Position numbers and translations under genes: made by a program. 64,000 bases of DNA from Styela clava (Eukaryota > Chordata > Ascidiacea > Stolidobranchia > Styelidae). The stretch spans positions 8,742,001-8,806,000 of the forward strand of contig NC_135250.1 in NCBI RefSeq assembly GCF_964204865.1, read 5' to 3'. The notes below the pieces were generated by a model. It was not told the DNA's origin. It worked only from the letters and a program-made list of their open reading frames with translations, and made no database searches. Of the stretch, positions 1-64,000 are shown one piece after another (the first letter of the stretch is position 1; every line of letters begins with the position of its first letter).

Positions 1-1349
1 CAATATTTTTTGCCATCAATTGTTCCAAATGTATGTAATCCCTAAATCCCTAAATCTAATAAATACTGATATGCTAAACTAAGACACGCTTTACACACTT
101 TAATAGTAAGCGGTTAAATACAAAATAGACATGAAACGGCGTTAAATCATTATTAATGTAAGTCTGTCGAGTGTACTAAAACATACCCGCTGAGAATTAA
201 TTAGATGCAGAACCAGCGTGTGGCCACCGCAACCTATGCGCCTTTGTAAAATATTAAATTTAACCACTATCAATTAAAATCAACTTTTTATTCTGTGCGA
301 GCAAGACACGTTAAACCAAGTTCCCGTAAACGCGATTTCGTACTTAGTTATTAGGTAATAACGTCTAAAGACGAACTCATTTTCTATGATTATCGTTACA
401 TATCATTATCTACCCAGACTTGGCCCTACTAAAATTCAATACGTCACTATCTTCGCCAGATGCGGCAACTTTTTTCAAAATTCATCGTCGTCTAAAATAC
501 TACAGACTTTCGATCAAACGTGCTTCTATCTTGAACGATAGAAATGTTATCATTAATCATTATCTACCCAGACTTAGCCCTACTCAAATTCAATACGTCA
601 CTATCCTGGCCAGATGCGGCAACTACTTTCAAAATTTATCGGCGACTAAAATACTACGGACACTCGATCAAACGTGCGTCTATCTTGAACGATAGAAACG
701 GACCGAAAAATATGTAATGTTTTGAGAGTGAAATTTAAATGTGACAGATGTTCGCGTTTTGCGATATAACTTTGTATTTCGGAAAATGGTATAATAAAAT
801 TATTAGTAAATAATATTTGATCGCAAGTAATGTTATAACATTTAACGCCTGGCTTTTGGTTTACGTGCATCATTTTTTTGGAAAACTCGTAGGTCGCGAA
901 AAATCATTCATTTAAAATGAAGCAAAGCACGTCTGTAAACAATCAAAGATTGTTGCATTCAGATTATCGGAATATCACCAGTGAGTCGGCACAAATAACG
1001 CTAGCTAGATAGCAAAGAAGGAAAACGCAAAAATGGTGCAATAACGAGTCTTCGCCGTGAGGTTATATTGCCGACTTCTTGTCCTGAATATGCCGATTGA
1101 AATTACAGTGTTTGATGTTTACCGATTTACGGGTTCTTTGCGAGCAGAGCAGCAAGTTTAATTAAACGAGAGAGATTTGCACGTGAGAAAAACGCTCGTC
1201 TATAATTGATAAATTAGAAACCCGAAATACAAAAATTGACGAATGGCGCCGGAAAGGCGGAAACCGAATCCTGTTATCGGATCGCGTTGGATTCGAATAC
1301 TTTGGGATTCGAATCCTCCGGATTCGGTATTCTATATTGCCCATCCCTA
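1..1349. mobile_element. hAT-like non-autonomous element, right part (cut by window edge)
   Basis: Nearly identical along its whole length to 17535-18873, which is the right part of a complete 1591-bp element with hAT-type ends. It finishes in the same terminal inverted repeat (cccatcccta, 1340-1349). Short open frames inside are not conserved between the copies and show no transposase motifs, so the element is taken as non-autonomous. Two tandem units of about 154 bp lie at 404-557 and 558-711. The left end is outside the window, so the target duplication cannot be checked here. Confidence 0.8.
404..711. repeat. 154-bp tandem duplication inside the hAT-like element
   Basis: The segment starting cattatctacccagactt occurs at 404 and again at 558, with about 154 bp spacing and a few substitutions. 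The same two-unit arrangement is present in the second element copy near 17935-18240, so the duplication predates dispersal of the element. Confidence 0.75.
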
Positions 1350-1610
1350 CTGATATTGAAATATAGCATTCTCCCTATTATCATGATGTTTTATCTGGAA
1401 CTTATAATTTTATATTATAGGTTTAATCAAGCTTTTTTTTTCGTGAGATAGAATTCAAATCAATAATTCATAATTGATTGATGAACCCAACTTAAAAGTA
1501 TTGAAGATATGATTTAATATGCTATAACATTACAGAAATATAATATACCATAATATATTTTTCACAAATGTGTTTTAAATTGAATCTGTGATAAATTGTT
1601 TCTTTTACAG

Positions 1611-4600
1611 ACTCTCTCAAAATGAAGAAAGGCCAATGCCAGTACCGGTTCCATTTGCACCAGGATGCTCACATTGGGAGGTGCTTATGTTTTTGTGAAT
1701 TGTGTGAAAATTTTTTCAAAAACAATTGTCTAGGGCAGTGAGCAATTTTTGTTTTCATGCAATAAAAGTGAGGTCATGTGACAGCCATAAAAATTTGTTT
1801 GCAGTTTGCTGACCGTCAACTGGTATACAGTCATCATGATTTTGCCCCTGGGCATCCAAATATAAAGTGAAACGTTTTGATCAATTTTGCAATAGAAGGG
1901 ATGTGCGTTGTTAATGAAGTTGTTTTAAAGTAGGGCGGGTAGCAATAATTTATTCTTTAGCATAGGAATGCAATTTTGAAAATGTTTTTCTCATAGATAT
2001 TATGGGAATGTAGTTCTCCTGAACAAAATCTTCCTTCATCTCCAAATGAAGCTCGAATGTTTGCTCCTATTCTAAATGAAATGAAACATCTAACTAGGAT
2101 CATTCGACTTGAATTTTGTAGCACTCACCTACAATATTATACTGAACTTGATGCAGTTGAACTTACAGGTTGGTGCATTGTTGTTGTAATAGTAAAAGTG
2201 TGTACAAAAGGCTGTTTTTTATACAACAGCACATGCCCTCACTCGAGGCCTTTACTCAAGAAACCACTAATATTTGAGAAGATAATATTTTCAAAGATGG
2301 GGATCATCACCTCTATTATTAAGCAAATTATAGCAGATATTTGATTGTGCACTGTTGCTAGGAATCGTGGTGCCTGTTCAGATAACTCATAATGGGCTAG
2401 CTACTATAAATCATAAAGTATATGTATATATAATTTCTCTATGAAAAAAATAATTTCAGTTGCCGATTTTGTATACCTACTTATACTTCAGAACATTCTA
2501 AATTAGATCAAAGAGCTGGATTTGTTAAAAATATTAATTTATTTTTCAGTCAATAACGATACAATTACAGGTATTAACAAAATGGCCGATATTACCGATA
2601 CACCTGTCTTTCGTAATGTAAGATAATAACTTGTGTGATTTTATATAGGTACTTTGACATACTACCCTTCAACCTCAGTCGATCCTCCAGTGAAACTATT
2701 TGAAGAATTGAAAATAGTTGATGACGGGACTGTCAAATCTTATTCGAATAAAATGAAGGACATATCTCGAAACAAATCGAAAAATGACACCATTTCTGAT
2801 AAATTAAAAGTTGAACACAATAATGGATATTTTGACAATCTTCCACCTGAACTTTTATGTTATATATTCTCATTTTTACCTCTTATGGATTTATGCCGCT
2901 GTGCTCGTGTGTGCAAGCTGTTTCATGAACTTAGCTATGATCCCTCATGGTTTAACAATATCGACCTTAGAAGTTGTTGGCACCTCATTAACGATGATGC
3001 GTTAGAATGCTTGGTTACACATTGTAATCCAAAGTTATATGATGTGACGTGGGAAGACAATAAATCGCCACCTACTCCTCAAGTGCAGGTAAGGTGTTAT
3101 GTGTTGATGTTTAGAAATATAAATTTGTGTATAGTATTTGTAGAATAGCTGATCACGGTGATGAAAAATGTCGTTGAATCTCATTCTAATCTTTTAAATT
3201 TTAAGATTTTAAATTATATTTGCCACCAAATTTTTTAAAATTTTTAGATTTCATATTATATTAACCACCGAAGTCATTATACAATTTGGGACTCAAGTAA
3301 TTTGATTTGCTAAACTGGCTAAAGCAAGTAATGTCATTTTAAAATGTTTCAACTTGACTATAATTTTGGATTTTATTTTGAAAGGAAGCTCTCATAGTAT
3401 ACACATTTATTTTCAGTCGGTGAATTTATCATGGTGTGGTGGTGGTGGAATTGTTTCAAGCGGATCTCTAGTAAATTTTGTCGCGAATTGTGGATCTCAT
3501 GTTCTCACTCATTTGTCACTTGCATCATGTCCGATCGTTTCTGATGAGGTATTGAGCAAAATTTCACATTATTGTCCAAACTTACAACATCTCAATATCT
3601 GGTCATGTGACGCACCCACATCTGAAGGACTGAGGATTTTACACAATTTAACGAAACTTGAATATGTTAATTTTTATCGAACAAAGGTAAGCTTTCTATT
3701 GAAAATTTGAGAAATAAAAATGTGAATTAATTACGGAGTAGCTTCTTAGTTATTTGAATAGAATACCTTCTGTAATATATAAGTTTATTACTTATCGATC
3801 TTAAGATCGGTGAGTATGTTGATAGGTATTTGTCTGTCTGTATGTCTGTCAGATGAACGCGATATCTCAAGAAGGCGAGATTGAATCTGCTCCAAATTTT
3901 GCGTGTGCATTCATCATATCTCGGACCAGAAGCCTATTGATTTTGGATGAATTATGTCGTATAATTAGCAAGTTATTAATTAATTAGTGATGGGACACGC
4001 GGTGTCACTATAGAGTCATGAATCAAAACCGCAGTTTCGATCGATAAGTCTTCGGTCTCCGACCGATATTCTCGTTGAAGTATTGAATCATTTTATTATT
4101 CCGGTGCAGCATTGCATAACTTGCTTTGTGCGCAGGAACTAGATTTCTTGTTGTAATATGGTTCGATCTGAAGTAGTTATTTGTTGCTGTTTTATTACAA
4201 ACAAGTCAAACTAGAAAAACACAAATATTGACAACCTAACTCTGTTCAGAACTATTAACATGGGCCAGGGAAACAGTGTTTTTATATAACTCTTTTTTTT
4301 TATTTATATTAAATTTTTATCTTTCCAGATAGATGATGCTGGAATTCTATGCATTCTTCATTCTAATCCAAACTTACAAAGCATAAATCTTGGAAGCTGT
4401 ATTTGCATTCTTGATTTTGATAGGTACGCAATCATGACTTATCATAGACAACTAGCAAATTTTTTTATAATGCTATTTCGAGTTTCGAGTTAAGTGTCAA
4501 CTTTTTAAAAGTGTAAGAATTTTTATATCATGTTAGGTGTTAGCTCTTCTCAACAAGGAAAATAAACTGACAATAGTTTAATCATTCGAAAGAAAGCAAT

Positions 4601-7490
4601 CATCGATGTTTCAATCGCTGCATATAAATTTAGGGATTATACATAGGAATTACCGTAATCCAAGCTTCGAGGTTCAAGCACACTCGTATTAAATTTACAA
4701 TCAGAAAGATTGCCACAGAAATTGGAAATTTTCTTTTATATAATTATTCAACATTATTTTGATCGTTGCAGGGTTCTTGTTGAATTGTCTCAACATTGTC
4801 CTAAAATAAGAAGTTTAGATTGCTGGAGAGCAAAAAGTTTGACAAGCCATGGACTTAACTCATTAACGACTTCATGCAATTTTATTGAAGAACTTGATTT
4901 GGGATGGTAAGAGGAAGTTTCAATTTAACCCAGAGTGTGATAAATTGGTTAGGCAAATATAATTGGTTTATATGATTATACAGAGCTTTTGGGATGATAG
5001 TGTGAGAACACATTTTAAATTTTTTTTGGGATTTTGCTTTTAAGAGAGTCGCAGTTGTGAATATACTATCTTTTTTTTTTATAATTTCTCCCCAATCCCA
5101 CTTACTAATAGAGGTTTAAAACAACGATTACCAAAATTTTCTTTTTTAAATGTCTGTTTTTGCTCAAAATAAAAAGCGAGAAGCATTATTTTTTTCTAAC
5201 TTGATTGAATAAATACTCTTCTGGTTTAATAAGTTGACAAAAAATGTGAGTCGATTAGCCTCTACTGATGAAGTTATATGGTAATTCAAATTTCTGGCAT
5301 TCTTGTAAATCAATTTTAGCCTTGAATTTTATATCCAAATCGATTACTACAAAATACATTTATTATGTTTTTTAATTGCAAGATGGATTTCAGAATGCCC
5401 ATCGATTAGAATTTCTAATACATCCCAGCATAAATCAAATTTGTCTAATATTTTATTTGCACTGCTAAAATTGTGTGTTTCACATGCAAAATTTTGATTA
5501 TGTCAACTCCTAAAAAGCACTTGAAATGGGTAGAATTTCGTTTCTAATTAAATTTCTTAAATGTAATAATATTGATTGCTTATTATTTAAATGAATTTGA
5601 GCATTCAAATTTTGTTATTCAATTTCAATATGGTGGAGATAGGTAATCAATTGATGAATTTCTACATAATCATCATTGCGTGGTATCAGACGTTGATCAC
5701 GCAGTGATGAGTAATTAAAAAAGCTTACTGTATTGTTTTAATATACGAGAAATGATGGTAACATGTATTAAATTGAGTCATTTCAGATATGTAGTGATTA
5801 ATATTACATCACTATTGATTCATGATATGACATTCTAGTGGGAAAAGATTTATTTTAATACCATCGAGTATGGACATTATATGAATTTTGTTTAAGTTCT
5901 GCCCATCAATGATTTATTCAATGATAATAATTCATAAACTCAATGACATCTAAAAAATTGAATAATACAAATGATTATATCTGATAAAATGCTGCTTATA
6001 CATTTTTTATAGTTTCCAAAATAAAACCGAATAGTTTATTATCCTGAAAAATCATTTTCATTTGGAATATAAGACAAACAAGTCTAGAAGGAATAGCCGC
6101 ACAAATCACTATATTTTGAAGACCAATTTAAAAAGCCCAAAACAGTTATTATACAAGTCGATTTTCATTTTACCCATACATTCAGTGAAATGATACCTAT
6201 GTTATGATAGCATATTTGATTGATTCCTGTTCCAAAACTATATTTTATTTTTATGTTCATATGAACTTGATAGCTTATGGTGAATCTGAATTAAAATCAG
6301 ATTTCAGTATTGTCTCCATTAACCCAAATTTATTTTCATCTGTTCAAATAATTATTTACCCTTTGCACACAAGCTATTGCAGATTTGTACTGATTACTGG
6401 CTAGTGAAATAGTGTGATATTGGTGTGTAGGCTCTTTTGACCATGCTATGCTATGTTGCAATAATTAGATATATCCTCTAATCACTGAAGTTTCGGTTAA
6501 CACTCATCACTGGCCTTCTCAACAATGGCTTCTAACTTGTAATTGCTTTGTTCAAAGGTGTGGAGGATTGCAGAGCAGTTCAGGTTGTTTCCAGATATTG
6601 GCGTCGAATTGTCCTCATTTAACCAAGTTATATGTGACTGCCAACAGAACTATATCAGATGCTGAAATCAATGCCCTGAGCAAGAACTGCCCTAAGCTAG
6701 AGTAAGTTATACTCATTTCTAAGTTTATATTTTGAATGTAAGTTGTTCAATAAATTAATTATGTATTAAAGGAATTAATTTTGTGTTACACAAGTCAATT
6801 GAAGATTAGATATTGTGAATCAACATTTGCTGATGGTTGGTATTGCTTGCATGTAATATTTTTTTCGAATCATTTAATTTGAATTTCCATGATGCAAGTC
6901 TTGAAAGGGTTTAGTTTGGTAATAGGCTCATGTTATCAGTAAGACACTCTTGCATATAAGACCCCCCCCCCCCTCCCCCTTCGCTAAAATGGTGAATTTA
7001 TAAATATTTGCATATAAGCCGACCCTACAAATTGTACGCTCTTATTGTGAGTACTTAGCATGGTTCAAGTTTTTCTGAGTTATAAACGTATAAGCCGAAT
7101 TTTTAGTGCGATCAGAGGTATGTGCATATTAGCCCCACCCCTTAGTTAGGCAAATTTTGAGTTCTAAACTCGGATTATATGCGAGAATATACAGCAGTTG
7201 TTAATAATTCGTGACCATTGGATATAACATCAAGCTTATATTGAATGAGATGTCCCACCTAACCTCATTCAGATGACTTCTAATAAATATCTCATTTTCA
7301 CAGGAAATTGGACATTCTTGGAACAAGATTGGTTACTGTACCTTCTATTATCAATCTCCTTGAATCAAGCAAGAATTTTATTTTTCTGGATGTTTCTTTT
7401 TGTTTTGCATTCTCCAAAGAAGTCGTCCACTCATTGGACCAACAATATCCTCATGTATCGATAAAAAGAAGCTTTCAAGAAGATAACTGA
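1611..7490 (+). CDS. FBXL4: F-box/LRR protein FBXL4 (5' exons missing)
   Basis: Substrate-recognition subunit of an SCF (SKP1-CUL1-F-box) ubiquitin ligase; vertebrate FBXL4 acts at mitochondria and restrains mitophagy. Exons read as 1611-1680, 1997-2168, 2649-3088, 3417-3686, 4329-4423, 4772-4906, 6558-6701 and 7304-7490, all with GT/AG borders and consistent phase, giving 503 codons and a TGA at 7488-7490. Family landmarks include YYTELDAVEL (exon 2), an F-box starting NNGYFDNLPPELL in exon 3, then leucine-rich repeats through exons 4-8, with EELDLGW, KLDILGTR and FLDVSFC as in human FBXL4. Human FBXL4 is 621 residues, so roughly the first 120-150 residues must lie upstream. The first exon here starts in mid-codon and the sequence before it is a transposon, so the missing exons are probably outside the window. 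The long intron 4907-6557 holds no gene. Confidence 0.93.
3789..4050. repeat. Putative small inverted-repeat element in FBXL4 intron
   Basis: Begins cttatcgatc and ends with its exact reverse complement gatcgataag, about 260 bp apart, inside the 3687-4328 intron. The interior has a short gtctgtctgt run. No target duplication was identified, so the borders are approximate. Confidence 0.35.
6946..7195. mobile_element. Putative MITE with 'gcatataagcc' ends and a C-run
   Basis: The last FBXL4 intron contains several copies of a gcatataag/cgtataagcc motif. The left end (tcttgcatataagac) matches the reverse complement of the right end (tctcgcatataatcc), as in a miniature inverted-repeat element. 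A run of 14 C residues, with one T soon after, lies near 6962. No clean target duplication was found. Confidence 0.45.
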
Positions 7491-7547
7491 GTAAATTTAT
7501 CATAAATATTGCATCTCACTTTATCAAACACCATTTAACTGTACTAA

Positions 7548-7590
7548 AATAAACTTATGCTAGATTGATACATGCTTATATCCTAATAAA
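7548..7590 (+). terminator. FBXL4 polyadenylation signals
   Basis: AATAAA hexamers at 7548-7553 and 7585-7590, 58 and 95 bases after the FBXL4 stop codon. They suit a short 3' untranslated region. Confidence 0.6.
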
Positions 7591-10500
7591 GCGTGTATGA
7601 TTAGAATGCTAAAATAACTATCTATATGCAAGCAAAAAATTGTGTTTACTGTATACCCAAAATTTTAATTCAAGCCAAAATAAATTTTAATCTTGCCAGA
7701 CATTTTTGTTATTGTCCCAAATTAAAATTGCTCCAGGTCGATATTGTCATTGTCATATCTCCTGTTTTTTTTCAATGAAAGAGCAAAAGGATAACTCATG
7801 AAATTTTGCAAAATTTACTTTGGAATACTAAAATGTTAAGAAATAATTTGTAAAATGTTTTTGCTTTGCAACCACTCAGAGAAACATTTAAATTGTCTGT
7901 TGCAGCTTTTCAATGTATATCAAAATCTGTGTGACCAATGAATCAAGTTACTTTTTCAAACTGAACTTCATCCTATATTGAGATAGGAAAAATGGTGTAA
8001 GCTTTATCTGCAATTGCTGTTAAAAAGAGCCTTTGTCAAATAATTGTGATGCGCTTAATAAAACAATAACTCTGTAAGGTTTAGGCTTCAAAAAAATATT
8101 TATTTCTTGCAAAAAAGCTCTTTCAATTTTCTTCATTTGATTTTCTATTAGCTAAATTTGTAAGGCAAATCTTGATTCATTCACTTATTGACTGAATAAT
8201 ATATTTTGATGTGATATATATTATTTGCAATCCTTCATTTTTTATTTTATTTAACTGTATTTAGTATATATATTTTTTTGAAATATCCCAGACTGAAATT
8301 TATCTCTATATTTTAAAAATTTATTTTGTGTATTTTAGTATTCAGTATTATGTGTTTATTTTACAAATATCTATCTCCAAAATGAGCATTTGAGTTTTAA
8401 ACATTTTCTGTAGTTAACACAATTTTTTTTTTGGAGATTCTGGCATTGTGAAATTATTGAAATGTGGTACGGGGATTGGACCCTTACTATTACAGAAAAT
8501 TGTACAAGGTTAGTTGATATGCTTGAAGATTTAGGTTCAAGCTGTGGTCAGAGTGTCAAAAAGATGTCAGAAGTTTTCAAATTTAAAAATGTTTGTCAAG
8601 TGCGCAAATGAGAGAATGTTTTAAGATTTCGAGCAGTTCATATTCAATCGTGAATACCCAATTTGATACCAGATCAAAATGACCCCTGGCATACAACTTA
8701 GGCTTGTGTTTGTGGAAACTACAACTGCGTTAGGAATTAGAACTGCCTTGTTTGTTCAATCTACCGTAATTGAAAATCTTAAGCTGAGCTAATGTTGAGC
8801 GATTTACACTTGTGACACATTAGCTCTAACTCGTGTCGGCTCGCAATTGACTTTAGAAATGATACATCACTAACGCTTCCCTCCCTGGCTTTATCATGCA
8901 TTTTACTATTTATTTGGAAATGAAGCTACCGAATTTTGGTACTGGAACTATGTGATCGAATAAGAATAGAACTGGGTCACTTGAAATGTCCATACTGAAA
9001 GTAAAAATTGCCTGAACATACAATTTTAACGGTAGGTAAAATTTGGTCACAATTGATTTTCGCTATTGCAGAAAATGGGATGAATATAAAATACTGTATA
9101 GCTATATGTATCAGCTAGTACATATTATAATAGTTATTTAAACTGTATACACAGTTTTTTGAAACCACAGTATACACACAAACATAAATCTCAACTTTAA
9201 TATAACTTTGTTTAAGAGTGACACAATAAGCTCATCAGAGCTTTCAATCTCATGGTCAAGAACGGATATGTCACTGTTTTAAAATTTGTACTGTTGAATA
9301 TTTCAACTTAACCATATGGCGAACGGTTGGATTAGTTGTTATTTGTTTTAGGATGCATGGACTTGGTGGTAGAAGAAGCCATAGGACATGCAGAGCAAAC
9401 CCAAGCATTCAAAAATTGTGTTGAAAACAGCCAGCGATAGCAAACCAATCAAAACGCGCATTTATCAAATAGACAAAACCCACAAATACGAATGTCCTCG
9501 CGAACGAATGCGAGAGAGCCGCATAAGTTGTAACTTCAACACCGAAACAATCGCTTTCGAAGAAATAATGAAGTTTTGGTATTTTATTGCCCTCTTGTGG
9601 ATGATTTGGGTTAAATACTATCCAATTCTTGCAATTTATTCTGAACACGAACAATTGAATTCTATAATAAATAGTTTCGGAATATTTTCATAATTTATGT
9701 CATGTCTACAAATTTAGAGCCAAACAACATCCACGCCCCTGTCTTTTCGATACGATACTAAATTTATGACCCAGTCACAAGAGGGCACTGACACACTGCG
9801 AAAAAAGGGGTTTTGATCCGATCAAGTTCGCGGCGAATTTAGGCGGCTTTTTGATCCCTATTTTGTCACTTTTGGCCAAAATATACTTCGTTTTTTCGGA
9901 ATTACATACTCAAATGAAGTCTATAACTGAAAATCTGTTCAGGTGTGTCGTCATAAACGATTTTTTAGGTTGGGTCATCTCAGATCAGCACCAAATTTAG
10001 ATCTTGATTTCGAAATTCGTCACTGTCTGACTGTAGGCGTTGAGTTTAGATTGCGTCGCAAATGGAGTTATAGAAACTTGAAAGAAATAATTTTGTCGAA
10101 CCTATGTACCGGTATTATAACTTTTCTTTGAACTTTATTCAAATTCAGAAACTTCGCTGATCAGATCATTCTTATGTTATCTTTATGTTAAGCAGGCTGG
10201 AGGTTTTTAGTTGCCATCCTTTTCTATATTTTAATTGTTCTCCCACCAGAAATAAAATGAATTCCAGACCAAACTATTACAGTATTATTCTCAATATATT
10301 TTATGCAATTCCTCCGATTCTATTGTGATCACAAACAGATTTTGCCCTAGTGCAGCAGTTATAGTAAAAGAAGTCAGGTTGTATTTTGTGAAATTCTGAA
10401 ATTACTTAATGTGAAGCCTTTTCATATCAATTCACACAGTCTGACAGTCATGTGCTTTTCACACAGGAATCTCCATGTCATATAACAGTATAATCAGTAC

Positions 10501-12126
10501 AATAGACTTGGCTCAACTGTTTGATATTTCTGTATTTAGAATTGTAGAAAATTGTACGAAACAATGTTCATTTCAATTTTTACACAATATTACGTTTAGG
10601 CTTTATGAATGTCTCATGTTCAAATTCTGAAATTTGAATGTATTCGGAATTCTTTGTTGGTAGAAAATTTTTTGAGTGCATTCAAAATAATGATTTATTT
10701 GATTTTGGATATCTGTATGTCTTTTTATACCAAATATTTTAGATCATTTGCATCCAGTTTTATTAGACAATCTGCAGTGACGTCAGCCTTGATAAGGGAG
10801 AGGCAAGGAAGACTTTATTTAGTACTATATTAATACTGTAATAATGATATATAAATAATTCGCCTTCTCTATTATATTATGTAAAACGTAAAACCGAGAA
10901 TTTTTCAGAATTCTAATGCCTCTGTCAAAGGTGTATTTTATCATTGTTGGGTGTTGTGTAGTTTCGTACCTCAAATACTTCTAGTGCAGTAGTGGGTGTA
11001 GCATAACGATTTTTGCACATATCAATCCTAACCCCCACCTGTCTACGTCATCCAAAAATTACATCACTACGAAGTCACAATCACGTCATAGATATAGAGC
11101 TTGCCAAAGTATACCTAAGATGGCCCGAAATTGCAGCGGCGTCGACAATAAAGAAATCACTAACAGCACCGATCTCTCCCATATCGGGACCGTTGCTGCG
11201 AGAAATAAATTGCTCAATTTCGGGTGATCATCTGCGCGCCTTGGATGTCAGTTTGAATAGTTTGAAGGACCTTATTACATAACTGTCACGTCGTAGTGAA
11301 GTAATTTTAGGATAATGCAGTCAGGTGGGGGTTAGGATTGACATATGCAAAAATTGTTATGCTACGCCAGCTAGAAGTACTTGAGGTACAACCCAGATAG
11401 TTATAGTTCGGTGCAATGATGCATATTTCGAACTACGGCAGAAATTGACTTGTTATTGTTGCATGGTTACTTTTCCATGCTAGTATGAGTAAAGCATGAG
11501 TATGTTGCATGCTTTTAACAAAAGTGTCCCAAGTGCCGTAGTAAGAGCTGTATACAGGTTCTATTGGTTTGATTTCCAAATTTATAAGTCCGAGAAAAGT
11601 TGTTTTTGTGAGATTTACTGAGGACCAAATATTACTTGTCATTCGTTTTATTATTGAGGAAAATTCCGTATCGAAGTTGCTCTATGGACACAGGGTCTTT
11701 GTCCAGAGCAGGACATAGTCTGAGTCTAACATGTTTTCCCAGTTCGACGAAATTCAATGGTAATAATAGAAAACATTTTCTATATACAGTCAAAGACAAT
11801 TAGGTTTTTAGGCGTTTTTACAACATGTTGGCGAATGTATACACCAAAGTTTTTGTTATTAAAATTAGGGTTCGGATATGGAGAGGGAAAATTCGTTCTA
11901 ACCTGGAATCGGAGTCAGATTTTTCTCAACCTGAAGTCTGTGTTGATCGCATGCCCTGTTTTTGCTTGTTTTTGTACTTTCCTTATCTAGTGAGCAATTT
12001 TTTTTTTATTTCCCTATTGAATTTTGATGTGGGCACATCGGCCCTGTAATGCCTTTCTTCGTTATAGAAGTCTTTGTGAAAACATCGCAAAAATAAAATT
12101 CACTTATTATGGTTTTACTCTAACAG
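7591..12126. other. FBXL4-MAU2 spacer, no supported gene
   Basis: About 4.5 kb of AT-rich DNA. Open frames such as 9388-9693 show no recognisable domain or splice context. It contains a fold-back element (10966-11389) and a possible 200-bp inverted-repeat element near 9586-9790 whose ends read tgccctcttgtg and cacaagagggca. The distal part should hold the MAU2 promoter and any 5' untranslated exon, but I see no definite core promoter element. Confidence 0.6.
10966..11389. mobile_element. Fold-back (long inverted repeat) element
   Basis: The left arm starts gtacctcaaatacttctag and continues through gtagcataacgatttttgca and caatcctaacccccacctg. The right arm is its near-exact reverse complement and ends ctagaagtacttgaggtac at 11389. 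The arms are at least 100 bp each, with weaker pairing continuing inward (tacatcactacga versus tcgtagtgaagta). The single strand would form a long hairpin. Confidence 0.7.
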
Positions 12127-12129
12127 ATG
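12117..12129 (+). promoter_or_regulatory. Possible (trans-)splice acceptor abutting MAU2 ATG
   Basis: The bases before the MAU2 start codon read tactctaacag followed directly by ATG. This fits a 3' splice site, either for a 5' untranslated intron or for spliced-leader addition, which is known in tunicates. The pyrimidine tract is weak, so chance is possible. Confidence 0.35.
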
Positions 12130-15100
12130 AATAAGGTCGATCCGTCAGCCAACAATTCTGTTGGTTGTACAAGTTATAAAACAAAAAATATGAATTTTAA
12201 TGAAACAACATATCAAAGTTTACTTGTCATTGCTGAAAACTACAGATTAGCAAGACCACCTAGGATAAGGATGTGCCTGCAGTGCCTAATGGCAGGTTTG
12301 TATGATTTTTTGATATATTATTGACAAATATCATAATAAGTATTAAGTAGATATACTCAAATAGTGACATCATTTCTCTCCATTCATTATTTGGGGCTGC
12401 TCGTACAGTGCCACGTTTGGAGTGATAGCATGAAAAACAGCCCAAAAAATTGGAATTGAAAAAAAAATATTTCTACAATATTCGTTGCTAGAAATGACTT
12501 GAGAGATTTGTCGGTTCTTCAGAAGTATGTGCACCAATATGGAAGTTACATCGAGTTGTGTAGAGGGACTGAAACCTATGGGCAGGAGATATTCACTTGG
12601 CTAACACAGACAGTTTCCGAACTCGTAATAGAACTAAAATAAGGAAAATCGGAATAAAATTATGGCTTAACCCTAACCTGGTACACATACTGTGGGAGTT
12701 ACGATTTGTTTGCTATGTAATTGGTAATCTTTTGAAGAAATTGACAGCAAAATTATGGAATATGCCAAATTTTCATTAATTTATTAAATAAGTACTGGTA
12801 TGTAAAAATTCATTTTGTCAAATAAACATGTAAATAATGTTGTAAATTCACAAATATAATTCTTCACGAATAACTATCTAACAAGCTCCTTGATTCAAAT
12901 ACTGGTAATGTGTTCCAGAATAGATAATGAACATACATTACTAGTTTGTATTGCCTGAATGTAAATACCGAAAACGTTTAGTAATAAAAAATAACATATT
13001 TAGGACAATTTTCCATCTGGGTTATACATACTTCATTGTGAAATATATTTACTAACCAAAATTATTTAGTTTGTTTTTCATAATAAAAAATATATTATCT
13101 GAATAATCTGAGATTCAAATGTTTACCGCTGTAATACAAACAAAATTGACTTTGAGTTTCAATGAAATGTTTAAAGCTGTTTCAAACCACGAGAACTTGT
13201 TGTGGAAAATCATTGATGGTGACAAATATAATTTTACTTGTGGCTATCTATAGTTGGTACCATAATAAAACAGTAGCATCATAAATCATAATTATGTTAC
13301 AAATTTGAAGACAAAGTAGCAATTTGGTACAATAGAACAAGGATGTGCAAAGTGCGGCCCCACAAGAAAAAATTGTGCAGCCCACAGAGAAGTGCCGATT
13401 TTTAATGGTGTGCTGACTGTGGAACCAGTTTTTAAATCTAGTTTAATCTGGTATGTGCGAGTCATTCCAATCCCTCTGCGTTGCGAAGCCTTCACCGAGT
13501 CCAAATTATTATCTATCCCTATGACGTTACAATGCCCTAACAGCTAGCTTGTGCAAAGGGAATGTCATGCATGTTATAAGATCATTAACTAAAATTTTTG
13601 CGCCTGCAACTACTAGAAACCCTATGTTAAATAAAGGTACGGCCGCGGTTTTACCCAGTTATTCATATCTGGCCCTCCTGTATTAAAGGTTGCCCATCCC
13701 TGCTGTAGACAGAAACGAACAGAGAATAATTATGGAGGTTTCAGTTAATCTAGCCATTTTGGAGAATTAAAATCGAAGAGTTCTCTTTTTGCATCTGAAT
13801 ATTATTTTTCTTTTTTCTCAGTATTCAACATTAACCCACCACCTCAGATCAAGATACGAACTCACTTGCAGATTGCAACCTTACTTATTCGACATACGGA
13901 AAACAAACAGTTGGCGCAGTCCCATCTCCATGCTGCAGTAAGTTCAAGTTTTTTGTCTTTGTTTTTAATCAAACACTGCCGTAATCCTGTGCAGAAATAA
14001 TAAGGAAAATGGTTTACTGTTTTATATTTAGAAAAATAAGCTCTGTTTTTATTTAGCTCGGTTTGGGTATGATGGATAATATTATGTGATGAGGAATTAT
14101 TTTTAAAAAGCATTAGCTTTACTATATTAGCCTTGTCTGGTATAAATTGAAAATGTAAAAATGTTTACCAAATTATAGATTTGATAAATTAATGCCTGTG
14201 CGATGTTCACAAGTTTTCTCTATACCAGGGGTGTGCAAATTGTGGCCCATAAGGAAAAATTGTGCAACGCGTTGATAAGTGCCAAATTTGAATGGTGTGC
14301 CCACGAAATGAGTTTTTAGTTTAGTTAATCTGGTTCGTACGAGCACTTTCAATCCCTACTTGAGTGACATTGTCATATTAGCAAAACTAGCTAGCAAAAT
14401 CCTGTTGCAATATACACGATGTTATAAAAACGTACGGCCTGCGGCTTCACCCAGTTACCTGTATCTAGCTCTCCTGTAATAAAGGTTGCACACCTTCTGC
14501 TCTATACTATAATTTCTGGTATTGTGAAGATAAACTCGTTTGCTAAAGCCTTAACTTATAAATTCATTTGTTAATCGAACATTTTTGAAAAAAATATTAG
14601 ATTAGAATAGCATTTTTTATTCACGCTACTTGTTTTGAGCCTTGTTCGAAGTAATGGTGTAAAATGAAAACATCACAATATAACATTGTTTTTACTATAT
14701 ATTAAAGCTTTAAATTTCAATCGTATCATACGCCGTACGCCCTATTTTTATGGTATATCTGCTTCACTGATATTATAGTATTTTTTGATTTTTTTGTACT
14801 GAATAGGAAATTTTTTTTATATTGAGGAAGACATTGCTCAAAATTGCTTGGAATTACGAAAAAGAAGCTAAATATTTTAAGTAAAAACATCTTATCTGCT
14901 GATACAGTAAAACAGTGATTTTATAGGTGTATTATAGAAAAAAAAATTTGATGAGGTAGTGTTTTCACTTTCAATTTACGTACCTATTGTTAATAGTGTT
15001 TTCTATGCCTACCATGTGGGTAATATGGAAAGTAGTAGACACTATGGCTCTATTGTTAAGGTTTTGGTATCTGTCAGATAGAAACAGGAAATCTGCAAGT

Positions 15101-18100
15101 ATTGTTATACAAAGAATTAAAAAACGTGAAATAGTATTTTTGACCGTGGCATATGCTTGTTTCAAATAAAATCTTTGAAAATGGAATTGCAGATGGGCTG
15201 ACTATTTGGGAAATTTCTAAATTTTTATAATACAAATTTTTTTGTGTCATTGCCAAACTGATAAAATAATGATAATTCATATGGGGTAATGCTAATTTTA
15301 AGAGGTAACGAGCCCATAACATGGCATTCTGAACACATTTTAATATGAAGATTTTATCATTTGAATATAGTGATATTGCAAAGATTTATCAGTGGATGAA
15401 TACCAATAAATTTATGTATCACCAACTAGCATCAGTGAGATCGAATATGGCGCATCTCAGCGACATTTTTTTGGTTTTTTGAACAACATAACTTAGATTA
15501 GACTGGGAATTTATTAATGTTTTGCCAGGTGCTGTGGATCGTTTTAAATGCAAAAATCTAACAAAGATTCATGGCCATGCTTCTATTTGTACAGTTTAAT
15601 GAAAATCGATTCTTAAATATATTTTTTATTTTTTTCAACCTATTTTATATGTTTTATTGCATAAAAAGATACTAATCAACAAAATTTGTTCTCAAGAGAA
15701 ATGTGCCGCATAAAAAAATCATTCCTTGCAAAACTTTTTCTGACATGTTCTCGATGCATGGGCAGTAGGATGTATTAAAAGTCAATGAAAAAAAAATAAT
15801 ATTGAGGTATCAACTGAATTATCGACGATTTCAATTTCGTTCTGAAATACTACGGTGTTTTTGAATCTGGTATATCGAATATATTCTAAATTGAGTCATC
15901 TTGAACAATGAACACACAGTATTCAAAGAGTTTGAAATGCAGCAAAGTCAGCACTAAACTTAGATAAACAGTGATTCGATTACTGTTATTTTCTGTTCCT
16001 GCAATTTGCAAAAATTGAATGAAGGCCATTTTGGTCATTTAGCGCAGCGTTAGGAATTACGTTTGAATCCTATGCAGGAATAGTTATTTATGTGCGAGGA
16101 GATTGCTGCACTCCCCACCGCCGTAGGGTGGTTCACGCAACTGCTGGTCGGTTACAGCTTCCTCCACTATCAAGTCCGGAAAAAAATACTAACTAATCCC
16201 ATATCCGGCATGGACTGGTACCTGGACGAGAGGCTGTGGTTCGCCATGTGATTAGGCGATCTTAACGGTTTTCCTCCCCCCGGGTTAAATATCTGAATCC
16301 TATCCTGGCCTACTCCATACAGTTGTGAATAAAATTATCCTGAATTGTTTTTTATATGACACTAATTTGCACATTTTGCTCCAAACAAAGCCTTGTAAAG
16401 GCCTCTGATCTCGCACAATATACAAGGCGCTACTAATATTTGGAAGAATTTAAATCATTCTGTTAGACATTGCCTAACTTATTACACTCGGTGAGGTGAG
16501 AGGCATGGGATTTGTAATGCTAACAGTAACATGGTTAAATGTGGCACTTTAACCGCTATTGTGCTGCCAATTTGAACACTCTATTCCTTTTGGCTATACC
16601 TTGATAATATTTTTTTTTCCTATCTTCAGATAACTCTTGCAAAATCAACAGGGAATGAACTAGCTTACTTCGAAGCAATCAGTCTTCTTGCAACAACCTT
16701 ATGTGAGATGTCGAAACCAGCGCAAGCGAAACCCATACTTCGAGAAGGAATCACAGCTTCGCAACACAATGTTTATTGGCATGCAAGACTTTTACTCCAG
16801 CTTGCTGTAAGATTTTCATTCTTTTGTTTTTCATGAACGTGCATGTTTTCCAAAGTAGGCTGGTATCTTGATGAAAATGCCACCAACATAGAAATATGAA
16901 TATATGAGTAAAAGACATACATTCGAGACTTGTTTTTTACACAGCACCTCCATCATGAAGAAGGAGATCACACATCAACTCAGCAATTATTAGATGTTGG
17001 AGCAGATCTCGCCAGTAATTGTGGATCAGATTATTTGAAAATTTTGTTCCTGCTCAGTAAAGGAATGGTAGGTTGCAACAAATCAAAAGTGTATCATTAA
17101 AATACTATATAAATTTGAATCAGAACTGAGTGTGCTTCATACTTCAATATTGTATATGTAATTTTGTTTATTATACTAGTTGAGTTTGACAGCGTGAATG
17201 TTTTAACATTTAGCGTCTAAAACAGTGGTTCTCAAACTTTTTAGGCAGTGCTCCCTTTTTAGAATTTGTCTTGGGCCCCACCTAGGGATGGGCAATGTAG
17301 AATAATTTACTATTCTAGAATATTCTAGAATAGTTAAATCGAATCCAGAATACCGAATCCTATTCTATTTTCATACTTATTCAAATAGTGGGAATTTCCA
17401 CATTGCTGGATTTAGATGTTAAAAAATTGCAATGTATTACTTACTATAAATGTATTATTTATTTGGAAATGTCCTGAACATTGGATTTCATTTGATACAG
17501 GCAGTTCCCAGGACAATAAAATTTAGGAATATTACAATATTTTTTGCCCTCAATTGTTCCAAATGTATGTAATCCCTAAATACTAATAAATACTGATATG
17601 CTAAACTAAAGCACGCTTTACGCACTTTAATAGTAAGCGGTTAAATACAAAATAGACATGAAACGGCGTTAAATCATTATTGATGTAAGTCTGTCGAGTA
17701 TACTATAACATACCCGCTGAGAATTAATTAGATGCAGAACCAGCGTGTTGCTACTGCAACCTATGCGCCGTTGTAAAATATTAAATTTATCCACTACCAA
17801 TTAAAATCAATTTTTTATTCTGTGCGAGCAAGACACATAAAACCAAGTTCCCGTAAACGTGATTTCATACTTGGTTATTAGGTAATAACATCTAAAGACG
17901 AACTCATTTTCTATGATTATCGTTACATATCATTATCTACCCAGACTTGGCCCTACTAAAATTCAATACGTCACTATCTTCGCCAGATGCGGCAACTTTT
18001 TTCAAAATTCATCGCCGTCTGAAATACTAGACTTTCGATCAAACGTGCGTCTATCTTGAACGATAGAAATGTTATCATTAATCATTATCTACCCAGACTT

Positions 18101-21100
18101 AGCCCTACTCAAATTCAATACGTCAATATCTTCGCCAGATGCGGCAACTTTTTTCAAAATTTATCGGCGACTAAAATACTACAGACACCCGATCAAACGT
18201 GCGTCTATCTTGAACGATGGAAACGGACCGAAAAATATGTAATCTTTTGAGAGTGAAATTTAAATGTGACAGATGCTCACGTTTTGCGATATAACTTTGT
18301 ATTTCGAAAAATGGTATAATAAAATTATTAGTAAATATTATTTGATCGCAAGTAATGTTATAACATTTAACGCCTGGCTTTTGGTTTACGTGCATCATTT
18401 TTTTGGAAAACTCGTAGGTCGCGAAAAATCATTTAATTTAAAATGAAGCAAGGCACGTCTGTAAACAATTAAAGATTGTTGCATTCAGATTATCGGAATA
18501 TCACCAGTGAGTCGGCACAAATAACGCTAGCTAAATAGCAAAGAAGGAAAACGCAAAAATGGTGCAATAACGAGTCTTCGCCGTGAGGTTATATTGCCGA
18601 CTTCTTGTCCTGAATATGCCGATTGAAATTACACTGTTTGATGTTTACCGATTTACGGGTTCTTTGCGAGCAGACGCAAGTTTAATTAAACGAGTGAGAT
18701 TTTCACGCGAGAAAAACGCTCGCCTATAATTGATAAATTAGAAACCCGAAATACAAAAATTGACGCATGGCGCCGGAAAGGCGAAAACCGAATCCTGTTA
18801 TCGGATCCCGTTGGATTCGAATACTTTGGGATTCGAATCCTCCGGATTCGGTATTCTATATTGCCCATCCCTAGCCCCACCTCAAAAATAACTAGCTAAA
18901 AATAAGCTACAAATAACAGATAGTAAGGCGAAGTATGTTTTATTCAAAAACACCAAAAGTCAGGAGTTTGGAGTCACCAAAAATAAGCATCCAAAATTGG
19001 CATCGTATTCTGTATAAAATAGTCAGTTTGTTCATTTTTTATCCTTTGGTTCTGTTTGTAATACAAAACCAGGAAGTTATTTATACTGGACCTGTCTATT
19101 AGTAATGATTTTTTGAAACAAAATGTAATTTGTATTCTTATGCAAACACTGTTTCTGATTGATGCGAGAATCACAACTGCTCTTGCTCACTGTGCAAAGT
19201 TCCGTTTTCAATTACTATTGTGTTCATGATTTAAACCATTTTTACATTGTTCAAAAGTCAAATCAAACAAAATTTATAGTTGTGTAAGTGGGGTATATCT
19301 CAGTATGAAAAAAAAGATTAAACCAGATTTGCATTAACTTAACTCATAACTTGAATGCGCTTTTTAACTGAAATTTTATATATGTTAGCATTACTAACCC
19401 TGTCTGTACCATGACATTATTTTTCCGACAAACTATGGTTTTGTCCAGGTTTATCTATTGGTAATAAATAAATAGTTGGTGCTGGTACCACAATAATGTA
19501 TATCATTTCTAAAGCACCAGTATAGTATTATATTTACTTTGAAAATTTTTTTTGTCAGTTTAAACATATTTCTTTTGTACCTATAATATAAATTTAAAAT
19601 AAAAAGTCTTTAAAATGAATATTATAATGCATAATCAACACTTTTTCCTCTGTTTCAGGTACTTTTGGTGCAGCAAAAGCTCGATGAAGTAAATGTTGTA
19701 TTATCTATGTGTGGACAATTAATAGACGGAATTAAGAATGCCACACCGATGCAAGTTGAATCACATAAAGTTTATTTTCTCACATTGCAAGTTGCTCATT
19801 TGCTTTCTGGAGGACAGGTAAAACCCATAAAAATGGTTTATAATGACCTAGTGCAGTGGTTCTCGAACTTTTATGATACACATCCATCTTTCAAAGACTC
19901 TCGATACTTTGTGCCCCCTAGTCTTCAATTTTTGTTTTGTTTTCAACTGGTCTTCTTCAGTTATTTCATTTGCCATGGTTAGCTATAAAAAGCCACTGAA
20001 TGAATGTAAAACAACAACGCTCAAACAATTAAAATGAATCACAGTTTAATTACTTTGTATTATTAATGTCATCATAGCATATGGTATTTGTTGAAGACTT
20101 TTCCTCGTAGATCTCATAGAACTGCCCTGTGGCCCATAGCGGTGCCTCTTGCGACCTTGTGGTTTGACTGTTGACCCTAGCTAACTATTAATGTGGGTTT
20201 GAAGTCCATGTCACCACCCCGAGGAGAAATAAATTGGATAGTCAATGTCGAATTGCAAAGATCCCAATCCTTCCAAAAATAGTAGCTCTTTATATAGTTG
20301 GTGAGTGGCCTTTTGTATGAAGCATTATCCACAGTGAAAGTTGAAGATTTGAAATATCTGTATAAGTTTGTGTAATAATTTTTGTTAAATATTTTCCTTT
20401 TGCAGGTAAAAAGTGTAAAATCAAGTCTAAAGCAATTACAGCAGAGTATACAAGAAATAACAGCTTTACCTTCATCATCATGCAGTCTTGTGCTTCAGGA
20501 TAACCCAGGTATTTTTATAGGGTGTTTTCCAGCTCAGAACTCAGAGAAAATCAAATTTTGATAGCGAAAACTCTGGGCAAATGTAAGCATTCTTTGATCG
20601 ATCGTAAAGAACGCTTGGGAAACTAGATACTTTCTGAGTTTTGTAGAAAATATTTTCTCGATGGGCCAAATAACCAACTTCCGACATCAAGCCAGGCCAC
20701 ACCTAAAAATCTTAGCAGGAAAGGCAGGAGAAGCGGCTAGCCTAGCTTAGCCTTACAGTGATAAGTGCACCGGGCAAGGGCCATACTGAATGGCTTGCCG
20801 GGGCGAGTATGGTTCACGAGCCACTCGTTACGCATCCCTGATTTAGAAAATTCTAAATCTGATTGTATAAAATGATGATACCTTTTTAAACTATTTCAGG
20901 TCATCTGAAAGAACTTCTCGAGGTTGAAGATATGATGAAAATATTAACAAGCACAGATGCCTTTTCCTGGTTACCAAGAGATCACATGTACGTATCATGA
21001 ATCGTTCCTGCTTTACTACAAAACAATTTTGTTTGTTTGTATCTTGTAATAGTCCAAACAAATTTGGTTAGCCTATTAACAGATTACATTTACAGACATA

Positions 21101-24100
21101 TTTTGCTTTATACTTCAGCTGGTAACTCAGAAAAACATTCTGAAGGTTCTTTGACCTGTGCAATAATTCCTCACTTGTCTGTTGAGGACAAGGGCCAGGT
21201 CAATTTCCAAGCTAGCGGGTTTTCAAAATTTTCGAGGGCCTAAAAAGCCTTTCAATGTGCGACAAATTGCAGTATATGATACAGAAAAATGCTTTTTTTT
21301 CATATATTGAAAGGGGGGGTTTAGACCCCACCCCACACCCCTTTGCTACTTCCCTGGTTAAGGATGCCCAGTCAGCCTATTGCCGTTTTGTTTCCATCAT
21401 GACTATTCATGCTTTCTATTTTTGCTCTAATCTTATATCAATAAATATATGCTAAAGACATTGTTGGGTGAAACCGTATAAACGTTAGGGAAAATCAACT
21501 TTTATTTTGCAGTTTTATAAAATTTGTTTATTCAGAGGTTTATATTAGAGGTAATGTTCTGTTTCTTTTTGCAGGTGTATTTTAGTGTACCTAGTTACAG
21601 TTACCTATTCCTTGCTGGCTGGATATCTGGATAAAGCTCAAAAGTATACAGAGAAGGCTTTGACGCAAATAAGGAAGCTAAAAGGTATGTATGTTATAGT
21701 TTTTTCAGGTTTTAAATCAAGGGTGCAAACTTTAATACGGGAGGGCCGAATGCCAATAACCGAGTGAAACCTCGGGCAATTGCAGGCACAACAATTTTGG
21801 TTATTAATCTTATGACATGCGCTGTTCGTTTTGTACAAACTAACTGTTAGGGCATTTAACGTCATAGGCATAGATGAAAATTTTGTACTCAGGTATAGGT
21901 TTTGCAACGCAAAGGGATTGGAATTACTCACTCGTATCAGATTAAACTAAAGTAAAAATTCGTTTCGCGGGCCACACATCATAGAAAATTGGCACTTCTT
22001 CACAGGCCGCACAATTTTTCCTCGTGGGCCGCATTTGGCTCGCAAGCCGCTGGTTGCACACCCATGTTTTAAATGTTTCAATACATATCATACTTCTTCA
22101 GAATTTCTTATTTGTGAGAAATTTGCAATTTATACATATTGTTTTGTATTTTATAATCTGGAGATTTGCATTTTTATAAATTCTCGTTACTGACAACCAA
22201 CAATGCCCAGATCGGATTGAATACATTTCGAATTCGATAAAGTGACATTCAAATTTTAGAAAAAAATCAAGAATTTTTCATCAAGTTATCCACGGCATAT
22301 AAGCGCGCATTTTCAGGTGGAAGGATTATTGATAGCAAGCCAGGAAAAGTCAGTTTTCAGTTAATTGTTCAAGAATAGAGCAAATGGTGTTGGAAAATGT
22401 GTATAAATTTATGTCTTACTGCGAATGCCGCAAAATTGCATTTAAAAAAAAATGTTGAAATTGGCCCCTCAGGTGCCGCACTTAATTTTTGTTATCTTTA
22501 GAAAAATAATCCATTACAGCAAGAATAATTATGGTCGAAGTTTTCCCCAAGAATTTCAGTTACGAGGATTCACCACATTGAGTCGTATTACCATATTCTG
22601 TCTTTGTCGCATCAATCGGCATTGAATAGGTTATCCAGTATTTTCTTCTTGTTTTGCAGCCTCAGATTCCAGTTCTCTCCTTGTACAATTGGAGCTGATG
22701 TTTCTTGAACATATGGCACAATGCCATCTCATTATGTGTGATAAGAAAATTGCATTGCAGAAGATAACGGAAGGATGCAGGTTGTGTGTCACTTATCCCA
22801 ATACCCCGTCTATAACGAAACACACAATGCAGATGCATACATTATTGGTGAGATATTTTATAGTTTCTACTGTGGTAGTGATAATTGTACCTAAATGGGG
22901 TGACATTGTGTGGTAGTAAGTTAGTCCTGGAATCCTCGAAATCAGGGACATGAACAACCATTGAGATTTATTATGGTTATGCTCAATTTTTAAGATTTTA
23001 TTAAAATTCTCTTAAGTACAGTGTAGGAGGTAAACTTAATTTTTTTTTTTTTTCAAACATCTGATTTCAAAAACCATCTATCCATCATGATGTATTTGCA
23101 CTATTTCAGAGATTTTGTACATTTTAATTACCATGAGCCTATTGAAATATTTCTGCTGATATTCCACGAGAAGTAAAAAGTACAGTCATGACTCAAATGG
23201 AATTTGGTGTCTCAAAATGAGATTTTTGTTGTTTTCGTTTAAATCCGGCGTAGTTCTAGGAAGGTTTTGAAATTTCATGTTTTTTTTTATTCCAGGGTAT
23301 GTACTGTATGAGTATGAATTACTTGGATGACGCTGAAAAACATTTACAAATCGCTTTAAAGAAGAGTGTAAGCAATGAACAAGTTGTAATGAACATGTTG
23401 AATTTAGCAATGGTGTACATGCATAATTTTCAACTTAATAATGGACGAATTCCTCAAGCGAAACAGCAAGAGGTATGGAGTCTCTCTATTTTTTTTCCAA
23501 AGATACTCCTCTTCAATTCTTGTCTTGAAGTTAAAAAACGTAAATCTTAAAATTAGCGTCTAGCTGTGTTGGGTGGAGAGTCGCGAGCGAGCCTGGTCGA
23601 GTCACAAGTCATCCTAGTCTCAAGTCGAGTCCAATTCTCGAAGTTCGTCAGTCACTGACTCAAGTCTCACTGGCAGTTTGAAGATGACGAGTTCGCATCA
23701 TTCCATTTAGACGACTTGAGTGACTTGAAGTCCATGAAACTATTTAATATGTTCCGGCCCAGAATTTTCTATATAAGTACAATGTCAATAAAGGTATCTG
23801 TCTGTTTATCCTTTTCAAACAATCGATTCCCAATAAACTATTATATTTGTCACAAAATTCCTTTTTCTAATGCTCCAATCACAAAAAATCCTCAATTAAT
23901 ACATTTTATTTTATATTTTTTGCGTTTTTCAGCTCATGCAAATTTTAAGTCAAATTAATCCAGATTCTGTCGCTTTGAAAAGCAGAAACCTGAAGGCAGC
24001 ATCTTTTTTCGTGAAAGGAATGTTTTCATTTTTCCAAGCAATTTATAGCGATGCGAAGTAAGTAAATTATGCTGTGTGTAATGTTCAAATGGCAATATGG

Positions 24101-27100
24101 GATTCGAAAAAAAAAGTGAAAAATGATTAAATATTTACATTCAAAATATGAAATTCTCCATTTCAGGAAAGTTTTGGAATATCTTCTACAAGAATTTTCA
24201 TTAAATTAACATGCAAGTCTGAAAAAATCATACTAGTTTAAAATAATTAATTAGTAAACCAATTAAAGACTGAAAACAAACGCTACAATCTCTATCCACG
24301 TCTCATACTATACTAAGTAATGCTGGTTTTGTTATTAATGTGTTTGGATTAAGATATAGTAAATTCTTAGAATTATGTTTCAATATGGTGCATTATTCAG
24401 TTTTGTTCATATGTGCGCTGCACAGACAACCATGGGCGCAATTCTAAACTTATTTTTGTTTTCAGACGATTTCTTCGTGAAACCTTGAAAATGGCAAATG
24501 CGCAAGATCTAAACAGGTTAACAGCTTGTGCATTGGTTCTACTCGGACATATTTATCTTTCAGTTGGGAATCATCAGGTTAGTAATATGGAGTACCGATT
24601 ACCTAATTCAGGACTTCCTGAACTGGGGGTTGCGACCTGTAGGGGGAGAATGCACTGAATTTTACAGGACACAAAGAGTAGACTACATCAATTTCACCAA
24701 AGTACTATATTGTACTTTTTTAGACTTTTAATTCGAAATAGAATTATTAAAACTTGTGCAAAACATAAATCTTAGGATCACGAGAGAATACATAAGATAG
24801 AGACTGCACAACAATGCAGACTTTCAACGTAATACCCGAGAAGTGGTGCTATTGCATAACAATGCCAACTTAACGAGGGTTGCAGAAAATTGTAAAAAGT
24901 TAAAAGTTTGGGAAGCCTTGATCTAATCCAGTAGATAAATAATCATTTAAATTTGACCTCGATATGTTGCCATTGCAAGCTAAAATCGTTGTTCAGATTT
25001 TGTACCCGCAACCCCAGTGTGTTATAAAGTGGGAAGGCTATACCAAGCCGAAAATATCATTAACATGACAAACTATATAGTAGCAAAGCCTTGTTCGGAG
25101 AGAAAGAAAAATGTCATATGAAAAATTGACTGTTTCGACTAAGCTGTCTGTCTTGTTTTCTTCAATACAGGAAAGTGTCAACATGGTTGTTCCAGCAATG
25201 CAGCTTGCAATGAAAATTCCAGACACCAGTGTTAAGCTGTGGAGTTCTGCTTTACTGAGAGATTTATACAGGTATGTCATCTCTTCAATTTGAGAATAAT
25301 GGAATATTATATTATGGTATTTATCATCTTGAATTATAGTTATCACTTTGTAATATCTTGTAACATTCTAAACTAATTTGAAAGTATGTTTTTAAAGTGA
25401 GTTGGTAGCTGTTCTTTCATTAGCAAAAAGTACAAAAATTGTTTATGTTTATTGGGTGGTGTATAAAGTGTTAATAACGTTTTCTATGACAATGGTTAAA
25501 CTTTATTGACATGCCTAATACTTCAAATATGTGGAATAGAGGTTGTTAGCAGGGATGTCCAAAGGTTTCAACTATCACTGATATCTGACAATTGTAGATT
25601 GTCATTTGCTAAATCATCATTGTTCTTTTTTCAGATTATGTGGAGATGAAGAAAAATATACAGAATATAAGAAAACTCACGAGAAAATAGCAACGAAAAT
25701 TTTTAATGAACAACATGCAATCGGAGAACAATCACAACATGAAATTATAAAGGTGAGACGTCATACTAAGTTCACTATAACTGTTATCTTCAATTGTTTG
25801 TTTTTATGTTAAAATTTTTATACATTGTTAGCTCTGACCAAGGTTCTGCAGCAGCCTTTGGGAGTAAAGAGCTATGAAAGTTCGTAATAATTATCTGCTT
25901 CTACAGTTAAGCATAGAATTTTGAGTTTGACAGCTCGACAATGTGGCGCATTGTGCTGGGCGCTAGGAATACGCTCGCCTGCGCAACTCCAATTACCCTG
26001 CGTGGGTATGTTCGAGAGGATTGCTGGACTCCTCGCCGTTGTTTGGTGGTGAACGTAACCACTGGTTGATTATGGCTTCCTCCACCACCAAGTCCAGGCA
26101 TTCGAAAAAAATAACTGACTAAATAATCTCATACCCTACATCAACTGGTAACCAGACGAGAGGGCATGGTTCGCCATATGATTAAGCAATGTTAACGGCT
26201 TTCCTCTCCCTGGAATAAATATGTAAATCCTATCCTTAGGATGACTGCTGGGTGTGGCTGCAGCTTGAGATATCTAATTTTACTGCCAACATAGTTATAC
26301 TAATATATTCATCAAGAGGACAAAAAAAATGGCCTCGTGCTGCTGGACTTACCTAGTCCTTAACCACTCGAGATATAACGAAGAATGGAATATAAATGAG
26401 TCAATATGCCAAATGCATAAATCTTTAACACTTGACTTTGTGTTTCAGTGGTTTTCCGATGATCTTCCACCTGTGAAGCTGATCGATATCACTGATGTTA
26501 CAAAAGAAACTGGCAGTGATAACTCCTCTCATGTTGAGCCCATACCAATGGATATTGGAAGCAGCTCTTCTGCATCGTGGATTCCAGAAGAAAATGCAAA
26601 TTCTGTGGCAAAAACTTTAAGCCTCGAATCAAATGCAGCTATCCAAGAAATCAAGCAATCGTTGCAGCAAGACATGCCAAACGCATTACAAGCAAACTTG
26701 AATCACGATATGATTACGCAAAATAATTTAGATAGGTCAACGACAATAAGACCTGACATTAATTTCGATCCTAATGTCTATTTTCAATCTAATGCAAAAA
26801 GTGATCCTCTCGCTCGTAAACATGAAGTAACGCAGAAATTTTCAGCACCTTCGAATATGATATCAGCAGCCGCTCATCAAAGCCATCCACACCAACTTGT
26901 GGCCTCTCGTTCTGGATCTTTAGACAGTAATTTGAAGCAACCGGACATGCATGGAAACATGTTCCCGAACCCTATGCCTGAAAACTCTAACTTGGCAATG
27001 TCGAGTCGGCATTTACACAATCAGACGCAAAGTAGGGTGTCAATGGACAATGCTATGGTTGGGCATAGACCACCCGAACAACAAATTAGTCCATTTGTCC

Positions 27101-27483
27101 AACCGCACCTATCTTATGGTATGAACGACATTTTGAAATCAGCTCAGGGCATTGATTCAAGTGCAAAAAGCCTCGGCCCAGATGCAAATCCATACCTCAC
27201 CGCCACCGGGCAAATGCAAGGCTTGAGTGGAAATTTTCCTAACTTAGTGCAACAACATTCACAGTTGCAAGCCTTACAGCAATTACAGGCTGCACAAGCC
27301 AATGACTTGCAGCATGCGTACCACAGAGGGAACGCTGCATTTTTTCAGCAACAAAACCTCAATTACCCACCTGGCGGCAAAACTCAAATGCCTAGTTCAA
27401 ATCACGAGAGACATCCCCAGTCATGGGTAACTAATCAAAATCACATTTATAATATTAATAGCAGCAACTATACTTGGAGATAG
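12127..27483 (+). CDS. MAU2: MAU2 / SCC4 cohesin-loader subunit with long C-terminal extension
   Basis: TPR-type protein that binds the N terminus of NIPBL/SCC2 and loads cohesin on chromatin in the nucleus. Exons: 12127-12295, 13822-13937, 16630-16806, 16945-17067, 19659-19817, 20406-20508, 20900-20987, 21575-21684, 22660-22847, 23296-23472, 23933-24057, 24466-24577, 25171-25271, 25635-25752, 26449-27483. All borders are GT/AG and the total is 2901 nt (966 residues). Landmarks match human MAU2 in order: [79 protein letters not shown] and [12 protein letters not shown]. Human MAU2 is about 613 residues and ends shortly after the segment equivalent to [11 protein letters not shown]. Here the last exon adds about 330 residues rich in Gln, Asn, Ser and His. 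The start is the first ATG of exon 1; an AG lies directly before it. Confidence 0.94.
13338..13702. mobile_element. hAT-like MITE, family A, copy 1
   Basis: Starts caaggatgtgcaaagtgcgg and ends ggttgcccatccctg, matching family-A copies at 14226 and 21718 (gtgcggcc..., aaaaattgtgca, cagttattcatatctggccctcc). The flanks caatagaa and ctgtagac agree at 5 of 8 positions, so the target duplication has decayed. It lies in MAU2 intron 1. Confidence 0.65.
14226..14499. mobile_element. hAT-like MITE, family A, copy 2, exact 8-bp target duplication
   Basis: Begins caggggtgtgcaaattgtgg and ends ggttgcacaccttctg, whose reverse complement repeats the start. The flanking octamer ctctatac is present at 14218-14225 and 14500-14507, an exact 8-bp duplication as made by hAT transposases. 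It lies in MAU2 intron 2. Confidence 0.85.
16036..16310 (+). mobile_element. tRNA-derived SINE-like element, copy 1
   Basis: The head resembles a tRNA gene, with tagcgcagcgttagg like an A box and gtttgaatcctat like a B box. The body (gcttcctccactatcaagtcc, gtggttcgccatgtgatta, cttaacggttttcctc) is shared with 25942-26238. It lies in MAU2 intron 2 and has no long poly(A) tail. Confidence 0.6.
17223..17282. mobile_element. Left fragment of an older hAT-like repeat, interrupted by the 17283 element
   Basis: Starts cagtggttctcaaacttttt, a typical hAT terminal repeat also seen at 19854. The sequence breaks at 17282 where the 1.59-kb element entered, and continues after it from 18882 (tcaaaaataactagc). 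The right end could not be placed. Confidence 0.55.
17283..18873. mobile_element. Complete 1591-bp hAT-like non-autonomous element
   Basis: Ends are inverted repeats: tagggatgggcaatgtagaa at the left and tattctatattgcccatcccta at the right. It is flanked by an exact 8-bp duplication gccccacc (17275-17282 and 18874-18881), diagnostic of hAT transposition. The left 250 bp has a run of attctagaatattctagaata pairs. There is no transposase open frame, so movement needs an enzyme from elsewhere. A second copy, cut by the window edge, is at 1-1349. Confidence 0.9.
19854..19960. mobile_element. hAT-like terminal fragment
   Basis: Starts cagtggttctcgaactttta within MAU2 intron 5 and runs into sequence containing gtgccccctag, as common in this repeat class. 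The opposite end was not found and the end coordinate is approximate. Confidence 0.4.
20640..20840 (-). mobile_element. hAT-like repeat fragment
   Basis: On the minus strand it begins cagggatgcgtaacgagtgg, a terminal-repeat-like start, and runs through a GC-richer stretch unlike the surrounding intron. The other end is not clear. It lies in MAU2 intron 6. Confidence 0.4.
21718..22066 (-). mobile_element. hAT-like MITE, family A, copy 3 (inverted), exact target duplication
   Basis: Opposite orientation to the copies at 13338 and 14226. On the plus strand it starts caagggtgcaaactttaata and ends ctggttgcacacccatg. The octamer ttttaaat flanks it on both sides (21710-21717 and 22067-22074). The copy contains aattggcacttcttcacagg and cacaatttttcctcgtgggc, the reverse of the family consensus. 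Confidence 0.85.
23565..23735. repeat. Dispersed 'caagtcgagtc' repeat
   Basis: Low-complexity repeat of cgagtcacaagtc and caagtcgagtcc words in MAU2 intron 10. Similar words occur at 43065-43135. No terminal structure could be fixed. Confidence 0.4.
24609..24920. mobile_element. hAT-like MITE, family B
   Basis: Starts caggacttcctgaactgggg and ends aagtttgggaagccttg, an imperfect inverted-repeat pair of the 'cagtggttcccaaact' type. The flanking octamers acctaatt and atctaatc match at 6 of 8 positions. It lies in MAU2 intron 12. Confidence 0.6.
25942..26238 (+). mobile_element. tRNA-derived SINE-like element, copy 2
   Basis: Related to 16036-16310 throughout: tggcgcattgtgctgggcgctagg head, gcttcctccaccaccaagtcc, gtggttaccagacgag-like and ttcgccatatgattaagc segments. 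It lies in the last MAU2 intron. The copies have diverged by substitutions and small indels. Confidence 0.6.
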
Positions 27484-27956
27484 GTGTAGAAGTATTATGG
27501 CAGATGCCTAATTATTCAATCTAAGTTATGTTCCCAGCGTATTTTTTTCCAGTGGGAGGCCTGTGGATGCAGTAAGATGCTAATAAGCAGCAAGAGGAAT
27601 AGCAATTGTACAACCTGGTCACCTGAATGTGTTCCAGCCAAGTGCGGGCTTGCATTAATATGAGCTTATTTTTTATTCTCTGGTGTAATTTGACTTCTAC
27701 ACCGTTTAATTTATAATGATTTTAAAATCTGATCTATTAAGAAGTTGTATGTTGATTTTTTCACATTGATTCAACTATTCATCACAATGAGATCATGACT
27801 ATCTGGTCAGGGCTATAGAATTTAAATTGGGTTTGGAAATTGACGAATTTTTTGGTCAAAATGAGTCTGTATCATTTCAGAAATATTATTAGGAAAATTT
27901 AATCATATTTAACAACATACAAACAAGCTACCTTATCAGCCTGAATAGAAAATTGA

Positions 27957-28791
27957 AATAAAAGAATATTCACTCTTTTTTTGCAATCATGAAATAAGCA
28001 AAAGGATATGGCTGCATTTCCTTTTTTGATTCTCAAAACTGACTATATATTCTAGTTTTACATCAAAAAGTGTTTCATATTTCTATCTCATCAAGAAGGT
28101 CAAAAACTGTATTGGTCAGTCTGGCATTTACTTGAGATCTTTAAAACAGGCTACCCATGCATGATAGCCAGATCAGCATTATTATTTCCATTTTAAATGT
28201 TCAACACCCATGTATGAACTGCACCTTTAGTATCGATGATCCATACTACTATTTGTGGTTTATAAACTGTGGGTTACCTCTCGTACAGGTTGTTATTGAA
28301 CTATTATAAAACCTAGCGATTATTTGTAGGGGCCGCTCTTATGTCCATGTGGTTTTCGTACTGATTTAATATGATTTTCTAATCCTACATACGCCAGTAT
28401 CGTACTTGCCTAACTTATAACTGTTGCTAGTATAAGTACCCAAATTATCGTTGTCAAGGATATGATGCTTCGAATGATTATTTTCCTTGAAGAAATTTTG
28501 TATTTTCTTCATATCAAGCAATCAATAGGGGAATACATTTGCTGTAATTAATCATTTCAATCAATGAAAAGTTGTAAAAATTTAAATGGGAGGCTTATTA
28601 CTACTTACACATCATCATGAAATATTTCTCTATACTTGTTATGTAATTGTTGTTATTTTTTGATTACAAACTAATTTTAGATCACAAAATTCTTTGCTTT
28701 TTTACATTTTTTGCACGTATTTTTCTATCCGAAGTACATTTAATATTATTATTCTGGTAATTTAACATTTTATTTCATTTGTTGTAATAAA
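27957..28791 (+). terminator. Candidate MAU2 polyadenylation signals
   Basis: AATAAA at 27957-27962 and again at 28786-28791, the latter followed by a GT/C-rich stretch (gtctgccccttgtt). Either could end the MAU2 transcript; choice of site needs transcript data. Confidence 0.45.
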
Positions 28792-30192
28792 GTCTGCCCC
28801 TTGTTACACCCAAGTCTTATTTATCTATGTGGCTGTGTACAAACTCAATGGGTTTGTTAGAGTTAAGAGAATGTAAAGATGCGCAAAGAAATTCAAACCT
28901 CAGCCTCAAAACTGTCTTATGCTGATTGCTGAGCAAATGTTCAGATGAATTATTGTATAATTTTGTAGTGTTACGCTTTCAAGTTTTATTAGATCTCAGG
29001 ACTTCAGAACAAGTGAGCAGAAATCTGATTATTTGTTTTAAGATTTTCTGACTACAATTTTGACTTTGAATCACTCTCTTTGCAACATTAACTAGGACAG
29101 TCCCATGTGAGGAAATTGGAATTTCAATGTTTTTGTTCTTCTTTTGAGTCAACCAGCCTTGGTTAGATTGGGGATATTTAATCGGACTTGATGCTGATTA
29201 TTGAAACCGATTAGGAAAATGGGCGAATATAAACCACTGCAACTGGTACGGTGTCTAATTTTAGTGAACCTACTATTGATTATTTTCTTATACACTAAAA
29301 AGAAAACAGTAGACAACATTGGTCACAAAAGTTACATTTTTTCACAAGACTTGCAGACAACATAATAGTGCATTTATATGGTACAATCTAATACAACCAA
29401 ATGAACATTGCCAGCAACATATATTCTGACTGATTCACAAAAAATATATATACACAAATATCGCTGATCAGACATCAGAATCAAGTTTTTCAGTGATTTC
29501 AGTGAAGTTTACAATGTACCAGAAAGGTCTGTCAGCAGAATGCTATTTATTATCACAATAAAAATTAGTCAGAAACGCGAGGTACTAGATAGTAAGCTTA
29601 TCTGTCGGCTGTCATGTAGAGGCTAACTCTCAGTACTATTTTCGTTAAGCATGTCAAGTTATCAGTTGAATAACATTGACAAAATTGCATTAATACTGTA
29701 AGGGTTTCAGTATATAACCTTTGACAGAGAATGAAAACCAGAAATAGCAACGAACGAGCATAGGTAGTGTGGAATATATGTATGTTTCAAAGAGCTGCAT
29801 ATTGTAAAGGCATAATTTTTTAAAATTATGGAAAACAGTGGTCAATTAGGAAGACACATTTTAATACATATTCAGGTGATATTTGTGGAGTGATTATAGA
29901 AATCATGGTGAATGAAAAGGTCAAACAGCATCTGTAGTTTCTCTGCACATGGTAAATCACCACTGAGTGATTGATGGACCAGCAGTAAAGGCTTCTTGTA
30001 CTACAATTGTGTGTTTTATAAAAGCTCAGAGAAAACTCATTGAAGAGATATAAAATCAGTAAATTTGAGTTGAATTGATGTGTAATGGAGATTTTTAACT
30101 TTTTTTCTTATTTAAAATTTAGTCCATGAGTATATTATAATTTTTGCATTTCATTGCTAAACACAAATTATTTTGACAGATATTCAAAAATC
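28792..30192. other. Spacer between convergent MAU2 and the coiled-coil gene
   Basis: AT-rich, no open frame with recognisable features. MAU2 on plus and the 30394-31275 gene on minus point at each other, so this is a shared 3' region. A candidate minus-strand polyadenylation signal borders it. Confidence 0.6.
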
Positions 30193-30198
30193 TTTATT
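30193..30198 (-). terminator. Polyadenylation signal of the coiled-coil gene
   Basis: tttatt on plus reads AATAAA on minus, about 195 bases after the stop codon of the minus-strand gene. Confidence 0.55.
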
Positions 30199-30393
30199 TT
30201 TTGTCATCTCTGGTCTCTTAAAAACTAATAATCTTCACATCTAATAGTATATATTATTACTTTGCATTGTGATTGCATTGCATTTTGGTATCTAAATCAC
30301 AGTGCTGAATTGTTACATTGGATGGATCAATAGTGCAATTTTCAGTTTTTGAAACAATGATTTGAGCGGAGTAATTACTCAAAGTTTAAAATG

Positions 30394-31275
30394 TCAAAAT
30401 CGATATCCGTAATATTCTACGTATCTCATTTGCTGTGATTCCTGAATAGATTTCAGTAAATCTTGAGTGCGTTTTGCACGTCTTGCCTCTGTTATTGTCT
30501 GTTTTCGTGCCCTTTCTGCATCTTCTCTTTCCTTCAGAATTGCTTTTGACTTACTTTTAACCCAAGCATGGAAAGCTCGGTTACAGTCTTTACGATCACG
30601 CAAGTAAAACCCTTCATCCTGCTCAATTTGTAGTTGTTGCGTGTGGAGTCGTTCTTTCCGTAGTTGTTTTTGTTTAGTATGCAACCATGATTTGTATGCT
30701 TTTACTGCTTCCTGTTTTTGCTGAGCAAGTGATTCAGCATCACCACTACTTCTCCTTGATTTTTGTTTCTTCATTTCTTCGTTCTTATTTTCAAGCCAAG
30801 CTTTCCATGCTAATTCTGCTGTTTTCCGAGCTTCCTCTTCTTCAAGTCGTACTTGTTCTTCTTCCTCCCTTTGTTTTTCTTCCTTCGCTTGTTGCTGTTT
30901 TCGCATCATCTTTTTCATTTCTGGAGACATGGCATACGGACTCTTTATTGACTGATAATCAATTGTGCTTGTTTTATTTCTTGTTGGTTTGCTTGATTTC
31001 ACTGGAGCTGAATGAGGTGTTGCTTTTTTGGACTTTGATTTTGCTTCTTTGGATTGTGGTGGAGGTGGTGTTTTGCTTCTTTTACCAGCTTCTGCAATTT
31101 TAAGCTTCTTTTTCGCCTTTTTGTCCTTTGGTTTTCCATCTACAACTGAAGGCATCAATGCTTTAAGCTTTGAGGCACTCACCAATTCAAATTTGCCACC
31201 GCGTTCAACCAGAATTTTTTCATCCTTGTGGATTTCCTGGCCATTAATTGTAATAGTTTCTTTCTCAGAGGCCAT
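30394..31275 (-). CDS. Lys/Glu-rich coiled-coil protein, CCDC181/CCDC34-like
   Basis: Intronless frame of 293 residues starting MASEKETITINGQEI in a good context (AAAATGGCC). The N terminus has a short ordered-looking segment (ILVERGGKFELVSASKLK), then a Lys/Pro/Ser-rich linker (about 50-105). From about 120 on it is charged coiled coil with three regularly spaced aromatic repeats: AWKAWLENKNEE, AYKSWLHTKQKQ and AFHAWVKSKSKA. It ends YYGYRF. The spaced 'W-L-x-x-K' repeats are typical of the ciliary/flagellar CCDC34 and CCDC181 proteins; I cannot decide between them without a search, so no symbol is given. In those families the proteins bind microtubules or act in the sperm flagellum, but that role here is inference. 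Confidence 0.75.
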   Translation of the reverse strand: MASEKETITINGQEIHKDEKILVERGGKFELVSASKLKALMPSVVDGKPKDKKAKKKLKIAEAGKRSKTPPPPQSKEAKSKSKKATPHSAPVKSSKPTRNKTSTIDYQSIKSPYAMSPEMKKMMRKQQQAKEEKQREEEEQVRLEEEEARKTAELAWKAWLENKNEEMKKQKSRRSSGDAESLAQQKQEAVKAYKSWLHTKQKQLRKERLHTQQLQIEQDEGFYLRDRKDCNRAFHAWVKSKSKAILKEREDAERARKQTITEARRAKRTQDLLKSIQESQQMRYVEYYGYRF

Positions 31276-34200
31276 TTTATTTTGGCACCGAGCCTCGATT
31301 GTAGCACAATATGCAAACTACATGGACATAATATATATGTAATACCCCTGGTAAAATTATTGAGTAATTGAGTAATAATTAAATTTTCTCAATAAAATTA
31401 AACAGAATTCAGTAAAAATTTCAGGCTCGTGTGAATTAAAAAAAAAAGATGTCACAAGAATTTGGCTTTAAGAAACCAACATGATATTTTTATAAATTCT
31501 ACAACAACGCTATGAAGAAATGCTTACACTTATGAAGCATATTCTAGAATGAAATTACCTGGTCTGATTAGGATTGTAAGCATTTTTATTTATCAAAAAA
31601 ATGGTATTGGTTGATACAAATAATAACAAGTATTTGATAAATGGTTCAACACTAAACAAAATGCCTGATTAAATGACAATTTAAATATTTGTGATGTCCA
31701 AAGGTAAACAAGGTCGAGCTTAAAAATGATAATAAGATCGTTTTATGCTACCTTTTATGAAACATTCAAAGATGCAGGTTTCTATTAGTCAGAATATTGC
31801 TGAAAACTTGCAAAAATGCCCCGAGACATGAGAGTGTTATGTAAAATATCTTATCAATATATTCGGATATCAGAAATCGAAAAAAACTTACTTCAAATGA
31901 CCGCTAAATTAAGTATATAACAAATATTGACATTTGATCATCCTTGACGGACTAAGTCACCGCAATTTACGAATATCTCACCTAATTCTGTAATTCAGCA
32001 ACTTCTGTTTGTGCAGTAGTTCTGTAATGTCAATTTTAAACCATTCCAACCTACTTGTTTTGTGTTTACCACAGTTGAAATTTAGCCCAACCCTATTATT
32101 AAATAAAAATGTTTAGGGATATACACACTATGTTACTGTATCAACAGATCAAAGAACAAAACGCCAAACCTCGATTTACATGCCTCATTTCCATTCATCT
32201 CCAACATTGCGCGTCACAGCGTGGTCATGGTAACGTACCGTGGTACTGTATTGTACACTTTGACCCCCATAAAATGGCTGACTGATTTTATTGTTTAAGT
32301 TGGTTAAAATTTCGTATTATCTCTGTAGGCAAGTAGGGCTTATGAGATGATTTGATTACTTGGCAAACTGCTATCTACATTGGCTGTAAGGTAGTCCGAT
32401 GAGAACGGGCTTTTGAGTTAATGTATTTTCGCAACAGTGCACCTTCAAGGCATGTGATTTAAAACTAAATACTTCCTAATTAACATATTTCAGCGACAAC
32501 GACCCCGAGGTAAATATGGGAAATTCCGAGAGAATGCAGTTGAGAAAACGAACATTTCACCGCTAAGCTAGAAAATAATGTTCAGTTCACGAATGCAGAA
32601 ACTTTTGGCTGGTCGCATTACGATATTGAAGAAACCCATCAGTCTAGGGCTGGGAATGGTTAACCGGTTAAATGAGTTTAGATGGTTAACGGTTACGATT
32701 TATTTTAACCGTTAACTGACATCTCAGGTACAAATCATCTTTATAATGTACAATTTCTTCAGAAATGATTACGTAATCGCAAATTAATCTCCCGTAGCGT
32801 TTAATTTAAAAGAATATCACTAACTGTATTTGTAACACCCAATACAATTGAAGTACCAAGATTGCTGATTATGAAAATTTGACAATGATGAATTGATAAT
32901 CAGTTTTCGAATAAGACATATTCCTCGGTAAAAATATACAGTTTTCTTGCAAAATCGTCTATTATATGTGCGCAGTTGCTGCTGTTTATCCTTATGATAT
33001 CTCAAAGAAGAATTTGCACATTGAGCACTAAAATTTGTCACATAAATAACATTGAATAACGGAAACTGTTTCACTAAAATACTGCCGTATGTCCGAAGCA
33101 CGCTGCATATCTCTTGCACCACAGGGATCACGAAACGGTCTAGATTCGTCAATATTTTTGGTAGATACCAGGATAAGATCACTCGAACTTAGTTTGTAAC
33201 CATTGTGACGTAATAAGCTAAAAATTTCTACGTCAAACTGCGGTTAACCGGTTAATGTTCCCCGGCTAACGTGTTTTCCCTGATATTCCCAGCACCCATT
33301 CCAACGTAAAAAACTTTTCTCCACTCTTTACGTTTGTATGCTAATATTGCGGCTAAAACAAACACCAGCACGTCTGCAGATTTTTATCTTCCATAGCCGC
33401 ATGTACCCTTGGTTTATTTGAAACGGAGATATGATTTCACCGAATAAGGTCAGCCAATGTACGAGCCGTGATATTCAATGACTAGCTGTGTTGTTGACTT
33501 TCTTAAAGCAATTTCGATCAATGCTGTAAAATACAGGGAAGGGCTAGTTGAATTATTACATAACCAATAGCTGTTAGATTTGGGTTGACTCACTCTCGCG
33601 ACTCCGAGTCCAAGTGTAATTTAATTCCGAAGCAAAATCGAGCAATTCCGAAGCAATATCGTCATATGAAGACTGATTACCGGTCTGCGATATTGATTAT
33701 AACTAATTTGTTGACACCCAATATCACAGATAAAATTATCTCGATTTGTCACAAATATTATACTTGCTGCATTCCAAAGTTCATTTGTGGCCTCTTTGTT
33801 TGCGTTTATATAATTTATACAATAGGCTACAAAGAAAAAACGCAATCAACTATTGCACAGTGGTTCCTCAATCCTCTGGAATCACTGATGTTTCGTTCCA
33901 GCAAAAAAAGTTGAAAACCGCTTATTTACATCAGCATATAAAATTGACACATTCCATTAAATGATTTTGTAGATATTTGATTCCAAGCATGTAAAAATAG
34001 CCAAGTGTATATATATATATCGATTTATATTCTCTTGACGCCAAAGTTTTGTTAAACCATATTTACGGTTAAACGTCTTAGTATATATTTACGGTTACAC
34101 CAATAGTGTCAGCCATTGGGACTTGGAAGTAGGTTATGCCGCTGTTACAAACGATCCGAAATCCTAGAGAATTGAATCAGGTTTCGGTGTCATTGCCTAA

Positions 34201-34314
34201 TAACGGCTGGTTGAATAATCAGTATTATTTAGGAAAGTTTTCCCCATCCACGTTGTATCTGTTAGAAATTAACTCCAAGATATTAATCAACCACGAATCT
34301 CGAGTTGGTTCAGT
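31276..34314. other. Spacer between two minus-strand genes
   Basis: About 3 kb without a supported gene. The first few hundred bases upstream of 31275 should hold the coiled-coil gene promoter. It contains a repeat with inverted ends (32646-33297). Short open frames at 32820-33182 and 33585-33914 show no domain, no splice context and biased composition. Confidence 0.55.
32646..33297. mobile_element. Putative inverted-repeat element rich in 'ggttaaccggttaa'
   Basis: The left end reads agggctgggaatggttaacc and then ggttaa; the right end reads ggttaaccggttaatgttc and later tattcccagcaccc, the reverse complement of the start. This resembles a hAT-type MITE of about 650 bp. The flanks show no clear 8-bp duplication, so age or boundaries are uncertain. 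Confidence 0.5.
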
Positions 34315-35966
34315 TCAAATACAGTATACAGATGCGTCATTATTATGGGTGCATGAGGAATGATTACCCCAGCCAAGATTTTTACAAGACGCAATGTTAT
34401 TCTCGGTTCCATCACAACCTATCCCGGAAAGCCATATGGGTCCACTTCCTTCGCCGTGTATTGCACAGCAGTACGCGTAGGCACGATCGTATCCAAGCAT
34501 GCGACATACTACACCGGCGTCAGTATTATCCCAACCTTCGTCACAAATTGTTCCCCATGTGCCGTTGTGAAGAATTTCTACACGGCCTTCATTTGACCAA
34601 CCACTTTGAAGTCTTACTCGCGTGAAACCGTTTTGCAAATCCAAAATTTGAGATCGTAAAGAATGAAGTTGATTTGTTAGGGCGTCCAGTTCTTGGCCGT
34701 TTTCTGTTTCATTCAGTGTCATATTTGTAACATTGTAGTTGAGATTGGTGATATCTGAAACATGGCCGTTTTCTGTTTCATTCAGTGTCATATTTGTAAC
34801 ATTGTAGTTGAGATTGGTGATATCTGAAACATGTGAATTACTCATTCAGTTTTTCGGCAACATAAAACTTTCTTCGCACGTGACGGCGCTCACATTCAAA
34901 TCAACGCCATGCTACAAATTTAAAGATTAACGAACTTCTGTATAGTTTAATACTTTGTATTTTGATTCTAGTACTACGTATTTTTCCATTTTAATCACAA
35001 TATTTTTGCGTGTCCGTCCGTGTATTTGTCTAAATTGTTGTAAATCCCAGGAAAATTGATAACTCTGGATTTGATTCCTAAAGACGCCACTTTACACTGC
35101 AGAAACATTGTCTTTATACGTACTGTATTGTATTTATGTAATCCTCAACAGAACCTGAATTATCATGATACCTGCAAATCATTGTTCACCAGGTTTTGAC
35201 CATCTATTTTATGAACATATTTGAAATGCCAACTATGTCAGGTTATGTTTTACTGGTCTGATTGGCCAAGTGACAAGGTAACGCCAAAACATTTTTTTCG
35301 AATGGGCATCGAAATAGTTATAAGATAAGTTATAAATATGATAATTAATCATAATCGGTTCATACTTATGATTTCTTTCTTCAAACTTCCGACAGCCTGA
35401 AAATAACAAAAGAATTTTTCTTTGATATATGCAAAACGCGATAAAAATGCTTAAACATTTTCACGCATTTCATGGCGAAACTAATCCCGCGAAGTAGATG
35501 TTCATGGATACAACAAACAAGTCTATTTAAGCATTACACACGAGAAAATTAGTACTCGAAAAATCAAAACTGCGACTAAAATATGTACTTTAATATCACA
35601 TAGTTCTGATTCAATATCTTACCCAGGCTGACAGCACAAGAGAACAAATAGTGGATGCCACCAACAATACAATGACAATTGTTAGAGCCAAAGATCTCCA
35701 ATGTCTTTTCTTTTTTCGTGGATCTTGACATCGTGCATTTTCATATGGTTTACCTGATTAGTATAAAAAAATACAAAAAGAATTGCTTTATTCCTAGAAA
35801 TACATCAATATATATATATACAATTGAATAGTTAATATTTACCCGCAGATAACGTGTTTTCATAAACATGTCCGGCAACGTAAGGTTCTTGTCTACCTTG
35901 TCCGATGGATGAAAATCCAGTCGTAACCATACCAGCATCAACGTTTGCATAAATATTGTCTCCCAT
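34315..35966 (-). CDS. Type II membrane SRCR receptor (scavenger-receptor A-like layout)
   Basis: Four exons on minus: 35966-35843, 35753-35623, 35396-35366 and 34823-34315, all GT/AG, joined frame 795 nt, 264 residues. Residues 1-62 are a cytoplasmic tail with three Y-x-N motifs (Y6-A-N, Y35-E-N, Y45-E-N) and a basic RKKKRHWR patch. Residues 63-85 are one hydrophobic helix (LALTIVIVLLVAS...). A stalk follows with two 23-residue repeats full of N-x-S/T sequons. Residues 165-264 are an SRCR domain (VRLQSGW, GRVEI, WGTICDEGW, VVCRMLGY, SGPIWL, IGCDG, HNNDASVYC). The six group-A cysteines are present plus an extra adjacent pair (214-215). The N-in topology with a C-terminal SRCR resembles MSR1/MARCO, but no collagen region is present. 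A role in ligand binding or phagocyte-like signalling is inferred. A short upstream exon (ATG at about 36053) could replace the first few residues. Confidence 0.85.
34699..34836. repeat. Perfect 69-bp tandem duplication in the SRCR stalk
   Basis: A 69-bp unit starting gccgttttctgtttcattca occurs twice in a row with no visible difference. Each unit encodes 23 residues with three N-glycosylation sequons (NVT, NMT, NET) and, on the minus strand, a catgtttcag splice-acceptor sequence. Exact identity points to a recent event. Start and end may shift by a few bases. Confidence 0.85.
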
Positions 35967-36004
35967 AACCATAAACCCCGTCCAACAACAATATATTTAT
36001 TCAA

Positions 36005-37450
36005 TATTTCATTTTACTAAGAATTGAAAAATATTTACCGGTACTTGTATCCATGAGTATGGGACAAATTCGAGATACATATGTCAAAAACGTCGTATCT
36101 TTTATTATATTTTATATCCGAGCCACAATATCAATGCTTATTAAGATTTCAACGTGAAGTCACTATTATTTTGCTTCGACATGCCTCGCTCCACACTTTT
36201 GGAGACATGAAGTTTCTCACATAGAAAATGGAACTTTATGATGCAATAATGGAGTTCCGAATATTAGTATGATTTGATATGATCTCAGTTTTGTATGTAT
36301 GATATTTCTGCCTGCTCATTTTCGACTAATTTTACTCAAGTCACCACTAAACAGAAATCCCTATTTGTCTTGAATGTATAAATAGAGTTGTTCGGTCTCA
36401 CAATACCTATTGTTTTGCTATCAATTAGGTGATTTCACGTGAGAATAATATAACAAAAAGAAGCTACGTATACACACGAGGCGTATCATGTTTCATTTAA
36501 AACATTTATGTGGAAACCAGGGCTATCCAGCGCCACAAGTTGGTTCATTCACGTAACCGACGGCCGGATAAAGAGATTCTGAAGCGACAACTTGTTAGAC
36601 ATTCTCCAACCGACGTCTCCCGAGAAATGTCTAAACAAATTCCAGTACTATTTTTATTTGTTCTGCAAGTATTAGCCTACTTGGAAATATCATATTCAAT
36701 GATATAACAAAAACAAGAGAGCTACGCACAAATATATGGACACATTAGACCAGAGCGAATCAGTCTTTACCGGTACCTTTGACGCTACCGGTACCCTCAA
36801 AAAAGTTCTGAATTTCCAGTAGCAAGAATTTTGCAGAATCAAAACGTACAGCCAGTCATGACACTGACTAAAATCCGTGTTCCCATGGATAAAAAATAAT
36901 ACAGCAAAATTTTAGACGAAATATCAAATTTCATAGAATTCACACAAAATTTTGAAATAAATAAAAGTAATAGCCTTCTAGCGAAGAAATTAATCTTTAA
37001 CCACTGAAAATTTCAAAGCAATTGGTCCAGTATTCGAAGAGAAAAGCGATTTTTTAAAAACGTGTCAAAGAACAAGAACAACAACAACAACATAATATTG
37101 AAACGATCGTTATGGCCACTAAACGTGTCCAACAATTATATTTAATTTGAAGCAAAAATACCATTCAAATAAGTTACGTGTTTGTTTGTATGGTTACTTA
37201 ATTTACCAACTGTTGTCTCATATGCGCCACAAGTTTGTTTAAACATGGAACTCAAAATATTATATCTATTTTCGAGCAATTATGACGTCACTATAATTTA
37301 TTTACCTTATTTGATACTTTTAATATACCCTGAATCATAAAACATTTTGAAAAAATATGACTACGTAAGAAAGATTTTATGCCGCTTCCGGGAGAGCTCA
37401 GTGACAGCCAGTTGAAACGCTACGTTCCACTTGAGTAAGATCAACCAAAA
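36005..37450. other. Head-to-head spacer between the SRCR and CTL genes
   Basis: About 1.45 kb between divergent genes, so it should hold both promoters. On the minus strand atggatacaagtaccg followed by gtaaat (about 36053-36038) could be an alternative first coding exon of the SRCR gene. Other visible features are a pair of accggtacc words near 36770-36795 and an acaacaacaacaac run near 37078. No recognised control element. Confidence 0.5.
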
Positions 37451-40400
37451 ATGGCTGTCGCTGTAGCAGAGGCTGTGTCTTGTATTTTGCAGTGCATTGG
37501 TGTAGTTTGTCTTTGCATTGCTGGTATCGTAGAATGGGCTAAAAAGGCTTTTGCCGTTGTGACAAAAATAGTGACCTGTGGGCAAGGATGGCAAGGCTTT
37601 TTTATGAACTGCTTGACGTTTTTCAACTCCGAAGAGGACCCAGATTTTAAGGACTTCGATCTTCCAGAAGCAGAAAATCGAACAGTAACGGACATGCCTT
37701 CACTTGTTTTATTCATAACAGTTTTATTAGGTATGATGGCTGGAATGAACCGAGCTATAGCCTACGGAAAACCTGAAGTTTATTTTCAGGGAATTGACTC
37801 GTGGGGAAATATATGTGGATACGAAAATCTGCCCATTACGGGATCTGTATTTTCAGGAAGAGATATGACTAAATTTGACAAATTGCTTATTTTCGATTTT
37901 CTCAGTCGTTCGTCTGTTTTAACCTCTGGTGACGCCGTTGCGATGTCTGAAATACCGTTTACTACATCAATATGTGTTGAGCATTGTCCTCTTATTACAA
38001 GAACATTTGATTGCTGGGAATATCTTGGAATAAAATCTATATATCCAAACGTAATAAATGATTTGCTTTGTAGATCTGCAGAAAGAGAATTGAATACGGT
38101 GAGAATGAGAACACTCTCCTTCTCAGAACGTAACTCTCGGTGCGTACCGGACGTCGTTTCTGAATCCATATCAGTTGAAAAACAGAACAAGATGCTCAGC
38201 CTTTATTCTACGCATTGGGTTCATAACGTCATCGCCGATTGTGGCACTTGTGCCGCAGAACTAACCTGGATGACACTGATTGCTGCTGGATGTACCATGA
38301 TTTTTATCTGTGTCATACAAAGCGCCTCAGATACTATATGTTGGTTTAGCTTTTCTTCATTTACATTCGTGGGTTTAATATCTTCTATTTGTATGTGGTA
38401 TATGTATTCCGGTATTAGCGCTAACGACTCCGCAACGGTACTCTATTCCGCAGGAGAAAGCGACATAATGAACAGTGATTTTGCACCTGGAAATTTGACG
38501 GGGAACCAATGGAAACCTCACCACCTTCAAAGTCCAAAACAAACTATTTCCCGAAACTCTGTTCCACAAGCAGGGTATTCTATTGTTTTCCGTGACGCTT
38601 CAATTTATGTGACTTTTTTCACACTATTTCTCACTTTTATCTGTTGTCTTGTCGGCAAGCGCAACATGGATGCAGCGGCTGCTCTTTTTAGTATAGCGAT
38701 TCGAGCCATGATAAAAGTTCGATGGATCTACATCCTACCTGTTGTAACTCTATGTTCAGTCAGTTTTGCAGCAGGTCTATTTCTCTACACGGTAAATTTA
38801 CTGACTGCTGTGTTCAAAGACGATATAAGTATTGTTGAAGATACCATCTACAAATTCCCACGCGCTGTGATAGAGGAAGATCTTGTGTACACAAACTGGG
38901 TACTTCTTTTTGAGTTTTTAGCATTTGCCTGGCTTTTCAACTTCATTATGGCATGTCAAACGCTGATTGCGTGTTCTGCTATAGCAAGCTGGTATTTTAT
39001 AAAAGACAAAGAAGACCTGGACAGGCCATTAAGAATAGGAAGTTCTCGATTGCTGCGATGTCACTTGGGATCTGCCGCCGCTGGTGGTTTATTAGTCGGA
39101 TTCCTGGGATGGATGAGAGCTCCGTTCAGGTTAACTCTCTCGTAATTTGATATTCAGATATTAGCATATTATTATCAGGCATGTCGTAAACCAGAGGTCG
39201 GCAACCTACGGCCCGTGGGCTGGGTCCGGCCCGCGGAGTGATATATCCCGGCCCGCGACGCTTCGCTTAATTATAGTAACAAAATACCTGGTTTGACGAT
39301 AATATTCATTAAGTAACAGAATTTATTGAGCGACACGTGTGGACTAAATTATGTTATAATTTAACAAGTATAAAATTCACAATTACTCGTTTGATGAGCA
39401 TTTAATTATAATTAGACAAATGGCAAGAAAACGCAGAAAAGTTTATACTAAGTTTAATGACGCCGCAAATATTCAAATGAGATGCAATGCAATGAGGAAA
39501 TAAATGTATATTCTATTCGAGAGATGTATCACTGCTTGTTCTTTAATATAAAAAGTATCATTCGTTCGGTTTTCAACTTTCTGAAAATATGTGCGGCCCG
39601 CCACTGACTTACAATCCTTATTTTTGCCCGCGAGCGACAAAAGATTGCCGACCCCTGTCGTGAACAAATATAATACCCAGAATAGACGTTTTAGTCCCTG
39701 AATATATATCTTTCCACGAAATAGCAAGTATAGGTGTATGATTTCTTCAGACAATAATCTAATTAAGCATCTAATAAAGAAAAAGGAATTTTAATACACA
39801 ATAAATATATATACATACATATCTATCATCATATGTATATACCACTCTTTTTCAGTTTTCTTCAGTCACGGTTAAATCGGGCATTACTGAGTGGCGGGGA
39901 TGAGCCACAACCCATCGATGATTCACAACCTTATTCTGATTATTATGGGAAACCATATAGCGTCCAATATGATTACGAAAAGGGCAAAGACCAAACTTCG
40001 AAGAAAAGCATTTCAGGTGATAACGTTCCGGCGGCTTCCAAAGGACCAGAGGAGGAGCCATATTATTCTGACCGTGGAGAAGCTGAAGTAAATAGCAAAT
40101 ATTCCAAAAATTCCGCCAACACGAAATACTCAAAGTACTCCTCTGCAAGTCAGGTATTTGAGCTGATAAATTAGGAAACAATTGATTGTTTAAATTACTT
40201 TCACCCTTTGGGTTGTTCATTTTAGACACAGCCAAAGCCACCACAAAGTTTGGAGATTCCTGTCAAATATATACGTTTCGTCGCTCAATTATTTTCTCCT
40301 TGCTTTTATGTCCTGAACAACTTGTTGATTTACATAAGTGATATAAATTTCAGTATTGTTGCATTGAAAGGATCGTCTTTTATACAAGCTGGATTTGACG

Positions 40401-43400
40401 TCCGGGATATGCTAGTGAAAGACCCGGTACGTTTATATAGACAGAAAATACAAAATCATGTCATTATCACGAGACTAGTTAATGTACATCTGATGACGCT
40501 ATTTAACCTCATCTGACGACAATGTATGTTATCATTGTCAGATCTTAACGAGAATATATTGGTATGCTATACTGTAGATTGTAATTTGTAACTTCCAAAT
40601 TTGAGTATCATTTTATACACATATTAAGTTCACGACAATAGTAAAAATCGGTCTGAAAAAGAACCGTGAATAACATACTCTATTTGTTCACGTCTGTGAA
40701 TTGTATTCTTGTTTTTACCCAGTGCGTTTTTTTTTCTTCAGAGACTCAAAGGTCTTGGTGCTATTTCAAGTTTCTCCTTATTTCTTGGGAAGTTGTCTGT
40801 TGTAATCGTTGTTTTACCGTTTGGTTTTTTATTCCTGAGAAATAAAGAAGGAGTTTTTATTTACGGATATCCGCTCGCAATGAGTGCTGCAATATCATTT
40901 GTTGTTGCCCATATATTTCTCTCTTTATTCAATGCAGCCGTCGGGTAAGTTCTATGTGAAAAACTTTTATGCTTTTTATTGATATATATATTCAAAAGAT
41001 TTTCAAAGTTAATTTTCCCCTTTGGAATACCCTCTGTTACAGAACAATATTTGCGTGCTTGATGGAGGATCGTGCATTGAATGATGGATCGGTAGAGAAT
41101 CCATATTTTGGTGACGAAAAATTAATCATGAAATTTCACGAGATATTACACGTTGGCGACTCGGATGGTAAGTTTTCACGACGAGATGATACAAAAGTTC
41201 TCGTGATGTTATACGGAATCGAAATGGGCATTTGCAACTATTCTTTGTTTGACAATTTTAATTATACCAAATTAAATCTATCCTCCAACATGTAACATAC
41301 GACAACAGGCAGTATTTATTTTGCGAGAATTTTTCGATAATACATTATAAATACTAGATCAAATATACGGCTATTGAACTTCTACTTCTGTCGTAATGTA
41401 CACTTGTGATACTTTCTTCAATTACACTGGCAAAACTTTGTCTTTCCAGATGATACGCCTGATTTTCATTATGCATATGAGTTTCCTAGACCTGCAAATA
41501 GGAAAAAGGCTGCCAGAGATGCGCATCGGTTGGGATCTGAATTAGGTTCAAGCAAGGCTTATTCCAAGTGAGCTTTTCTATCTTATTTTTAAATTATTCC
41601 CAACTTATGCTGTGCACGAATCTATATAAGTTGTTCTTCAGCGAACTTTGAACCACTAAGGTAGGTGGGTGCATCATTTATTTACCGGAATATTATTCTG
41701 CCTTTTGGTAGCGAAGCTGTTGATAGTCAGCCAAAACCTAAAAAGAAAACTGCTAAGAAAAAGAAAGGTAACAAGAAAGCAGACATTGACAATATGCCGC
41801 CAGATCATTCATCGATGTTTTTGTTGATGCCAAAGAAAAACCAACCAGGGGACATGACTGAAAAATTGGTAAATGATTAATCATCAGATATTTTTAACCG
41901 AAATATGACGGAAATAGTACTAAAAACTTTTTTGTGCTTTACTCCACAGTCGTCGTCTGGACATACAACATCATACGAAGAAGTTGAAGAAAGAAAAGGT
42001 AGATAAGTAAATGAAGTACTATGTATTACGGCAAATGCACAGTTTCAGTAATCTGTTGGGTAAATCAAATTCAGCTTATTCTGTACGATGTGGCATTTCA
42101 ATTCGATCTCAAGAGTGCCGCAGTTGTGGACAAGTTGGCGCGCGGATAGTAATAAGCACCAATTATATTTAGTTTGTTGTCATGTTGAACTTTTTTAGTC
42201 ACCTAAAGGAATGCAAGTATTTGTTAGGTTTTTGGATGTAGTATCTTATTTATTGACAGTTCGGAAAGCAAAGAAGGAAAAGCGACATACTACTCAAACC
42301 AAGTTACAACATGAGAAAAGACAGACAAAGGATGAAAATTCTGTTTATTCAGATAGTTATTCAACCAGATCTCACAGGCACAGGTAATTTGGTAGAAACA
42401 GTGACACGAAATTATGAGACTATTGAAAAAATCTTTTGATGATCGACTGGAGTTTGATCTCGTGCGGAAGCCTTTCCAATTTTTTTTATAGAAATATGAT
42501 TATTATAGAAACATCTCCGTGGAATACAACCAATTTTATTTGTATTTATGTGAGAACTGGGTAGTGTTCAATAATATAACAATAAACGTTAGGGGCAGAA
42601 TAATTTACTTTGTTCATAAATGCTCCAACTTTCGGGATGAATTCACCATGTATTGAGCACTTAACATGCTAATACGCCAATGACTGTGAATAAGTTTTTC
42701 AAACTTTTTAGCGCCATAATATATACATTTTAATATAATTTTTACTATTATTCACAAAGGCATAGTAAAAGGCATCATTATGCAGATGATCACAGACATC
42801 GAGAAAGTCGATCATATTCAGGATCGGGAGGAAGTGGAGGCCTATTGGGAAACTTGTTTGGCGCAGTTGCAAATAGAAGAAATCAAGATAATGAGGTTCG
42901 TATTTTAGTTTAGATAAATTCTAGCCTTTAGTATAAAAACAAGGCATGCTATTATTTGTTATATTTTGTACCTGACCGCATAACTTTCGATTCCAGTTAT
43001 TTAAGATTGTTCTATTTCTGGAGATTGATTTGTTCTACAAAACTGATAACATATAAAATCAAGTCTTAAAATAAAAAGACTTGTTGAGTCAATTCAAAGT
43101 CGAGTACGAACTCAATTTGGAAGGTCTGACATCACGACTAACAATATACTGCTGGATTGGTTAACAGGGGGATAAGTTGGCCATGTATACAATATTGATT
43201 AACACTCAAATGATGTTATGAATATTTTCATACGGAATATCCTAAAAGTTCAGAAAAGTCCAAAGTAGGGAGAATTGTATTATTCGTCTGTAATAGGATA
43301 GTGATGGTGGATTTGGTGGCTTTGATGACTTTGGAGGTGACGATGATGATGACGGAGGTGGCGACGATGATGACGGAGGAGATGATATGGGAGGAGAAGA

Positions 43401-46400
43401 AAATAAAAAAGTATGCTTTTCAAATAACTCGAGCTTTCGTTTTTAATACTATAGCGTAATTCAGTGCTCGTTTTTTTGTTAGTTAAGACTTGGATGTTTT
43501 AATAGAAAAAAGACAAAAAGAAGGATAAAGAAAAAAAAGAAAAAGATAAGAAGAAGGATAAGAAAAAGGAAAAGAAAGAAAAAGATAAAAAGAGTAAGAA
43601 GGATAAAAAGGAAAAGAATAAAAAAGAAAAGGATACCAAGGGAAAGGATAAAAAAGAAAAAGATAAAAAGGGGAATGATAAAAATAAAAAAGAAAGTAAG
43701 GAGAAAGACAAAAAAGGAAAGGGGAAGGACAAGGCTGAGAAGACCAAGGACAAGAAAGATAAGGACAAGACTAAAACGAAAGACAAAAATAAACAAAAAA
43801 CTGACAAGAAGAAAAATAAGAAAGACAAACCGAAAAAAGACAAGCCCGAGAAGAAACAAAAGACAGGTAAATAGATGATGAAATAACTTGAATTCACACA
43901 AGACTATTTATCTATTTTCGTTAATGATTTTAGGCTAGTGGATCCTTTAACGTGAATCACGAAGACCTATATGCTACATAAGTGTCATTGCACACTAACA
44001 AATTTTTTTTGTAAAGTTTTGCTCTTGAATTCATCTTCATGTAAATATACGAGAAATGGATTCAAGATAGCTGAATACTCTCTATATTTTAGGCAAGATT
44101 CAGCCTGCCGCCAAGTTTATTTCTGATATGATATTTAAAGTTTTTAAGTATTGAAGATAAAAATTCATTTTTCAGATAAAAGTGGGAAGAAGACAAAGGA
44201 TGGGAAATCAGACAAAATAAAGGACAAACCATCCAAAAAAGCCAAACCAACGAAAAAAGACAAGGGCAAAACTCCGAAGGCAAAACCCAAAAAAGCTCCA
44301 AAATCTGCCAAGCCAAAAGGGAAAGCGGGTAAAATGAAAAAACCTAAATTAGGAAAAGGCAAGAAGCCAAAACTTGGAAAGGGTAAAAAACCGAAATTGG
44401 GGAAAATGAAAAAACCCAAAATGAAGAAACCCAAACTTGGCAAAATGAAGAAACCTAAAATGAAAAAACCCAAACTCGGCAAAATGAAAAAGCCTAAAAT
44501 GGGCAAAATGAAAGGATTTAAGAAGCCTAAAATGGGAAAAATGAAGGGTTTCAAGAAGCCGAAAATGGGCAAAATGAAAGGTTTCAAAAAGCCTAAAATG
44601 GGAAAAATGAAAGGATTCAAAAAGCCTAAAATGGGCAAGATGAAGGGGTTTAAAAAACCTAAAATGGGGAAAATGAGAGGTATGAAAAAACGAAGAATGG
44701 GTAAAATGAAAGGCTTCAAAAAACCAAAGATGAGAAAAATGAAAGGCCCAAAAATGAAAGGCGGTGGTAAAATGAGGGGAGGCATGAAAGGAGGCGGTAG
44801 GAAGATGGGTGGGGGTATGAGAGGAGGAGGTGGTGGTAAAATGGGTGGTGGAGGAGGAATGGGTAAAATGAAAGGAGGAAAGATGGGGAAAATGGCAAAA
44901 GTTGGAAAAGGACTTGGAATGGCCGGAGCAGTTATCGGTGGCGCAGAGGGAGCAGCAAATATTGGAAATGCGATGTTACGCATCACTGGCAAGAAAGAAG
45001 CTTTCAATGATAAAGTTAACGATGTGACATTTGGAACCAGAAAACGAGCGAAGGCAGCTACAGCGATGCAGACAATCATGGGAGGCGGCGGAGGTGAGTT
45101 TTTCGATTGTTTGTCTTGCTATTGAGCACATGGGCTCTATGGCCTAGCATGGTCTTAACAATGTTGGTGTTGCATGATATGATAGATAGTCGGGGTTTAA
45201 CTCACATGCACCCCACATTAACCAAGATTCCGGTATTCCCATAAATAGTAACCCCACACTTATTAGTGACTGCTAGTAAAGAGCATACTTTGAAGTAGGG
45301 GCATAAAACACTTCAGAGAGATCTGGAGATTGCACAAATGCGCTAACTATATCTTCACTCGAGAACCCCGAATCAACCAAATACGTACAGGTATTAACTA
45401 GAAATCATCATATTCATACCCACTTTCCCTTATTACAATGAAAACCATGCAATGACAATTTATTGAGATTGCAAATTACCTAGTCTGCGAGTCCCAAAGC
45501 GAAACCCGAACATACTTAATCACTTTTGTAATTCATCAGGGTTCAATTCGTGGACCTGCATTGTTGAGGATATCATCAATAAGTTTCTGAATAATCTTAT
45601 TTGTCATTGACTTATTTGTGCTGACAACGCAACTCTATGCTCGTCTCAATGCCAAGTCCGATAAATAGCACCGTTTAAAACTAGATCAATTTTTAAAAGC
45701 GGACTCGATCTTGGTCTCCGATTGCGGTTGATTTGGAATGAATATATGGCGTCTCGAAATGTGTCAATAAATGTTTGATCATTTTTCTAAGCTCGTCGAT
45801 ATTTGTCCCGTGAACGGATACTTCATATGTACAATTTAATAATACGTCCTTGTCATATTTGTTGGCTGTTAGCTCTCATCCGTTTACCGCCAGTCTACCC
45901 ACCCGACAAAATAAAACTATTATGATAAAATTTTTCCCACCAATAACTTCTGCTATGTGGAATTTATTGCCCATAGTTGTTTCCCGGTTGTTTTGGCTGT
46001 TTCAAGTCTCGCTTCAATCGGTGCTTTCTAACGCTTAATGTACGGTAATAATCCTGTAGTAGCTTTTGCACTTCATTGGCCGCCTGTAACTTCGGTAAAG
46101 GGTCAGTACTTTTCGAGTGAGTGCCGGTGAATCTGCTTTGATTTGAAAAAAAAACGCGTTACAAACACGCAATCGAAGCCGATTTCTGTATTGCAACATA
46201 GTTATGATCAGTGGTGGGATTCAGCCGGTTCGCACCGGTTCTATAGAATCGTCTCACAGAATTTTATGAGATCAGCAAACCGGTTAGCATTACTGGTTAC
46301 TGTCAATGTTCTGTTTGTGATAGAACCGGCTGAAAAAATTAACTTTTGTGAAGGAACCGGCTGACAAAAAATTGAATTCCACCACTGGTTATGATCGTAT

Positions 46401-46623
46401 TTCCTCCTGCGTTGTCTATGCCGCCAATGAATTACTTTACTGCAATATTGTATTCGAAGGTTTGCGTCAAGCAATGCAAGATGTAGATGCACAATTTGAT
46501 GAAATGGAGGCGGAACAGAAACGTGAGAGAAAGCGACAACGAAAACAAGAGAAACGTGAAAAGGCGAATATGCAAAATCTCTTGCAACAGAGACTGATGG
46601 CACGAAAAAGACAACGACCCTGA
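37451..46623 (+). CDS. SLC44/CTL-like transporter with giant Lys/Gly-rich repeat tail
   Basis: Exons: 37451-39129, 39856-40153, 40226-40426, 40742-40944, 41043-41167, 41450-41567, 41712-41868, 41950-41998, 42260-42383, 42760-42895, 43297-43410, 43506-43866, 44176-45093, 46460-46623. All are GT/AG with matching phase; 4647 nt, 1548 residues. The first about 870 residues are a choline transporter-like protein: RTVTDMPSLVLF before the first family helix, IDSWGNICGYEN (CTL1-like), ICVEHCP in the large loop, a run of helices, LRCHLGSAAAGG, FLGKLSVVIVVLP and ACLMEDRALNDGS. Family members are about 650-720 residues with both ends cytosolic. An extra hydrophobic N-terminal segment of about 76 residues and a Tyr-rich insert (exon 2) are unusual. 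After exon 6 the frame continues through a basic linker, a Ser/His/Arg segment, an Asp/Gly stretch, a 120-residue exon with about 68 Lys, a KPK/GKMK repeat exon, and a charged helical end. Substrate unknown; choline is only the family default. Confidence 0.85.
39192..39657. mobile_element. hAT MITE (cagaggtcggcaacct) in CTL intron 1
   Basis: Starts cagaggtcggcaacctacgg and ends aaaagattgccgacccctg, inverted ends of the widespread 'CAGGGGTCGGCAA' hAT group, with GC-rich ggcccgcg segments at both sides. The flanking octamers tcgtaaac and tcgtgaac match at 7 of 8. Length 466 bp, no coding capacity. Confidence 0.85.
43297..45093 (+). other. Region encoding the low-complexity charged tail of the CTL-like protein
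   Basis: Three exons: 43297-43410 encodes an acidic Asp/Gly block (DDFGGDDDDDGGGDDDD), 43506-43866 encodes Lys-Asp/Lys-Glu alternation, and 44176-45093 encodes KPKLGKGK and MGKMKGFKKPK repeats, then Gly-Met-Lys and a small-residue segment GMAGAVIGGAEGAANIG. The sharp acidic-then-basic order and strong strand asymmetry (A/G-rich plus strand) are obvious. Long open frames on the opposite strand here are by-products of that composition. Confidence 0.8.
44499..44729 (+). repeat. 33-bp coding tandem repeat, seven units (MGKMKGFKKPK)
   Basis: Units start at 44499, 44532, 44565, 44598, 44631, 44664 and 44697, exact 33-bp spacing. The first five encode the identical 11 residues although Gly, Lys, Phe and Pro codons differ in the third base. 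Unit six is diverged (MGKMRGMKKRR); unit seven returns to the consensus. The preceding exon sequence has shorter KPKLGKGK and KPKMKKPKLGKMK relatives. Confidence 0.9.
46209..46387. mobile_element. 179-bp hAT MITE with exact target duplication, last CTL intron
   Basis: Starts cagtggtgggattcagccgg and ends gaattccaccactg; the octamer gttatgat flanks it exactly (46201-46208 and 46388-46395). The interior repeats aaccggctga words. It sits 72 bp before the final CTL exon and must be spliced out for the model given. Confidence 0.9.
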
Positions 46624-46999
46624 AGTTAATATTTACATTCCTATTATGTTTCCGGTTGTTTATGTTTACATGATTTGAAAGAACTATAAATCTTGTTTAG
46701 AAAAAACCAAAATTAAACGTTTAATACGCATTTCTTGCAAAGTTCGGAGAGCACATACTTGGGCTTTAATACGGAAAATTGAAGTGTTGTGAAGTCGTCA
46801 TTTAGTGATTTACTTCGGTGGGATGATTTTCGACATAATGTCACTCCTAGTATTATATTCATGACATGATATGTTTTCATTTTCAATCCTTGTCGATATT
46901 CAACACCGATTAACATAGAGAAGCGTCCTTAGAATTAACAGCATTCAGTTTTTTGTACCAATACATAGATTGGTGAACGACTGATAGCAATGCTTGCTA

Positions 47000-47005
47000 A
47001 ATAAA
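47000..47005 (+). terminator. Candidate CTL polyadenylation signal
   Basis: AATAAA about 380 bases after the CTL stop codon and before the next plus-strand gene. Confidence 0.45.
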
Positions 47006-47897
47006 GAGGCTCGCGAAAATCAAATTTAGCAAGTTTAACTTTAATTATCAAAAATGGTTACTTTACTCGTTGAAGCGCTATCAACGAATAATCCCAATTC
47101 TATAGATAGGAAAATAAACGCTTAATTATAACATTTATACAGACCTTCCGCCATTTCCAAGTTCAAATGAGCTTATGCGTCTAGACTCTAGAGACTTATA
47201 TATATAGCTTTGTATTGAAAGGCTATGTAGGAAGCCCCTGATGAATGAAGTGACGCCGTATCGAATAGCTCAATACAAATCTCATTATTGTATGTCAGTA
47301 AGCGGAACCACACAGCGCTGCGCGTACCACCTTTTGTGAAATGTACATTCGATATAAAGCCCATGTCTGCGAGACGGTATCGTGTCACGAGCTGAAATAA
47401 AGATAACAACACCTTTTTCGATACTTTAATATACATTTGCTATGGCATCATGTAACTATATTCATCCATTGAATGATCAATGAACAGGATTGCGATGTGT
47501 AATTAGTTTGCTTCACAGACAAATACAGCATAGAGTAAACAGGAAGGTTCATAAACAGTTAAGAATATTGACTTTGGTTGAAATGTAGGTTTCGTAGATT
47601 GGTAATACGAAAGTGAAATTGGGCAGCGAGGAAGTATTATGTCGCCTAGGTATGCTATGAATTCACAGTTCCAGGAAGTAGTATCTACTACTCTGTCAGC
47701 AGCACACCGAGACTGTATCTTTAGTGAGTCAAATTATATTATGAATAAAACATTGAATTACGTCACGATAACGCCTGCAATAGCACAAGCACATGATTTA
47801 CTATTGCTACATTTGGCAGAAACGGATTGCCAACAGTTTATACTTGGCATAGTTTTAAGTTATGTATAAGCCCCATAAAACATAACAACAACAAGTT

Positions 47898-50854
47898 ATG
47901 CAAAATTATGACTGCAAAGTGGACCGAACTGTGTCTTACGTTAATCAAGGCACGATTTTAACCGGGGATACAAGACAGAATGGTAACAATTCGGACAAAT
48001 CTTCAACGGAAATATTATTGGAGAAAATAAGATCATATGGAGATAAAACTGCACTGGTAAGATGAGATCAGCTATAGCTAAACGTAATTCTTAACATATT
48101 ATTTTATTTGGCGGAAATGGCTTCTCAGCCGTTTTCTTGTAAGCATGGACTCGGAGTAATTATAATCTCGTCTCATATTTACTACATTTGTCCCGAATTA
48201 TGTTATGTTGATTTTGACGGCCAATATGGAAGAGCCACATGTAGGTAGCTCGTTCATAAAGTTGCCTTAGCTTTTTCTCACGCTAATTTCTTGTTGAATA
48301 TTTGTAATATAGATAAAATATTTACAAGCATCATTATTCTTTATGTGGGCAGGTAGACGACTCTAATGGCGGAAACTCTTTGACGTACAGTCAATTTTAC
48401 AATCAAATCAGAAATTGTGCAGGGTATTTGTACGAACAAGGATTGAGAAAAAGAGACGTTGTCGCGCTATGTTCGTCAAACTGCCTGGAATTTCCAGTTG
48501 TAATGCTGGGAATCATTGCTTGTGGTGCTAGAGTCTCTTTGTGCACCCCGACATTCACAAAAGGTATGTCATATTTTAGGAAAATTTATATCTATGTTGA
48601 CATGGGATGGTGAAAACCAGATTCTGAAATGTAAATAACCATAATAACACGTATCACCATCTAAAAGTCGTGGGGATATCAGTCCAAATATTGCTTTCTT
48701 TAATCATTTTATATGGGCACGATTCCATGCGCGAAAAACGTTTACCTGATCAATTGGTAATTAAATAGTATACCATGATGTGTTCTGAGTTATGACAGAA
48801 AATATGCTTCAAGTAAATAGTTGTACAAAGCATGCAGAGTGGAATTCACGACTAAACGGCATGTGGTTTTCTTTAATCGTCAGTTCACAGAAAATACCAA
48901 TTGTATAAAATTTTCGGCTTCGGTATATTGCAACGTGAGCATGAATGAAGAGTTGAACCAAACTATATGTTGGCCTCGCAGGTTTGAGATTTCGATTCAA
49001 GCCCATCGCCAAACCAGAATGTTTCGTCTATTCGGATTTGAGGCATGTAAAGTTTGATAAAAAAAAGAATACATAAACCTTTATCAGTAAAACATGTTAT
49101 CGAAATTATTGTTCTTCAGAAAAAATGTTTGAACACTTCCAACATTGTGGACCGACTATGGTCATTTCAACAGAAGAGGCCTCTGAAACAGTGGATCAGG
49201 TTGTGCAGAAAATCAGAATGGTGAAGGTATCAAAAAAAAATACGACGTAATCTGAAAAATATATTTAAATAAATACGATATGATCTATTCTTCGATATAA
49301 ATTTCTTATCCGTTTACCTCTGGCAGAGGCGTGCCAAAGCGAGTGTCGGGCGAGTTTCTGATAATGAGAATAATAAATTAAAGGTCAAGTAAGAGTGAAA
49401 TATTTATATTATTATTATTTTTTTCAAACTAAGCAACAAACGCACCCCTATAACGTTCTGCCGGGGCGACTTTCCCTTTGGCCCTCTTTAGACAAGTCCC
49501 TTCCTTCCAGTGCGTCTCTGTTTCACATTCTCCCTGGTTTTTGACCTCGTGCGTTATAATATTTACAAGCAAACATCTACTTATTCTAAATTTGCAGAAA
49601 GTGATTATCATCGGAGAAAGTGAGAAATATATAACAACCTCGTATTTTTTTCAATCGACAAGTGGTGAGTAGTTTTCTCGTGTTTCATTTCAATGATTGG
49701 TGTTGGAAAAACTTCATAGATAAATCAGTGACTTGATAATGTATGTTACATTGCTACAATGTAACTTTTCAGTCTTACTATTATTTCTTCAGATTTTCCG
49801 AGAGTTGACATTAACCCTAACTTTGACGTAGCAATTATATCCTATGCAAACGATGACAACGAAACACTGAAAGACAATTCTACAACACATACAAGCATTA
49901 CTAGAAGAATTGAGTGTATTGCACAAACGTAAGTGAATAGAATAGCGTTTCACTTTTTATCTCCAAGAAAGCAAAAACAAACGCGCCTGTCGAGTATATA
50001 ACAAAAATGATAAGATGCTCCAGAAGTATGCGCACCAAGATGTCGCACAGCCTGAATCCTAACCGGTACACACATACTACGTTCAGGTTGTGCGCCATCT
50101 TGGTGTGCATACTTCTGGAGGTCCAAGGATAAAATGTAATCTTTCCCCCTTCAACCGCGCGTTTCAACACGATTTTTTCGCAATATTTTCAGATTATGGT
50201 CACCAACCAAAAACGATTCACAGTGTAATTATTTTGACATACCAATGATTCAGAAGTTAGGCGTGGAGACGATGCTTGCGTCACTTTTTGCAGGGTTTAA
50301 ATTAGTCTTCAGAAAGAGATGTGACATCAAAAGCATGCTGAAGGCCGTAAAAACCCATCAGGTAAGACCTATATTTACTAGTAATGAAACGCCCAAATAA
50401 AATTTGAAGTTGCGACTTCATATCGTGCGTGTCAATCCACTTTATAATGCTGAAATAACGACATGAATCGTTAAAATACCCAAGAATTATTAGTATTCAG
50501 AATTGGAAGTGATTATAGTTAAATTTATGAGGTGTGTTCAAACTGTACTCGTTACTACAATGCGACGGTATTGTAGCTAGGTAAAGATTTTACAAATCAC
50601 ATCTAAGAAGCTTTCAACAACGAAAGTATTGATAGCGCTCGCTTGCTTTTATTAAAACTAAATTGAAAACTATATTGCAATTCAGGTTACAACAGTTTTC
50701 ACACGTGATACGACTGCGGTTGGATTGATGCAGGATGACATTAAATTTGACTGTGGAAAGTCATCTATGAGAATAATAAATTTTTCGGGGCCAACTATGC
50801 AGTCCGAATTGATTGAGAAAGTTGAAAGAAAGTATCAAGTTGACGTTAATCAGG
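47898..50854 (+). CDS. Degenerate/truncated AMP-dependent ligase (4CL/acyl-CoA synthetase type)
   Basis: Exons: 47898-48056, 48353-48563, 49120-49226, 49598-49664, 49793-49928, 50193-50361, 50686-50854, all GT/AG and in one frame. The N-terminal part matches the ANL superfamily: SLTYSQFYNQIRNCAGYL, VALCSSNCLEFPVVMLGIIA, GARVSLCTPTFT, VKKVIIIGES, then LASLFAGFKLVFRKRCD and KTHQVTTVF. The ATP-binding loop expected as S-S-G-T-T-G-x-P-K after FDVAIISY is absent; that stretch reads ANDDNETLKDNSTTH. The frame stops being recognisable where the YG-x-TE motif should follow; a weak extra exon at 51008-51054 would add 15 residues and a stop (354 residues in all, versus about 550 for the family). No adenylation activity is expected. 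Likely a pseudoenzyme or decaying copy; start codon chosen as the first ATG in frame. Confidence 0.7.
50020..50119. mobile_element. Short palindromic element
   Basis: The two halves are inverted copies of about 40 bp: ctccagaagtatgcgcacca at the left and tggtgtgcatacttctggag at the right, joined by a short loop. A related single arm is at 12518-12540 (cttcagaagtatgtgcacca). It lies in an intron of the ligase-like gene. Confidence 0.7.
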
Positions 50855-53800
50855 GTAAATATTGTTCCATATTGAAATGGAGAAATTTTATATAAAAGCA
50901 AGGAATGGTGGATAATATTCACACGGTTGAATGTTATTTATCCTTTGTATCGAGGGGTTGCAATCTCAAAAATAATAAATATTTCCAACGTCATGTCCTA
51001 TTTTCAGATATATATAGGCGCTACAGATCCATTTATCCGTTTGTCACATTATAACCTTTCCTTGAATAAGGAAATGGTATTCACGCCATTTCATTTTGTT
51101 CAGATATTCAAGATTCGTTGTGATTGATAAAAAAATATTGGACGAACAAATAACACAGGGTATACGATTGTGATGCATCTGTTTGGAGTGAATATTTCAA
51201 AATTAAAAGAGCTGAATATATATATACCTATAAAGGGCTGAGAATTTCATAAAAAGCCGCTTTAACTGTTAAACTGGTATAATAGACTGCTTAACCACTG
51301 TTGGTGTCAAAGGCCCGGCATAAATTGACTTCTCCACACTGAATATTTAATTTTCGGAAATAAAGCTTGTCCGTAGACCAAAAGTATCTACCTAGTAACT
51401 AGCCGCTCTGCTCAGTTGATCTTTCACAAAAATATGCAACTGTTTTGAATATTTATTTGGAGGTATTTTCACATTGATCTGGGCATTAACATATGTATGT
51501 ATACCTTGTACGGCAGATCAAAATCAATTATACTGTTAACCATTTAATAACGGTTAACTATTCTCAGACATAACGTATATCCCTAATAAAGGTCCTGCGG
51601 AACAACTGAATAGCATATACACGAGTGACTGCAATATGCACATATACCGATTTTCCATTTGTAGTAATTGCAAGACTCAACATAGACCCTAACCACCTTC
51701 CTGCAGCATAAATTTATGTTGGGTTCTATACTAATTCATTTTGGGCACCTAGAATTGTATCAGTATCGCTCAAGGCACATCAGTGATTGCTGTAACTTCG
51801 CTCAGTCACGTCTCTCGATTCTGAGTTGAATGCACGAGCAAAATTCCATTCTTTACATAGATTACATAAAGGAGCGAGCGAATCCATCATTTTTCTATGT
51901 CCCGACGACCGACCTCACCCTAGCAATGAGCATAGTAATTGCTCAAGTAATCTGATGAAATGAGAAGTTGTCACTTTTTTTTTTTAAATTTGTATGAAAA
52001 TATCTCATACGACATCATGCGTTTATAATATAAATCTGTTGAACAAAAAAAAGCTTATTGTCATGACAAATAGCAAAATGACTGCAATGCGCAACTGCCA
52101 CATCTACAGAGATTAAATAACGGAAAGGAGAGGCGGGGTTCAGGCTGGGCAGAACAATGTTTGGGAATACCTCCTCGCACGGAACAACTATTATTTCGGT
52201 ATCTTTCATGTAGGTGCCGCAGCCCAAGCCCACTATTGAAAATGATACCTATTTCAACCTACTAAGAAACACTTTAGCGATATTTACTGAAAAAACACCT
52301 TTAAAAATGAATGAACTCAAATTCTCACAATCTATGTAACTGGATCACTGATAGATTCATAAAGAGTTTTGAGTCGATACGGTGAATTGTGACAAAAATG
52401 CGAAAACACTTGCGTTCATTAGATCACATTGCCATTTGTTATATTCAACCCTTATGCTTCTGATTACCTAAATTACTTGCGGGCAGATGGTCAAAATAAA
52501 ATCTACATTAATTGTAAAACAGGAGCGGAAAGGGAAATTGGTCAATGTGCTTTATGACCATTAACCACTCATACTCGCAGATCATTAATTCACCTACAAA
52601 TAAAAAAAGGCATTTTTTTACAGCTTTTTAAAAACAGTAAAAAATAACTTATATATGTGTTGTCACGAGAAATCAAATCGGTCGCACAAGCATGTAAAAT
52701 CCATTGAAGCCGTGTTAACGTCCATGGGAAGAAAAACTTGACTTTATATATTTTTTTAAATATGGAACATCAATACGTGCGCAGAGCCTTGAATCTTTCC
52801 CTATCACACTCAAGTATATTACGAAGATGGTAATTCTTGCTTCCAGCCTGGTTTTACAAAAATTGCATTTCATTCGTTCCAGCTGAAAGGCAATGCCAGC
52901 TAATCGGAAATGCTGATATATACATTGTATTATTTAACAGGCTGAGCTATGTTCAAAGAAGTGAAAAAAAACAAGACAGTGGAATCTGCAGATATGCGTT
53001 TGTTTTTACAGAAAGTGTCAATCCCGATGATTGCCCATAATCGTAACTAACTCTTTTTGGTCTAGAAAATTAATAGTTTTAACCACTATTTTTGCCACCC
53101 ATTCATAAAAGCAATCGTATTTTTGCGCGTAGTAGAAACTTTATTCCGTGCCAATGTTAATTCCTTTCATAATATAGGTTCGCCAGTTACTTCTGGGAAA
53201 TAAAGTCGACTGCTCGAAATAGGATTTCCCATATTGTCGCTTTTAAAATTTTTGAACGTTTTCGCAATATAATGTTAAATATATATTCACCCAAAAGAGG
53301 TGACAAATAAAATTATTGAAAAACAGTATGGTAGTAAAAATGCAGCAAGAGCTCAAGTCAGATAGATGGTATATATATTATTCCATACAGTCCATATTGT
53401 TAGATGTTCCTGTAATCTTGTTATATGTAGTTATGCTTCATTCCATGCATGGAGTATATTTTTTCAATATATTCGTGGAATGTACACCTTGTTGAAATTC
53501 AGTGATAGGCAGATTTTATTATTAGAACAGGTACAAATAATTGCAAGTTTCTGTGATATAGTTCTGTGAGTTTGTTAAAATGAGTTCTGTGCAAGTAGCG
53601 ATATTTATATCAAGAATTTTTATATTAAAATTTGTTGCTCGTTGTTTAATATTTTAGGTTTACCGTACAGTGATACAACTTTGGACCCAAAATGGCACGT
53701 GTGACGTCACACAAGCGCTTATAACGTACCCAATGCATGGACTTACTTATTTGGGGTTGGGTTGTACCGGTAGACACTTTGCTTCTAACTCGCCGAATGA

Positions 53801-54223
53801 ATGTGCGTGACCTTGCTATGAAGAAATATCCTTAAAAATAGGCTTTGCAATACCTGTTTGTCGTATTTCCGGTAACAGGCATAATCCTCATTGAAGATAA
53901 TGTGCAGAACGAGCCACATATACCTCAAACTCCCAAATCCAAATTATTATTTCGAATTATGAAGAGTAAGAAAACCAAAATCAGACCTTATCTAACGCCA
54001 ACGGTCTAAGGCTCGAAGCCCTAAGGAATCAGACCTTGGGCACACGTAGTAGGCCACTTGCTACAATATATGTTTGCTGTGAGCTGTTACGCAAAGTTTT
54101 AGTAATCAAACTTTTTTATGCAAGAGTTCCTAGACAGCCTACCTAACCCTGATCTACAAATTTATTTATCTTCGTATTTTAACCACATGATTGTTCTTTT
54201 CTTGTTATTGTTGTAAACTGCTT

Positions 54224-54251
54224 GTCTGAGGAAGCCTGATTTTGGTCAGAC
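54224..54251. repeat. Hairpin gtctga...tcagac followed by cgaaacgtt
   Basis: gtctga (54224-54229) and tcagac (54246-54251) are exact inverted repeats around aggaagcctgattttgg, followed by gaaacgtta. Similar 'ctgaggaagcc...cagacgaaacg' modules occur at the ends of some retroelements and resemble a hammerhead core. No element body was identified. Confidence 0.4.
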
Positions 54252-55409
54252 GAAACGTTACAGAAATACATTTTGTTGTGTGCAGCAGACTCTTGAATTG
54301 CATATCATTATTAAACAAGAGGTAAAAGAATGTATTGTGAATCTGACAAATATGCTTAAATGTAATTGTGAAACGAAATTAATCTACATTTTGAGCAGAA
54401 TACATCAGTTTTAAACTTCAATCATGTTATGGCAATTGCAGAAGAAATGTTGATTCACAGAATAAATTTCTGGCTCTAAGTGCTGTTAAGTTGGACGTAC
54501 TTTCAAGAGATTTATTATTTCGAAAAATTGATTCTATTTGTTGAAAATAGTGTTGGTGGTTGATCAGATGCTCAGCTGATGATTTTAATGCATTATTATA
54601 CTCTCATTAACTCATAATTGCCATAATTTACTCCGTGGGATCGCAGGGATATCTATAACGGTGATATCTTGAAATTAATCGAGTGGCGGCATTGCGATAG
54701 AGCGGAGTAGGAGTTGCAGGGACAGCTCATATTGGTGAAATTGGCAAGAATACAAATCAAAATGTAATCGACATTTTTATGGTTGCGGATTACCGTGTTA
54801 CCGCGACGCAATCGCAGATTTAATTTATCACAATTAAATGAATAAAGCAACCATTTTAAATACGTATATTGATCATGAATTGAATATTTTATTCAACAGG
54901 AAAACCATTACATATCCGTTGAAAAAGTCGGCTCTTTTAACGACTGGCGTAATCTCGAGGACTGACTCAGGAGCCGTACCGCGGGGATTTCGTGTCGATG
55001 AATATGTATTTTTCATCTACTAATATACTTTAGATGTATTTTAATTGTTTTTAATTTAAATTTCCTCTCGGGATATTATACCAGATCTTTCTAATGACGA
55101 CAACGAATTTGCATGAGTGCAATATATATAAAAACTAAATATAATCGGGCAGTTGATCACACTTTATTATGTCCGCGGATTGGCGTGGTATTTTAGACAG
55201 GTAATGAGTTTATTTTGTCGTGAGTCGCCGCAACCGCGAGTTACTTTGAACACAAATGAATTAAAATAGAGAGACATTTTGAATTATTGTAGTTATTACG
55301 AGACAGAAAAATTCATTATAACACGGAAAGCCGGTAGTTTTAACGAACGCGGAGACCGTTTCAAGAGCCGTTACATGTAAATTTCTGAATCCATCTTGTG
55401 ACCTCTCGC

Positions 55410-55447
55410 CCCCCCCCCCCCCCCGTGAGCATCTCGCCCCCCCCCCC
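55410..55447. repeat. Interrupted poly-C tract
   Basis: Two runs of C (roughly 18 and 13) separated by gtgagcatctcg. Such tracts are unstable and prone to sequencing error. Confidence 0.8.
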
Positions 55448-57649
55448 TGTATCTTCAACGGTGTACGACCCTGTAAATAACAAGGTGATTTAACGATGTT
55501 TTAGACGGTAGTGTTTTCTAGGAATTGGGAATTGTTAATTTTCAGTCGTATCAAGTTATGTTAGACTCGGATATTATGTAGAAAAAAAAATGCTCACTTA
55601 GAAAACACTCTCGCTTATTAACGCAAACTGAAAACAAATCACGTACTTGTTGATGAGGGGCGTATACATATCTAAAAGTATTCAGTGTTTTAGCATATTC
55701 GTGAACATCTATCAATGTGACAAATAGTTTCATTTCGCTCCATGTACAATTTTTAAAGAAAATATGTATTCATATGGCAGTGCTAGTATCTTTAAGATTG
55801 AGGGTATTAGTTTTGAATAGTCGATCGCTATAAGACAAAGAAGTCTATCTCCTTCCCAGAACTTCCTTTGGTCAGCTAGGTTTTCTAAAGTGGCAGGGCG
55901 GGGTTCGTCTCACCTACGGTCACATCACACATAATGTAACATTGACATAACCATCCGACGTGTTTTTCAATGCATAGTCAACTACATATCAGTCAAATAC
56001 TCATTTAACCATGAAAGTGTGATGACATTGATAATTCACTATTCACTTCACTGACTGGCACACTGTTTTCTCACCACCTGCGTCTGCATCAGTCTCGAAG
56101 CATGCAACTCCTTTTTACAATCGCAAGACTGGTAGGAACTGTCTGAATCTAGGCCACTTCTGGCATGAGGTATGTACTGTTGCTAGTGGCAACCGCATTG
56201 GAATCGTTATGACGTCATGAAGTGGGTCGAAGCCAGTGACTTTCTTAATTCTCAGCTGCTCCTGGCCTTATTTATGCACGGTTACTAGTGGTAACTGACA
56301 TGAAACATCGTGACGTCATTAAGGTAATCAAATATGATTTCCTAGTTAGGAAGGTCAAAATCACCGACCCTTAAAAATATCCTGTCGAATCGGCATGGAC
56401 CGTAGTCGCCTCACAATGATATCCAAAATCGAAGAGATTATCATTTCACATTCAAAAGATGAGATCGGTCGGAGCACAAAGAGGTAGTTGATCTGGATTG
56501 TACGGGTTTGGTGCGGTGAAAGTCCCTTCAAGTGGGATGAAAGTCACCCCAGAGAATAATATGAAAATCCGCTGATTTGTTGACATTTCATCCGCAACAA
56601 CAGCATGTATCCCTACACATCACATCGTGGGAATGTTTGAAAATGTGTATATTGTGGTTGTTAAATAGGATTAATTGAATAATTTGATTTAAGCAATATA
56701 TTACAGAAGTATGACATAGAACTGTGTTCAAAATCTTAACCAACCCTTTGTGCCACATTCTGTATTGCAAATTTGAATGGTAACCAGTCTACACTTTGCA
56801 CCTGAACGGATTTTATTGAATACAATGAGTATCAAGAACAACAACTTAATAACAAAAAGACCCATAGGTTCACTTCGTTTCCAATGTCCCTTGCAATTGC
56901 ATTTGTAGTTACACAAAAAAAACCAGTACTTTTCTGAATAATGAAAACGTGGAGCTGAAACCACCTGACATGTTAATCAATGCATAGTCTACTCAGTATG
57001 ATGACATTGATAATTTGTTATTCACTGACCGGCCTATTGTTTCTATCCATACTGCCAGTAAAAATAAACACATAAAACACGCCCTGACTTGGACATCACT
57101 TTTTCGGAGGATTCTTCTTGTCTTCCTTGTTGTTGTTCGCGAGCGAGCCCCATACCAAGATATTCGGGTAGAATATCTCTGAGCCCAAACTCTTTTTATG
57201 TACTGTTGCTAGTGGTAACCGGAGTAGAAACATTGTGACCACACTAAAATCCCAAAATGGTTTCTTGGTTAAAAAGATCAAAATCACCCTCTCTACAAGT
57301 ATCCGGGTGTTAGTTATACACATATAATACATCCCATTCGCTTCTAGAATTTTTTCCAGAAAACCCATTTTGATTTGCCGTTTCTCAATCTATCAAAAAA
57401 TATTGACGATTTATTTTTATTAAAGATGATACTACAATGAAATGTAATAAAACCGACGTAGCATTATTTTTTAAGCTTTACGTCAGTATTTAAGAATATG
57501 TATTAAAAAAGTTCTCCGTACATCCGATTTGGATAGAAAGTTTCTGGACTGCTTGCCATCTAAATCCTATTGAGTTTCTGATTCAAATATTGAAAGCTCT
57601 CAATTTTTTTTAAAAACTAGAGACAAATAAGCAAGGAACTTCTTCCCAT

Positions 57650-58390
57650 GAATCTAATGAATAGTGTGAATAAGGTCTCTAAACAAACTTAACGTAACAA
57701 GGTTATTTTTGGCTTGAACCAATTTGTCTAGGAACGACATTTCCATTTCCTAAAATATCTATATAAGTAAAAAACGAATATTCGTCTTGATAAACTTATC
57801 AAATCCAAAAACTGACTTTGGTTTCAAATTGCGGTTTTTCAAATTCATCATCCCGGTATGTTATTTTTTGAAAAGTCAAAATATTTGCAAATAACAGGTT
57901 AGACAGAAACGATAAAAAAAGTAGTAGCAAGCAGTTTTAGTCATTTTGCTGTACATCCTTCAACTTACGAGGATCTTTCAAATGTTCCAGTAGACAAAAG
58001 AGACGAACTTATCTGTTTTCTGGGAATAGTAGGCTATATATCACTACTGCTACCACAATTCTGAAATGTCTGTTGCACTTGAAAGCTGAAATAAAAACAC
58101 GATCATCGTAATCACAATAAACAAAATTAAATTACTAAAATTTACGCTATAAAACACGAGTTGAGTAGTGAGAATTTCTCGTCTTTATGGAAATATCATT
58201 CATTTTACAACTAGTAAGGGGATTCCCATGAATCTAATAAATATGGAGTGAATAGATTTTAAAAAAGTTACCGAAACAAGGTTATTTGTGGCTTGAACCA
58301 ATTTGTCTAGTAACGACATCTTCATTTCCTAAAAATCCAATATAGTTAAAACTTAAATATTCGTCTTTACTAAATCTAAAAAGAGGTTTT
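57650..58390. repeat. Two diverged copies of a ~170-bp block
   Basis: 57650-57830 and 58225-58390 share aatctaat(g/a)aata, acaaggttattt, ggcttgaaccaatttgtcta and cgacat(t/c)t(c/t)catttcctaaaa. A third, weaker relative is near 60990-61060. This belongs to the cassette array. Confidence 0.65.
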
Positions 58391-58502
58391 TAAACTAGAA
58401 TGTCATGGAAGGAGTATAACTCCAAATAATAACGATTCTAGATATAAAGTGAAGAGTTTGCAATTTTTATCATGATCAGAGAACAAAGAGGATTTTACTC
58501 AC

Positions 58503-58718
58503 GACTGTATCTTCAACGATTCTGGATTTTGTAAATTCAAAAGATTTAAATCCGATGCCCAAAGCAGGGAGTTTGCCTCCCAAACTGTCGGAGTTCTGAA
58601 AATAAAATGTTCTGTGAATAGTGGCAACATAAAATTATTAATTGAAACAGTTGAAAACTTACTTTCGTAAACGATTTTCCAGAGATACTCGCACAGGTTA
58701 AGTCAGAAACAGCGTCTT
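58503..58718 (-). CDS. Candidate pair of short exons (unknown protein)
   Basis: On minus, 58718-58663 is preceded by a good acceptor (ccatttgttcag) and followed by gtaagt; 58595-58503 is preceded by ttattttcag and followed by gtgagt. They join in phase and are open: ...DAVSDLTCASISGKSFTK then NSDSLGGKLPALGIGF and FEFTKSRIVEDTV. A related but stop-containing version of the second exon lies at 61214-61262. I do not recognise the protein. It may be the best surviving part of a gene repeated in the array, with unplaced flanking exons. Confidence 0.4.
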
Positions 58719-60024
58719 CTGAACAAATGGTAAAAGACAAAAATATTCAAATCGAACTGATATCCATAGAATAAAATCAATAAAAAATCGATTTGTAGAA
58801 GAATTTGTTACTCGCAGTCAGCTTCCACCTCTCAATATTATGAATTGTTTATGATGTGTAAAATCATTACATTGTGGTTAGGTTGTGTTCGTTAAGAACG
58901 AAACGCAGTTCACGACGATGGAAAAATAATCACACTTTTTTTTTTCAAGTATATTGTTGTTGTTATTACAAGATTCATCATCTTTGTGCAGCCATCGCTG
59001 CCAATACTATTTAATGTATGTCATTTGATTCATAAAGTTCTTCGTCCGCAAAGATTAATTTTTTTTGAGTGAAGTTATCTAACCATGTGGCATGCTTACC
59101 AATAAATATTCTATTAAATAGCAGCCTATTACTTTATCAGATATTGACGATTTGTCATTAACTTCACTGCCTGGCCTGTTGTGTCTGTTCATAATGCCTG
59201 TAAATTAGACTCACGAACTCGAAGTGACGTTGCAAAACCTTGAACCTATTTTAGTGGTCTCATGTTGTTTTGATCTAGTGCTGTCATTTTGTTTGTTATG
59301 CCTATGATCAGCGTTGGAACATTTTAAATATTCTTCCTTAACTTTTCTTGATTCTCTTCTCTTTAGCCATCTCGAATACCGTTTTTCCTATTCAGCACCT
59401 GCGTCTGCAACAGATTTGCAGCACGCAAGTCCTAAATCCAGCACCGGTAAAATCAGATATGAACTGGAACCCCAGCCGCTGCTGGTCTCGGTTACTAGTA
59501 GTAACTGAATATAAAATATTGTGATGTCATTAAGGTAATCAATAATGATTTCTTAGTTACAAAAGGTCCGATATCAAAAATAGAAGTTGATTTGGAATGA
59601 GCGGTGAAAGTCCCTTCAAGTGGGATGGAATTTACGCAAACGATTAGTTTGAAACCACGCCGATTCGTTGACATTCAATCCGCAATAACAGCATGTATCC
59701 GAAAACATCTTCTCTCACACGCTGACACGTCTTCCTCATAAGGATTGCACCTCATCTTAGACTAGAGGAAATTTCAAACAAACCGTCGCAAGAGCCGCGG
59801 GTTGGCCACTCTTGATCTAGCGCTGCCCTCGTTGGGTCAGTACCATTCTTCGATTGAATTACGTTTCCATCTGTTTTTTCTTTGCAACCAACGCCACCTT
59901 TGCGTCTTGGACATTTTTTTCGTTTTACACGCGTTCCCCCAATCCCCATATTTAATTTGGCTGAGAGGAATAGGATATACGTCAACGTTATTCAAAAACA
60001 CAATTAGTAGAAAATTATGAATAA

Positions 60025-60336
60025 ATGGGTTATAATAAATCTAGTATGGACGGTAGAAATGAGTATCGAATAAACCCACCACGACAGAATCCGGGTTCCT
60101 CTTCGCTTCTAGAATTTCTTCTAGGAAAGTCATTTTCATTTGCAGTTTCTCAGTCTATTAAAATATATTCACGAATTATTTTTATTAAAGATGGTATCAC
60201 AGTGAATTGGAATAAAACCGACTTACCATGTTGGAATTTTGAAACCATTTTCCTTGATTTCCTCTATTTTTGGCTTTTTAAAAGGCGATTTTGCTTTTTA
60301 TCATCATCGCTCGCGTCTGCAACCGAATTTGAGTAA
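60025..60336 (+). other. Reiterated open frame, copy 1 (coding status unknown)
   Basis: Open for 103 codons (MGYNKSSMDGRNEYRINPPR...). Related frames occur at 62084-62401 and 63252-63449. On the opposite strand the same DNA contains MTFLEEILEAKRNPDS followed by a possible donor, and a gtaagt donor after ccaacatg, so which strand is functional is not settled. No domain recognised. Confidence 0.35.
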
Positions 60337-61323
60337 TAACTAACCTGTTATAAACTGCGACACTTAGACAGTATAACCCTTGTAATTGCGTTTGTAACTA
60401 CCCACAAATAATCAAGACTTTTCCGTTTGATCAAGGCTTAGAATGTTCCCTAAAACATCTGGCATGTTTACCAATACATAATCTACTAAATAGCAGTCGA
60501 ATAAGCACATTACTTTATCAGATATTGACGATTTGTCATTAACTTCACTGTCTGGCCTGTTGTTTATATTTATAATGCCCGTAAATTAAACTCACAAACT
60601 AGAACTTAAAGTTGAAATCACTTTAGTGGTCTCATGTTGATTTGATCTAACGCTGTCATTTTGTTTGTTATCCCCATGATCAGCCTTGGAACATCATTTT
60701 AAATATTCCTTCTTAAATTTTCCTAAGTCTCTTCTCCCTTGACTTCTCGAAAGCCGTTTTAGTCATTCATCACCTGCGTCTGCAACAGGTTTGCAGCACG
60801 CAAGTCCCATATTATCTGCCAGCAAAAACAGATAATAACTTGGAACCCAAGTCACTTTTGGACCTATTTATGGACGGTTAGTAGTGGTAACTGAATATGA
60901 AACATTGTGATGCCATTGAGGCAATCAAAAATGATTTCATGGTTACGAACGGTAAAACCATTGGATTGTCTTTTCGATAATAACAAATCAAATCAATATA
61001 GTTAAAAACACAAATATTGGTCTTATTCAATTATATTAAATCTAAAAACTTACTTTGTTTTCAAATTGCGACTTGCCAACATCATCATGTATTATGAGTT
61101 CAAAGAGGTTGCTAAATTAAAATGTCAAAGTAGGACGGTAATGCCAAATAGTAACGATAAGTGAAAAGTTTGCAATTTTAATTATGATAAGAGAATAGGA
61201 CAAATTTCACTCACGACTGTATCACCAACGATTCAAGTTTCTGTAAATTTAAAATGTTTAAACACGTATGTCTGAACAAGTTTTAAATCAAAGAACGTCA
61301 TATAAACTCATCACATCGCTTAC

Positions 61324-61398
61324 CACAACGTTGTCGCTCTGAAGTTGTTGATAGACTGATGTTATAGATGAGTCCACTTTGATTCCATATTTTTCAAG
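61324..61398 (-). CDS. Candidate short exon (unknown protein)
   Basis: Minus strand: acceptor ttatttgatag, then 75 nt open in phase 0 (LEKYGIKVDSSITSVYQQLQ and SDNVV), then donor gtaagc. The next exon-like segment downstream (61262-61214) has an in-frame stop, so this copy is probably dead. No family recognised. Confidence 0.35.
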
Positions 61399-62083
61399 CT
61401 ATCAAATAAATTAATATTTTCTAATAATTCCCTTAAAAATATCTACATATATATTTATTGTAAAAGTCGCGAACCAAAATGATTATGACAGAAATTTACA
61501 AGTCATTTATTGGTATACAGGCTACTTAGTGGGACTTCTGCCATTTTTTAGATTAAACAATGCTCTTTAAATTTGATTTCATGTTTTTGGGGTAGAAAAC
61601 AAAGATTCGCAAACGAATGTTGAGCCAGAACATTGACAATATCCTAATCGCAGCTCGTTTGACCTTGGAGTACTTTTCCATCGGCATGCTTTACCATAGT
61701 TCACAGCCTAATGGCCCGTTCTCTTGAAGCGCATTTCAGTTGGTCTTCCTCATAAGATTGCAGCCTCATCTTAGACTAGAGGAAATTTCAAACAAACCCT
61801 CGCAAGAGCCGCCGGTTGGCCACTCTTGATCTAGCGCTTCCCTCGTTTAGTCAGTACCTTTCTTCGATTGAATTACCTTTCCATCTGTTTTTTTTCTTCT
61901 CAACCAACGCCACCTTTGCGTCTTGGACATTTTTTTCTTTTTATACGCGTTCCCCCAATCCCTATTCTCGTCGTTTGTGCATTTTCAGGACGCCACCCCC
62001 ATATTTAAATTGGCTGAGAGGAATAGGATAGGCTATACGCCAAAGATATTGCAAAAACACAATTAGTAGAAAATTATGAATAC

Positions 62084-62401
62084 ATGGGTTATAATAAATC
62101 TAGTATGAATGGTAGAAATGAGTATCGAATTAACCCACCACGACAGAATCCAGGTTCCTCTTCGCTTCTAGAATTTCGTCTAGGAAACTCATTTTCATTT
62201 GCCGTTTCTCAATCTATTAAAATATATTCACGAATTATTTTTATCAAAGATGGTATCACAGTGAATTGGAATAAAACCGACTTACCATGTTGGACTTTTG
62301 AAACCATTTTTCTTGATTTCCTCTATTTTTGGCTTTTTAAAAGCCGATTTTGCTTTTTATCCTCATCGCTCGCGTCTGCAACCCGTTATCTACAGATGTG
62401 A
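62084..62401 (+). other. Reiterated open frame, copy 2 (coding status unknown)
   Basis: 105 codons, closely similar to 60025-60336. Several of the differences fall in the third base of this frame (for example CGAATA/CGAATT, CCG/CCA, GCA/GCC, CAG/CAA, ATT/ATC), others change residues (L to R, K to N). No domain recognised. Confidence 0.35.
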
Positions 62402-62989
62402 AGTCAGGTAGACACTTTCTAGTCTAGGCCACTTCTGGCATGAGGTGTGTATTGTTGCCAGTGGTAACCGGATTTGAGTAATAACTAGCCTGATATAAAC
62501 TGCGACACTTAAACAGTATAACGTTTGTAACTACCCACAAATAATCAAGACTTTTCCGTTTGATCAAGGCGTAGAATGTTCCTAAAAACACCTGGCATGT
62601 TTACCAATACATAATCTACTAAATAGCAGTCAAATAAGCACATTACTTTTCAGATATTGACGATTTGTTATTACTTTCACTGGCTGACCTATAGTTTATA
62701 TTTATGGTGGTCTCATGTTGTTTTGATCTAACGCTGTCATTTTGTTTGTTATCCCCATGATCAGCCTTGGAACATTTTAAATATTCCTTCTTAAATTTTC
62801 TTAAGTCTCTTCTCCTTTGACTTCTCGAAAGCCGTTTTTGCTATTCATCACCTGCGTCTGCAACAGGTTTGCAGCACGCAAGTCCCATATTCTCCGCCAG
62901 TGAAAACAGATAAGAACTTGGAATCCAAGTCACTTCTGGACCTATTTTACTACTTAAGTTGAAATCACTTTAGTAGTTTCATGTTGTTT

Positions 62990-63190
62990 TTATCTAACGC
63001 TGTCATTTCGTTTGTTATCCCCATGATCAGCATTGGAACATTTTAAATATTCCTTCTTGAATTTTCTTAAGTCTCTTCTCCTTTGACTTCTCGAAATCCG
63101 ATTTTGGGATTCATCACCTGCGTCTGCAACAGGTTTGCAGCACGCAAGTCCCATATTTAAATTGGCTGAGAGGAATAGGATATACGTCAA
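62990..63190 (-). pseudogene. Basic-peptide module of the array, open copy
   Basis: Minus-strand frame of 66 codons containing ADAGDESQNRISRSQRRRD and LRKFKKEYLKCSNAD. Three relatives (about 59410-59280, 60785-60640 and 62860-62740) carry a stop at the codon after AGDE/AGAE where this copy has Ser. A related module ADASDEDKKQNRLLKSQK ends in a stop at 60320-60265, 62385-62330 and 63570-63515. This suggests a short C-terminal exon repeated many times, or decay. Confidence 0.4.
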
Positions 63191-63251
63191 CGTTATTGCA
63201 AAAACACTATTAGTAGAAAATTATGAATAAATAGGTTATAATAAATCTAGT

Positions 63252-63449
63252 ATGGATGGTAGAACCGTAGTGGTATATATTTACGGTAGAACTGAGTATC
63301 GAATAAACCCACCACGACAGAGTCCAGGTTCCTCTTCGCTTCTAGAATTTCTTCAAGGAGAGTCATTTTCATTTGCGGTTTCTCAATCTATTAAAATATA
63401 TTCACGAATTATTTTTTTTAAAGATGGTACCACAGTGATTTGGAATTAA
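63252..63449 (+). pseudogene. Reiterated open frame, copy 3 (shortened)
   Basis: 65 codons; matches the other two copies from EYRINPPRQ onward but has a different start region and ends early at VIWN because of a change near 63447. Most likely a decayed copy if the family codes for anything. Confidence 0.35.
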
Positions 63450-64000
63450 ACCGACTTACCATGTTGGACTTTTGAAACCATTTTTTTAAATTTACCTTGA
63501 TTTCCTCTATTTTTGGCTTTTTAAAAGCCGATTTTGCTTTTTATCCTCATCGCTCGCGTCTGCAACCAGTTATCTAGAGATGTGAAGTCAGGTAGAAACT
63601 CTCTAGTCTAGGCCACTCCTGGCATGATGTGTGTATTGTTGCCAGTGGTGACCGGATTTGAGTAATAACTAGTCTGGTATAAACTGCGACACTTAAACGG
63701 TATAACGTTTGTAACTACCCACAAACAATCAGGACTTTTCTGTTTGATCAAGACGTAGAATGTTTCTAAAAACATCTGGCATGTTTACCAATACATAATC
63801 TACTAATAGCAGTCAAATAAGCACATTACTTTATCAGATATTGACGATTTGTTATTACTTTCACTGGCTGGCCTATTGTTTATATTTATAATGCCTGTAA
63901 ATTAAACGCACAAACTAGAACTTAAGTTGAAATCACTTTAGTGGTCTCATGTTGTTTTGATCTAACGCTGTAATTTTGTTTGTTATTCCCATGATCAGCC

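Follow-up and report, generated by a model that had tools for sequence, protein, structure and literature searches.

Among described proteins, human CTL1 of the SLC44 family (7wwb, 9qu3) offers the main comparison for the protein presented here. In a structural study, CTL1 comprises 10 helices, with M1 and M2 flanking an extracellular domain, and Tyr495 is the sole pocket residue common to CTL1 and yeast PNS1 (PMC13160678). The same study questions transport by CTL proteins, suggests a non-transport role and treats the activity of the family as disputed, and for this reason CTL function is under debate again (PMC13160678). In the present study, we analyzed a 64,000-nucleotide stretch of the Styela clava genome (C1:8742001-8806000, hereafter the window), where a gene on the forward strand appears to join a CTL core to a long, basic C-terminal tail.

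Divergence of the CTL Core

Residues 387-804 of the predicted product match PF04515 over profile positions 2-325 of 326 (E=1.1e-41, 143.6 bits vs a cut-off of 26.9), and the 657-residue chain of human CTL1 in the PDB (7wwb) matches at E=3.9e-31 in three aligned blocks (human 20-96, 266-467, and 483-627), which bears out the SLC44/CTL core recognized in a first-pass annotation of this DNA. Besides the Pfam domain and the aligned blocks, the two proteins have Tyr495, Lys544, and His584 (human numbering) in common. Unlike human CTL1, the window protein has one more hydrophobic segment, N-terminal to the canonical M1, holds 116 residues rather than 15 in the loop between the last two blocks, and continues for 721 residues past the aligned end, compared with 30. 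Moreover, eight of the nine CTL1 pocket residues are changed, with Tyr495 the one kept and human Gln404 replaced by Thr504 here, and the near-pocket Asp595 is lost.

The hydropathy profile displays 12 peak regions, some of them adjoining, and the extra N-terminal segment could change the topology. By the published CTL1 topology together with our own helix count, the loop with the 116-residue insert would face the cytosol. A cytosolic C terminus, as the first-pass annotation had it, is likewise supported by homology to the published CTL1 topology (PMC13160678), the side being set by our own helix count.

Judged from these alignments, the product is an SLC44/CTL protein, though a diverged one, over residues 1-827. 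Its core shares 30 and 36% identity with human CTL1 in the significant pieces of block 483-627, whereas the same block is matched at 51-67% by the locus at C1:9.26, 42-47% on C3, 33-67% at C5:6.55, and 49% at C5:6.87; the duplicated CTL pair on C9 gives no match to it at E<=10. The window gene would be a fast-diverging SLC44/CTL paralogue for which choline transport is not to be assumed, and its sequence allows no substrate to be inferred.

Gene Model

The 14 exons (Table 1) form one frame of 1548 residues with a terminal TGA; splice phases agree at all 13 junctions, and every one of the 13 introns is bounded by GT..AG. The start ATG at 37451 is the first in-frame ATG past an in-frame stop at 37436, and a possible poly(A) signal, ATTAAA, lies at 46712..46717 (+), 89 bases beyond the final stop. 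Introns 6-12 measure 81-401 bases, compared with 72-315 for core introns 2-5. The earlier claim of an unbroken frame and phase from the core into eight more exons (7-14; 674 residues) therefore stands, while its "double the family norm" holds as about 2.4 times human CTL1 (1548 vs 657), one human length serving as the norm in place of a family survey.

The support is uneven along the model. For the short exons 7-10 it consists chiefly of open frame and phase, and weak splice sites occur at exon 10 (acceptor ACAAAG, donor GTTCGT) and at the exon 14 acceptor (CGAAG). Confidence is lowest for exon 14, because its acceptor is weak and, were exon 13 read through unspliced, the frame would stop at 45123, just ten codons on.

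Table 1. Exons and repeat array of the window gene (positions within the window).
Feature	Position	Strand	Content and basis
Exon 1	37451..39129	+	Residues 1-559: extra N-terminal hydrophobic segment (~1-37), canonical M1, extracellular domain, helices to about M8 (helix numbers inferred from alignment); PF04515 match from residue 387, 7wwb alignment, hydropathy peaks
Exon 2	39856..40153	+	Bulk of the ~116-residue Tyr/Ser/Lys/Asp-rich insert (residues 567-682), loop after M8; CTL1 467-483 gap
Exon 3	40226..40426	+	Region of amphipathic helix 3, CTL core; carries Tyr695 = CTL1 Tyr495
Exon 4	40742..40944	+	Final CTL-core membrane helices (about M9, M10); CTL1 alignment, hydropathy
Exon 5	41043..41167	+	CTL core end, LNDGS motif; human CTL1 alignment ends at residue 827
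Exon 6	41450..41567	+	Linker; TGA 41569 stops the frame if intron 6 is retained
Exon 7	41712..41868	+	First Lys-rich patch
Exon 8	41950..41998	+	Gene model
Exon 9	42260..42383	+	Basic, YSDSYSTRSHRH stretch at its end
Exon 10	42760..42895	+	His/Arg/Ser-rich, then GGSGGLLGNLFGAV; splice sites weak
Exon 11	43297..43410	+	Acidic Gly/Asp block, residues 1031-1066, net -17
Exon 12	43506..43866	+	KKD/KKE polyampholyte, residues 1067-1188 (two from exon 11), net +40
Exon 13	44176..45093	+	306 residues, net +106: Lys/Pro/Ala stretch (H1-tail-like composition), KKPKMGKMKGF repeats, Gly/Met/Lys block, short non-repeat segment
33-base units x8, in register	44487..44750	+	Consensus KKPKMGKMKGF; pN/pS 0.09
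Exon 14	46460..46623	+	Arg/Lys/Gln/Glu-rich C terminus and stop

Coding Nature of the Tail

The 721 residues past the human-aligned end contain 206 Lys, 37 Arg, 60 Asp, and 34 Glu, giving a net charge of +149, in agreement with the Lys-rich basic tail of the first-pass annotation, and a calculated pI of 10.3; exons 7-14 alone (residues 875-1548) reach +150. Beyond the acid block and the polyampholyte, residues 1189-1242 contribute +19 and residues 1243-1383 +70. A YSD motif is shared by the core insert and the tail (residues 586, 629, and 973), a weak sign that the two belong together.

The tail is real coding sequence, since its first five repeat copies differ synonymously only and exon 13 is open beyond chance. 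These five 11-residue repeats are identical as protein, and their DNA varies in 7 columns, each of them the third position of a codon (p=7.7e-5 under random placement of variable columns). Their pairwise differences comprise 40 synonymous and 0 non-synonymous changes, vs 0 and 40, respectively, in the two shifted frames. Over all eight units the counts are 123 and 61 (pS=0.86, pN=0.078), a pattern that points to selection on the repeats for protein sequence. As for the open frames, none of 20,000 sequences simulated with an order-1 Markov model of matched composition was stop-free like exon 13, while 65 of 20,000 were so for exon 12, which is also open in one further frame and carries its pyrimidines mostly at third codon positions (4/9/32). 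A codon-usage score, for which exon 1 supplied part of the training set, ranks the proposed frame highest in 8 of the 14 exons (1-4, 6, 8, 11, and 13), in some narrowly, ties in exon 10, and places it lower in exons 5, 7, 9, 12, and 14; since it fails in five exons, core exon 5 among them, it decides nothing.

Exons 7-14 (674 residues) match 0 Pfam families at E<=1. The weaker matches, all judged to be chance, comprise five Pfam families for the C-terminal 123 residues when E<=10 is allowed (E 0.11 to 2, all below their own cut-offs), a best NCBIfam value of 0.054, and three PDB sequences at E<=1, of which a Sup35 amyloid chain scores best at 0.015. No linker-histone globular domain was found in the tail by these Pfam and PDB searches at E<=1, no histone being among the PDB matches.

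Related Sequences in the Genome

The genome searches covered the 376.6 Mb assembly of 379 contigs. A protein search with the repeat exon returned four matches, i.e., the exon itself, two other-frame readings of it, and a weak match on C2 interrupted by 8 stops, and the four matches to the linker exons all lay at the window locus. A DNA search with 41400-44400 returned nine matches, its own locus plus eight confined to query 2099-2430, a range that is in essence exon 12; other low-complexity DNA of the genome resembles this low-complexity stretch at 66-73%. The tail is therefore single-copy in the searches made, and no haplotype or paralogue copy of it was found, by protein or DNA, for comparison. 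Seven of these eight DNA matches were translated as loci: two (L028 and L030) represent a single collagen-like frame with KDKDKN repeats, and the remaining five are of low complexity, with Lys-rich frames in one of them (L029). The open L028 frame (1327-3333 of C19:5188837-5192169; 669 residues) begins with a hydrophobic segment and continues as a long KDKDKN run, followed by collagen-like Gly-X-Y repeats.

The CTL family is represented by 20 exon matches, grouped into seven loci including the window gene. At the six other loci, 10 kb stretches were surveyed for frames with a minimum of 60 or 90 residues, with 25 kb more downstream for two; in this survey, which could miss short exons, no long repeat tail was seen at any of them. 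Among the seven loci the window gene alone showed such a tail, but Lys-rich ends of short length are present on further CTL genes of this genome, and the tail is therefore less isolated than the first-pass annotation supposed. The sister CTL gene at C5:6.86 Mb (L035 reverse 8276-8431; end at 6859724 downward) has a CTL core with a KKx-type C terminus containing 12 Lys in 20 residues (GKKNKKPKDEKKKTKKEKKA), its last exon ending EKPYFMSKSLMKVLGKKNKKPKDEKKKTKKEKKA and a stop. This end differs from the window tail in being 20 residues long, in one exon, and without repeats; its near relative, the CTL gene at C5:6.55 Mb, ends LLGKKNKKPKVEE (GKKNKKPKVEE). Given the sister gene, a KKx-type Lys-rich C terminus is native to the CTL family of this genome, and the 20-residue end may represent the starting point of the giant tail.

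A scan of nine stretches for gene-strand frames with at least 30% Lys+Arg across 40 residues, in which short exons could be missed, gave nine frames for the window gene as control, among them exons 7, 9, 12, 13, and 14. No such frame appeared in four of the nine stretches (L009, L011, L037, and L014). L035 gave three, two being the last exon of the C5:6.86 gene in two readings; one in L013 and two in L036 are apparently unrelated; and of two in L010 one falls within a CTL tail. On C3 (L012, 5226-5597), a basic 123-residue frame lies about 600 bases past the last CTL frame. The C9 pair (1.7 and 4.8 Mb) also has a long C terminus, 243 residues from an NGDERPYY motif in L009; unlike that of the window gene, it is weakly basic (37 K+R, 28 D+E), with no repeats seen, and includes in L010 one 40-residue stretch of 33% K+R. 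These two genes (L009 and L010, at 1.71 and 4.80 Mb) are divergent CTL genes that arose by duplication and lie about 3.1 Mb apart, with aligned pieces 90-99% identical that cover about 8.5 of 10 kb.

One Gene or Two

A fusion of core and tail, isoforms included, can be proposed with good confidence on the basis of the continuous frame, the phases, and the intron sizes. The first-pass annotation had named a separate tail gene as the main alternative, and we regard this as the less likely reading. It would comprise two transcription units. The first would encode a CTL of about 875 residues that lacks the tail and ends at TGA 41569; the second, for a Lys-rich protein begun at an ATG in exon 7 or exon 11, might be a downstream cistron resolved by trans-splicing, a process known in tunicates. 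In-frame ATGs able to start such a protein exist at 41794, 41815, 41827, 41854, and 43387, and the TGA follows exon 6 immediately, the frame stopping after one codon if intron 6 is kept; a GTRA donor in the phase of this intron always gives an immediate stop on retention. However, a 144-base phase-matched GT..AG intron connects exons 6 and 7, no AATAAA or ATTAAA occurs from 41569 to 42581 (within the gene they occur at, e.g., 42581, 43070, and 43402), the small introns 6-12 would leave scant room for a promoter, and the sister CTL gene has a Lys-rich end of its own. Two units are accordingly rather improbable; the short phase-matched introns, the lack of a hexamer in that interval, the hexamer past the final stop, and the Lys-rich sister C terminus favor one gene.

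It is likewise not very probable that both forms are made, with retention of intron 6 yielding a CTL of normal length and full splicing a tailed form, the tail being a regulated isoform. The immediate stop on retention fits this scheme, and the tail-less product would keep the entire human-aligned core, but intron 6 has ordinary GT..AG sites.

Possible Function and Origin of the Tail

From the single-gene reading we infer one mRNA for both halves and a cytosolic, disordered tail, together with the origin and the binding partners suggested below. We give a little better than an even chance to the proposal that a CTL paralogue here serves as membrane anchor for a cytosolic polycation of ~720 residues that arose by Lys-rich repeat expansion. 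The cytosolic C terminus, perhaps short and Lys-rich at first, as in the sister gene, would have been enlarged under protein-sequence selection into an ordered series, i.e., linker, His/Arg/Ser-rich patch, Asp/Gly acid block, KKD/KKE polyampholyte, H1-like K/P/A stretch, KKPKMGKMKGF repeats, and basic C-terminal stretch. The CTL core would fix this tail to the membrane, the tail might bind negative partners (acidic lipid, cytoskeleton or perinuclear sheath, nucleic acid) through multivalent charge, and the acid block may screen charge or self-associate. Since the tail is nearly as long as the core, its location and partners could expose a scaffold or tether role of the CTL fold, and the sister and window genes would form a before-and-after pair for tail growth.

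Alternatively, the fusion may be real and the tail the outcome of near-neutral, low-complexity growth from a short end rich in Lys, with no specific role. Such a history would suit the AG-rich simple-repeat DNA with its many tandem arrays, the 66-73% matches of the exon 12 stretch elsewhere in the genome, and the 20-residue end of the sister gene; nevertheless, the synonymous-only divergence of the repeat copies and the stop-free exon 13 speak against it, and we consider it unlikely.

The lamin B receptor crosses the membrane several times and binds chromatin through a basic end; it differs from the window protein in its unrelated core and in bearing the basic part on the opposite terminus. 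The KKD repeats of cylicins resemble exon 12. Residues ~1189-1242 are like histone H1 in K/P/A composition, and in composition only. Cylicins, of the sperm calyx, have positively charged Lys-rich repeats and thus resemble the tail in composition only; unlike the window protein, they are described as cytoskeletal proteins (PMC10684152). In the titles and abstract openings of the open-access literature consulted, we found no description of a Lys-rich or polybasic C-terminal tail on an SLC44/CTL protein, and the consulted portions of that literature yielded neither a link of ascidian sperm to choline transporter-like proteins nor a cylicin described with "KKD repeats", and none of the listed records on SLC44 or choline transporter-like proteins named a tunicate. 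That the CTL core is embedded in either the nuclear envelope or the sperm membrane while the H1-like and KKD/KKE parts pack DNA or sheath, in the manner of the lamin B receptor or a cylicin, would imply a non-transport job for an SLC44 member and seems a distinctly small chance.

Other Features

Around the CTL gene, the window holds a Lys-rich 307-residue open frame at 30397-31317 (-) with a sub-threshold CCDC34 match, an SRCR domain frame at 34318-34845 (-) with two HVSDITNLNYNVTNMTLNETENG copies ahead of it, and, roughly 1.7 kb further downstream, an AMP-binding frame of the acyl-CoA synthetase type at 48317-48610 (+), the distance being counted from the CTL gene. A search of the assembly for mitochondrial COX1 gave no match. 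Two pairs of segments, 390-903 with 18023-18428 and 59766-60333 with 61780-62398, have translated frames that are near-identical by eye and are probably dispersed repeats. A CesA-GH6 fusion is a mark of tunicates; on C9, a GH6 match (1.5e-6) is accompanied by a CesA-like frame with TED and QRSRW motifs that begins 2.7 kb upstream on the same strand.
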